From positions 5,607,659 through 5,671,658 of the forward strand of contig NC_067283.1 of the NCBI RefSeq assembly GCF_020740795.1: a DNA stretch of 64,000 nucleotides, in the 5' to 3' direction. This document shows, in pieces, positions 1 through 64,000 of this stretch (positions are counted from its first letter, which is position 1; every line of letters starts with the position of its first letter). The notes beneath the pieces were generated by a model, which saw nothing but the letters and a program-made list of their open reading frames with translations, was not told the origin of the DNA and searched no databases. A program made the position numbers and the translations under genes. This stretch comes from Apus apus. Lineage: Eukaryota; Chordata; Aves; Apodiformes; Apodidae.

Positions 1-463
1 TCTGGCGCGGTGCTCGGCTGCCGGCGGGGGACAGAGTGGGGAGCCCGTCCCGGTGCCCCCCGTCGTCGTCTGGGTGTCTTGTCCCGGGGCTCCGCAAACC
101 GGGGGGGGTTCCGTCCCGGTGCCCCGGCGGCCGGACGCGGACGGGCCCGCCGCGGCGGCGCCGTCTGGCCGGGCTGCTCCTGCCCGCGGGCCAGCGGAGC
201 CCGGCGGGGCTGCCAAGAGTCCGGGACCCTCCCCCAGGGCAGCGGGACCCCGCGTTTCTCGGGGGTGGAAGGGATGTGCTGCTCCCCCGCAGCCTCCCGC
301 ACTTTCCTATCAGCGTCAAACCCCGCGCTGTGGATACACGTAGAAACACCTCTCTATCGGTTTGGAGTAGCGCGGAGTTTCCCCCCCCCGTCAGTTCAGG
401 CTCTGCTCCGTCTTTTTACGGTTGCGGTTCCAATTTTCTGATGTTGAAAGAAAGGCGAGGGGG

Positions 464-513
464 GGATGGATGGATGGATGGATGGATGGATGGGTGGATG
501 GATGGATGGATGG
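464..513. repeat. (GGAT)n microsatellite
   Basis: About twelve tandem GGAT units with one GGGT variant, directly visible. It lies inside the GC-rich region upstream of CSRNP1. Confidence 0.95.
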
Positions 514-607
514 AGGGGAGGGAGGGATGAGGGGAGCCTTGCCGGCTCGCTCTTCCCCAAATCTTCCCGGGCTGGGGATGCTTTCCCGTCACTACAGCAA
601 CACCTAC

Positions 608-642
608 CGACGGCGCACGGACGGACCGACGGACGGACCGGC
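608..642. repeat. Degenerate (GACG)n/(GACC)n tract
   Basis: A short CpG-rich run of ACGG/ACCG tetranucleotides beginning near ccgacggcgcacggacgg. It lies about 100 bases after the GGAT array. Confidence 0.7.
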
Positions 643-700
643 AGCCGGGCCCCCCCTTCCGCTGCCTCCCGGGATAAAACATCGGGGCTTTTACTGCGCA

Positions 701-3700
701 CCTGAGAAAATAAAAGGAAAAAAAAAACACAAAACCCCGAACAACCCGAAACTACCAAGTTTTCTCAGTGTGTCTTCTCAGTGGTGTAATTACTATTTTT
801 TTTTTCTTGCCCCCCCCCCCCCCCGCCCGTCATCCTCCGAAGTGTCTGTCACCTCCGAGTTACATAATGTCGCTGTAGGAGGAGGGTGACACGCAGTGAC
901 ATGGGGACAGCCCGTTCCTAAAGCACCCGTGCCTTGCAAACGTCTGTAATGTATTTTTTTGTCCCACGATAGATTTTTTTTTTTCTCCCGCCCCCCGTGC
1001 TGAGCAGTTTGCAGATGAGGGGTGTCCGTGTGTATCCCCGTTGGGGAGGGGGTGGGTATTTTCGGGAGGTCGTGTTTGTTCTCTGCCTGGAGAAACTCCG
1101 CAGCTCCCGGCAAAACCCTCTGAATAATTCAGCGCAGGAAACGCGCGCGTACATGTAGCAGGCAGGGTAATGCGCGGCGTGTACCTACAGAGGGACAGAT
1201 ACGGAAACCTGGTGTGAATTATTCATGAGGTGTAATCGAATAGAGGATTTTCCTAGACAAAGCACACTTCGCTGTTTTCATATTTATTACCGCACAATCT
1301 GCGCCGGGTACATTTGAACCTCGTTTCGTTTGGGCCGTCTCAGATAACCTTTCATGTATTTGCTCATGTTTCTTATTTACCTTTCAAGCTGCCAGCCAGA
1401 AGTGAGGGCTTGATAGAAAAAATCTGAAAAGCCCTTTTTTTTTTTTTTCCCCTCCTTTGTGGCCTTCCAGAAATTAGCAGATGGGAGTAAATGCTTCTTC
1501 TTGATGCTCTTCCCGGGGAAGGTGTTTTCGCCTGTTCAGTCTCTGGCAGGAGGATAAACTCGTGGTGCTGTGAACTGATTCATGCTCCTGCTCCACGGCA
1601 CGGGGTACTTCGGGTTCTGCTGTTGCATAGTAGGCAGAGGTTATTTTTAACCAGGGCAAGGTTATGAAACCTTAGACCCAGCTGAGTGAAAATAATCTGG
1701 TCTGAACTGGAAAGCACAGCTTGTGTGGCTGGGAGCACACACACACACAGGGGACCATCCCCCCAGGAGGGTCCTGATGGGGATGATCCCACTCATCTTG
1801 GCCCTGGTCAGCCCCGAATTTGGGAAGTGTTGTCATCGTGGAGGCTGTCACAGCGGCACTGGGGAAACCACTTAAGTAAATATGCGAAGAATTAAGTATT
1901 TAAATGAAGAAGCGATGAATCAGTGTTGATAGCGCGGCGATTATTTCCTAAGCCAGAGGCGTTACTGGAATCGCCGCGGCTGTTGGACACCAAATATCTG
2001 GGATAGCTCCACAGGAAGCTCAGCTCCACACCAGGTTTTGGTGAGACAGCAAGGTCGCCTGACCAGCAGTAAACAGCGGCGTGCAAATAAACACCCACCC
2101 CCCAAAAAAAAAAAAAACCACAACAACACAACAAACAAACCACCAAACAACTCCCCCAGGTTTGCTCCGTGAGCCGCCTTCGGAGCCGTACCTGGCTAAA
2201 ATATGCGGTGGTGTTTTTAAAACTAATATTTACTCCTGCTAGACCTGCACAGCCACTGCGGCTCTGGGGGAGGGCGCGGGAGCCGCTCTGACTCACAGCT
2301 CAGCAGTTGTTAACTCGCTCCCGGCGCCTGAGCCCTGGTCCTGGTGTGCAGGGAAGAGCCCACCTCGGCTTCCCTGGCTGCAGGCAGGCAGCTGAGCCTC
2401 TGCAGTCGGTAAACCGGCTCAAAAAGTCACTGGGAAATAAATACTTTTTAGTGCATGGCGCTGAGGCTGGGGATTTCTTGTGTTTGGTTTGGTTTTTTTT
2501 GCTTTGCAGAAGAAAACTTCTTTTCAGCTGTAGGTGCACAGATTTGGGATCCTTCCATCCTTTAGGATGCGTAGAAACCCCAAAATGTAAAATATCCTTG
2601 CTTCTAGGTGTTCTCCTGCAGAACCAGGGGAGTTGTGGCACAAGAGAAAACAGCTGGTGGACTTGGCTGGGAGAAGTTTCCCTTGCTTTCCTTGCACTGC
2701 TGCCTTCGCCTGCCCTGGTGCAAAGCAGATACACAGCCCCAAAATACAACACAAAAAACCATCTCCACGTACTTCTGCAAAAAGCCTGATGCTTCCTTGT
2801 GCAGTCTCTGATAAATAGACTAACTGGACACTGGTAGGGGTTTCAGTTGCCTTCCTCAGCTCTTGGCGAAACAAATGCCAAACCTTCTTAAATCTAAATG
2901 ACTCGAAATATTTACTGTTGAGACGTTGTCCAAGAGGAGGATAGTTAAAACATTAATTCCTTGCATTCCAGTGTATTAGGGCTTTACCCTTCAACTTGCC
3001 AAAGCTCCAGAAATGGGACTTTGCAGATTCAATTCCTATTCCCCCCCCTCCCACTAGACAGCCATCCCCCCCACCCCCCAATGTTAATGCTTTAAAAAAA
3101 AAAAGAAAAAAAGGGGAAAAAAGGGAGGGAGAGAGAGAAGAAGAGAGGAATGCACATCTGGGCTAAATATTTGTTAGAAAGTATTCCCAGGATAGTGGGA
3201 GTTCTGGTGCCAGAGAGGAATTCCTGCGGGTTTGATCCATTGCATTATGTACTTGTTCCAAAAGCTGTTTTCAGTAAAATAGATGAGTAAGAAGTCTTAG
3301 CCAAGAACAGAATGTCTTTTTTGGCAACTGAAAGGAAGATAGGATTATTTTATTTCAGGTTATGTAAAAAAAAAAGGTGGTAAAATCCTATGCTCAGTGG
3401 TGCAGAGATTTGCAGTGGCAAGCACAGATCTCTAGATGTATGTATTTTTTTTTTTCCATGCTGCTGTGCACATTTGTGTGACTTCTTTGTCAAACATGAG
3501 TGTGGATTTAAGAATACTCGTGGAATTACTGCAATTAAAATATCCTCAGTGCATCTGAATTGGCCTGTGGGTTTTTCTGGCTGAGCAGCCAGCAGTTTCG
3601 GCGACATGGCTTTCAAAGGCAGCGTCCAAATTGCTGGCGTGAATTCTCCTCCCAAGAGCCAGGGCAAGGAGGGGAGGGCAGGGCTGTCTCTGCTTTGACA

Positions 3701-6700
3701 GCAAAACCCCCCCTCTTGAGGGTTTTTTGGGGGTGGATACAAGTGGATACTGATGGGTGCAGCTCCCCTGCATCATGTGTAGCTCCTGAGAAGGATTTGA
3801 AATCTTGACCTGGAAAACATGGCAGGTGTGAATCAGCAGAAGGGGAAGGTGGGGGGTGGGGGCAATTAATGTGTTTTGGCTGGTTAGTGGGCAACAGGTT
3901 CAGCTTTTTTCCATTAATTGCGAATCATGTTTGCAGGACACCTACTTTGCATTAACAAAACAGTAGGTGTTTTGAATAAGACAGCATGCCAAAGGTGGTG
4001 GGGTTTTTTTCTGTGTATTTGGCTTATTTTCATAGAGGGGAGATGCACACACCTCCCTTCAGCCCTCTGCCAGATGTGGCTAATCAGCAATGATAATATG
4101 AAAAATAAATAAATAAATTTGCCCCATCTTATACTTGCCTTGGCTGTGGCTTGGTGTTTGTGTTAATTTGATTAGCTTGTTTAGGAGAACACCAGTTTTT
4201 TTCCTGCTGTGTGGTTTGGGGGGAGGCAGTGTGGCTCATGGTGGGCAGCACTGGGTTTGTAGGTGACCCGGGCATCAGGGCTGCATTACTCTGCAGCATC
4301 TCCATGGCCTCTTGCTTCTCAGAGAGCCCTGCAGACTGGGTAAACCCTGGTAGAAACAGATGCCATGTGGGGTTGTTTCTTTTTTTTTTTTGGTCCAGAC
4401 CTGTGAGTTATCCCCGGTTCATCAGTGTGAGCTTGGCTGCTCCATCACTCTGCAGTGTCTCCCAAGAGGCTTGGATGTGGTCAGCATTGCATCTCAAGAG
4501 CATTTGCCAATGGACATATGTGTCCTACAGGCTTTTCAGGGAGCTGGTTTCTCCCTCCTTTGGCTACGCATTGGAATCTTTCACCAGCAGCACTGGAGGT
4601 GTCCTTTGGAGCAATGGTGCAAACTGATGCCTTTTGAAGCCACATGGGGGTTTTGTGGGGGTTTATTTGCAAAGTTTTTGGCCACTCCAGGTGGACAAAT
4701 GGGTCAGATGGGATGAGCAAACCTCTGGCTGCAGCCCAGACTTTGATTCGGACACCTGCCATAGATTTGGAGCGTTTCCTTGCTCCTGGTTGTTTCTTTA
4801 AGCAAGTGTGAGACAGAGCAGAAGGCACAAAAATGCAGCCAGGTAGCTGGTTTGGGTGTCCTGGCTGCCTGCAAGCTCACCCAGGCAGGAAAGGGGTTAA
4901 CTCAGGTGTCAGGTAGGACATGTGCTGCTGGTGCTGGAGGGTGGCCAAATCCACCTTCTCCCCATCTGTTTTGGATTAAGGCCAAAAAAACAACAACTCC
5001 GTGGTGGCAAAACCACCTGCAGCTCCAGGGCTGATGAGGAGGATGAGGAGGAGGGAGGGATGGAGGGGATCACCTCTCCCCAGCTTCAGGGGACCTCGAG
5101 GGATTCAGTGGCCTCATAGGTGCATGTTGCAGTAAATAATTAACTTCTTCAGGCCAGGGAACTGCTTCATCCAGGGATTTTTTTTTTGACCTTTTAAGGG
5201 ACTATTGTCTCCTGGGAAGCTGTTGGTAAAGATAATTAAGGAGGGCTGGAGCAGGGCTTTGAAGGTACCGCGTGTGCTCCCATCCAACGTGTTACCGTGT
5301 GGCTCTGTTGAGATCTTGAGAATCCCATCATGAGGAGGTTTTGAAGCTGGGGTGGTTTCTGTGCTGCCTGCTCAGGGCTGTCTGGAGGGAGGGTTTGGTC
5401 GTTTTTGTGGTTTTTTTTTCTTTTTCAGAGACTTAAATTAACTTCAGCCATGCAAAAGAGGGTGAGAAAGTGCTACGGTTATAAAGAACGAATTTGACCG
5501 GTGGAGGAGTTTCACGTGGTGGGAGAGGATGGGGACTGGGTGTCTGGCACCCTCATATCTGCACTTTCACTGTCATGGGGGAGGCTGTATGTGTCTGAAG
5601 CATCCTGTTGTCATCTGAATTTCAGGAATGTTTTAGATTTTGTGTATTATGTCTGCTTTGTTGTCATTGAAGCTGTGGGATGGCTGGTGGCCTCCCACTT
5701 CCTGGGGCTCTTTGCTGGAGGAAGTTTCTGGGCTAGGGCTGCATCTCTGCCACCATGGTTGTGCCTGGTGGGATGGGGTCAAAAGAAGTCACTCCTCCAG
5801 CAGCAGCCTGGTCCTCAGCTTTGAGTGTGGCCCGTTGGCTTCAAGATAAGCTGGCAGAAGCAGGGGCATCTGGTGCAGCGTTGGCAGCATCTAAGCAAGA
5901 GCATCCCAGGTTAGGTAGGGTCTGATACCCCTTAGCCTGTTGTAGGCAAAGTGTGTAGCTTTAATGCAATTTCAGGAGACAAACCCCCCACAAACTTTAT
6001 GAAAGCAAAGGTTGAAAGATGGAACACTTTTTTTTTTTTTAATTTAAGATGAGGAGAGGGAAATTATGGCGGAAACTTAGGAATCTAGGAAAGCACAGAG
6101 CTCCTTTGTTTTTAATTAGCTGCGTTGTTTTTAATTGCTACTATGCTTGATACATAACCCAGCCTAAACAAGAGTAGCTTATTGAATGGGGGACTGACTA
6201 TGAAAGGCACCGTGAGGAGAAGGGCTGTTCTTCACAGTTGATGTATTTGTATTTCAGTGCTTCATTTAATAAGTCTGTTTCCCCAGGGGGCTGTAGCAAG
6301 TAAATCATGCCAACAGATTGTTCTGCAAACTGGCTTATTTTTGTAATTAGCAAGCTGTAACTGCATAGCAAGCGACCTGGGTGAGAAGTTAACATAAAAG
6401 AATTAGTAAGCAAAATGTAATTCTTATTGTTTGATAACATTTGTGTTGATTGAATTGGGTTCTGGACAGTTTGTTGTCTGGGATAAGTTGGTTTTTCTGC
6501 AGTGTCTTAAAATGGGAGAGGAATTCAGCCAGTGTGCCTACCATGGGTATAGTATGGTCTGGTTTTTTGAGGGAGCACTTTTTTGGGAACCATGCCTGCA
6601 CGGCCAGGTGGACCTGGTGGAGAAGTGCTGGTGGGGGTTAAAGCCCTCCTGTTCATCACCAGAAACTGCCAGTATTTTCCCTTGATTTATTTTGATTTTC

Positions 6701-6715
6701 TCCTCTGCTTTCCAG
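701..6715 (+). other. Non-coding region upstream of CSRNP1 coding exons (probably intron 1)
   Basis: No exon-like open frame with family similarity was found on either strand in this 6 kb. It holds homopolymer runs of T and C near 800-830 and 970-990, a purine-rich stretch at 3095-3148, and otherwise unique sequence. No CR1 copies were seen. Lack of insertions and nearness to the promoter fit a regulatory first intron, but that is inference. Confidence 0.5.
3095..3148. repeat. Polypurine A/G-rich tract
   Basis: An uninterrupted run of A and G, first A-rich, then GGGAGGGAGAGAGAG-like. It is a simple low-complexity tract within the probable CSRNP1 first intron. Confidence 0.8.
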
Positions 6716-6739
6716 GTATATGAAAAATACGGCGTCACC

Positions 6740-9700
6740 ATGAGTGGAGTATTGAAAAGGAAGTATGAAGAGCTGGGGGATGACAGTACCTACTGCTCCT
6801 CCTCCTCCTGCTCCCCCCTCTCCTCCTCAGCATCCTCGGGCTGGGAGTCAGATGAGGAGAGCTCCCATGGAGAGCCCAAGCCCAGCTCTGCCTTAACGCC
6901 CAGCTTCACCCGTGAGTATCTCCAGCAGCCCCTTTCCTGGGATCAGACATGGCTCTGCGTGAGCTTTTTGTAGCGTGGCAGTGGGTCATCACCATGCAGA
7001 GACCTCCTGGGAGCACACCTTTACAGGTGGAAGCAGCCCTAAGGCCAGTTCCCTGTCATTACACCAGTTTATCTTGTTCTTATAAGTGGCCAGCATCCTC
7101 GGGGTAGGCTTCCTCAGCATTTATAGTTTCTTTATAATGTTTTTGCTGAAGCCCAAATTTCCAGGCATAGAAGCCCAAATTTCCAGGCATAGAAGCCCAA
7201 GGATCTGGGTGTGCAGAGGCACGCGGGTACCTCCAAGCCAATGCTGTAGGACCATCCCACCACCCTTCAATCAAGCTATTCCATAGGCAAAAACTAAACA
7301 CACAGCAAAGGCCCATAGTGCTGTTTTCTTAAAAATGATTAACCAGTAGTGTAATTACCATTTCAGAACTCATTTCCTACGTAAGTTGGGTTCTTTGCCA
7401 AAGAACATGACACGTTTGACATTGCCTCTGCGGTTAGTACAGATAAATGCTATTTTGTTTTCCCAGCAATACCAGTTCTGAGAGCTTTTAGGATAACACA
7501 CAGAAGGCAAGGTTGTAAAATCCTTTATCTGCTATGTGAAGGGAAAAATAAAAAACGCAATAGGGGAACACCATGGAGGAGAAATAGTCCAGCTTAGTAA
7601 ATTATACTAAACACTAACTGTATGTAGCAGTTAAGGTCCACTTAGCAGACATACACAAACACGCAGTTGTCTGAAAAGGCTTTAGAAGTCTTGTAATAAT
7701 AAAGAGTCTCATTCTTGCTTGTCTTCCCAGGTTTTGTGACAAAACAATGAACTTTTTGTATTCTCTGGCTCAATTGGAAAAGGGTCAGGAATGGGAAAAC
7801 AATTTCAGAGGAGGGGTGTGGGGATAGAGAAGCAAATGCCAAAGTGCAGCAGCTCAGCCGATAGATGATCGCGGTGGTTAACTTGCCTTTTGATAAAGAG
7901 CTAATGTTTTAGAAGATTGAGTCAAGGTTATTATGAAAATGCAACGCACGGTGCAAAGATACCATCAAAGCACAGAGCCCAGTGTGAAACCCTCAGCTAT
8001 TCAGCAGAAGCTGCTGATGCAGCTGGGTGAACAATTTTTTACTCTTTTTTTTTTTTTCCATATGAAACTGAAATGCTGCCAGACCTGTGCAACCTGGGTG
8101 CAGCTAACTGTCTGGTCTTGCACTTTCCCAGCTCTCAAGGCCAGCCAGAGCGGCTGAGCCCCTCAGGTTTTCAACAGTCCTTTTGGCTGGCTCCATGGTG
8201 GCATCTGAGACACCCGTACACCAGCAGAGAATGGGATCAAAAAACCCTGTCACCAGATCTGTCTGTAGCTGACTCGTTCCTGCCACGCTCGTGCAGCAGA
8301 AAAAGCAGCTTTGTACCCAGTACCCCTGCAGTTTGCTTTCCTTTCTGTGGCCAGCTACGTTCCTGGGAACTTATTGACTCTGAAAATGCCCTGGGTAATT
8401 AGCCCACCTCCATCTGCTACGTTTGCACGTGCAAATGTGCAGAACCAGGTATCTCTGGAGAGGCTCTGCTTTAAATGGTCTGTAGCGTGTTTCAGCAGTT
8501 TAAGATAAGCCAGTGTCATGTATTGCCGTGTTTACCCTGGGCTCACCTGCATAAAGATTAACATCTTTGCAGCTGCTCTCAAACGAGTCTCTTGAGAATA
8601 AACTATAGATTCACAGTTCCTCCCAGTGGATGGTGAAAGGAAGTACCAGAAAAACAGCCTTTTGGGCTGTTCTCTGCCCCGTCACAAAAGCTGGAGCTGC
8701 ACAGTGCTGGAGTCTGGGTGCTCCTGCACCCGGGGAGCAGACCATGAGCTCCTGAATGTGGGACAGGGTGCTGGGGTTTAGAGCAAGACAGGCAGGTAGG
8801 ATGGCTTGTTGCTTGTTCATTATGCTCAGCTGCACATGCAGAATAAGCAAATATATGTCTCCTGCAGGAAGTCAAGCAGGAAGGAGAGGCAGCAGCCTTT
8901 TCTTAGGGTAAATCTGATTGGTGCCCCCGATGCATCAGGACTGGGCTTAGTTCCCTCTCCATCCTCATCCCACCTTTGAAATGTTAGATCCTCAAACACC
9001 AGAAGCCAAAAAGCCATGTAACCTTGTCCTGTCTTGTCCCTGTTAAGACAGCAATTGCAAGTCCTGCTTGTTTGTAATATTTCCAGCCCGTTTGTAATAT
9101 TTCTGTCCTACAGGATGGCATTACTGACTTCATGCTTTTTTTTTTTTTCCTCTTTTTTCCTGCCCCATTTTTAGCCACGTCTATCCTGAAGAAATCCAAG
9201 CGACTAAAGAAGAACAATGTGGAGTTTGACCGGGTCACTGTGTTTTACTTCCCACGCTGCCAGGGGTTCACGAGCGTGCCCAGTCGCGGGGGCTGCACCC
9301 TGGGGATGGTGAGCAAGCACAGCTCCTCCCGGCAGTTCACGCTGGCTGAGTTTTCAAAGGAGCAGGAAAACGTTCGTCGGGGGAAACTTGAAGAGAAATT
9401 AAAAGAGGAGAAGTTGGAAGCTTTGAAATGGAAAGTGAGTAGGAGCACGGGGCCGGGTTGGTGAGGAGAGTGGGTGGATGTTGTTAGTTAATGGCTGATT
9501 TTTAGTAGGAGCCTCTTCTGAGACCTGAGTGCGTCGGTCCTCAGCCATGTTTGGGTCTCCAAAAAATGCAGGCTTTGGTGGGAGATTTTCAGCTCAGTTC
9601 TTCACCTTTGAAAAGTGATGGAAAAGAACTGAACTCCAAATGTCAAGTGTCATAGAATCGCAGAATGGTTAAGGTTGAAAGGGACCTTAAAGATGACCAG

Positions 9701-12527
9701 CTTCAACCTCCCTGCTATGAGCAGGAACATCTAGCTCATACTAGACCAGGCTGCACAAGCCTCCTCCAACTCAGCCTTGAAATCTCCAGGGAGGGGACAT
9801 CCACAACCTCCCTGGGCAACCTATTCCAGCACCTTACTGCCCTCATGGTGAAGAACTTCTTCCTCATATCTAACCTAAATCTCCTCTCTTTCAGTTTAAA
9901 ACCATTACCCCTTTTCCTATCACTGCCCTCTCTGAGGAAAAGTCTCTCCCCGTCTTTCCTGTAGGCCCACTATAGGTACTGGAAGGCTGCTATAAGGCCT
10001 CCCTGAAGCCTTCTCCCTGGTGTTTGGGGGCTCTGACACATATTTTGGTCCTGGGGTCAGCCACCATGTGGGGCAGATACTTCTTTTTTCTCCTCACCTG
10101 GGGGTACTGATGGCTCTGAGTCCCCAACAGGTCCCTAACGCTTTGCCCAATTTTTGCCCTCAGCTAACCATGAACGGCACGAAGGAGTCGGAGGAGGCCA
10201 ACCAGCTCACCATCGAAGACATCTCCGACGATGACATTGATGTCAGCAACGTGGACCTGGAGGATGGGTTCTTCCTCCAGCCCTACCCTGCCAAGAAGAG
10301 GCGCGCGCTGCTGAAAGCCGTGGGGGTGAAGAAGATAGACAAGGAGGAGAAGCGGGAGCTGCACAACATCCGCTTGTCCCGGGAGGACTGTGGCTGCGAC
10401 TGCCGGGAGGTCTGCGACCCCGAGACCTGCAGCTGCAGCTTGGCAGGCATTAAATGTCAGGTACTGCCCTCACCTCTGGGCATGGGGGAAAAGCCATGGT
10501 TTCAACTCGTGTACGTTACAGCTGGGTGGGGGAAGTGTTGAGCAAGCAGGACAGAGGGCAGTTCATAAAATGCTTGGAGCAAAGCAGGTGAGTAGAGCCC
10601 TTGGAGATGGGCAAGCTGTGAGGCAGGTGCTGCTGGGAAGGGCCTGCTTCCCAAGTCACACGTGCAGCCGCCACCCGCTGCTCTGCAGCCCTGGGGATGT
10701 GCCTGAGCCTGCAGCGTGAACACACCGCATCCGTCCCACGAGACCCCTGCCTGCTCGGTCTCCTGCTGGAGATGGGCCAGGTGGGGATGTCTTGGCAAAT
10801 GAAAGCTGCTCACATGAGGCTGCGACTTCTCCTCCTTTCCCTGGTTTTCTTTTTTTGTTTGTTTTGTTTTGTGTTTTTTTTTTTTCCCCCTTGGTGTGTC
10901 TCTCAGCTCCCAGCACGCTCAGGCAAACAGGGAAGTGTCAGCACCCGTACACAGCCAGCTGTGCAGGCCACCTGCAAAGCGGGATCATCCCTGTATATTC
11001 AAATTACCCTGTGGAATTTTGTATTTCTTTTTTAGGGTGCCTGCCCAGCTGTATTTGGGGTTGCCACTTGCTCCCTCCTGGTCATGGCTGCAGGCTGGGG
11101 GTGGGGTAGGATGGGTGCACACAGGCAGATGGGTGCTCCACGTGCCTCCTCTAGTGGCTGCTGATAACAGAGACCTAAAGGTGCTGCAGCTGCCTGCTGA
11201 GCAATTTGTCCTTGTCTCAGCAAGGGGCAGAAGCTCACAGTACAGATCAGTTATTAAATATCATGACCCGATATATAAAAACTCCTGTTTTCCCCCTTAT
11301 GTCTCCCTTTGGAGCATTACATTTTGCTTTTTTGGAACCTTTCACCTTCAGTTGTACTGAAATCAAACTCTTCTATGACAACCCTTCAAAGGAGCAGGGC
11401 GTTTTATTAATTTTACTTTTAAATCTGCTTTTAAACCCCTCAGCTGTGCCTTGGTTTCTCAGGGTGGGTGAGTTGCAGTCAGTTTCTGCTTTGCACCACT
11501 GGGTTTGGTCCTAACCCTCCACCTCTGCTTCTTCCCATTCCAGATGGATCACACCTCCTTCCCCTGCGGCTGCACCAAGGATGGCTGCGGCAACACCGAG
11601 GGCAGGATCGAGTTCAACCAGGCCCGTGTGCAGACCCACTTCATCCACACCATCATGAAGCTGGAGCTGGAGAAACAGCAGCAGAGCAGCGAGAAGGTGG
11701 CTGAGGCTGAGCTCTCTTTTCGGGAGCGGCTCCCGCCCTTGGGATGCACGGCAGGGAAGGGCTCCTTGGAGGAACGTGCTGTGCCGCTGGCACCCGCCTT
11801 CCAGTTCAGCCCCGACCTGGAGGCCCTGGGGGAGAACAGCTGCAGCAGTGACATGACAGACTCCTCCATCTCCTCCCACCCCAGTGAGGACCTGGAGGAG
11901 CCCTACGAGAGCCTCCCCTCTGACAAATCCCAGTCGGACGTGGACGATGACGGCTTGGCACGCATCCTCCACTTCAACGACTCAGACGCTGAGGAGGAGG
12001 GCGGCCGGGGCCAGGATGACCTGAGTTGCTTCCACCCCACTGACTTCTTCATTGAGGACCACGGTAGTGAGGCCAAGCCTGTCCACGGCCACTTGTCCCA
12101 CCTCTCTGAGTGCCTGGATGAGAATGCCAACCAGGACGGCGGGGGTTTGCTGGAGGATGCCACCCACGCGCGGTGCGATGGGTTGTCCTGCTGCGCCTCG
12201 TCCCCAGCCGAGCCCTGCTCCAAGAGCTATGCTGACCTCAGCCTTTCCTCTGACTCCTTGGATTTCTTCCAGTCCTTCTCGGACTATAACTTGGGACCTC
12301 TTTACAACTCCTTAAAGGAGTACGAGAACCTTGATAACTTCTCAGCGTTACAGTTTCAGTTGCCTAATTTTCCTGGCTTCCCGCAAGCTGGAGATCAGGG
12401 CTCCTGTTTCTTGGAGTCCCTCATTGGTTTGTCTGAATCCGTCCCAGAAACCCCAGCCCCTTTCACAGACAATCAACTTTTGGAGGATGCCATCAAATCA
12501 TCCCTGATGGAGACAGTGAAAGTGTGA
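6740..12527 (+). CDS. CSRNP1: Cysteine/serine-rich nuclear protein 1 (CSRNP1/AXUD1), complete coding region in four exons
   Basis: A nuclear DNA-binding, transcription-activating protein of the CSRNP family, known as an AXIN1-induced, immediate-early-type gene. Coding exons are 6740-6911 (exon begins at 6716), 9175-9434, 10164-10460 and 11544-12527. All junctions are GT-AG and phases match, giving 570 aa (human about 589). The start ATG has a good context (gtcaccATGa) and opens [16 protein letters not shown] serine-rich stretch follows, then basic [12 protein letters not shown] near residue 60. The family block [19 protein letters not shown] comes next, then acidic [15 protein letters not shown], basic KKRRALLK, and the cysteine-rich region at about residues 218-270 ([42 protein letters not shown]). 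The long last exon is acidic and ends with conserved [11 protein letters not shown]. Intron 2 carries a CR1 insertion at 9651-10017. The next gene downstream in the ancestral order (TTC21A) was convergent. Identification is firm. Confidence 0.97.
7148..7200. repeat. 22-bp tandem duplication
   Basis: The unit agcccaaatttccaggcata recurs immediately after itself with identical sequence, and a third partial copy (agcccaagg) follows. It lies in the first coding-side intron of CSRNP1. The perfect identity points to a recent slippage or duplication event. Confidence 0.85.
9651..10017 (-). mobile_element. CR1 LINE 3' fragment in CSRNP1 intron
   Basis: The plus strand opens with catagaatcgcagaatggtt and continues with ggttgaaagggaccttaaag, the reverse complement of the CR1 3' terminus. 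The body follows (ctcagccttgaaatctccag, cctattccagcaccttactg). The element is 5'-truncated, as is usual. It sits 146 bases before coding exon 3 and leaves the acceptor intact. Confidence 0.93.
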
Positions 12528-13185
12528 AACACCCACGTGACTGGGGCACCAAGAACTGGTGCCAAAAGGAAAACTGAAGAATGGATGGGAAAACTTTCAC
12601 CAAAAAGGATGATGCGCTACTCAAAAATGAGGAAAAATCAGCAACAACAGCAAAGACTTTCTAAGCAAACAAACTATTTTTGGTCTTTATAGAACGTGGA
12701 CGTTTTGACATACTGCAGCTACAATCAGTTCTCTCACTGTTTGTGCAAAAATTTCTAAACTTTCATGGTGGGGTGGGGAGGGAGGGAGCAAGACTTTCAT
12801 GTAGGAATTTCCATGTGTTTTGTATGAAAAGACCTGTTGAGAAATACTCCTTGCTAACGTTGCCAGTCGTACACGCAGCCCCTTCTAGAAATGTTTCAGT
12901 GTTGCAGGAACTTTTTAAGACAACTTCTTTTGAAGCTGTATTTATTGTGAACATTTGTGGTTTGCGTAAGAGTTGGCCCAACATGCTCTTACGTTTAAGC
13001 CAGACGAGGTTTACAGAAGAGATCCATACACTATATACATAATCATTCTTCATCTATTTATTGCAAATTCCAGAATTTAACTAGCCACCGAAGCTTGAAC
13101 TAGCATGAAACCTTATTTAAATTGGTAATACCTCAGATGTATTATGTGTACAATCATTATTTTTTTTTTTGCATAATATATCTGT

Positions 13186-13197
13186 ATTTATTTATTT
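13186..13197 (+). promoter_or_regulatory. AU-rich element in CSRNP1 3' UTR
   Basis: Overlapping ATTTA pentamers form ATTTATTTATTT in the sense strand of the 3' UTR. This is the classical class-II ARE nonamer context bound by TTP/HuR-type proteins. Function is inferred from the motif only. Confidence 0.6.
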
Positions 13198-14748
13198 TCT
13201 ACCTGTAGTACATGAATAGCACTGTGGTTTATCAGTGACCTGGAAGGGCAAGAAGGCCTTCAGCAGCACCCATCCTAAGGACAACCCTGGTTGTTTTTCT
13301 GAGGCTGAAATGTGTTGGCTGTTAGGTCGTCACTTCACATTTCTAAATGAGATTGCATGCAAGTGGGTGGGAGGGGAGGGATGGGAGAAACATTTGTGCA
13401 ACGTTCTTTGGTCGCTATCAGCCTTCCAGTAGACACGATGGTAGTGTCTCATCTCCATAATCCCACTATGGAGAGCAAAACCAAGGAAAACCCTCAACTT
13501 TTCAAGAAATAATCTGAACTAGCTCTATTTAAACAAAACAAAACAAAAAAACGCCCTCCACCCCAACACCCTTTCCATAAATTATTTTGTAATTTATTTA
13601 ATTACCTAAGGATTTGGCCATAAGATCTTTCATGATCAGTTATGGTGCCTGACTATGCAGAGGTGAGGGGGCGGGGGTGCAATGAGAAGGACCTTTGCAG
13701 GCCTGGGGGGGGCTTTGGGAGAGCAAAGCCAACAGCAGCAACACTGTGCCCGTGCTCCTCAGCAACTGCTCCTTAGGACTCCCCAAGGTTGAGAGCATTG
13801 CAGCTCCAAAACTAGCGGGCCAGACTGTTTATGCTGTTTCTTTTTTTCTTTTTTTTTTTAATATAGGTAAATTGGGTAAATGCAGTAAAGATAGATGGGC
13901 ATGAAGGTTATTGGGTTACTTACCCTTCAAGCACAGTTTTAGAGGGAAGGAAAAAATGACGCCTGAAAACAAAGCTGAAAAACTTGAAGGCTTTTGTATT
14001 TTTAAAATGAGAATCATTGTGTTTGGGAAGGCTCTTGGGGCCCCTCTTGGCCTTTTGCTATTTAAATCCATTTGAGAGCATGACACTATTTGGCCACAAG
14101 ATGTAACTGGACATAAAATCTTTATGTCGGTGATACACTAAGTGCCTATGCCAGTGGTATTGGGGAAAAAAAAAAAAAAAAAAAAGGCTTTTAAACCAAC
14201 CAGCTTTCAATCCCCCTTGGGAAATGTGAAGTTTGGTGGTGGAGCGATGCCTGGCGTTGCTGGCACCAGGGGGAGGCGGCACCTCTGGCATCCCAGCCCT
14301 GCTGCCCGGGGAGCTGGGTGCTGGTGGGAGCTCCTGAGGGAGGCAAAGACACCCAGATTGGGGAGGTAGGGAAACCTAAAGATATAGATGTAAGGATTTT
14401 TCCCTTGGCTGAGCTGTTTATATCCCCACGACAGGGGTGGTGCTCTTGGGTACCTGCGGTTCCCCGGCACCTCGCGCAAACCTGCCAGCATTTAGGGAAC
14501 TTCCAGTGTAGAAATACGGCGAAGGCTGGGTTGTTTGAGGGTTTTTTTTTAATCATTATTATTACTATTTAATTGTACATCTTCTCTGGTATTGAGCCAG
14601 TCAACTTGGAAGTGGAGCTGACCCACCCTGGCCATGAGCAGGTGCTTGCTCTGTGCTCCTCCCACCCATGAGGCATCACCCCGGGGACCTCCCCACCGGG
14701 CAGGAGGGCAACTGTAGGAATACTACTGGCAGATGGAGGATTTCCTGG

Positions 14749-15020
14749 ATATATATATATATATAATTAATTAATTATTATAATTATTATTATTTTTCAT
14801 TGTTGTCGTCGTTTCTTTAGACTGAACAATCCCCTTCAGTTATCTCCTAGGTGGTAGCTTCTATCCTTCAGACTGCATCAAAGATATTGACAGTTGAAAA
14901 GTCTGGTACCGTTCTGTATTTATTGGCACTAATATATTTTATAACATTCCTAGTTTTCTGTGTGTATATATATATATAAAATATATGTATGTATTTTATA
15001 TGAATATATATACACACACT
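14749..15020. repeat. AT-rich simple repeats, (AT)n and TTAA runs
   Basis: Two (AT)n/(TA)n stretches (about 14749-14766 and 14966-15010) are separated by TTAATTAATTATTATAATTA-like sequence and unique DNA. Both lie within the CSRNP1 3' UTR. They could form local cruciforms or hairpins. Confidence 0.8.
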
Positions 15021-15509
15021 TTTAAAAAAAGAAATGACGGGGATGGACTCCTGCCTTTGTAGATTTTTTTTTTCTATAATTTATTCTTTTTTATTTGTGT
15101 TTGTGCCAAAAAAGAAAAAAAAAAAAAGGAAGATTTTTTTTCCCTTTTTTTCCCCCTTCCCCCAGGGCACTGAATTGTAAATATATAAGTTTGTTTGTTT
15201 TGGTTTTTTTTTTTCTTCTTGGTATCTGTGTAAAAAGTTGCCTGTTAAACAGTTTAAAAACTGGGTATTTATTGACACAATCTGTAATTATCTAATGTAT
15301 TGATTGAAACGCTTTGGTTTCAACATAGCTTTATTTTAGCTTTCTTTGTGTATATATTGTGATTATGTTGCTTAAAGGTACAAGTTAAAAAAAAAAATGC
15401 TTTATTTTTACCTTATCCATTTGCATTTGTTTATAAAAAAGCATATTTGTCTCCAGCTGCTGTCTCTCATTTCATCAAAGCAATATGAAGAAATTTCCAT
15501 TACACTTCC

Positions 15510-15515
15510 AATAAA
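15510..15515 (+). terminator. Poly(A) signal AATAAA of CSRNP1
   Basis: AATAAA in the sense strand, followed by a T-rich stretch (tttgtttgaa, then tctttgctctctttatcc) suited to a downstream element. It is the last strong signal before the sequence changes to ordinary intergenic DNA. Confidence 0.65.
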
Positions 15516-17501
15516 CGAATTTTGTTTGAATACAGCAATGTCTTTGCTCTCTTTATCCTTCACTGGGGTTCAAGAATTTCTGCTGCATTGTATGTCCTAC
15601 TTGTCCCTTTTTTCTTGCTTTTTGGCTTTTTTGGTTCCTTTTTAAAGCCAATGGGTGATCTGGGTTGCAACCCAGAGTTAGTGAGGTGGGAACATCCTGC
15701 CAGGGCAGGAGGAGCCCTTGGTCCAGCCTGGTGTTCTCCAAGAGGCTTCTCCTGAACTTCAGGACCCTTGTTGCTTTTCTCATGTCCCCCCCAAATGCAG
15801 TCCAGGGAAAAGCATCCCCATGCCCTTGTGTGGAGGAAGGACATGGGGGGGAGGGCTGGGGAGACGAGGGACCAGCATGGGACCAGTCCCACTGTAGAAA
15901 ACAAACTTTAGGGTCGGTCCCTGGAGTGAAGGGGACATTTTCCCTGGAAAAGGCACGGGGCTGAGACAGCTCATCTGTCCCTGCAGAGTGCTCCTCTGTG
16001 AAGCACAGCTGGGTATTCAAAGAGGGGGGGCTTTCCAGGTAGCTTCTGGGGTGTTCCCAGGTCCACTACAGGCTCAATGTCACCTTGACACTGAAACGTG
16101 GCAGGGAACACTACCAAAGCCCTGGGAGGTCACACAGGAGAAGCTCTTGGGGCAACTGGAGATGAACAAGGGTTGCCCAGAGTCCCACAGTCTTCATCCA
16201 GGGATGGGTCTCCTTGGAGAGGGGCACTCAGGGCCAATCCCTGCTTTCAAATTTTATGCTAAAATTGAGCATTTTAAAATAGCACCAGGGCTGGGACCAG
16301 AAGGGACCTTGCTGGTAATTTGCTTTATTAATATGAGCACAAATATGTGATGTAACCTCTTACTTGGCAGAGCAAGACCCGTGTCCTGGAGAGCATCTCC
16401 TGAGGCTCCCAGGGTGTCTCTGGCCTCTCAGCCACCCTGTGACAATGGCCCCCAGTGCATCGCCTTGTGGTGGCATGTGACAATTGTCCTGTTCAAATTG
16501 CTTCCTGCTCCACCAGTGTCACTTGGTGTGACACAATGCCTTTTTGTCTTTCCCTAAAACCCATAAAATTGTGTCCGTGGGGTTGGGGTCCAGCTGTGTT
16601 GTTCCCCGAGCTTGCTTGGCTTGTGGATGTTGGCTGCACCTCTCTGTGGGAGAATGGAAAAGACAACAGTGGTTGCAGCACCCTCATCCCCAAGAACTTA
16701 GGAGAAATCTTGGGAAACCCTTAGAAATCCCTGGAAAACCTTTCCCTCACAGCCTACAAACCATTTCTCACCTCCCCAGGGCACCCCTAGGACCTGGAAG
16801 GATACAGCCAAAAGAAGCATCCTGAGCCCCAGGGGAAAAGCAGAGAAAATACGTTTGGTCCAGGCAACAGCAGAGATGGGATGAGGGTGTGAGCAAAAGT
16901 GCAAAGGAAAAGCTGAATAAATCCCAGGATCTTGGATGGGGAAATGCTCTCCCATCCCATGGGCTTGCTCCCGGGAGCATGGGCGTAAACCATAACCACT
17001 GGCATTGACCTGAAAGCAAAGGAAATCGGACCATGAATGCCATTGTCTAGTTTTCCATTGGGAATACATCTTTAAATGTTGCCCCCAGGGCAGAGAAGCT
17101 CAGTTAGTTGGATAAATGATGTGTTACAAATTATTTGCTGGGCCATAAAAGCAGCAATACTGGGAAGAGGTTCATCAGTGGCTGTTCTGCAATGTGTGGT
17201 GATGCTTTGCCCCAGGTTCTCCACCCAGAAGGATGTTCAGTTGTGGTTATATTTTTCATTTATGAATTTTATGCCCATAACTCCCTCTTACATTAATTAT
17301 TTTCTGACTGGGAGGGGAAGATCCCCCCCAGCACACAGCACCAGCTGCCACACTGGTGGGTTTCAATGCATGGTGATGTCTTTGTGCCATGTCCCAGCAA
17401 AGGGCATCATAGCCAGAGGGCCTGCCACCCCTCAAAGGATGGTGCCAAAAACAGCCCCAAGGTGCCACATCCATCAATCAGCCTCCAGCATCTCCCCAGG
17501 G

Positions 17502-17672
17502 AATCACAGACTGGTTGGGATTGGAAGGGACCTTAAAGATCCTCTAGTTCTGACCTCCCTGCCATGGGCAGGAACACCTCCCACCAGACCAGGTTGCTCC
17601 AAGCCCCATCCAACCTGGCCTTGGACACTTCCAGGGATGGGGCAGCCACAGCTTCTCTGGGCAGAGTTTCTC
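17502..17672 (-). mobile_element. CR1 LINE 3' fragment
   Basis: The plus strand shows aatcacagactggttgggat, then ggaagggaccttaaagatcc, and gccatgggcaggaacacctc. This is the reverse complement of the CR1 3' end. The copy is strongly 5'-truncated, ending near the cagcttctctgggcag segment. Confidence 0.92.
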
Positions 17673-19365
17673 AAGCCAAGAGGGGTTCATTTTTGCTTTG
17701 AAGAGCAAGGCAGGAGAATCCCTGAAGGAGTTTCCCCTGCTAGTTGGGGATTATCCGTCTGCAAGGCACTGACATTAATCCCATGGCGACTCTGCTTTCA
17801 CAGGGCTGCATCCTAAAAGGGGTGAAACCAGGTCCACCCTTCAATTTGCTCCCAGGTGGTGGCAGGGTGGAGGCCAGTGCATCACCAGGACGGACGTGCC
17901 CCATCCTGGTGACACACAGCTGAGCCTTGTGCCTCGTTTGACAGCAGGCAGTGCTCCTTCCCACCCCTGCAAACCTGTGACTCATTGACCCCAATTAACC
18001 TCATCTGTGTGCTCCCCACTTTGCTGAGGGCTTCCTCACCCTCTTTATTTTCATTTGTTCCCTTTTTTCCCCTCTGCCCAGCCACCTTGAGCCCCTGGCA
18101 TGTACCACCCAGAGGCACAGGATTACTCACCGCCCTCTTTCGTTTCGTTTTTCGGTGCCTACAAGAGTTGAACTGTGCCTGTAACCACCAGACTAGAAAG
18201 CATTTCTCCTTGGGTGGTGGAACAGCCTCCGGAACAAGGGGATGAGTCACTTGACAACTGACTGGCTGATGGGGAACGGGCTGGAAGGGGAGGCTCAGCT
18301 CCTCCAGACCTGGCGCCGCACAGGAACGACACCCGAGGACTTTTCTCGGCAGGAACAACTATAAAATAACAGGTAGGATGGACTTTATCTTTGCAGGGGA
18401 AAACACCAAGCCAGGAGCTCCAGGGCAAGGTGAGGGCAGGGGTGTTGGCTCTGCAGTAGTGGAGGCATTTCCTCAGGGCCAGGTCCTGCACGTGAAGGGC
18501 CTGTGTCTGCTTTGCAGACAGGAAGGTCAGGGGAAAAAAAAAAAAAAAAGACTTTTTCTGGTTGATAAGAAGAAAAAAGCAAGTTTGCACCACATGGCTG
18601 AGCAGTGTGACACTGCAGAGGGTCAGGGTGCCCCAGGCCTTCTGCAAAGGCAAGAAAAGCATTCCAGGTGATGGCTTTGTAACCCTGGCAGCTTCAAGAA
18701 CTCTGTCGCTCTAACAGGCACTTTCCTCCCCTTTGCAAGTGCATTTTGCCTGGGACTGAGCAGAAGTTTGCAGGTGCTGAGGTTTTAACTCAGACCTAGA
18801 CATAGGCTTGGCTTTCCCATTAAAGAGGCACTTCAGAATTGACAACCACTGACATGTTCCTGTGGCCTGTTTGAGTTTTAGACTGGCAGTACTATGGGAT
18901 GGGGAAAAAAGAACAACAGTTCCATTGTTATTCCTTATTCTCTGGGGTAATGATGTTCAACATCACAGAAATCCTCATCCCTCCGCAAGGAAGGGTCCTC
19001 TCCACCAAACCAACCTCAATGACACACCAAAACGAAAGCAGTTTGGATTTTTGCCCCATGTGAGGGCCTCTCTGTGGTCATAATCTCTGGAGGAGCTGTG
19101 GGTCCTCAGCATGTGGGGAAACAGGTGGTGCTGAGTGCACTGAAGAAGTGCAAGCAGCCTGGCTTCACCGTTTTCCCTGCATAAACCAGCAAAAATTCCT
19201 GTTTTTTCAGAACTCTGGCTAAAGGGAGACTTCAGATGAGCAGCTAATAGAGAGAACTAAGTTTCCTCCTCTGACCGTTAGGAGTTTTCAACGCTGCTTA
19301 ATCCACACTGTTTCCTTTAGTGTGTTTTATACCTCTAAGCCTGCTGCTGAGGGAATGGCAGCATT

Positions 19366-19377
19366 GCCATCTACTGG
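19366..19377 (-). promoter_or_regulatory. CTCF-like core motif 1
   Basis: GCCATCTACTGG on the plus strand is the reverse complement of CCAGTAGATGGC. It fits the CTCF core CCASYAGRKGGC at every position. Binding is not shown by sequence alone. Confidence 0.45.
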
Positions 19378-22300
19378 ACAGCTGCCTTCTTCTCCCACAG
19401 CCTCTCAGCTGGCCAAATTGCTCTTGAGTGACTCTGGCCCTTCTTTGTAGGACGAGAGACTCCGTGTATCTCAGTGAGATATCATGTTAAAAAGAAAAAT
19501 AAAGGGTTAAGTGGCCTGTTCATGTCTGCAGGAGAGGTGGGGATGTCCTGGGGCTTGGCTGTGTTTCCACACCTGGCCTGGCTGGAGGAAAACCACCTCC
19601 CACAGCTGGAGGAACCCATCTCCAGAAGGTAAACACAAAAACCCCATCCACACCTACATTTTGGCCAGGAAAGCTGAGTGAGGGACCAAAATGCCTGTGG
19701 CTGGCTCTGCCCTGACTCCATTGCATTGGGAGGTGCGTGAAGGCCACCAAAAGGGGAGTATCTGTGACCAGCAGAGCTGAAATATTTTGGCACAAGTATA
19801 GAGGCTGTGAAGACTTTCAGATCAGTCCAGCTGAGGAGAATGAAGGGGTCCAGATGATCTGGGGACTTGAATCCCCGGGGACTCCATGAGCCTCACGCCA
19901 GGGTAAAACATCACAGGAGAACCCTGCCACCAGGATGAATAATGTGAAAAGACCTCCCTCCAAACTAAACCTGTTCCTGCCCTGCATAGGAAGCTATTCT
20001 CTATTACACTTCCCTGGAAATAAATGCTTGGCTACTACTTTGGAGTAAATAGAGATGAGAACTTAATGGTTCTTAAGTGCTTTTCATAGTCAAAGCATCC
20101 CAAAGTGCTTTCTGGTAATGAAGGCTGAATAGCTGCCAGGAGGACAGGGAGGCCCTTGTAGTCCTACTCCCAAATCCCCATCATTTTTGCCTGCAAGTGA
20201 GCAAGGGAAGGACTAGGTGAAGCAATGGTAGGATTTTGACTAGAGATTTTGCAAGGTTTTCCTGGTAAAGGATAACTGGGTAGGATTTGGATGAGGAGAT
20301 GTCTCTAACCAGAGCAAAGCTGTGACTGAGAACCCCGTTGCTGAGCTTCTCGGTGTCTAACTTTGAAGCTCCCCAGCTCTGTTGTGTTTAGGGCCAGTGG
20401 AGATGCTCAAGGGTATGAAGACATCCCCGTGAGGATCGTGAAAAGTGACCTCAGGAGAGCTGTGCTGCTTTGACACAGCAGGATGGAACATGCTGAGCCA
20501 TCACTAATGGCACTGACCTCTGTATTTGATCCCTGCACCCCCAAGCTGTGTGTCACAGCATCTAAAGCCTTACCTCCCCAAACAGCTCAAGGTGCTGTAG
20601 CCAGTCTCACACCTCACCAGAGCACCCTACACCTGGTGGAAACAGCCCCAGGAGATAAGTCTCCTGTTGCCATGGTTGTCTCCTTTTTCTGCTCCCCATC
20701 AAGATGTAGGGAGCACTTGCTTTCAAAAAACTAGTTTGTTCCTTAGTTTACCTGCATCCTCACCATCCAGCTTTAGAGAGAAGAATGGGAAGAATTAATG
20801 TGAGTGTTACAGCACCATGTTTTCCCAGTACCACTGGGAATGCTATGGCTGTGACACCTAGTACTTTCCCTCAGTAAAACCTGCGTGAAGCACAGCGTTT
20901 TCCTTCCCAAATTGTGCTCCTGGGATCACAGCTTTGCCTGGCACTGGGGAACAAGCAGCTCTAGCCAGGCTCTTGGGCAGTGAGGGGTGAATGAGGCACA
21001 GGAGAAGCACATACACTCTGTCCATGTGCTGCCAGGCTATCTCCTGCCTCTTATCCTACGCAATAAATCACGACTGAGCAGCACAAGCTGTTCCTGTCAG
21101 CGAAACGCAGAGAGAAATGCTCCTCTTGGCACCGGGGAGGTGATAATGACCCTGAATTAGAGCTCTACGTCTCCAGCACCTGATTCTTCTGCTCCTTCGG
21201 GTGAAGCCTGATGTTTCTCCTCCTGGCTCTTGCAGGAACAGATCCAGGGCTCGCTGGTGTGGAGGAAGAATTTAAAGGAGCAGTGTCCAGCCTGGTTTCA
21301 GAGCAGCTTGTGACAAGAGGCTTCAGGCACCCAGTGGCCACAGCTGCTCCACAGAGACCAGGGGCAGTTGCACGGCTGTGGGAAGAAGAAGGGACAGCCC
21401 GTCACCACTGTCATGTCAGGGGACAGACAGGGGGTGGCTGTGGCATTTTGGGTCGTGGCAAGGCACTCATTCAATTGCTAAGGGGGTCCCAGGACTGCTT
21501 TTGGCCCAGGGAGCAGTGATGTCCCTGACTGTCCCAGCTCTGCTCAGCCCAGGCCAAGGATGGAGGCTGGCGAGAAAATGGGACTCCATGTGAGATCCCC
21601 AAATTCCCCCATGGCCCACGCACCCAGCACACAGACATAGACCCCTAGACCAGGCACCAGACACTGCCAAACCACCAGGCACTCTAATACCTCACTTCTC
21701 AGAGTCTGCGTAATTTTTAGCAGCGGTTTGAGGGGCTCCCTTTAAAAATCTCATTTCCCAAAGCCTTTAATTTGTATCTGTTTCATTCCTTCTGAAATTC
21801 AAAGAGAAAAGCTTGAATCCAGTCAGGCCAAGATCTCAGATGTCAGCATGCTCCTGTCACTTGGCTGCTGAGTGCTCTTGTAAGGAACATCACTCCCTCC
21901 GTGAGCCAAACAGATTCAGGAGAAGTGAAATACTTCAACCTGAGCAGCAGAAATCACACACACACACTCTTAGAAGGAGCAAGAACCATTCAGTAATATT
22001 AAAGCTGAGATTCGGGCTTTTTAATTTGTCAGAAGAGGAGAATTTCCAAGTTACGGAGCACCCAGGAGACGCTGCCAAGTGCAGTCCAGTAAGTCGGAGA
22101 GCTAAAGATAGATCTGGGAGTCCACTCCTTAACAAGCCTGGAGGAAGGAGCTGCTGGTTTCATTTTCATTTGCTCTTACGGTAATAAGGAAGATTTATGT
22201 GTTTGCAAATCGGGCCTCTGGATAACAGCGCTGAAAAGCAGCTCCTGTGTGTCCTTGCTTATCTCTGTGTCTGCAAGCAAACACGCAGGACGGAGGGCAA

Positions 22301-22392
22301 GGCTGCACACAGGCCACTTTATCATTCTGGGCCCACAAAACTTCTTTAGCAGTTGGCGATAACCGTACCGGGTGTTCCTTCGGTTTGTCATT

Positions 22393-22404
22393 GCCCTCTA
22401 GTGG
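22393..22404 (-). promoter_or_regulatory. CTCF-like core motif 2
   Basis: GCCCTCTAGTGG on the plus strand is the reverse complement of CCACTAGAGGGC, again a full match to CCASYAGRKGGC. It has the same orientation as the motif 3 kb upstream. Confidence 0.45.
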
Positions 22405-23100
22405 CCTTTGGCGAGCAGGAATGTGCATTTCCCAAAAAAAAAAAAAAGGATTTTGCAAGAATACTGCTGTGCCTTAAGTGTGTGCAAGCTTCAGGAGGGA
22501 AGGGACGGAGGTGGTTTAACATGGAAAACGAGCTAAGCCAAAATCTGCCATTCATAAATGCTCCTTTAATACACAGCACAGGGGGAGAGGAAAGGTTCTG
22601 GGATTCCCTGTGTGTTCCTGGAAGAAGGTTTTGTGGTTCATCAAATGAAAAATCTTGCTCTCTTGCGCATGAACATCTCTGTCTCTTCCTCCTTCCCTCC
22701 CTTTACTGACCCCGCTGTGTGTCAAGTAGGAACGTGGCTTTCATTTGGAAATGTTATATCCTGTGGATAGGCTTGTCCAGCTGGCTGAAGTATGGGCCCC
22801 TGCATGGCTAACAGTGCAGGGGATTGTTTTACACTGAATTTATTGCTTCCTCACTAGACAAGCACTCCCCAGAAATGCCCTTTTCGATGCTCTTAGTCTT
22901 ATAAAATGAATGAAAAAAAATACTCATCCTGCACTGACTGAATTTAATAATGAGTTAGATGGATTGCTCTTTCTACAGGTTGAGTTGGCCAGTGCACTTG
23001 AGGCAGGTGCTCTCTATGAGCAGTGCTGTGTTGAAGCTGTTTGTTTGGGAATATAAAGAGAATCCAGTTCTGCAAGAAAAAAACTTCTGCTGGCTGCTGT

Positions 23101-23528
23101 TAGAATAGAATTGATCAGAACAGAATTTACTGTTTCAGTTAGAAGGGACCTACAACCACCCTCTATTCCAACCTCTTGACAGATATAGGGCTGATTAAAA
23201 GTTAAAGCATGTTATTAAGGGCATTGGCCAAATACCTCTTAAACACTGACAGGCCTGGGGCATTGGCCACCTCTCTAGGATGCCTATTCCAGTGCCTGAT
23301 CAGCCTCTTGGTAAAGAAATGCTTCCTAAAGTCCTGTCTAAACCTACCCTAGTGCAACTTGGAACCATTCCCATCTATCCTGCCACTGGATACCTGGGAG
23401 ATCAGCACCTCCCTCTCCACTTCCCTTCCTCAGGAAGCTGCAGAGAGCCATGAGGTCACCCTCAGCCTCCTCTTCTCCAAACTAGACAAGCCCCAAATCC
23501 TTTTGACCAACGGGCTATGCTTGCATTT
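23101..23528 (-). mobile_element. Diverged CR1-family LINE fragment
   Basis: Phrases such as aaagcatgttattaagggca, cctcttaaacactgacagg and gtaaagaaatgcttcctaa match the antisense of an older CR1 subfamily. The next part (ccctctccacttcccttcct, gagagccatgaggtcaccct) continues the same element. It is more diverged than the other copies. Confidence 0.8.
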
Positions 23529-23997
23529 GATGACCTCAGGAAGCAGTTTACCTTCTTGGCTGCCAAGGCCCACATGATTTCACACTGAGCCTGCTGCCAC
23601 CCAGCACCTCCACATCCCTTTCTGCAGGGCTGCTCTCCATGCACTCCTCTCCCAGTTTATACTTGTGCCCAGCAAAGTCACCCCATTGCTCTGCTCCCAC
23701 CGACCTGCAAGCACCAAGCTGACCACTGCTGGTGGAGTTATCCCTAATGAATCCCTCAGCAAGAAAAAAAACATCATGGTCATTTCCTGCAGGGTGGGTT
23801 TGGGGACAAAATGACAGCCCTGAAGAGTGGTGCTCACTGCCCACAGCCCAGCCCCAAGCCAAGGACACTGCCACCAGCTTATATTGTCATTACAGGCTGT
23901 GGCATTTCTGGAACCTCCTTCCCTGCTGACCAGGACTGAGCCAGTGCTTAAGGCTGAGCAAACACAGCCACAGGCCACTGGTTGAAATCACTGATAC

Positions 23998-24153
23998 TTT
24001 ATTAAATTCTCAGCCAAATCTTCCTATTAATAGCCCAGAGATGTGTAGAAGGGTTGAGAGGAGGCTTAATGAGCAAACATACTTCGTTCTAGCTCTTCTC
24101 ATATTCATGCAGCTGTCGATCCTGCTCTAGAACACCCCATTGTTCTCCATAGT
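23998..24153 (-). other. Candidate terminal exon with stop and poly(A) signal, gene unidentified
   Basis: Reading the minus strand, a good acceptor (gttttccag) precedes a 65-base frame at 24153-24089. It reads YGEQWGVLEQDRQLHEYEKS and ends in TAG. A canonical AATAAA follows at 24003-23998, about 86 bases after the stop. The arrangement acceptor, short ORF, stop, poly(A) signal is what a real last exon looks like. I do not recognise the peptide. It lies just downstream, in the same orientation, of the protease-like exons at 24865-25927, but elastases do not normally carry such a tail. It could be another decayed gene's end or chance. Confidence 0.3.
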
Positions 24154-24864
24154 CTGGAAAACAAAAGAGGTGACTTCAGCAGAGAGCCAAAATCATGCAA
24201 GTCTCCATCCCATGTAAGTGCTCTGAAGCTGGGTCAGGGGACTGCTCTAACAACCTGTTCCCACCCAGAAAGGTTTATGGACCACATTAGCCTCCCTCTT
24301 CCTTGCAGTGATTTAAAATACATCTCCCACCTTTCATTCCAGCAGGTCCCAAGGTTTACAGCAGCATTTCCAGAAAATCATCCCCTGTGCCTGGGAAACA
24401 GCATCTGCTTGTGCCAGACAATATTTCTGGGAGCAAAGGGCACGTTGCTCATTCCCAAACGTAAAGCTGAGAGCACATGGTGCAGCACTGCAGGGCTTGC
24501 ACCTGCAGAGACACTTCGTGGTTGCTGCATTTCCCACTCACCAGTCAGTTAATTCCTTACATGGTTTCCAGCAGTAAGATTTTGGCAATGATAATTTTTT
24601 GGACACAGAGCCCAGCTCCTGCTTGAATTTTGTCCATGATCCTCAGCAGAGCATTTCAGCTCCAAGACAGCAGCTCTTTCCTTACCATTGTTTGACTATG
24701 CCAGAAGTAGCACCAAATATCCTGATCTTAGACCTCCCCAGTTCTCCCATTTCAAGTCCTGATGGTTTAATAAATGAAAGACTCCAGTTCCCCTGGGACT
24801 CCCTGGCCTTCATGGGAGATGCTTCATGGTGCCTCACAGGCACCAAGCATCTTACATTGTGTCT

Positions 24865-25005
24865 TCAGTCCACGCAGGCTGACACACAGGTGAGGACTGT
24901 TGGCTTCTTGTAGGTGTTACAGTAAGGAACTAGCCCAAAACTGACAATCCCATGGACTTGCCACTGATCATCTTTGTAGCAGCTTAGAGGGCCATCAGAG
25001 TCCCC
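24865..25005 (-). pseudogene. Decayed elastase/chymotrypsin-family protease: active-site serine exon
   Basis: The minus strand reads, after acceptor ctctgatccag, the frame GDSDGPLSC, then [10 protein letters not shown] and [18 protein letters not shown] followed by TGA. In pancreatic elastases (CELA2/CELA3 type) this last exon reads GDSGGPL...[10 protein letters not shown]...KPTVFTRVS.YIDWI. Damage seen: the invariant glycine after the catalytic serine is Asp; the FTRVS arginine and the aromatic before Asp are replaced by cysteine and valine; and the DWI tryptophan position is a stop. The following bases (gacacaatgtaa) could be the old C-terminus after a 5-base deletion. S1-family relic is secure; the exact subfamily is inferred. 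Confidence 0.72.
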
Positions 25006-25817
25006 CTGGATCAGAGGAAGAAGAACATATTCAGCCAAATTATCTGAGTGACTGAGGAATGACTGGATAGGATTAAGGAGCACTAGTTAGTTACTCACTG
25101 TCCTGCACGTGAAAATGAAATCATGTGCTGCTTTCTTTGCAAAGGACTGACAGCTCCCCAGCAGCATGGGAGCAGAGACCTCCTAGCACCTCCCAAGATG
25201 CTGTGAAGATCAGACTCTATTATCTCAATCTACATGCCCACACACACACATCTGCACGTATGCACACCCCAGGAAGGGCTGAAACCCCAGTTTATCACCA
25301 CCATTGCAAATATAGTGCCTGCAAGCAAGTGCTCCATGGCACGTTGCATCCCACACAACCCTTCCCAGCAAGGTCCACCTGCACAGCATCTCTGTTGAAA
25401 ATCAGTGCACTCTCCAGCTCCAGGGAACCTTTTGTTTGGGCAGTGCATGTTAGAGATGCTGCAGAGCAAATGGTACAACAGGGCTGCAAGCCAGGCCTTT
25501 CCTTCAGGCTTTCCCTCTCTGTGCAGGTTTCTCAGGATGTAAAGCCACTTGAAAGCTTCATATTCATGCAAATGTACCTCCTCTTATGCAAATCGGCAAT
25601 CAGCTTGATTTCCACTCCCAGGAAGTCAGCGATTAACGTGGAAAATCAAGGCTAAAGCAAACGGGGGTTTAAGTCCCCTTGGTGAAGTGTGCAGCGAGAT
25701 GTCCAGCTGTGCAAGGAAGGGCCCCAGTGGGGGGCTTCAAGGGTGGGGAGGGTTTGGCTCCTGCCTGCAGCAAGAATGAGGAGCAGAGCAAGTCTGAATG
25801 CTTTTTATTCTACTTAC

Positions 25818-25927
25818 CTGCTGAGGCAATGGGCTGCAGTAGTGACCCAATGGGTGCTGATGAGGGTTCCACCACAGATGTGAGAACAGTACCCTGGGAA
25901 GTCAGCATAGGCAATCAGAAAGGATAC
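25818..25927 (-). pseudogene. Decayed elastase/chymotrypsin-family protease: catalytic histidine exon
   Basis: The minus strand has acceptor tttgatccag, then a 110-base exon encoding VSFLIAYADFPG, HICGGTLISTHW and VTTAAHCLSR, then a consensus donor gtaagta. It matches elastase exon 3, which begins VS after WPWQ and ends just after TAAHC. The catalytic histidine motif is intact here. It pairs in order and strand with the serine exon 0.8 kb downstream. The middle exons are not clearly recognisable; a weak hint (ALIFNRDAVQ) lies near 25390-25430 on the minus strand. The activation-peptide exon was not found, and a CR1 copy starts 18 bases beyond the acceptor side. Confidence 0.75.
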
Positions 25928-25944
25928 CTGGATCAAACAACAGC

Positions 25945-26165
25945 ATATATTGGGAAGAAATGTTTTTTTTGTGAGGGTGGTGAGACACTGGAACAGGTTG
26001 CCCAAGGAAGTTGTGGATGTCCCATCTCTGGAAGTGTTCAAGGCCAGGTTGGATGGGGCTTGGAGAAACCTGGTCTATGGGAGGTGTCCCTGCCCATGCA
26101 GGGGGTTGGAACTAGCTGACCTTTGAGAGTCCCTTCCAATCCAAACCATTCTGTGATTCTGTGAT
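25945..26165 (+). mobile_element. CR1 LINE 3' fragment
   Basis: Sense-oriented CR1 3' end: gtgagggtggtgagacactg, ggttgcccaaggaagttgtg, ggtgtccctgcccatgcag, ending ccattctgtgattctgtgat. It abuts the relic protease exon, suggesting it landed in or next to that gene's intron. Confidence 0.95.
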
Positions 26166-26559
26166 ACTATATTTGACACCCAAGCCAGGCCATGCCTCTG
26201 CAGAAACGAGGTGTGTGACACTGGACAGTGGAAGCTGTCATTTTCTCACTGTTTTTTCAAGCAGAAGGCTTTTTTCAAGCACAGCACAGCAGCATTACCT
26301 GCCACTTCCAGCTGTTTGGTTGGGCCTCATGGCCTCAAATGACTCCTTCTGTCAGCACATCCTTCTGAAGAGCATCCCTTAGGGAACTTCCAGAGATTGC
26401 TCCTAACCACACACACACACAAAAAGAGTGCATTTTGTCATGTGGATTCCTAAGAAGCATCAGTCACCATAGGTTACTGCCAGCAACAAACGTGGGCAGC
26501 CAGATAAAGTCTGAAAGATTGAGTGACTGAGACTTGCAGGTGGTAACACTGTGAACACT

Positions 26560-26775
26560 CTCCATCCTGGAGGTTGTCTTCAAAGCCTTCATGGCTGAAA
26601 AATACCATAAACGGGCTTCAAGATACAAAGCTCTCACACAAATTGACTTGTTACCCATGCTCCCTACCTTGGCTGCCAGGTGGTTGAGCACCAACCTAAA
26701 TCCCCTTGTTTCTTCAGGGGGAAGGTTTCCTCCCTCTCCTCCCTCAGAAAACTGCCAGATCTCATGTAGATATTC
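26560..26775 (-). pseudogene. TTC21A: TTC21A relic: probable C-terminal exon
   Basis: After acceptor ctctctactgcag the minus strand reads EYLHEIWQFSEGG, then GFRLVLNHLAAK, SICVRALYLEA and MKALKTTSRM. The TTC21 C-terminus contains AWKYS...GFKLAFNYLKDKK...EICNDVL...ILEKARRSLRP. The shared pattern W-[KQ]-[YF]-S, then G-F-[KR]-L-x-x-N-[YH]-L and I-C-x-x-x-L fits with a small insertion. No stop sits at the expected LRP end, so the reading frame has lost its terminus. It is the lowest-coordinate member of a series of minus-strand TTC21A-like exons, as expected for the 3' end. Confidence 0.5.
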
Positions 26776-26904
26776 CTGCAGTAGAGAGAAACCCTTAAAG
26801 CTGGAACTATTGTATCCACATTAGGTTTTGCCCTAGCCCAGTAACTGCAGAGAAGAAATTTATATGCACTAATGTGCATCACTTAGAGGTTGAGAGATTC
26901 ACCC

Positions 26905-27978
26905 TTTCCCAGCTCAAATGCTATTGGCTGGACAGTTGGGCCCAAAGAGTGGTGGTCATTGGAGTAAAATCCAGCTGGGGTTGGTCACAAGTGGTGTTCC
27001 TCAGGGGTCGGTGTTGGGAATGTTTCTGTTTAACATCTTTATTGATGATCTTGATAAGGACATGGGCTGTATTATCAGTAAGTCTGCAGATGACACCAAG
27101 CTAGGTGGGAGTGTTGATCTGCATGAGGATAGGGAGGCTCTACAGAGAGACTTGGATAGATGAGATCATTGGACTAATGTTAATGGTCTGGGCTTCAACA
27201 ACGCCAAGTGCTGGGTCCTGCACTTGGGCCACAACAACCCCAGGCAACACTCCAGGCTTGGGGAAGTGGCTGGAAAGTGTCTGGCAGAAAAGGTCTTGGG
27301 GGTTCTCATTGACAAGTGGCTAAACATGAGCCAGTGTGTGCCCAGGTGGCCAAGAAAGCCCCTGGCATCCTGGCTTGGATTAGAAATAGTGTGACCAGCA
27401 GAAGTAGAGAGGTGATTGTCCCCCTGTGCTCAGCACTGGTGAGGCCACACCTGGAGTGTTGTGTCCAGTTTTGGGCACCTCAATTCAAGGGAGATATTGA
27501 GGTGCTGGAACGAGGACAGAGGAGGGCAACGAAGCTGGTGAAGGGCCTAGAGAATCAATCTGATGAGGAATGCTTGAAGGAGCTGGGAATGTTCAGTCTG
27601 AGGAAGATGTGGCTGAGGGGGGACCTCATCAGTCCCTACAACTACCTGAAAGGTCACTGTAGAGAGGTTGGTGCTGGTCTCTTCTCACAGGTAATTAGCA
27701 ACAGAGCAAGAGGGAATGGCTTTGAGCTGCAACAGGGCAGGTTTAGACTGGACATTAGGAAAATAACCTCACAGAAAGAGTGGTCAGACACTGGAATAGG
27801 CTGCCCAGGGAGGTGGTTGGATCACCATCCCTGGGTGTGTTTAAAGGTTGGTTGGATGTGGTGTTGGTGGATGTGGTTTAGAGGAGAACTTTGTAGAGTA
27901 GGGATGATGGTTGGACTCAGTGATCCCAAGGATCTTTTCCTACCTGAATGGTTCTCTAATTCTTTGATTCTGTGATTC
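26905..27978 (+). mobile_element. CR1 LINE, 1.1 kb copy with reverse-transcriptase remnant
   Basis: The longest of the younger CR1 copies here. It begins in the reverse-transcriptase region: [20 protein letters not shown], then [13 protein letters not shown], where active elements have a FVDD/FADD-type box. It continues through the 3' end of ORF2 ([43 protein letters not shown]) and ends tctgtgattc. Frameshifts and stops break it, so it is inactive. Confidence 0.95.
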
Positions 27979-28722
27979 AGCTGCAACTTACCCAGGCAAC
28001 TAAGAAGAACCAGAAACTGAACCAGAAAATGAAGCATCTTTAACGAAGCAGTAGCATTTTTCCAAGAAAAAAATCTTTTTATACAAAAATATCAAATAGA
28101 ACCTGTGTCTAAATTTGTTATTAATACAATTTATCTATACTCATAAATCATTAAACTCAACCAAAATGTTCTCTATGTGGAAAAAAAAAAAAAGGGGGAG
28201 CAGTGAAGTGTTCAAGGTAGAGCCCAAGGTTACACAAACACCTCCACGCTGCAGAGTTCCCACAGGGCCATGAAGGAGAAAAAAACCTGATAAATTGGGA
28301 GTGCTCTCAGACCAAGTCAAAACCAAAGCAGTGCAAACCCAGGCTCAAGAACCCAGCAGTTCCTATGAGCAGTTGCTGATGCACAAGTTCTATTCCCTTG
28401 CAATAAATTTATCTGTCAGTCCATTTGTCTTCTACTGAATGTAACATAAGCTGATCTTTGTCAATTGGATTAAAAGAGCAATAGCAAACAGGGAGGTTCA
28501 GCGTTGGCTGGGCATGTTAAACAGACCTTGGCTGGATGTGCTGAGTCCTTTTTTGGGATCCTTTTCTGCTCCCTCCTCCCTGCTGAAGGAGTTTTCCTCT
28601 GCATCCCCCAAATTGCTGGCTCTCAGTGGCAGGAGGGGAGGTAGGGAGCTGGACTATGGCCAAGGGGGATGCTGCAGCTTGAAGAAACCTGGGATATATC
28701 TGAGGAATGGAAAAGGTCCCAT
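27979..28722. other. Non-coding interval within the decayed TTC21A locus
   Basis: No recognisable exon. A minus-strand tract near 28185 is a T/A homopolymer, and a purine-rich patch lies around 28620-28680. Nothing here supports a gene. Confidence 0.4.
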
Positions 28723-28790
28723 AATCACAGAATGGTTGAGGATGGAGGTCTGGAGGTCATCTGTCATTTCTAGTAAGCCCCCAATACAGC
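28723..28790 (-). mobile_element. Short CR1 3' end fragment
   Basis: The plus strand shows tcacagaatggttgaggatg followed by ggaggtcatctg, a decayed antisense CR1 terminus of about 70 bases. Confidence 0.6.
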
Positions 28791-28984
28791 ATTAAAAACC
28801 ACTGGACATAAACCTGCACTTGTATCCTTTTATCTTGCACCAGAATTCCTGTGGACAGGTCCCTAGGATCTCAAAATATAAAGGAGTTTATATATTAAAT
28901 TTTTACATTAGGGCAACATGTTATTGACAAACCAGATGGAACATCTGAATCGAAAGTTCTTGTCATTAAAACACCTGCAGAAGC

Positions 28985-29140
28985 TTTTCAGCTTGTCTGA
29001 ACATTGAGCACAGAAGATACAAAACCATGTCCCACGTTACAGGCAAAGATACAATTTCCAGGAATAACCTTTTCCAGCTGGGTGCTGTCAATGTGACAAC
29101 ACATTTCCTCAGTGCAGAATGAAGAATTTGGATGATTCAA
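28985..29140 (-). pseudogene. TTC21A: Possible TTC21A relic exon (late TPR region)
   Basis: The minus strand reads CTEEMCCHIDSTQLEKVIPG, then NCIFACNVGHG and VSSVLNVQTS. The TTC21A/B segment around residue 1100 has the pattern QLRxxxxxCxxAT...V-x-x-A-L-N/G-x-F-T. Q-L, C, A, V, L, N and T agree with one inserted residue. Its position between the relic exons at 33.5 kb and 26.6 kb is right for the gene order. Alone the match would be too weak; the collinearity is what makes it worth listing. Confidence 0.33.
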
Positions 29141-29997
29141 CTCTGAACTATTCAAAAAGCTGCTAGCCAAATCCAAGTCAAAGGGCTCCTTTATGCAGCA
29201 AAACATGTTACCCATTTTAATACATTCAATGATTGATGATTAGTTTTAAGCATTCATGTAGCTCTACTAAAATCATTAAGCATATATATATATATTTGTG
29301 CAGAGGAAGCATGTAATTACACATTTTGTTGGATCAGAACCAGAGCATTCAACTACTTGTGTTTTCACACTGCTCTTTCCCAGAATTGATTTGACTACCT
29401 TGAACATCTTGGGAGAGGAGCAAAACATCAATAATTAAAATTATTTATGCACAACACGGAAGTGAAAGTATAAATCTGGAGAAATAATGTCCTGTTTATT
29501 TACTTCTAGCAGCACAGTAGCTTGATCTTGTCTCCAGGTTCTGCAGAACTCTCAGGACATGATTCAATCTTGTTTCAGTTTTTTAAGTAACTCGAGCTAG
29601 AAAGCAGTTCACTGAAATCCACTGGTTTTATAACTCTTTAGACTTATGAGTGTGATTTTCTACAAGCAAATACACTGTGCAGTTAAAAAGAATTAGTCTG
29701 TGAAACTTTATAAATACTGGTCCTCCAAACTCCACTGAAATCAATGGAAAAGTTTGGTATTAATGACATCAGAATCTGACCCAGTGTGTTTACTGGAAAA
29801 GTTCACTTTGACCTTAAGTAAAGAAGAAAAAGCACAAGATAAACAGCTTACAATCTGTCTCTTTACAGGCCTTAGTCAACAAGGAAAAAAGTAGCAAACA
29901 CATTTGTGTAGAAGTATTCTAATACTCTTCTTAATTTAATTTCAAAGCTTCTAGTTTAAAGTCAAGAAGAAAATGCTACTCATTGTGGAGGAAAAAA

Positions 29998-30409
29998 CAA
30001 GGTGAAAAAGGCTGAGAGTTGAGGTTGTTCAGCCTGGAGAAGAGAAGGCTCCAGGGAGACCTGAGAGCACCTTCCAGTGCCTGAAGGGGCTCCAGGAAAG
30101 CTGGGGAGGGGCTTTTGACAAGAGCTTGTAGTGAGAGGAAAAGGGGTAATGGATTAAACGTTGAAGAGAGGAGATTTAGGTTAGACATTAGGAGGAAATT
30201 CTTTAGTGTGAGGGTGATGAGACCCTGGCCCAGGTTGCCCAGGGAAGCTGTGGCTGCCCCATCCCTGGCAGTGTTGAAGGGCAGGTTGGATGGGGCTTGG
30301 AGCAACCTGGGCTGGTGGGAGGTGTCCCTGCCCATGCAGGGGGTTGGAACTGGGTGATCTTTAAGGTCCTTTCCAACTCAAACCATTCTATGATTCTATG
30401 ATTCTATGA
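29998..30409 (+). mobile_element. CR1 LINE 3' fragment
   Basis: Sense-oriented: gttcagcctggagaagagaa, ccagtgcctgaaggggctcc, gtgagggtgatgagaccctg. It ends in a triple ttctatgattctatgattc tail. It is well preserved. Confidence 0.96.
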
Positions 30410-31797
30410 TAGCAAAGACAATTTAAAAAGGCATTCTGATACATCCCCTCTCCATGTTCATCGTTAATAAAGAAAACCCCAGGCTTTCTACAGAAGTGAC
30501 CAATTCACACTGACCAACTGATGAAGTGATCAGGAGAGCTGGGACACTGACTAACTCCATGCTCTGCATCTTCAGTATCACCAAGTCCAAGTCAGAGCCT
30601 GAACTCCAGAGGTTTGGTTGGCTCAAAGGGAATTTTTCTACATTTAACTTCAGACCCAGAGCTCCTTCTGTGCCAGTAACTACATCATACCAGAACTACA
30701 ACATTTCCTTCTGCTGTCCACATTGTGAGACTGTTTGCTCAGTTTCTGGTGCAGAAAACTCACTCCTATTAGTTATAAGCAGTCTGGCAGAAAAGTTGTG
30801 GTCATGTAGCACATGAAGGGATAGAGTCCAAGAGAATTCAGACAGATCTGATTCATATTGGCTCTTTGGCCACACTCACTGCTCTTTCTAGATTTGTAAA
30901 ATTATCTCAGAGCTTAATTAGATCGTCCTATGTGCCTATTTGAAAAGATTAGAGAGGGATCAGTCTTCTCAATATGAAGTTTCCATGTTTACCTATGAAA
31001 AGCACCATGGAAAATAAAAGTCAATTTAAAAAAAAAGAGTGATATTTGCAGTAAGCACACACCTGTATGCAAGCTTATAACCAATAACTGGATAAATTTC
31101 TTCAGATGTTTAACTTCTTAAAATATTGATGGACATAGAGGTTTTCTCACAGCTATGCCATCCTTTAATTTAAAGCTTCACAGTTCTTACAGTGTTACAG
31201 ATGACGTCCTTGCCAGTTCTGATGCACAGATGAATGCAAAATCAACCATTTAAAGAAGAGAGAAATCAGGCACCAACCCTGTGACCTCTGCCAAGGAAGG
31301 AGGAAGTTACCCCTGGAGGAGAGTGTTTGTTGACTTTTCCCCAAGTAACACAACTCTTGCACAGAATCATGACTGCTTAAATAGCTGGTTTCTGCTTCTA
31401 TGCTTAGACAAAGAGTGGTTCTGCAGCTCTTGTAGTCCTTTTGGCCAGGTACTGAGTGCATTTCAACTCAGTCAATGTGTTGCTGGGAACTGGCCAATTC
31501 AAATCTCTCTAGGACACAGATGCCAACTTCTCTCCCAACTTCTGCCTTAAGCGTCGCAGTTGATGCTTCTCACACTCACCCTGAAATCCCAGCAAATCCG
31601 TGAGCTTTACTAAATGTTCCCTTTGGGAAACAGTGAGCAGGAGAACAGCTGGGCTGTGCCAGATGCTAACCCTGTTGTTTAACACAGTTCACAAAGACAC
31701 CTGTACTGCAGTGCTGGTGACAAAATAGTGAAGAGCATTACTGAGGAAGAGCAGCATTTCCTGCAACAACTGCAGACTGGAGGGAAGTCCTTTCACA

Positions 31798-32050
31798 GGA
31801 TCACAGCATCATAGAATCATCCTGGTTGGAAGGGACCTTGAAGATCATCAAGTCCAACCATAACCTAAATTCCCGCTACCATAACCTAATTTACCCATTC
31901 AATGCTTAAATCATGTCACTAAGCTCTGTATCTATATTTATTTTAAATACCTCCTGAGATGGTGACTCCACCACCTCCCTGGGCAGCTTGTTCCACTGTT
32001 CAACAACTCTTTCAGTAAAGAAATTATTTCTAATATCTTTGAGCAACCAG
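31798..32050 (-). mobile_element. CR1 LINE 3' fragment
   Basis: The plus strand shows atcatagaatcatcctggtt, ggaagggaccttgaagatca, tccaaccataacctaaattc and caccacctccctgggcagc. This is antisense CR1 of the variant with a longer spacer, as at 41491. Confidence 0.93.
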
Positions 32051-33439
32051 CAGGGATCATTTCTTGGAGCAGCAACCAGCACTGGAGTGTTGGCTCAGCC
32101 ACTCTCCAGTTACAAGTACTTTACATAGCTCAGAAGTGACAATCAGTCAAGCTCCATCAGCTGTGCCAAGGGCAGTGTCACACACAGGGCTGAGCTGCTC
32201 TAGCAGCTTGTTGGTGCCAAAAAAATAGTAACTTGTTTTCACGCTGTCCCTGGTAACAAGGTCTCTACTTGCTCTGATTTCTGGAAATTTTCCTCTCACC
32301 TGGTGAAATGATTTGATTCACTAACCTGGGGAGAAGAAATATTCATATTTTTGCTGGTTATTTTTCTGTCATTTCAGAAATTGAACGAGGCAGGTACAGA
32401 ATGGGATGATTTTCAGAGCCTGTGCAAAGAGGCAGGTGAGACCACGTGGAACAGCAGGAGGAAGAGCAGGACCCTCCCATTTCAGCACAGCCAGTTCTTA
32501 AAAGAGCTTGAGTTTGTATAATGTATTTAGATATCAATGTTCAGAAGTAAAAAAAAATAACACATCTCCATAATGAACATTTTATTAAGTATTTCATTCA
32601 GTGCTGCAAAGACAATGCAGTGCAGGCTGAAAGATCTGTGCCAGAAACTCTCTACTGTGTCTTCACATATTTAACAGATCCCAGTCACTTACACCCTTAG
32701 AGACTTGCTCTGGGCAATCAAGGCATAAAGAAATCACTAAAGACCTGAGTTAAACAGATTTCAGTTACAAACAGTTTGGTCTTGAGCATTCTGAATGATG
32801 CAGCAAAAGAAGAGCTTCTCATCCAATTAATTATATAGTCCAAATCAGCTGTGTGTAATTGTATTTTGATACATCATTTACAGATGCATATTAAATGTGC
32901 AACCCTATAATTATAACCTCTCATTTTAAAGCCAAATGCCAAAAAGATCTAAAGCTAAAAAGCAGACTAAGAACTACTTGGACTTAGATACACAACTGGA
33001 AAACTCCACATTAGTAGAATATAGAAGTCATATGTTTAACTTATATGTGTAAAAAATGCTTTGAAATCCCTCAAATAAACAGGTGCTCTTTACAATATGT
33101 TACAGAACATATTTTATTTCTCTGACTACATTATGGAAAAAGGTTTTGGTCAGAATCTTGGCTCAGTGAAATAATTTAAGACAGGATTTCTTTCCTAATG
33201 TTTGTAGATGGAGGAATATTTGCAATCAAAGCTCTTGTGTTAAGTAGCAGCAGTTGGGATTTTCAGATCAACACACTTACATGTGGAGCATCCGTTTCAC
33301 TGTACTTACAGCTTTGCCCACCTTCATGCTCCAGTACTTTCCAAAAGAAGTCTGGATTTATTAAGAAGTTTGCATTTTTACCAGTTCTACCTTGTAAGCA
33401 AGTCTGAAACCCCTAATTTCATATTTGTGCACATGAAGA
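32051..33439. other. Non-coding interval within the decayed TTC21A locus
   Basis: AT-rich sequence with no recognisable family similarity. One plus-strand 55-base frame at 32388-32442 is bounded by splice-like sites, but nothing else supports it. Confidence 0.4.
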
Positions 33440-33676
33440 AATAACATTTAGCAAACTGAGCCTTAAAGCAGTCACATAAACTGCACAGAGGTTCTCCAGC
33501 ACTGCTCTGAAAATCCCCAATCCACAAATATTCCTTGGCATGCCTTGCCAGCAGTAGGGGCCTTTCAGGAATTATATGCAGGTTCCACAAAGAATCATGT
33601 TTCTTCACCTTTTCAAAGAAAAATGTAGCTTTACCAAGGTTATCACTTCTCAGCAAATCAAATCATGTTTTCATGG
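33440..33676 (-). pseudogene. TTC21A: TTC21A relic exon with in-frame stop
   Basis: After acceptor gtaacttttcag the minus strand reads MKT-stop-FDLLRSDNLGKATFFFEK, then VKKHDS and later EYLWIGD and CFKAQFAK. The family segment is LIDLLRRSGKLEDIPAFFEL, AKK, then Y-L-W-[YH]-x-G and F-N-K-A-R-K. The DLLR, S, L, FFE and KK residues align. A TGA interrupts the frame just before DLLR, at a position where the family has Arg or Lys. It lies downstream (on the minus strand) of the 36.1 kb relic exon, as required for residues near 980. Confidence 0.52.
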
Positions 33677-35639
33677 CTGAAAAGTTACCTAAAAATTAAA
33701 AAGCAGTAGAGTATTTTTTATCTCTACCTTACAATAAATCAGGTCCTTTCAAATCTGGCAAAAATTAATTATTGTCTTAAATAATGCAGGATGTTTTGTT
33801 TTGAGAGCTGCAATTATTAAGATATAGTAACACTGCTTATATCTTGGGAAAAGCATAAGGTTTTAAAAAGAAATAATGGCAGAGCCACAGGGCCAAAAAG
33901 AATTCAGGTGCTGCTAGTATGTCCAGCTTTTTTAAGTAGAAAGCTCTTCCAGAAAACATCAGGCCTATTCATATTCTATATGTGACACTACAGAAAGTCC
34001 TGAGAAATTCTGGATTTTTCCCAAAAGGGGAAAATTTTGTTGGAGAAATTAAGGAAACAGAGTTGTCACATTTCCACAAGTTAATTTTTTAAAACTTAAG
34101 AGTGGAAATCTGAACAAACACACAATCTTCAAGCTTACATAATGTTATATACCTGGTGATTTTTACACAACATTCTGGTAAAGGTTTATTGCTTGTTCAT
34201 GCTTCTGTTCCCTGAACACGAGATCTGCCACCCTCTAGAAGGTTAAAACTTGCAAAAATACAGGGAGATGCAGAAAGAAAAAGCCCGGGCATTGAGCAAT
34301 GGTGGAAATTCAGTGATTTTAAATCCTATCAGAATGCATCATAATTACCATATCAACAAGCATGTGGGACATTTCCACTTTGCAGGGAGAGGTCCGAACC
34401 CATCATCTGGTGTCCCACTGTAATGGATGGAGCAGTGTCACCACTTTGGCACAAAATTACCCACAAAACCCCAAACATTTCTTCAATTCTCGTACATGTG
34501 CACAGAGTGAATCTTTTTTCTGTCCTAAAAAGCCTGCATTTGGGGGGATACAGAGCTCTGATTTTCATAATTCCATTACTTCACTCCTTTTCCACTCCAT
34601 TTTCTGGGAAGAAAAAAAACCATAGTGATGCTCACCTATCATTATTATTACTTTCATGTAAAAATAGTGTGATGGTGGGTAGACGGGGAACATTTATTGG
34701 CCCTGGATAATCAATCATCCAAATTAAAATAAGTCATCTTCAGTTCTATCTGAGAAAATAAGAAGTAATTAAAAATGAAGTATTTCGATAACAATTTTAA
34801 TAAGTATCAGGACCCTCTTATTTTCTCTCTACTGAGCTCTATCATAGAAGACAGAGCAAATCAATTATTTTCAATGCAATTTCAATCTACTTTTGTAATT
34901 AAATCAAAGATGGATTTCCCCATTAGCACAACTATTGCAGTATCCAAGTAATTATGAGTAATCAGCAAAGGATATTCTCTACTGATTTTCCCTGTGCATC
35001 ATTAATTATCTGAAGTGACAGGGCTAACATTATTCCTATTATGAATAAACCACTAAAGGAAACGAGGAGGAAGTAAAATACAAACAATAATAAGCTGGCC
35101 CCTCTTCAAAAATCAGTGTAATCCTGAAAAAATGTTAATAGCAGTTCTATCTAAATGAAGCTGCACGTGTCTGGTAGACATCAAAGCTTGCAGTATGTTG
35201 CATCTCATTAGCTCTCAGTAAAAAGTGGATGGAATTCATTTCTAATTCAATGCTATTTGCTGCCAGTTAATGGCTCTGAGAATCAGTCATTCACAAATCT
35301 AAATGTGACTTTTCCCAAACCAGTATTTTATGGGTTTTAAGAACTAGCTTTTATTGCTAGTAGAAAACCACATCTGAGCAATTCTCTTTGTTGTGTGATA
35401 TCATTTTCACATTTGTTATATGGTACTGTCTTCTGATGATTTACTATATTACACATACACTTTAAAATATTTTTCAGTCTGATCTATTTTATTGAATAGA
35501 TTAATAAGTAAAAAATGGCTAACATGGCTGCATTTCCTTTTTGTGTTTGTGACCCTTTTTGGCTCTTGTTCCATTCAAGTGTCAGAAATATGATTTGATA
35601 ATTTATCCATGGTGATTCTATGGTTTTGAAAAATGAATA
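33677..35639. other. AT-rich non-coding interval
   Basis: Nothing exon-like was recognised between two relic exons. It is taken as decayed TTC21A intron sequence by position only. Confidence 0.4.
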
Positions 35640-35878
35640 AATATTGGTTACAACACAGGAAGTTACACCTTAACATGAGGAAAAAATTATTTACTGTGAG
35701 GGTGATGGAGCCCTGGGACAGGCTGCCCAGAGAGGCTGTGGAGTCTCCTTCTCTGGAGACTTCCAAGACCCATCTGGATGTTTTCCTGTGTGATCTGCCC
35801 TGTGTGATCCTGCTGCAGCAGGGGGGTTGGACTTGATGGTCTTCAGAGGTCACTTCCAACCCTATGATTCCATGATTT
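35640..35878 (+). mobile_element. CR1 LINE 3' fragment
   Basis: Sense-oriented: agttacaccttaacatgagg, gtgagggtgatggagccctg, ggctgcccagagaggctgtg, ending tatgattccatgatt. Its subfamily is like the antisense copy at 62992. It lies 110 bases from the relic exon at 35988. Confidence 0.94.
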
Positions 35879-35987
35879 TCTTTTCTATATTTTTGAGGAC
35901 ACAACACTAACAGAGCCATTTCTCTCCCTTATCTTGTATGTAGATACTATGAATCAGATGTTGATTGAGATTTTTAAAAAGACTTGC

Positions 35988-36167
35988 TTTACTATCTGTT
36001 GGAGAATATGTTAATGCATTTTTATAGCTTTCAGTAACTTGTACACAGTCCTTCTGACCCAGATAGTGCTGGACATTAATCAGTGCTGCCAGCTTCTTCT
36101 GAGGAGAAATGGATCTTGGCTGCTCCAAAGGAACAGGTTTCAGTGTTCTCTGTTCCATTTCAAAAGC
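35988..36167 (-). pseudogene. TTC21A: TTC21A relic exon, best preserved
   Basis: The minus strand has acceptor ttgttacag, then exactly 60 codons beginning AFEMEQRTLKPVPLEQP, continuing ISPQKKLAALI, VTESYKNALTYSPTDSK. Human TTC21A, as I recall it, has LKRVPLEQPEMIPSQKQLAA followed by AVQSYKDVFSYLPTDNK in the same spacing, minus three residues deleted in frame. TTC21B is clearly more distant (VQMEQP). The donor position reads AAA|GCAAGT: either a GC-AG intron or a mutated GT. TTC21A encodes an IFT139-like TPR protein of intraflagellar transport and sperm flagella. This is the anchor for reading the whole locus as decayed TTC21A. Confidence 0.78.
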
Positions 36168-36239
36168 CTGTAACAATCCTGAACAGTGTACAAGAGATTC
36201 ATGAAAACAAAATACTAACTGCAACAATGTCTGTCAGTT

Positions 36240-36345
36240 TTTTAGAGCAGCCTTTTGCTTGTATTGGGTCCAGTTTTGAGCTCCTCAAGGCAAGAAAGAG
36301 TCCAGTAAAGGGCCACCAAAATGACAAGGGGGCTGGAGCCTAGAG
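36240..36345 (+). mobile_element. CR1 LINE internal fragment
   Basis: Sense CR1 text tgggtccagttttgagctcc and agtaaagggccaccaaaatg. The piece is separated from a 3' end at 36500-36596 by about 150 bases of unrelated or decayed sequence. Confidence 0.75.
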
Positions 36346-36499
36346 AGTTAATCAGCAGAATACATCTCCAGACTCCCGTGGGAGTGATTCAGGCACTTAA
36401 ACATAGGCTCATACAGCAATTTCATGTGCCCCAGAATATCTGACACATCCTTGCAGGGCTGGCAGCATGACACAGGACCTAAGTCTAGACATGGTCCTG

Positions 36500-36596
36500 T
36501 GCAACTGGCTCTAGGTGGCCCTGCTTGAGCACTGGGCTTGGAAAAGATGACCTCCAGAGATCCCTTCCCACCTAAACCATTCTGTGATTCCATGGA
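36500..36596 (+). mobile_element. CR1 LINE 3' end fragment
   Basis: Sense CR1 terminus: aactggctctaggtggccct, gatgacctccagagatccct, ending accattctgtgattccatg. It may belong to the same insertion as 36240-36345. Confidence 0.85.
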
Positions 36597-37818
36597 AGAC
36601 TTTCTGAAGCTTTCAGGTAACTTAATCCAAATACTATTCAAGTTATTTCTGATGCCTGCACTACTCCTTGACTGCTATCCATGCCATTTGCCTGCTCCTT
36701 CATCAAGCAGCCCAGCTTAAATGCTGGAACGTTTCCCAGTGCTCTGTTTGTCCAGGAAATACCTTTCCCTACCAACCCGAACAGCTCTGATAGCAGTGGC
36801 AGAATAGCACAGGCAAATGAATCAATTTGTCTCTGCAAGTCTCAGTAATAAGAAAAATAAGGCTATTAAAGACATGCTCTACTCAATTCAGTTGCACACT
36901 AGAGCTTTGGAAACACCAGAACTTTCTTTAACAGTGAACATCAATATGTTACCTACATTAAATGGGAATTCCCTTTTGAGAACACAAGAGGAAGCTTGAA
37001 AGGCACGATGACAGTTCACCAACATCAACAAAACTGGATGCAACTGAACCTTTGCCTCTGCCTGGCAACTTATATGTGTAGAAATATCTTTATTTATGCT
37101 TCTCCAGGGTTGCAACATTCAATTATTTACAATTGAGGTGATACTGTTAACAAGCCAATAATAATTTAAGATTTTAATGCACTGATACACATGAAAACAG
37201 TCTTATCATTGTTATGGAGACAACTGCTTTTAGAATTTCTGTTCATGAGCACCCTGTGCAAGTCCTCAGAGAGGTGTAAACAAGTATGACTGAAAACCTT
37301 GACAGATTTATTATTACTTGCCAGTGAAATGGATAATCTTTTTGAATGCATCATCATCCAGGACTAAATTAAACTGCTTGTATGTTGGCTTCTAGTGTCC
37401 CTGGAGATCTCCCAAAGTATGAGAAGTAAGGACTTACCCCTCCTTCCCTTGGAAGCTGCTCTTAAGCCCCAGCAGCATAGCAGCTATGGCTGTGCCCAGC
37501 CCTGGGCTGTGGCCCTGGTCTGGATTTGTTGGCTTAGCCAGCTAGAAGAGGACAGTGCTCAGGCCCTAACACCCTGCCAGTGTCCAACACACTGGGCTGC
37601 ACAAACTGCAGTAGCTGCCCAGTGCAGAGAAGGGAACCACCCTCTGGCCAGTGTGCTCAGTGGAGACTACGACGCTGCTGATCTGACCAAATGCAGGCGT
37701 TTATGTCAGATGAGCCAAAAAGTTCTCCACATTCTAGACCTGCATTGACTATTATGGCAGGTTTGACACCTAAAGCTCAACTCATTGACCTGCACGTAGC
37801 TGTCTCGGACCATCTGAG
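36597..37818. other. Non-coding interval with a GC-richer patch
   Basis: The segment 37395-37745 is GC-richer than its surroundings and has a 117-codon plus-strand frame, but no recognised domain. It ends 75 bases before a CR1 copy. It could be an unrecognised repeat; I cannot assign it. Confidence 0.35.
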
Positions 37819-38375
37819 ATCATAGAAACACAGAATGGTTTGAGTTGGAAGGGACCTTAAAGATCATCTACTTCCAACCCCTTGCATGGGCAGGGACAAC
37901 TCCCACTAGACCAGGTTGCTCCAAGCCCCATCCAACCTGCCCTTCAACACTGCCAGGGAAGGAGCTTAAACAGCTTCTCTGGGCAACCTGTGCCAGTGTC
38001 TCACCACCCTCACACTAAAGAATTTCTTCCTAATGTCTTACCTAAATCTTGCCTCTCCCAGTTTTGATCTATTACCTCTTGGCCTCTCACTACAAGCTTT
38101 ACCTTGTCCCAAGCCCCTCCCCAGCTTTCCTGGAGCCCCTTCAGGCACTGGAAGGTGCTCTAAGGTCACCATGGAACCTTTTCTTCTCCAGGCTGAACTC
38201 CCTCAGCCTGTCTCCACAGCAGAGTTGCTCTAGCACTCTGATCATCCTGGTGGCCCTTCTCTGCACCCTCTCCAACAGCTCCATGTCTTCCCTGTGCTGA
38301 GGGCTCCAGAGCTGTGCACAGCACCCCAGGTGGGGTCTCACCAGAGCAGAGTAGAGGGGCAGAATCAAGACAAGA
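37819..38375 (-). mobile_element. CR1 LINE 3' fragment
   Basis: The plus strand begins catagaaacacagaatggtt and runs through the antisense 3' UTR to the end of ORF2 (ccttctctgcaccctctcca, cagcaccccaggtggggtct). The minus frame keeps [18 protein letters not shown], a typical CR1 C-terminal ORF2 motif. Confidence 0.96.
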
Positions 38376-39546
38376 GAGGTCTTGTAAATCATCTGCATAA
38401 GTTTGAGATGAAATTAATCTCCTTAAGAAAATGCAGTTTAAACAGGTTTGATCTACTAGATGTTTTTCCTCTTGTTTTTGTACAATGAATTTCTGTAATC
38501 TGTTCTCAGAAATGCCTAGTTCCTATTCTCAGTAATTTTGACCAAAACATACTGTTTGTTTAGAGTCAACTTATTTGATCATTTTAACATTCGTTATAGA
38601 AATACTGTTACACAAGTATTTTGTATTGATAACAAGCTAAGATTATTGATAAAGACATTTTTCCTGATTCTTAATTTTTCTACCTAATTCAACTCATTCA
38701 CTCCGAGTTACAAGCTTGCCGAGTTCAGAGGGTTAATATTTGAAAGTATTTCCTCCTTTGAAATTTTGATTTTGTTATGTTGACTCCTTTATCACTTCTG
38801 ATGAATTCTACAGGAAACAGTTCTGAAAGAAGCCAGAGATCTTTATTCACATTGCACAATTCTTCTGCCATACTGAACAATCCTTAATTACAGGAGCAAC
38901 AGCCAAGAAGTGCCTGTTTTTCTCCACTGACTGAAACAAAGGAACTTAAAACCAACTCGGGGCAGCTCTGTATCCTGTATCTACATATCTAATTGTATTT
39001 TAGAATGGTCAGGACACATTTAATATATCAACTTTCATTTACAAAGGAACCTTTAGAAAACACTGATATTGCAAGGCAGTTGTAATTGCTAAGCATACAA
39101 AGAGCTTTGAAAAACAAGCATGTACAGTTTACAGTTCTCTGCAGAGTCTTTCAGTTCCCTGTTACATTGTTTCAATTCCATTACCATGAATGATAAATGA
39201 CTTTATTTTACAAATTCAGTATCTGCAAATGCTAAGGCCTCGTTTTGCACAACTGACGTAACAACTGCATTATTTCTAGTGGCTTGAAGCCTTTTTTTTT
39301 TTCAAACAGAATTTATTTCTAATCACTTGCCAATTGTCATGTTTTTAAACCTGCATTAGAATTAGCTGGTTTTATAATTGACTGACTTCATTATAAAAGG
39401 AAAATCCTCTGTTGGTGAAGTATTATGGAGGATGCCTAAAATATAACTCTTAGCCTCTTACTGACAACTATATAATCCTGTTTTCACTGTCTAATACACA
39501 ATTAATTATGTAAAATGTTGAAAGTAAAGTTTCAAGAAGTATTTAC

Positions 39547-39718
39547 CAAGAAGCTCGACAAGAATTTTCATCCTCCAGTTAAGGAAGAACCAGTTTTGAC
39601 TAAACCAGTGTGCAGGTAGGTAACCTTTGTGCAATGTCACAGGTGTGACCAGACAGCCCTCTTTGTATATTTGCAGAGACTCGTGTAAATGCAGATTGTT
39701 TTCTGTATCATGCAATTC
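39547..39718 (-). pseudogene. TTC21A: Possible TTC21A relic exon, assignment uncertain
   Basis: The minus strand has a strong acceptor (tttttccctcag), a 172-base open frame (ELHDTENNLHLHESLQIYK ... VELLG) and a donor gtaaat. The frame can be laid on two different TTC21A segments: near residue 285-350 (EPENPSLHL ... ATELGYLFILK) or near residue 620 (GELHEATKVMQDTINEF). Each gives scattered agreement, so I cannot choose. The exon-like architecture and minus orientation fit the locus. Confidence 0.33.
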
Positions 39719-41269
39719 CTGAGGGAAAAAGAATCATGGACAGAAATACAGGAAGCAGAGGCTTGAAACTCTTCTTAACCTCCTTGTACCTCTTTCTCAG
39801 TAGGTCAGGATTTTCCTCTTAGTGGTATAGTCTTGTACGACCTGTTCAGAAAGCCTTTGAATTCCAGATTCCTTGCCTCTAGCTTATATTCAGATCAAAG
39901 AAACTCCAAAGTTACAACCAAATATAAGTAGACCTGATGAAACAGTTTTACCTCCAACCCCTATTTTATTTTCCCACTGGAAAAATAAAATGAGGAAAAA
40001 GTAAACATTCTTCCTCATCAGAAAAAAAGTTTCAGTTTAATGTAGAAATACCCCCCCACACACACACAAAAAATCAATTAATTTTCCCCAGATTATAGTA
40101 AGCAAGAACTGTAATCTATATCATTATAATTTTAGGTACAGTGTACATGAGTTTTTGCATATTTATATTGTATTATATTTGGCTAAGAGTCTGATGAACT
40201 AATTTTACTTTCTAAATAGTGAGAACTTCTGTCTTGTTATGGATGAAATGCCACTTACACACTTCCTCTCTAGGTCCAGGAGGCATTTTCACAGCACTGT
40301 GTCAAGCCATAAAAAACCCCACATTCCTGCATAATGTAATTAATTAGTCTCTCTATTTTTCCTGTTTCTTTTGTTTTCCAGCTCTAAACCAGCTTCATTA
40401 CCTAAAAAGAAATATCCAAACAAAAACGTGCCACTTGTGTTAAACGTTGAAAAGTCATGCAAAGACTAAGAGAGCAGAATGAAAAAAGCCTCCTAATCCT
40501 TGAAACACGTGTAAGGGACTTTTCAGATTGTGTTGAAATCAAAACCATTCAACACTTGCCAGGCTGGAAAGTGAATTAGTAAATTTTTATCCTTTAGAAA
40601 GGATGTATTTTTTTAATGGACTGTTTTTGATACAGGATGTAAATCTCCTGTTGCCTTGTAAGGGGCTTGTGCTCAGTCCCAGCTGCTGCTGAACCTCGGG
40701 GCTCTCCTGTCTGAGCTGCAAGTGTTCTGTGTCTTGCATTCCTAAAATTCATTACCTCTAAAAGAAGAAATAGCTACTAGTTAACGTTCTGAAACACGCT
40801 GGCTCTAATGTTCTAGAAACTCCCATGCAACGTGGCAACTTGAAACTTCAGGGTAGCCCAGAATTATCTTTGAGGTAGCTACATGAAAATAAAACTTGGT
40901 TTCTCTCTGTGAGAATACCCTAATGTGGTCACTCCGAGCCCTGCTATGCAATGCTCTTGTTCAGCAATTTATTGAAGGCTCTGAGCTTCAATTGTTAGTT
41001 GACAAATTGAATAGTCAAGCCTTGCTTAAGTGATGAATAGATATGAGCTAAATTATTTTTCTAAATAAATAAAAATGTGTTGCCAAAGTGTGGTCTGGAA
41101 CAGATTTGATAGATTCAGTGATTCTAGTGACAGCAGTGCTATTTTTGGTACTATTTTATTTAGCAGATTAGAGAAATTTACTTAAAGCATGCCTATTTTT
41201 TTTTTCCTAGATTTGCTTTGTTCTACAACTCCTAATTTAACCTGTGGATGGAACATTGGGCTAATGATT

Positions 41270-41455
41270 ATCCAAGTTGCTGACTGTTGAAACTTGTGAC
41301 AACTAGTACAAAAACCCACCAGCAAAAAACCCTTGTCTATATTTTTACAATTATTATGTGCATAAATGAATTCCAAAAGACAACAGAATGACACACTCAG
41401 ATGGTTCCTTTTGGCTTTTCCTAACTGTAAGACAGCACTTTGCATTTCCCCAGCA
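41270..41455 (-). pseudogene. TTC21A: TTC21A relic exon with IYAH motif
   Basis: The minus strand reads GEMQSAVLQLGKAKRNH, then LSVSFCCLLEFIYAH and NNCKNIDKG. TTC21A residues about 55-110 read QDAISDLESIRHH, DVSLCSTMALIYAH, KRCEIIDRE; TTC21B has SLLALIYAH. The motif V-S-[LF]-C...IYAH..C..ID agrees almost without gaps. A CR1 copy begins at 41491, and no acceptor is visible upstream of the exon, so the insertion or decay probably removed it. Confidence 0.72.
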
Positions 41456-41490
41456 GAGACATTGCAGATGGTTGGTTGAGCCAGATGATA

Positions 41491-41763
41491 TCATAGAATC
41501 ACAGCTCATTTGAAAAGACCTTTAAGATCATCAAGTCCAACCATAACCTAACTCCTGAAACCATTAACCTAAACCCACCAAGTCCAGTGTTTAAACCATG
41601 TCCCCCAGCACCACATCTACACATCTTCTCATCTCCTCCAGAGGTGGTGATTCAACCACCTCCCTGGGCAGCCTATTCCAGTGTTTAATTTCCCTTTCAG
41701 TGAAGAAGTTCCTTATAATATCTAATCTAAACCTCCCCTGGCACAACTTGAGCCCATTTCAGA
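41491..41763 (-). mobile_element. CR1 LINE 3' fragment (left half of an inverted pair)
   Basis: The plus strand shows tcatagaatcacagctcatt, tttaagatcatcaagtccaa and accacctccctgggcagcct, an antisense CR1 3' end. It stops at ttgagcccatttcag, where a second CR1 starts in the opposite direction. Confidence 0.93.
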
Positions 41764-41930
41764 TTGCCCAAGGAGGTTGTGGAAGCCCCATCCCTGGAAG
41801 TGTTCAAGGCCAGGTTGGATGAGGCTCTAAGCAACCTGATCTAGTGGGAGGTGTCCCTGCCTGTTCAGGGGGGATGGATCTAGATAACCATTAAGGTCCC
41901 TTCCAACCCTAACCTTTCTATGATTCCTGT
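41762..41930 (+). mobile_element. CR1 LINE 3' fragment (right half of an inverted pair)
   Basis: Sense CR1: attgcccaaggaggttgtgg, gtgttcaaggccaggttgga, ending aacctttctatgattc. Its 5'-truncated edge directly abuts the truncated edge of the antisense copy. Confidence 0.94.
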
Positions 41931-42439
41931 GGTTTTCTCTTGTCCTGATAAGCAATCACTTAAAAAAGGTATTTGTATAAATTAACTCCGAGCCATCATC
42001 TTGGATCAAGGAGGTTTGTTTCATTTGCATGCTTGGCCACAACAAGCTGCTCTCAGTGCACACGTGTTGTTGTCTGAACGACGTGGAACAGCAAAGAGTA
42101 ACGACCCATGAACACTGACATTAAGAACAGCTGCTTAGGGCTAAACCACAGCTACTTCTAGCCCACTCTCAACCTGCCACAGCAGCTCTAAATCGCCTGG
42201 CAAAGACAAGGACTGGGACAAGTGTAAATTATTTGTCCCCTCAGACGGTCCCCCAGCCTTCAGGTGGCTTCAGCTCAGAAAATATGTTTTGCTGGATTGG
42301 TTTCTGTGTACTTGTTAACCCTTCTCAGAGTCTTCTTCAGTGAACTTGCCCTTGGATCCAAAGAAACTCTTGGCATCACAACGTCCTGTTGTGGAGAGCT
42401 GCAGAACTCAGTTAACTCTTGCATGAAAAATCACCTCCT

Positions 42440-43430
42440 TTTGCTTACTTTGGATGTGTGCCCTCATTGTTTCAACAGTCCCCTTGTTATTAAATGGAAA
42501 GTCAGCAAACACTCAGTTCCCAACTACCCTCTCCACACCAGTTGTGATTTCACAGCACATTTTCTCTTTAACTGTCTCTCTTCCCAATTAAAAAGCCCTC
42601 GTTTAATGCTCATTCCCTATGTGGTAACTCGTGATACCTGTAATCATCCCTGCTGCCCTTTTTTCAAGCTTTCCTATTTCTACTATTTATCTTTTTGAAA
42701 TAGGACGTGTGAGAAAACTACGAGTTGATACAGTAAATCAACGCTGACCATTGTTTTCCTGATAGTTCTTTTGGATTAACATGCATTATTATGGATTTGC
42801 TTTTTTGGCTACTTCTGATTTCTGAAATGAGACATTGTAAACTCTAGCTCTCACTTCAAACTGCTACTGAACAGCTCAGAGCCCACTATTTCACATGTGG
42901 AATTAGCCAGGATTTTCCCCGAGATGTATCATTTTATATCTATCTACACCTAATTATACTGGTGGTTTTATTGCCCACCTAATCTTCCAAGGTCCTTCTG
43001 CAGTTCTGCAATTAATCCTTAGTTTTGCTATCCTGAATAATCCTGTGACATCAGTACACTTTGTCATCTCACTGCTTATCTCTCTTTTTTCCAGGACTTT
43101 TAGAATATGAAGAAAAGCAGGATAAAACAGTGGAGGGTTATGTTTGTCTGTTTTTTGATAACTCTTTGGATGATCTTTCCAAGCAGTGATCATTCACTCC
43201 TATAATCTACTTTTTAACTTTTAACCACCCATCTAAATAAAGATATCTTACAGTATTGCCACCTAGTTTCCTTGATAAACCCTTGATAAGGGGTTTCTTG
43301 AAATCTAAACAACCAGATCACTCCTTTCTGCATGTTTATTAATATCTCTAGGAACTCCAACAGATGTGGGAGACAGGACACCCCTTTATCAGAGCCAGGC
43401 TGATATTCCCAAGAATATAATACTCAGGTA
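42440..43430 (-). mobile_element. Ancient, heavily diverged CR1-like LINE relic
   Basis: The plus strand carries decayed antisense phrases typical of old amniote CR1: taatcatccctgctgccctt, gctatcctgaataatcctg, ctcactgcttatctctcttt followed by ttccag. Near the 5' side are tctaggaactccaacagatg, gacaggacacccctttatca and gagccaggctga. The order matches the antisense reverse-transcriptase region of an old CR1. It is much older than the neighbouring copies. Confidence 0.6.
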
Positions 43431-44248
43431 CCCAGTAAAACTTTCATTTCTCATAATTTTTATTACTTTGTTGACAGAGTCTTACAGACCTTCCCTTTCA
43501 GATTCTGTCTAGAAATAAAATTACACGGCCAACACTGCAGCTCTCCATTGTCACAATTATTATATGAGACCTTCTGAAGAAAAGGAATTAAAAAAAATAT
43601 ATATAATGATGTGATAAGTTTCCCAAGTATGTAGCAGAAAAATGTTTGGCACAATTTTGTGTTTTTCTCAATACCTAGGTGCCCTTCTACCACATGCTCA
43701 AGGAGTACAGTGCACAGATCTGCAATCACAGCTTAGAGATGACACTGTTAAAAGTTACTTAAAAAGGCTTCTGAGAATATCCTGGTCTTTCTTTGGAGAA
43801 GAAATAAGCCAGTATGTATGGCTCTCAAGTATAAATAGGTGTTGAAGCGACAAGGAATTAAAGACTTTCAGTTGGAAGCAAAGGAAGAGGATGGAGAAAG
43901 CAAGTTTATTTTTTTCTCTTCTGTCTTTATGCATTACACTTGAACCACAGAAATTATGTGGATGGATCCTTTTGATAAATGACATCTTGGAGGTGAGAGC
44001 AGTAATTACCAAGTTTTACTAAAATTGATGCTTTTATACTGGAATGAAAGTATTCGGGCAGGAAATAAAACTAGCACTTTAACTATATCCCCATAGTGAT
44101 GCTTCCAATTATTACTATTACTCTAAAAGCTTTCAGAACTTTTCCATTAATGAATAAAGGCAGAATCAAAATTCATCCTAAGTAAAACAGAGTGGAACAG
44201 ACATGAAATGTCAGGGGAATGGAAACATCACCACTTCTTCTTAATTAC
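43431..44248. other. Non-coding interval
   Basis: AT-rich DNA between the old CR1 relic and the TTC21A exon-2-like relic. One minus-strand frame near 43.70 kb shows EHVVEGHL, reminiscent of a later TTC21A segment, but it is out of order. Confidence 0.35.
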
Positions 44249-44378
44249 CGAAACACAAGGTTCTCTGTGTACTGGAAAACAGCAACACTAGACCACTGGT
44301 TTTCCTCTTCAGCTCCAAGGCTGCCGATGGCCTCAGCTGGTGGAAATACTCTTCTTGAGTGTCATACAGAATCTACAC
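44249..44378 (-). pseudogene. TTC21A: TTC21A relic: N-terminal coding exon with in-frame stop
   Basis: The minus strand has acceptor cagttcctgcag, then 130 bases: V-stop-ILYDTQEEYFHQLRPSAALEL, then KTSGLVLLFSS, then donor gtaatt. TTC21A residues about 11-50 read GIIYYSQEKYFHHVQQAAAV and SNDPVLKFFKAYG. The Y-x-[ST]-QE-x-YFH core is the family signature near the N-terminus. A TAG replaces the residue before ILY. The exon lies 1.5 kb from the GORASP1 start on the opposite strand, as expected for the head-to-head arrangement known in mammals. Confidence 0.68.
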
Positions 44379-44619
44379 CTGCAGGAACTGAACAGAAACA
44401 CTTCCGAAACGTGCAAATTAGGTGCGGGTAAAAATAATATTCTCTTTCTGGAGGATACTATCAGGAGCATAGCCTTTAAAAAGGCTGTTAGAGTGGGAAC
44501 ATGAGCCAACTGGTTTTTTTTACAGGGGTTTGTAAAAAAAATATACGTGGAAATGTGGTCAGTGAAAGTCTTGTTGCTTCCACTTACAGGCTCCCAGACC
44601 CAAAGCGCCATTCAAGCTG

Positions 44620-44835
44620 GCTGCTGAGGGACTGCCCCGACCCGAAATCTGAAAGAGAAGCAGTCTGGGGCGTTTTGGGCGAGGGGAGGCCGAGGGCCCC
44701 CCGGCTGCCTGCCTCCCCTCCCCGGGAGCGGTGCCTGGGTCTGCTCCCCTCTCCCCGGAGCCGCAGCCCGGCTCAGGGCTGTCACAGACCCTCTGCGGGC
44801 CGGCCGAGTCCTGACCAGGCTCAGCCACCCGCGCT
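44620..44835 (-). promoter_or_regulatory. GC-rich shoulder; likely site of the former TTC21A first exon/promoter
   Basis: CpG-rich sequence starts abruptly near 44.62 kb, between the relic exon and the minisatellite. By synteny the TTC21A first exon should be here. A minus-strand frame starting at 44828 opens MAEPGQDSAGPQ but is not recognisable as TTC21A. Role inferred from position and composition. Confidence 0.35.
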
Positions 44836-45600
44836 TCTCCTCAAGGGCTTCTCTTCAGCCCTTTCTCCTCAGCGCTGCTTCTCCTCAACCCTTCTCTCCT
44901 CAGCCCTGCTTCTCCACAGCCCTTCTCTCCTCAGCCCTGCTTCTCCACAGCCCTTCTCTCCTCAGCCCTGCTTCTCCACAGCCCTGCTTCTCCACAGCCC
45001 TTCTCTCCTCAGCCTTGCTTCTCCACAGCCCTGCTTCTCCACAGCCCTTCTCTCCTCAGCCTTGCTTCTCCACAGCCCTGCTTCTCCACAGCCCTTCTCT
45101 CCTCAGCCTTTCTCAGGCCTTCTCTCCTCAGCCCTTGTCTCCTCAACCCTTCTCCTCAACCCTTCTCTCCTCAGCCCTTCTTAGCACTGCTTCTCCCCAG
45201 CCCTGCTTCTCCTCAACCCTTCTCTCCCCAGCTCTGCTTCTCCCCAGCCCTTCTCAGCCTTTCTCTTCTCAGCCTTTCTCAGACCTTCTCTCCTCAGTGC
45301 TGCCTCTCCCCAGCCCTTCTCTCCCCAGCCCTGCTTCTCCTCAACCCTTCTCTCCCCAGCCCTTCTCTCCTCAACCCGCTTCATCCTCAGCCCTTCTCTC
45401 CCCAGCCCTGCTTCTCCTCAGCCTTTCTCTTCTCAGCCTTTCTCAGGCCTTCTCTCCTCAGCCCTGCCTCTCCTCAGTGCTGCTTCTCCCCAGCCCTTCT
45501 CTCCCCAGCCTTGATTCTCCTCAGCCTTTCTCAGCCCTTCTCTCCCCAACCCTTCTCTCCCACCCCTTCTCCCCAGCCCCTCCCCCCAGCGCTCCCCCCC
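44836..45600. repeat. Polypyrimidine minisatellite, CTTCTC(T)CCTCAGCC-type units
   Basis: About 0.75 kb of irregular tandem units such as cttctctcctcagccctg and cttctccacagccctg, almost free of purines except for the ag of each CAG. Higher-order blocks are visible: a 60-base combination of three units recurs at 44930-45110. The long open frames across it are low-complexity artefacts (SPQPFSPQPC repeats). The array ends where the GORASP1 CpG island begins, about 240 bases before its ATG. Confidence 0.93.
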
Positions 45601-46210
45601 AGCCGCGCTGCCGCTTCCCGCCCCAGCCCCCGCCAGGCCGCCGAGCCGAGCGGAGCTGCTCGCCCGCTCCCCCGCCCGCCCCGCGCCGCCGCGCTCGGCG
45701 CTCGCTTGCTCGGGCCTGTGACGCCCTCAGCCGAGGGCGCGGCGGGCGATGCTCGGAGCCGCCGCCGCTGCCGCCTGAGCGTCCCGGTCCGTCCCGTCCC
45801 GTCGTGTCCCGGCCCGTCCCGGCCCGCCCGCTGCCGTCGGGCATGGGGCTGGGCTCCAGCTCCGAGCTCCCCAACGGCGGCGCCGAGGGATTCCACGTCC
45901 ACGGGGTGAGGCGGCCGCTGAGGCGGTGGGGGGGGGGTGGGGAGGGGGTCCCGCTTTCCCCCTGCCCGCCCGTGGCGGCTCCGCCAGGCCCAGCCCCGCT
46001 CCCGGCAGCGGCGGGGCCGGCTGTGCCGGCGGTCCCCGGGTGCCCTGTCCCCCGGCTGCCGGCCGGGACCTGCCACGGCGGCTGGGGAGGAGCGGTGCCG
46101 GTGGGCGCCGAGGGCCCGTCCCGCGGCTGCAGCGGGCGGGCAGCCCCGGCCTGCGGGGCCCGGGCAGCAGGGCAGCCCGGGGGAGCTGTGGGGAACGGTC
46201 CTTCTTCTCT
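45600..46210 (+). promoter_or_regulatory. CpG island covering GORASP1 first exon
   Basis: Very GC- and CpG-rich sequence flanks the GORASP1 start codon on both sides, including GGCCCGTCCCGGCCCG-type runs just upstream. No TATA box. This is a housekeeping-type promoter. In mammals GORASP1 and TTC21A are head-to-head, so this island was probably once bidirectional. Confidence 0.7.
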
Positions 46211-49200
46211 CCCCCCTACCTAAGGCTGGTGCTGGAGCCTCCTCTCCCTGCTGCACCGCCAGTGCCCCTGAGCGCCTGACCCGTTTCTCTCTGGGTCTTT
46301 CTCGGCCGGGGGTTAATTCCTGCCAAGAAGGGGCTGAGTCTCCTCGCGCTGTCTCTGTTCTTGTGGCTTCCTCTGTCCGGCAAACTGTCTGCGGGCACCT
46401 GGGTTTAATTTCACGTCTCGGGAGTGCCAAGGCAGGCAGGTGCGTTGCTGACAAGTTGGCGGTTATTGCAGAAGTTGTAATTTTTATGTAGCCGATGGTC
46501 TTTCTCCCTGAAGGAGTGGAAGCGTTGCTGCCACATGCTGCTTTTCCACCTCGCTGGCAGTTTGTCTTTCTCCAGGTGCCAGGGATGTCTTTAGAGTACC
46601 AGTGCTGGGACCCAACCTGCTTCTGTTAGTCTCTTTACCTGAGTTAACTCCATCAGAAATTACTCCTGGTCATGAAATACCTCCTCCTTGTATGTTAAGT
46701 GCAGGATACTGCTCTGTTGTCTTTACTGGAGTGTTATTTTGGTGACCTGCAGTATGAAGGAGATCAAGTAATTTATGTATTTATCTTATTTATTTTGTCA
46801 GGGAATACATAAAACTCTTGACATGTCATTTTGAAAACTAAATGCTGCAGGATTTATATAATTTTTTACAGCTTCGTGTGGGAATCTCTATGTTTTTTAG
46901 AGATAAGAACAACAATGTCATGAGCTCTGTAATCATTTTTATGTACTTAATATGTGTGCATGCTCATCCTTGACATGGTGTAATGGGATAGTTGAATTGC
47001 AAGTCTTCTTGCACGTTTTTTAGAATGGAGATGTAAGCTTTTTAAACCTTTTTAACCTTTGGTTCAGTATAAGCTGGCTGCTTTTGATGCAGTTTAGGGT
47101 TGTGATGAATGTTACCAAGTACTAGCTACTACTCCAGTTATGGTGACAGTGGGCAGTGTTGACTGTTTAGTAATAAAGCATAATTGTTGTGTTGCCTTTT
47201 TTTTTTTCTTTTCCATTAAAAGCCTTGTTGAAGTAACTATGCTGTTACTTAGATATGTTTTATAACTTGTGTAGACAGTTATGCCAGCAAATGCCCCGAT
47301 ACTGATACAACTTTTATCTTTAAAAAATAAAATATAGCAGTAGCACGAAGCAAAATACAAGATGTAGCAGCTTGAACTTTGCTAGCAATGAACTTTTTAG
47401 TTCAGATGATGTGTGGGTTCTAACTTTGCACTGAAATTGTGCTTTCAGGAGTCAAATATGTTGCAGGTGCTGGGCTGTGCTGCTGAGTTCACAAAAAGCA
47501 AAGTTAGAAGCAGTGTGAACTGTTAGAACAGTGTGAACTGTTACCGTGTTTGCAGTGGTTCCCTTAACACCACATTGCTTTGTTAGTGCACCTTGAAGTA
47601 GGTATTCTCTCCTATGCTCTGCATATATCAAGTTGTAAGTTTTGGTGGGTTGTTTTTTTGGTGTGAAGGAATTTTCATAGCTATTCTCTATATTTGTTGC
47701 CCCTGCTTTACAATCACTTGCTTAAAATGATATTGAGATGTTGAAACTCTTACTTTTTGTGAGTCTTTTGAAAGTGATTGCAATCTTCTAGACCTGTACT
47801 TGTGGTCAGCCAGGAGTTTCATAGAATAGTTTGTAGCATGGTCTGGAGTGTTCCTGCTGTGCTGTCAATGGGTGGTAACCCTGTAAATTATGTTTATGTA
47901 AAAAAATAAAAGGCTGTGATGTAACTGGGGACTCTCAAAGTTCTCAGGCTGTGTTAGTAGCATGGAAGAAAATCCCTGAAGCAGCACTTTGAAAACTTAA
48001 GCCCTTTTCTGAAGTCCTCAGTATTTAATAATCCATGCTGTGGAGTGCATCACAAGACTTGTGTCTCTGATGAGATTCAATACTTTGTTTTTTTACAGCT
48101 TAGCTAGGACAGCAGCTGTTCATCGATCTATAAAAATAAGTTCACAGTTGTGTGCTGCTTCCTTAGGTCTGTCATTTGGGATCTCATCTCTGGTTCAACT
48201 CCAAAGCAAATATTGAATCAAGTCTAAAGGTTAACATTGTCACTTAGCATAACTAGAGATCAATGTATAATAAAAATACAGTGTATGTTTTGCAGGTCCA
48301 AGAAAACTCCCCAGCTCAACAAGGAGGACTGGAACCTTTCTTTGATTTCATCATCGCAATAGGACACACTAGGCTTGTAAGCTTCAAATTATTTTTATTG
48401 TTCTGTGTTTGTTGGTTGTTTTTTTATCCCTGCATGAAACATGAGTGTTGTAAAGATCAAAGGCAGAAGCCAGAGCTCTTGTATGTGGCATGAACAAGGT
48501 AAAGTAAAACTTTTTTGTGTTCAAGGTTTCAGACTGGATCCAAATTTGAGGAAACTCTTTATTTATGCCTTTAGGCACCTTGGCTTGTTAACACATTAAC
48601 ACAGTGTTTATGATATTTCTCATTCATGCATGTTTTCTGCCACAAAGCGAATGTTGAAGTGGTGAGTCAATGGCAAGAGCTCAACATTTGTTTAAACAAA
48701 CTTATTTCAACATTTGATAAAACATGAAAAAGAATCCTGGCCTGCCTGCTTATGCTTGAGACTGGGAACACAGTTCCTGTATGTTGAGTTATGAGAGAAG
48801 AGTTGAGTTTTGGTTTAAAAGGCTGGTGGTTTTGGCTGTGTGCTTCATCCTAGCTTAATACAAGCTGATTTCATTAACTCTGCCTTGCTTTTGTTAGTGG
48901 AGGTGTCTTGCTGAAGTGATCATTATAATGGTAGATTTTGGTGGAAGATCAGTCAATCTTTAAACATGACAAAAATAATGATAGTTCTCTCAGCTGCTCC
49001 CACATAGTCTGTCCTTTCAAAGTCAATTTGTGATGATTTTGAAGGGTTATTGAGTGAAGTCTGGGATGAGAGGAATTAAGTAAAATGTTGCTTATTGTTA
49101 CAATTACATAGTTGTGATCTAATTTTGCTGATGTTATTTAACAGCAGTTACGAAGAAGAGGAAAGTGATGAAAGGAAGTAATAGTAATTACTTTAATAAA

Positions 49201-52200
49201 GAGATATGAGCTGACAGTATTAACTTCTTTCTAATAAAAGAAAACAACTGCTGGGACTGATTATGAAACACAGAGCCTAAACTTTTACAGTGTTGGTTCT
49301 TTGTATTCAATTTCTGCCACAGGTGTGACATCTATGTTACACATACAACTAGAAATCATGTTAATTATGTATCTCTTTCTGTGCTTTCCAGAATAAAGAA
49401 AACAACATGTTGAAAGACCTGCTAAAGGCAAATGCTGAAAAAGCAGTGAAGCTGGAGGTGTACAACATCAAAACAATGAAAATAAGAGAGGTAGAGGTGA
49501 TCCCCAGTAACATGTGGGGAGGACAAGGACTTCTTGGAGCCAGCGTGAGGTTCTGCAGCTTCCAGGGAGCCAGTGAACATGTGTGGCACGTATTGGTGAG
49601 ACAGAATTATTTGGCCCATTAGTGTTCATACAACCTTGTTTTAAAGTGTAACATTTAGAATCAACTTGCATGTAGAAGTACAGTGCTGAAGTTGCACAGA
49701 AGGAGGGAACACAGGCTTGAAAGCTTGTCTGAGCTGTTTGAACAGGGACAAGCAGTGTTTGCTTCTGTAAAGAAAATTAACTTCATCCCAACCAACCCAC
49801 TCTATCCCAATCAATATGTGATGGGGTTAAGGTTTCTTCATCTTATATTAAAGAATCAATGACAAAAGGAAGAAAAGATCTGTTTTGACAGGTGTTTCTG
49901 TGTTGGCTAAACTTCATCAAAGTAATACCAGTGTTGGAAAAAAGCATCAAAAATATTTCCAAATTAAGAGGGAGAGCTGAAAGAGTAGAAGAGACTAGGA
50001 AAGACTGGTATGATCTTTTGTTATGTTTCTGGTTGTTTAAATAAATGCAACTTCTCAATGTCTTCAGAGTATCTCATGTTGCACTGGTATTATCTTGGAC
50101 TTTCTTATTCAGCATGTTCTGAAAGATGTTAAACCTCGATGGTGTCACAGAACTCCTGTTCAAGGACTTCTGTTTTATCCCATAAACAAAACGTTCTTGC
50201 CTTTTGTTGTGTTTGGAGTTAGCTTTCCTTTTTCATCTTGAGGTTGCTTATCCTGCTGCAGTTGCAGGATGACACGTGTTGCTTTTTCACAGGATGTTGA
50301 ACCTGCATCTCCTGCAGCTCTAGCTGGTCTCCAGCCATACACTGACTATGTTGTTGGATCTGATCAGATTCTTCAGGAGGTAGGGCATGTCTTCCTTCAA
50401 GCAGTGATTGTCTTAATGCCTGCCATCTTGTAGGTTGTTGGAGTTTATAAATCTAAGAGCATGTACATGAAATGTATGGGATAGTGTTTGGGGATTTTGG
50501 GGAAGTTGATGTTGATGACAGATGCTTTATGGCTGAGTAAACATTATCTTTTTGTAATATGACAGTAAAAAAAAATTGTCCCTAAAGATCAAACTACAGT
50601 GGTGATTTTTAGTCTGTCCCAGGGTTTTCAGTATCTCATATTGAAGTAAATAACTGTGTAAAATGCTGATTTGTTCCCAGTTCCTTGCCTTGCATGTTGA
50701 GGTGTACTAACTACTACTTTCTTTTTTTTTCTTAGTCAGAGGATTTCTTTTCACTGATTGAATCCCACGAGGGGAAGCCACTGAAGCTGATGGTTTATAA
50801 CACTGAAGCAGATTCCATTCGAGAGGTAGTTGTGACTCCCAATGGAGCTTGGGGTGGAGAAGGAAGGTACTGATCTCTGGAGAGTCACTGCCTGATGACA
50901 GGTTATATACTCACTGTAAATGAGCTCCTGTTAAGAGTATTGTTACTATTGACTACAGCTTTCTGTTTTCAGGTGAAGCCTTGTGTCCTTACACTTGCCA
51001 CACAAAAATGTTCATCTTTCCATTAAAAAAAACAACCCAAAAAACAACTAGCTTAGAAGTAGGAATTAGGCGTGTTCTGGATCTAACCCTGTTTGAGTTG
51101 AAACCAACAGCAAAACCTGTGTTGAATCCTTGGTAGTTACGTTCTCATAGTTAAAATGTTCAATTAAAGGAAGAACAAAATCCATGTCAGGTCAGACTAT
51201 AGACATTGTATAATGCAAGCTAAGCTGTGTATGGCTACATGTCAATTGCAGAGTGCTCCTGAGTACTCTAAGTGGAATGATTCTTGCAGGTAGGTGTTTC
51301 TTCCTATAGATTAAAGACTCCTCCTTTTAAACAATCAAAATTTGCTTACAAAGCTTGCTAGCTTTGTTAAGAACGTTATTTTCAAGTCTTCTTTTCCTTC
51401 TTTTGTGCAGTTTAGGATGTGGTATTGGATATGGCTATTTGCACAGAATTCCAACACAGTCAGTACCATCAAAGAAAAATCCAGAAAGCAAACCACCCTC
51501 ACCCTTACCAGAAGCTGGAACTCCTGTACCATCTGCTAATGGTTACACAGAGGTATGGAAGAAATAAGTTCCTATCTTGCATGTTCTCTGGAGTTTCAAA
51601 ATTTTCTGCCTTGTTGGAACATCCATAGCACAGTCTGTTTTAGCACAGTGTACAATTTTGGTTGAATGAGATGAAGTTAGGTGAAGGGAAGGTGAGAACT
51701 GATGATACTGAACAGATGACAGATCACCAGTGCTGGCTGATGCAGATTTTAGCCAGTATTTTCTTCCTGTTTTGAAGACTTGCATGCTACAGCTGTATCA
51801 GTCAATGAGAACCAAATTAGAGGAAGACCCTTCTCACTAGGAAATAAAATACACCTACAAGAATTAAGTAGGGGCTGCTCTAAGAATGTACTGGCTTTAA
51901 AAGGCTACCTTGGAACATGTCCTAATCAGTGGCATGGCTGATAGTTTTGGCATTATAAGTTCTCTCTGAATTGATGTACTTGCATAGGAAGATCATCCTC
52001 AGGTGAAGCTTTCGATATAAAAAGGTGCTATTCCTTCTTACTCTGTGATTCCAGACTCCCTTATTGGCACCTGCTTCTCAGAGTGACAGCTCTGAAATGG
52101 TTATGAACTTGGATCGCTCCACAGATCAAGAAATGAGTGGTTATTCACCAGAAAGCTCACTTTCTCCTCCTCCTCCTCTCCAGAGAGTTATGGATCCAGG

Positions 52201-54152
52201 TATATTTCCTTAGATGCTTTTTTCAGCAATTCTTTAGAGGACATCTAAGTAACCAACACGGTCTTAAACAAGCTTGCAGGATTATGAGCACTTGCTCTTG
52301 TTTTCATCATCATCATCACCATCACAGAATGGTTTGGGTTGGAAGGGACCTTCAAGATCGTCTAGTTCCAACTCCCCTGCAATGGGCAGGGACACCTCCC
52401 ACCAGACCAGGCTGCTCCAAGCCCCATCCAACCTGCCCTTCAGCACTTTCAGGGATGGGGCAGCCACAGCTTCCCTGGGTGACCTGGGCCAGGGTCTCAC
52501 CACCTTCACACTAAACGATTTTTTCCTAATGTCTCACCTAAATCTTCCCTCTCCCAGTTTTAATCCATTACCCCTTGTCTTCTCACTACAAGGCCTTGTA
52601 AAAGCCCCTCCCCAGCTTTCCTGGAGCCCCTTCAGGTATTATAAGGCTGCTCTAAGGTCTCCCTGGAGCCTTCTCCAGGCTCAGCAGCCCCAACTCTCTC
52701 AGCCTGTCTCCAGAGCAGAGCTGCTCCAGCCCCTCTGAGCATCTTTGTCGCCACTTTTGGACTTGCTCCAACAGCTCCATGTCCTTCTTATGTTGCAGGC
52801 TTCCTTGAAGTTTTAGACTTCCCTGGACTTCAGAGCTGTAGAGTTTGGGTACTGTGCTCCTGACTGAGGTTAATCATTCCCATTTAGTGGGAGGGGCCTT
52901 CACTGACTTCAGTCTGGATAGAGCATGTATTTTTGACTCTAGAATTTTGTGTTAAATGCAGAACAACACTGTAATATTTCCTTTCTCCTTCAGGATTTCT
53001 AGATATGTCTGGTACTACATTTCCTGAACTCACTGACCTAACAAAAGTGTCCAACGTGTCTTCATCTGCCTCCTCCAACACACCAGCAGCACATGGGTTA
53101 GCAGGCACTGAACAGTTCACGTTGAGCACTGACACTTCTGCTTATTTTGGTAAGTGGAGTAAAGTCTTCCTTTAGGCCTCTGACCTAATTTCTGGAATGG
53201 CACCAACTCATGCCTGCTCAGCAGGCTCATGCTTGTAGGAAACAAGCCAAGATTAAGAAAAATCAGAGAGGGGATTGGCTAAAATGAGATGGAAAAAGTA
53301 GCAGAAATCAGGTGTAGAAGCAGTCAAAAACTAATAGGCTTTTTTGTAAGATGACAGAATGTGTCTTTTTCTATAAATTAAAATGTTGATGATACAAATT
53401 AAAGTGACCTTAAAAGTAGGTATTTTCTGTATCTCTGTCTTTCTGTATCTCTTTCTGTATTTCTAAAACAGTGTAGGTCAGATTTTGTTACCACAGGTGT
53501 CTCCACAGTTGTGAAAACAAAATTGCAGTCACCCTAACAGTGACTTTTCTGTCAAAAAAATACACCTTCACATTATGAATTCCTCTCCCTTCTAAAAGGT
53601 GGGGTGACTAAAGGTTGCAACATAGAATAAAACATACCTAGATGTTATCTGAACAGCAGCCCAGGTGGTTCATGGTCTCTTGAAAACCTATTTGCACAGT
53701 CAGATTTTTCTGGATTTGGAGAGAACTGAGTAGACACAGCCCATGTACCTGAGGGCTGTGAATCTGGTGATGCCTGTAGGAGGTATCTCAGTATCCCAGT
53801 CCAGATGTATGGCAACCAGAGGCACTGTCTGTTGGCCTAACAGCTTTTGGCTTTTTACAATTTCTGTTTCCCAGAGAATTCCACAGCTTTGGCCCCTGAA
53901 GATGTAACTGTGCCTTCTGAAGGCCCAGTCAAGCAGCCTGAGTTGGATGATCCACTGCCTTCAATTCCACCTTTACCTTCTTTTGCTCTCCCTCATGAAA
54001 TTTCTTCAGAAACACCACCAGGAACTGATGCAGATAACCAAGAAACAAAGTTGCTCTTAAACAGTGAGAGCTCCTTAACCACTAGTCCTGTGAAACCAGA
54101 TGATGAAGCACCATGTGAACAGAAAGAAGAGGCTGCACAAGATCCTGAGTGA
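45843..54152 (+). CDS. GORASP1: Golgi reassembly-stacking protein 1 (GRASP65), complete in nine exons
   Basis: A peripheral cis-Golgi protein that tethers and stacks cisternae and partners with GM130. Exons: 45843-45905, 48296-48376, 49392-49595, 50293-50379, 50736-50866, 51411-51552, 52055-52199, 52994-53149 and 53875-54152. All junctions are GT-AG and phases agree, giving 428 aa (human 440). The N-terminus [17 protein letters not shown] has Gly2 for myristoylation. Two GRASP PDZ-like domains follow: about residues 15-105 ([40 protein letters not shown]) and 110-200 ([40 protein letters not shown]). The rest is the Ser/Pro-rich regulatory tail with [14 protein letters not shown], a segment shared with GRASP65 and not GRASP55. 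WHVLDVEP and [17 protein letters not shown] also favour GORASP1 over GORASP2. Intron 7 contains a CR1. Start choice is fixed by the myristoylation context. Confidence 0.98.
52322..52810 (-). mobile_element. CR1 LINE 3' fragment in GORASP1 intron 7
   Basis: The plus strand: atcacagaatggtttgggtt, ggaagggaccttcaagatcg, gccatccaacct-type text, agctttcctggagccccttc, ending near gctccatgtccttcttatg. It lies 120 bases after the donor of exon 7 and about 185 bases before exon 8. A CATCAT simple repeat precedes it. Confidence 0.96.
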
Positions 54153-55310
54153 AATGGATGCTTCTTTATCAACAGACTGCCCTAAGCTGGAATGCTACAG
54201 CTTGGAATATTTTTCTGATCTTGAAAGAATTACAGCTATTCTATTTTGTTAATGTAGACAATATTATAGAAGAAATCATAGGAAATGCATCTCCTATTGT
54301 CTTTTTCAGTCATTGCTTAATGGATGGATCTGTGTTCAAGCTTTGAATGCTGTCCAGAATCACCCAGTTAATGGAGAAGTTAATGCAGAAACAAGTCAGA
54401 GACTGACAAAATGTCAGTCTGAATTCCTGTTTGCTTACAACTGCTCCTGGATGTATTTATGAAGGCTCTCTGCCTGAACAGTGACTCCTAATGATTATTT
54501 TAGCAGTATGATTGATGGAATAAAAACCAAATATTTATGGTTTTGACTTTGCTAGAAAGCTTTTCTAATGGTACACCTCAAATTGACATGACAGGCTTTG
54601 TGACTTTCAAGGCTTCTCCCTACCCTAAGGTATCTTTATTCCTACTTAGTACTCTGCAAAATGGTTTGTTTTTTTGTTGTCGTTGTTGTTTTGGAGTCCC
54701 TCCTCTGTAAGTTATTAGAGTACCTTCTCTAAAACCCCTTTTGCAGGAAAGGAAGCACCATAAGGTTTGAAGTTGCAGCACAGAGATAGGACAGAATGGT
54801 CTGGGTGGGTCCTGTCATTCACATCCTCTCTTCAGTGGAACATGTGCTGGTCTTGCATGGAAAAGAGGGAGGGGGAATTGATGATAATTGGAAACAAACT
54901 GTCAAAGATGATTTTAAATCAGGTCCATGTGTTTCCAGGGTGATTAACCTTTTCAGTGAAATGAACATGTCTTAGTTTCTGTAGTGACAGAAATGGCTTT
55001 TCTTTAGTTGTGCTTTTCTACTTACCCACTTCTGTTTTTCTACAAATCACTGGAAGTTTTAAGATAGGGGGCTGGAACAGGTGCAGCAACATCTAGTGCT
55101 TTTTGTAGCTTTCATGTTTTCTTTGCACTTTTTTCAAACAGCTTCTGAATGTAATAGCAAACATGAATGAAACACTTGAGTGTTTTTATACCCCTCAGGG
55201 CAGTGATTTATCATGTGATTTTAAAGGTGCTGATTGGGAATAACTACACTATGGCTGGTACAATTAGTGTGGTGAAGTCCTTCCTAAATAAAGGGAATGG
55301 GTACAAGGTT
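54153..55310 (+). other. GORASP1: GORASP1 3' UTR
   Basis: AT-rich sequence after the stop at 54150-54152. Candidate poly(A) signals are AATAAA at 54519-54524 (about 370 bases of UTR) and at 55287-55292. Which one is used cannot be told from sequence. Confidence 0.55.
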
Positions 55311-58300
55311 AGGTGTGTGTATAAGCTGTAAGCTAGAGTGTACTTGGCACAGTATTGTCTGATTTCCTGGTGTCTGCCCTGTCTCCTGATCTGTTCCTAC
55401 ACTGTGCCCTATGGACATCACTAAGTGGAAGGATTGATGATGCTGGAATCTTGTGTAACAGGGTGGAGAGTCTGGATCACACAGAGCTGCTTGTCAAGTT
55501 GTAACATGAGAGGTCATAAGATGAGTGCACCCTTCCATAAAATCTGTCCTTTATATTCCTTCCTCTCCTGAATTGGTTTTAAATATTGTTTTCACATAGA
55601 ATACAGTAGCCCTGAACAGGGAGGTCAAAACTACTTTAGTTTCTTTAAACTACTTTAAAGAAGAGTGCATTAAGCTCTCCTGCAGGTAGTAAAGAGATCT
55701 GAAATCTAGTCTGCTAGATCATCTGTTATGAACAGATTTTTTTTCCTATATTGTAAAGTAAATTTCCTCTTCCCCACACCTGATTGCTGTAAGGGTGAAG
55801 AACCAAACACTAAAAATAAATAATTCAAGCTACTCATTAAGTTTCACAGAAATGTTGACTTCAGACATCTAGGTCATCTCTTTCTGGTTTTGTTCATTTA
55901 GGACAGTTTCTACTTTTACACCTCTGTCAAAACTGTTTTTAAGCTTGTAGTAGCTTGTTTAAGCAATGCTCTACCATAAGCAGCCTTTAGAAAATTAAGA
56001 GCAGGGAATGTCAAAAATTAAACTAAATTTCAGGTGTCACAGCAATAAATAGCTTAACATTTATGGCAGAGTGTGTCCAGCCTGCTTTATGGTGATGGTT
56101 CTTGGAAGGAGAGGTGGGGATTTTGTTTATATTTATGTGGCTTTAGGTCATTGTTCATTTGGATGTAATGAAAAAAGAATTAACATACCTGTTTAGAAAA
56201 CCCAATAGAGAGTTAAACCTCTAGCAGCAGTATGGTGTGTTCTCCTAACCTAGGACTGTATCATTTAAATGCTAAATGAGGTGAAGATTTAACTTCATCA
56301 GATTCCTTTCCTCTTGACAATATATAGACTACCTTTTGAGGTGCCTTAAGCAATCTCCCTGCTGAAAGTAGAAGGCACTCTGATAGGAGCAGAAGTGAGA
56401 AAGCTGAAGAGAATTTCTTAATTTCAGAACATAACCTAAAAAGAGTGGTAGAAGCTCCTGAGAGTGGCTGGATCCAGAAAAGATCCAATTCTTCTGGAGC
56501 CACAAGTCTCCTGCCTTGCCTCCTGCTGCAAGCAGAGACAGGAGATGCAAACTGTGCTCTAGGGTGAGCTGGAGCCTTTGTGATTTTCAAGAGTGGCTAG
56601 GTGCTGCTGTGGGATGAAATCTATCTCATAAGGCCTGTGAGCACAGGCCAGTTCTGAAATAAAAAAGGTAATATTTTATGTTGGTCTGAAACAAGCAGAA
56701 TGGCTATGGAAGACAGAGCTACCTTTGAGTGAAATGGCTCGAATGGTCCACTGCTGTAAGTGGGCAGAAAACAAACTTGATCAAGCCTTGCCCCAAGCAA
56801 GGCTAACTTGAGAGCCTTGGCCCAGGCCCTCCCTTCTGCAGTCAATTACTTGATTGATGGGAGCTTCAGCCAGCATAAACCTGGACTAGGAATGATCCTA
56901 ACCCTCCAAAATTATAAGGAGATAACCATCCAACAAACATGCAAATCTCATTCACAGCACTATGGATGCTGGACTAATTCCAGCTGAATTTGGCTTTATG
57001 AATGAATGTATTCAGCATCTTTAGGGTGAATGATTACTGGAAAGAATTACAGAAATACCAAACTTGGGCAGAAGTGACTTTCTTTTCCCTCTTGAACCTT
57101 TGCAGCAGGCTTGCTGATTTCCTGAATCTGCACAAATCTGCTGCTGTATCTATGACTCCAGGCTATGTTGAGAAGCTGCTCATCCAAGTTGCCATACTTG
57201 ACTGAATTCACCTTGGCTTTAAGTGAGAACTGCTGCAGGAACACAGGCTGCAGAGCAGAGATCACACCACCCACACCTGTACTCCTGGGCTTCAGTTAGG
57301 CACTGCCCTGCTTTGGGGTTCAGAATTTAATCTTACCTAGCATTGGATGACAGCAGTAACTGGGAAAGCAGGAGACTATTCCAGCATCCCTGTGTCCCTG
57401 CACCATGGATTTAGCAGAAATGGAATGCAGCAGAGAGCAGCCTCCCAGGAGAAGCTTTTAATTTAGAATTCTCCTCAGTGCCCTTACCCTTCTCCATCTT
57501 CCCCCTCAACTGGGCAAATATTTTCACCTCCAAGCCATTATGAAAGACCCAGGCACCACTGCTTCTGGCTGTTAAGTGAAAGCAGCTACAGGTTACTAAT
57601 TGCATTTGCCTTGACTGTGCTAATCTGTTACTTCCTGGGTATTGCCACTAACGTCCACACAGCCTCCCTCCCTGCTTCTGCCTTAAGCAAACACTAATTT
57701 GCATTTGTTCTGCTGTAAAGACAATTTCAAAGTAATTGTTTGGTTTCAGCTACATTTCTAAGCAAAAAAAAAGTCATTAACCATTCACAGTCCCATGAAA
57801 AAGATGGCTATACAGTGTCACAACATCCCTGAGAGAGATCAGGCATATTCCACCCCAGTCTCTAATCAGTACCTCTGGCCTGCATGATGTTTGCACAGCT
57901 GCTTACAAAAAAACCTCTTGCCACATAGTACAAGGAAACTATTTTAGTCAATCTCTTTCTTGATATTTAAGTGTGCATGTGCTTTTAGCAGGTCTGTTAT
58001 CTAGAAGGGTGGTAACTCCACCTGGCTCCATTCAGGAGCCTTCAGCTTGTTTACAAGTCTAAGATCATGTGCTTAAAGATTGATGGTAAATGTCAAGTTT
58101 GAGAAATTTCTAGGGATAAAGACTGAAGCAAAGGGAGGACCTCTGTGGAAGAAAGAGGAATACCTTGGTGTAAGGTACTAGTCAGAATCTGGAGTACTGG
58201 AACTGGATTCATGCTGTTAACAGTCACTCTGTGCCTTCACCTTTGGCAAATGCATTCTCTTATTATAATCTCCTGCATAAGCCTTATTTTGAATATTTTG

Positions 58301-59455
58301 TTAGTGCTTCCTAAAAATAATGCTAAGAGGTTCTCCTGAAATGATACTCGCATTTGGCTGCAACTACTGAGTCCTGCTCTCCTGTTCTCAGTGCTACCCC
58401 CTCTGAAGAGGTAACAGAAATTTACCTGTGATAGACAAATGTCCTTCTGGGAGACAGGTTACACTAATAAAGACTAGATTTACAACTCATTTCCAATATG
58501 AACTTGGAAATAAAAAAAACCAACAACAAACCCCCCCAAAACAAACCCAAGACTTAAACAAATCAGCAGTCTTTCCTATGATTCTGGCAAACTGGAACTC
58601 TGTTCACAATGTCCTGATGAGCTGTGATTCCCATATTAATTCCTTAACGATGTGCAGGTGCCTCTCTTGCTTTTGCAGACAGGACAATTCCTAAGAAGGT
58701 GACAAACTAAAAAGGCATTACAAAATAAACTCTCACTCGACATTCCATTTAAGATGGGTGCTGGGACTCTCTGGGAACACATTTGGTCACTTTAGGCTGC
58801 CCAGGGAGGTGGTTGAGTCACCATCCCTGGATGTGTTGGTGGATGTGGTTTAGGGGGGAACTTGGTAGAGTAGGGATGATGGTTGGACTCGGTGATCCCA
58901 AGGGTCTTTTCCAACCTGAATAGTTCTATGATTCTATTTTATGAACTGCATCCCCTCCCAGAGCAGCCCTGTTGACAGTCCCCAGCAAAGGCTTTGAGTA
59001 CTCTGTGCTGGCATTTTCAGTATCTGGAAACCCAGCCTTGGCTTCCCCTGTGTCTTACAGTGCTATAACCTCTCCATGTCCAGAAAACTCTGTGTAAACT
59101 GGCACGAGTCACTTGTAGCAGCTGTTTTTTCTTATGCATCATGTTGGTGTTATCACAAAATACTTCATGACCAAAGCAGGCACTGCCCATGCCAAGAGCA
59201 CGACGCGAGCACAGTGTCCACCTCAGCAGGATCTCAGAGCTTGCACTTGAAGCTTTGCATGCCTATTAAATTCTTATATCCAACCATATTACAAGACGAT
59301 CTTCAAGGGATCTTGGTAAGGCACTGCCATATGGCCATGTCTTCAGCCATTCCAATACTTGAGGCTTCGTGGGACACTGAAGCCCTTTGTGGTTTAACCA
59401 TTATGCCAATGGTCCAAGCTCTAAATTCTGATCCAATACACAAAACAACCCACAT
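55311..59455. other. Intergenic region between convergent GORASP1 and WDR48
   Basis: No exon with recognisable similarity on either strand. It holds one CR1 fragment at 58792-58939 and short A/C-rich tracts near 58510-58555. Open frames of 60-110 codons here have no splice or homology support. Part may still be extended 3' UTR of either gene. Confidence 0.5.
58792..58939 (+). mobile_element. CR1 LINE 3' fragment
   Basis: Sense CR1: ggctgcccagggaggtggtt, ggttggactcggtgatccca, ending tagttctatgattctattt. The wording matches the 3' end of the 26905-27978 copy, so it is the same subfamily. Confidence 0.94.
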
Positions 59456-59459
59456 ATAT

Positions 59460-61397
59460 TTTAACTAAAGCCTTTTATTCTATACAACTGTGAAACATCG
59501 TTTACCCTTCTGGCATTGCAGACTCTTCTGTCAGTCTTTCCTGAAACTGCATTTTTGGGGATGGTTAGAGGAAAAAAAAACAACCCACAAATTTACAGCC
59601 TTGGCTTATTTCAAAACGAAATTACTGGGAGCAACTCCAATGTATACACAACAGGACAGCAAGACAACCAGAAAAAAAACACCCAAACAAACAGTGCCTA
59701 TTGGAACAAGCATAGACCCTTGCTATTAATAAATACAATTCAGGACAATTTATCAATAAAAGTTACAGTTCTGTTTAACCACTTAATTCACAAATATCAC
59801 TAAAACTGTGCAGATATAGCACAATTGTGTCAAACTGAGCATACACAGAAACAGGGATTAAAAACTGAAACTGATACTCAAAAGACAGGGAAAAAGACAT
59901 GCTAGCTTAGTTCTGAACCATCTTTTTTGTTGAAGCAATGAGCTTGTTTAGTTGGGTTAAGAGTGCAGAAGGTAATAATTTGACTATTTTTTCAAAGAAA
60001 ATACAATGAAAAATATTTTCCTTCTTGTTTGACCAATACAATCCCAGTAATAGAATTTATTGGGACTTTCTTTAGGCCTCAACCTAAATCTTGATAGCAA
60101 GACACAGGAAGGGCAAGAGCATAATGTCTCCTGAAGAAACTCAAATAATATACTGCCCTTTGAAGGCACTTGTGCTTCTGCTTCAGACAAGGAGTGATTT
60201 TTACACCATCTCTTTATGAGGATTTGTAATTTGTTCTGGCTACAAATGGTTTTCTGGGACAGCCTCACATTTTCTCACAAAAAGCTGAAATGCCTTTACC
60301 CCCTCCCCCCAATAAGTTAAACTCTACAAAAGACCACGATGAGTCTATGACAGTCACAGATTTTTTTTAGAAATAACAGTGAAAAGAAGACCTGCATAAA
60401 TCTCTAACAAAAGAACAACTGCATATAAAACTTCAGCAAAGAAGAACAAGTATTTTTTATCTCATGAATATGAAATCTGAGAAGTTTCTGAAGTTTAACA
60501 TTAAACATATGAAGTTATTTTCAGAATGGTCTAAGGTTTTAACAAAACATCACATTGTTTTGGAGCACAGTTACCAAAAAAATCAGACTCGTGTGTCCTC
60601 AGAACACCTCAAACACAGTGCAGGAGTAGTTTTATATATATATATAGTTTAAAAAAAAAAATCTCTTTAAGTTGCTGCAAAGCATGGTCACTCTATTATG
60701 ATGCACAGCATCACTGGACTGACCCTGCTGCAATCTTTATCTAGTGTTCTTTTTCTGCATGCTATAGCTCTCTAAAACAACAACTGTGTTGCAGTATGAA
60801 AACAAGTCTAATGTTAACCCTTTGTCTGCAATTAAATGAGCCAAGTCTTTCAAGTATGCAATACTGATTCTCTGTTGTTTGCCAAATTTCTTTAAGTGGT
60901 TGAAATGTTGGAGTAACCTGTGAGAAATCATTGTAGGAAGTTTATGAATGGAATGTACTTAAAATATGTTGTGTGTAGTTCTGAATTGTATCATGAACAC
61001 AGAGACTAATAATGGCCAAACCGGTTTCATACCAAGCATGAGCAGATGAGGATATTATGTTCTGGAAAAAACAAAAGCAAAAAGGAGGAAGCAAAAAGTC
61101 TGCACTGGATTATCATCCATTCTCTGTACACCTCACACAACATGAACCACTCAGGAACTTCCCATCTCATCCACTGGCTGAGAGTAGGACAGACTTTAGT
61201 TTAAGTCATATAGATTTTTTTTTTCCTCTATATTACAGATCTATTAGTCACTTCAATTACACGTTTACTTTCTGTCCATACTGAGTCATTAGAAGTCTCA
61301 TCTACCTTAGGGGTTCAGTGGGCTTCTATAGTACTACTCTTGGAACCAGTACAGTATGGTCAAGTAAATAAGCAACCATTTGGGTCCACCACTCCCT
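59460..61397 (-). other. WDR48: WDR48 3' UTR
   Basis: About 1.9 kb following the WDR48 stop (TGA, at 61400-61398 read on the minus strand). A minus-strand AATAAA lies at 59481-59476 and is the likeliest 3' end. No exon-like frames within. Confidence 0.7.
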
Positions 61398-63628
61398 TCA
61401 CGTTGATTTCTGGCGATAATGAAGGGTGAGATCCCCACCACTCTTCCAAATGAAGTGCTTTACAGTTCGAAGGTCCATATTCGGATCCAAAACCTAAAGA
61501 GTAAAAATGTCTCTTTTATACCACAAACATGCTAGATTGTCAGAAATCCAAAGCTGAAACACTCTGGTTAGGCAAAACAATCCTACAGGTGAGCTGGCAT
61601 CAAAGATGAACCATGGAGAGGCTCAGAGTTTTCTACTACCAGGCAAACCTGCTACGTTACTGGAAGATTTCTGCAATGTACTGTGTAACTTCACGTTACA
61701 AATCACCTCCTCAATATTTTGTCTTCATGAAAGCACTTACTACACTTTAACAGACAAATCACAATTTTGGACAAATTTTTAAGTCTGCTAGCAATGTGGA
61801 ACTACAAACATCCCCAAATGCTAGAAATGGAATTCTAAGGAATTGCATTAAGTCCATTTGTTGGGTAGGAGTAACTAATCCTATAAAGGCTACTAGTCAG
61901 ACCAAATCATAATGAGCAAACTATAGCAATTCTTTGCTCTCTGCAACTGCCTGAACTTGTGTCAGTAGTCTTTTAACATGACATCAAAACATGTACCTAG
62001 TTTTAAAGGTAAGAGATAACCTATAGCATGTTTCAAGCTCAGTATTCAGAAATTCATGACAGATTCACTGCTAGACTTGACTGTTGTACACAGGCTAAGA
62101 CACCCAACTAACTTACCTGGTCCTGGCACAGAAGTTCAATCTTTTCCTCTGCTAGCACAGCAATGTCCTCCTCTTTTTCTTGTTCTCCTGCTTTTTCATT
62201 ATTGGAAGAGCTGGTTGTCTGAGACTCATTATCCAAGTTTATGATTTTCTCATACACATGTTCCATCACTTTCCTCACCTGAAGCATGTCACTTGCTGAC
62301 AGTCGGTCTCTATATAAGGTAGGTGAAGTTTGACAGGAAAAAACTTGTGAAACTCTTATCTTCACAGTACCTTAACCTGTATCAATCTATGCAAGTACAT
62401 AGATAAACTCTCTATATTTTAAATTTAACAGTAAAGTATCAGGATCAACCAGAAATCCATTATCGTAGCAGCCATCCCAAGATTCAGGCAGCAAAAGGGA
62501 CACAGAAAAATAGTAAAATATTCTAAAGACCTAATTAAAATCAACATTTAGATGAAGAGCATTGTACACAATCCTCATTTGTTCCTCTTACAAGGAAAAA
62601 TCTGACTGAAAGTGCTCAGTCTGTATGAAGTAGTGTTTATCAACAGGAATGCTGTTTCTCAACAGCTTGACTTCTACACCATTTGTAAATGCAGCTGCTC
62701 TTAAATAACCAGGCCCTGCCATTCAGGGATGGTGAGCTCTTGTCCTCCTATTAAAAACTTTTTATGGCTCTTTCATCACTAATGTTAGAAAAAGACACAC
62801 CTGAAAAGCAGAATTTATCCATTGTAGTTGGATACAATTAAGGTGCTGGGGAGCATAAGGCACCGCATAACCCCCTGAATTGCTCCAAGCATCAGTAGTT
62901 AGTTCTTGGACATTTCTTAGCATTAACTTCAGCAGCTCCCCACTGAACCCAGAAGAAACCTACACTTCTTTCAAATATTGTGATCTCACCCAATCATGGA
63001 ATTGTCAGAGGTGGAAGGGACCTCCAAAAGTCATCTAGTCCAATCCCCTGCTAAAGCAGGATCCCTGGAGCACATGACTCAAGGCTGCATCCAGGTGGAT
63101 TTTGACTATCTCCAGAGAAGGGGACTCCACAGCCTCCCTGGGCAGCCTGTCCCAGGGCTCTGTCACACTCACAGTAAAGAAGTTTTTCCTCATATTTAAA
63201 TGGAACTTCCCATGTTCCAGCTTGTGCCTGTAGCCCCTTGTCCTGTCACTGGGAACTACTGAAAACAGTCTGGCTCCATCCTCTCTGCACCCATCATTTA
63301 GATACCTATAGGCATTAATAAGGTCTCCCCTCAGCCTTCTCTTCTCCAGGCTAAAGAGTCCCAGCTTGCTCAGAATCATTTTTGTTGCCCTCTATAATTC
63401 AATGTTTCAGAGTGATGCTGCTTAAACGAGTAGAAAATTCTATAAATTCATTGAACACAAGACAATTCTCTGTAAAACTGTCTTGTTTGTTTTTTTTTTC
63501 AGCCTGCAAACCTCCTGCTGCATTTTCCAGAGTCAAATATGCATTACTTACTTTTTCAGAGTTTTTGCCCCTGATGATGAATGAGGTTGGAGGTAGAAGG
63601 GAATCTTATTGAATTTCGGCATATTTTT
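61398..63628 (-). CDS. WDR48: WD repeat-containing protein 48 (UAF1), last three coding exons, partial
   Basis: The scaffold/activator of USP1, USP12 and USP46, acting in Fanconi/DNA-repair deubiquitination and endosomal traffic. Minus-strand exons: 63628-63552 ([19 protein letters not shown]), 62309-62117 ([57 protein letters not shown]) and 61493-61398 ([30 protein letters not shown], stop). Lengths are 77, 193 and 96 bases. All sites are GT-AG and phases join correctly. Together they give the final about 122 residues, the SUMO-like C-terminal region, nearly identical to human. The eight-blade WD40 part lies beyond the window's right edge. A CR1 sits in the intron at 62992-63390. GORASP1 is convergent, as in mammals. 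Confidence 0.97.
62992..63390 (-). mobile_element. CR1 LINE 3' fragment in WDR48 intron
   Basis: The plus strand: caatcatggaattgtcagag, ggtggaagggacctccaaaa, gcagcctgtcccagggctct, ending at agcttgctcagaatcat. It is antisense to the plus strand, so sense to WDR48 transcription. Confidence 0.95.
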
Positions 63629-64000
63629 CTAGAAGGAAACATATTTGAAAAGTGTTAATTTAGGATGAACTGTTATAAGCTCCTATTTCCACCAGCTGGT
63701 ATGTGAAGTATATTCAGCTCCTAATTAACAAAAACCAAGAGTGGTTCTTAATCAACATAACCACCACAGCCAACTTCCCAATTACTCATACTCCTGAGAT
63801 GCTTCAATTTAGATGATGCACATATCATCTGGTTTTTGAATATAAATCATCATTTATTTCAAGGAAATTAGATAGCTTCACACTTGGAAAGGATACCAAT
63901 TATGCACAGTGCTTTGAATTCTTTTTTCTAAGACTTTCTGTCAGAAGGAAGTCAGCAAAAATACCTTAACTGGACACATAAAAAATAATGAATCTCCAAG
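63629..64000 (-). other. WDR48: WDR48 intron, running off the window
   Basis: AT-rich sequence upstream of the exon at 63552-63628, with no further WDR48 exon recognised before the window end. Confidence 0.6.

Follow-up and report, generated by a model that had tools for sequence, protein, structure and literature searches.

Sperm and cilium genes are known to have been lost in birds before. STK33, a gene linked to spermatogenesis, is described in neognath birds as having decayed in place through exon deletions, stops and indels, with no second copy, and there too redundancy was proposed (PMC4509753). The sperm genes CatSper and CatSper-beta are reported as lost from chicken and zebra finch, leaving short coding fragments in the syntenic place (PMC2572835), and the ciliary genes WDR93 and CFAP46 are described as lost in birds via disruptions and segmental deletions (PMC10445033). 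As for TTC21A, its mutations are reported to malform the sperm flagellum in both mouse and human (Liu et al. 2019, as cited in PMC9984195), and deletion of Thm2/Ttc21a is described as leaving mice without overt structural defect when it occurs alone and as having an effect in combination with a Thm1/Ttc21b null allele (PMC9149932).

In the bird genome studied here, all that is left of TTC21A is a few broken exons at its usual location, with TTC21B intact, and TTC21A therefore looks like another sperm/cilium gene discarded in bird evolution. TTC21A is an IFT-A protein, a paralogue of TTC21B (IFT139), whose gene in mammals lies between GORASP1 and CSRNP1. The window, that is, the whole 64-kb stretch of DNA analysed, was searched by tblastn with partial sequences of GORASP1, GORASP2 and CSRNP1. 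These searches placed GORASP1 head-to-head with the relic at 45843-51459 on the plus strand (exon matches, query residues up to 205) and the matched part of a convergent CSRNP1 at 9180-12524, also on the plus strand (three HSPs of 209, 113 and 100 bits). The gene starting at 45843 fits GORASP1 better than GORASP2, its first exon matching GORASP1 only. With these flanks, the relic is one copy in the syntenic place expected from the ancestral order, and the slot proposed by an earlier sequence-only reading is borne out.

Between the two neighbours, relics of TTC21A lie in collinear order on the minus strand, spanning 30.8-44.4 kb; exons 1, 2, 19, 21, 22 and 23 can be assigned securely, exon 3 only tentatively. 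The query was an approximate human TTC21A sequence, and exon borders and numbering were taken from TTC21B, which has 28 exons. The collinear TTC21A chain scored 138.3, against a shuffled mean of 22.3 (SD 6.0, maximum 44.3; 400 shuffled strands from 200 shuffles), 26.7 on the plus strand, and 18.8 and 11.6 on reversed sequence. In the window, the five best tblastn HSPs of TTC21A all fall on the minus strand, in protein order, which upholds the collinearity claimed earlier. Pfam identifies the domains independently: its TT21 N, 4th and 5th models likewise hit minus-strand frames in gene order.

Individual exons were aligned across the region against 40 shuffles and within their expected interval against 100 or 200 shuffles. 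Because controls occasionally yield single-exon scores of 60-68 (68 and 60 for the best shuffles of exons 22 and 8, 60 for exon 14 when the sequence was reversed, and 62 for the best shuffle of exon 13 aligned with the TTC21B peptide), exons 1, 2, 22 and 23 rest on position and splice sites besides score. The best preserved is exon 19 (35988-36167, as all following on the minus strand), which covers residues 863-925 with 29/60 identities and scores 137 against 48 for the best of 40 shuffles, with a whole-genome E of 1.4e-8 and a Pfam ARM_TT21_4th E of 1.1e-4. Exon 21 (34154-34231; residues 964-989, 17/26 identical, 38.9 bits) contains one stop and scores 89 against a best shuffle of 48. Exon 22 (33548-33686; residues 991-1040, 22/45 identical, one stop, two frameshifts) scores 68, a value equalled region-wide by the best of 40 shuffles, while within its interval none of 200 shuffles did as well (maximum 47). 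Exon 23 (30836-30934; residues 1041-1075, 19/33 identical, two stops) scores 72 against a best shuffle of 49, with 0/200 interval shuffles as good, and Pfam ARM_TT21_5th gives an E of 3.3e-6 over this exon together with the exon 21 stretch.

Towards the N-terminus, exon 1 (44277-44372; human residues 12-43, 13/32 identical, 30.0 bits) scores 66 against 44, and exon 2 (41344-41445; residues 55-87, 13/33 identical, Pfam ARM_TT21_N E 0.0038) scores 67 against 51, in each case relative to the best of 40 shuffles and with 0/200 interval shuffles as good. Exon 3 (40304-40387; residues 97-122, 13/26 identical, one stop) stays tentative: six of 200 interval shuffles equal it, and its region-wide score of 44 falls below the plus-strand control of 46. 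The pieces assigned to exons 21 (34.2 kb) and 23 (30.9 kb), both clear, were absent from the list of fragments in the sequence-only reading.

All five main peptide strings of that reading are present in the sequence where it placed them, and those at 44.3, 41.35, 36.1 and 33.5 kb proved to be TTC21A homology (exons 1, 2, 19 and 22). The fifth, GFRLVLNHL at 26.6 kb, failed as exon 27: its score of 32 is close to the mean of 31.6 for region-wide shuffles, interval shuffles were as good in 7/100 and 32/100 cases in two tests with the TTC21A peptide and in 6/100 with that of TTC21B, and AG is missing at the position corresponding to the acceptor of exon 27 in TTC21B. The two weaker fragments fell away as well, the best exon score near 39.6 kb (exon 5, 39611) being matched by 43/100 shuffles and that near 29.0 kb (exon 24, 29042) by 88/100. 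A possible exon 12 at 36378-36491 was rejected: only 1/100 shuffles matched it when the TTC21A peptide was used, yet this was one of 15 exons tried in that interval, and with the TTC21B peptide 100/100 shuffles were as good. An HSP of 18.9 bits at 38395-38499 (residues 265-309), part of the 138.3 chain, corresponds to exon 7 and was rejected as well, being equalled by 41/100 shuffles. So were the other exons of 4-18, 20 and 24-28, for which TTC21A peptides gave their lowest counts, exon 12 aside, with exons 11 (6/100) and 27 (7/100), and TTC21B peptides with exons 27 (6/100) and 17 (9/100). Chance resemblance in intergenic DNA does account for the fragments at 26.6, 39.6 and 29.0 kb, but the Pfam scans, the chain test, splice-site homology and genome-wide ranking together refute it for the six core exons, and as an account of the relic it is vanishingly improbable.

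The relic also matches TTC21B, with a chain score of 76.7 exceeding the shuffle maximum of 38.5 for that query, as would be expected if it were not the TTC21A ortholog but a degenerate TTC21B duplicate or retrocopy. The TTC21A fit is nevertheless clearly better (138.3 vs 76.7), with 64.3 vs 48.1 bits for exon 19 and 38.9 vs 26.6 for exon 21; exon 23 barely discriminates (32.7 vs 32.0). Judged by chain score and by the bits of exons 19 and 21, the relic is nearer to TTC21A than to TTC21B. Its position between GORASP1 and CSRNP1 is also that of TTC21A in the mammalian order. Acceptor AG stands at the exact TTC21B-homologous nucleotide in four of five testable exons, at an AG frequency of 8.05%, and TTC21B exon borders coincide with those of the relic in the exons compared; since the exons are spread across 14 kb with acceptors at homologous nucleotides, the relic is not a retrocopy. 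Derivation from TTC21B is accordingly very unlikely. TTC21B itself is intact at C7:19.569-19.604 Mb, with neither stop nor frameshift, and accounts for 24 of the 25 matches in the whole-genome search, the relic being the remaining one. Searching the assembly, which may be incomplete, with the protein and with four Pfam models of TT21 revealed no second TTC21A locus, only the best candidates being scored.

Continued use of TTC21A in a shortened or rapidly evolving form, its missing exons merely diverged, would agree with the open frame of exon 19 across 60 codons and with exon 21, which retains both acceptor AG and donor GT. Against it stand disabling lesions of several kinds. Stops, four in 229 codons of the relic, lie in exons 21, 22 and 23, and exon 22 has its frameshifts. 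Exon 1 offers no start: a TAG immediately precedes the homology, and none of the 30 upstream codons is an in-frame ATG. Splice sites are altered, with TG at the site of the TTC21B acceptor AG in exon 2 and donor GC in exon 19 (GT in TTC21B) and exon 22, even though exons 19, 22 and 23 retain their acceptor AG. Moreover, 21 of 28 exons are undetectable at the relic locus, whereas the same method detects 28/28 at the paralogous TTC21B locus, and the C-terminal TT21 domain (PF25063) has no match within the window. Continued use of the gene is therefore highly improbable.

Exons 24-28, searched at 12.5-30.8 kb, appear only at chance level, as would be expected for a truncated relic; the part of the earlier reading that depends on the 26.6 kb fragment, a relic reaching the C-terminus, is not supported, while the core relic with its lesions is. 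The middle of the gene (exons 4-18) and its 3' end (exons 24-28) appear to be gone or erased. In a self-comparison of the window, an interspersed repeat at 37819-38305 matched copies at 52.3-52.8 and 30.0-30.4 kb with 82-88% identity; it lies in the gap where exons 4-18 are expected, and by its look we take it to be CR1-like. Rfam and tRNA scans of the window found nothing.

From sequence evidence, TTC21A between GORASP1 and CSRNP1 is almost certainly a unitary pseudogene, a single syntenic copy that decayed in place. Its inactivation in the lineage of this bird genome is probably old. Point mutations, small indels and the insertion of repeats would account for the decay, with exons 4-18 and 24-28 deleted or eroded past recognition, and the relic would now yield no IFT protein. 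In cilia and sperm flagella TTC21B may then be the sole IFT139, and its redundancy may have made the loss tolerable. The chances seem about even that TTC21A was lost once and early, before or near the neognath base, in which case most living birds would use TTC21B as the only IFT139 for flagellated sperm and motile cilia. A bird without TTC21A would constitute a natural experiment, in which avian TTC21B either assumed the spermatid role or flagellum assembly dispenses with it.

A literature search of limited reach found no published report of TTC21A loss, and the gene would add an IFT-A paralogue to the losses of sperm and cilium genes already described in birds. The described cases differ from it in several respects. 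STK33 is another gene, and the account of its loss compares 28 neognaths and three palaeognaths (PMC4509753), against one genome here. CatSper is an ion channel, for which the report presents only short fragments, e.g., of 66 aa (PMC2572835), and WDR93 and CFAP46 are described as central-apparatus genes, not IFT-A, with several losses in separate lineages (PMC10445033).

Between GORASP1 and CSRNP1 the minus strand carries broken exons of TTC21A, and the peptide strings picked out in the sequence-only reading do occur where it placed them. A search of the 64 kb window (C3:5607659-5671658) with human TTC21A, a query that from residue 7 to its end aligns with PDB TTC21B at 1502 bits, returned as its top five HSPs pieces at 44.3 kb (residues 12-43), 41.4 kb (55-91), 36.1 kb (843-928), 34.2 kb (964-989) and 30.9 kb (1041-1075). 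Each lies on the minus strand, and together they follow the order of the protein. Across 26.0-45.8 kb the highest-scoring collinear chain reached 138.3, against a mean of 22.3 (SD 6.0, maximum 44.3) for 400 strands from 200 dinucleotide shuffles. Further controls gave 26.7 (plus strand), 18.8 and 11.6 (reversed sequence), 17.8 and 28.7 (window to the left), 23.1 and 30.4 (window to the right) and 25.9 and 23.5 (other loci); with the paralogue TTC21B as query the chain reached 76.7 against its own shuffle maximum of 38.5. In a Pfam scan of minus-strand frames over 26.0-45.9 kb, stops masked, ARM_TT21_N (at 41.4 kb, E 0.0038), ARM_TT21_4th (at 36.1 kb, E 1.1e-4) and ARM_TT21_5th (E 3.3e-6, in two stretches of which the better lies at 30.9 kb) all kept gene order, two of the three matches lying under Pfam's own cut-off and one at it; the sole further match listed was DUF679 (E 0.14).

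The TTC21B gene of this genome, whose 28 exons lie in order on C7, supplied the exon borders, which were transferred to TTC21A by alignment. Local alignment tolerant of frameshifts gave six clear exons, with region-wide scores set against the maximum of 40 shuffles: exon 1 (44277-44372; 66 vs 44), exon 2 (41344-41445; 67 vs 51), exon 19 (35988-36167; 137 vs 48), exon 21 (34154-34231; 89 vs 48), exon 22 (33548-33686; 68, equal to the best shuffle at 68) and exon 23 (30836-30934; 72 vs 49). Within its own interval exon 22 was equalled by none of 200 shuffles (maximum 47), as were exons 1, 2 and 23 in theirs, the interval test covering these four clear exons. Control scores of at least 60 arose occasionally (60 for exon 14 on reversed sequence, 60 for exon 8 in a shuffle, 62 for the TTC21B exon 13 peptide in a shuffle), and support for the middling exons therefore comes from their order and splice sites as well as from score. 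Exon 3 (40304-40387) is a tentative addition, with 6 of 200 interval shuffles as good and a region-wide score of 44 vs 46 on the plus strand. The fragment GFRLVLNHL at 26.6 kb, which had been counted among the relics, scored 32, close to the region-wide shuffle mean of 31.6, was matched or beaten by 7/100 and 32/100 shuffles (6/100 with the TTC21B peptide) and has no AG at the homologous acceptor position; it was rejected on shuffles and acceptor, although its position would fit.

With TTC21A and TTC21B peptides and shuffle controls, 21 of the 28 exons were not accepted in the slot. The same program with TTC21A peptides recovered 28/28 exons in the TTC21B locus (no exon scored below 53, and the plus strand reached at most 50); the exons missing from the slot are therefore lost or eroded, within the method's power. 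Exons 24-28 were sought in the ~13 kb between CSRNP1 and the relic (12530-26000), and none was found.

The exon search was made without splice-site information, and the splice sites agree with it. An acceptor AG stands at the exact TTC21B-homologous nucleotide of exons 19, 21, 22 and 23, and exon 2 has TG there; AG makes up 8.05% of minus-strand dinucleotides, and by our arithmetic four of five by chance has a binomial probability of ~2e-4. Exon 21 keeps the GT donor of TTC21B, whereas exons 19 and 22 have GC in place of the TTC21B GT. The lesions comprise one stop each in exons 21, 22 and tentative exon 3, two in exon 23, two frameshifts in exon 22 and codons missing from exons 19 and 23. No in-frame ATG was found in the 30 codons upstream of exon 1, and a TAG lies immediately 5' of its homology. 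The relic interval contains interspersed repeats, and those of the window resemble avian CR1, which makes a bird the likely source. A 733-base minisatellite (44847-45579; units of 16, 31 or 47 bases, C-/T-rich on the plus strand) separates exon 1 from the GORASP1 start, at the site expected for a shared promoter.

In the whole-genome protein and profile searches the best candidates alone were scored. The TTC21A search gave 25 matches, 24 of them TTC21B (C7, 19.569-19.604 Mb) and the remaining one relic exon 19 (E 1.4e-8). Among best candidates, PF25062 hit TTC21B at five places and also hit the relic; PF25064 hit TTC21B at three places, followed by one in the window with two stops (E 1.9) and six weaker ones (E 2.6-9.2); PF25063 hit TTC21B at five places and a weak one on C4, with no match in the window; and PF25068 hit TTC21B at four places, the relic at E 7.9e-4 and a place on C21. 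The last, a 180-codon open frame at C21:1433433-1433852, lies apart from both TTC21B and the relic and matches ARM_TT21_4th (PF25068) at 34 bits, over the cut-off; it does not appear in the matches that the other TT21 searches listed, and is perhaps a general TPR protein. TTC21B itself aligned over 28 exons (985/1298 residues identical to human) with no stop or frameshift. GORASP1 lies head-to-head with the relic and CSRNP1 is convergent, as first read, and mammalian TTC21A occupies the same slot in the same order.

The six exons are identical to human TTC21A at 113/229 residues (49%) and carry four stops in those 229 codons; in TTC21B the corresponding exons match human TTC21B at 219/269 (81%). 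Simulated neutral decay reached the observed stop density at ~0.2 substitutions per site, and the identity loss corresponds to ~0.13-0.25 if intact TTC21A were 65-81% identical to human, 65% being an assumed value. At an avian rate near 2e-9 per site and year the decay would be roughly 65-125 million years old, with wide error and a bias towards youth because the best-kept exons alone are visible.

We prefer the reading that redundancy with TTC21B would have relaxed constraint on TTC21A and led to its loss. In mice, deletion of Thm2/Ttc21a alone is described as causing no overt structural defect, an effect appearing in combination with a Thm1/Ttc21b null allele (PMC9149932); in human and mouse alike, TTC21A mutations are reported to cause defects of the sperm flagellum (Liu et al. 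2019, cited in PMC9984195). A bird without TTC21A would depend on TTC21B or dispense with the function in spermatids. In the openly accessible literature listed on TTC21A with birds, chicken or pseudogene, titles and abstract openings hold no report of such a loss, and the main texts of the 2014 (PMC4290089) and 2026 (PMC12954441) surveys of missing bird genes do not mention TTC21A in a word search.

STK33 is described as retained in palaeognaths and reduced to remnants in neognaths (PMC4509753). A search with a human STK33 kinase part (133/328 candidates scored, 134 matches listed) gave, among those listed, strong matches at kinase-paralogue level and STK33 resemblance limited to two short C6 pieces: 11868362-11868448 (69% identity across 29 residues with two internal stops reported, which could also come from running into an intron) and the neighbouring 11872772-11872864 (58% over 31 residues). 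Judged by sequence, they are possibly the relic described for neognaths, a hint, short of proof, that this genome belongs to a neognath. The kind of event proposed for TTC21A is already known, with precedents in STK33 (PMC4509753), CatSper (PMC2572835) and WDR93/CFAP46 (PMC10445033).
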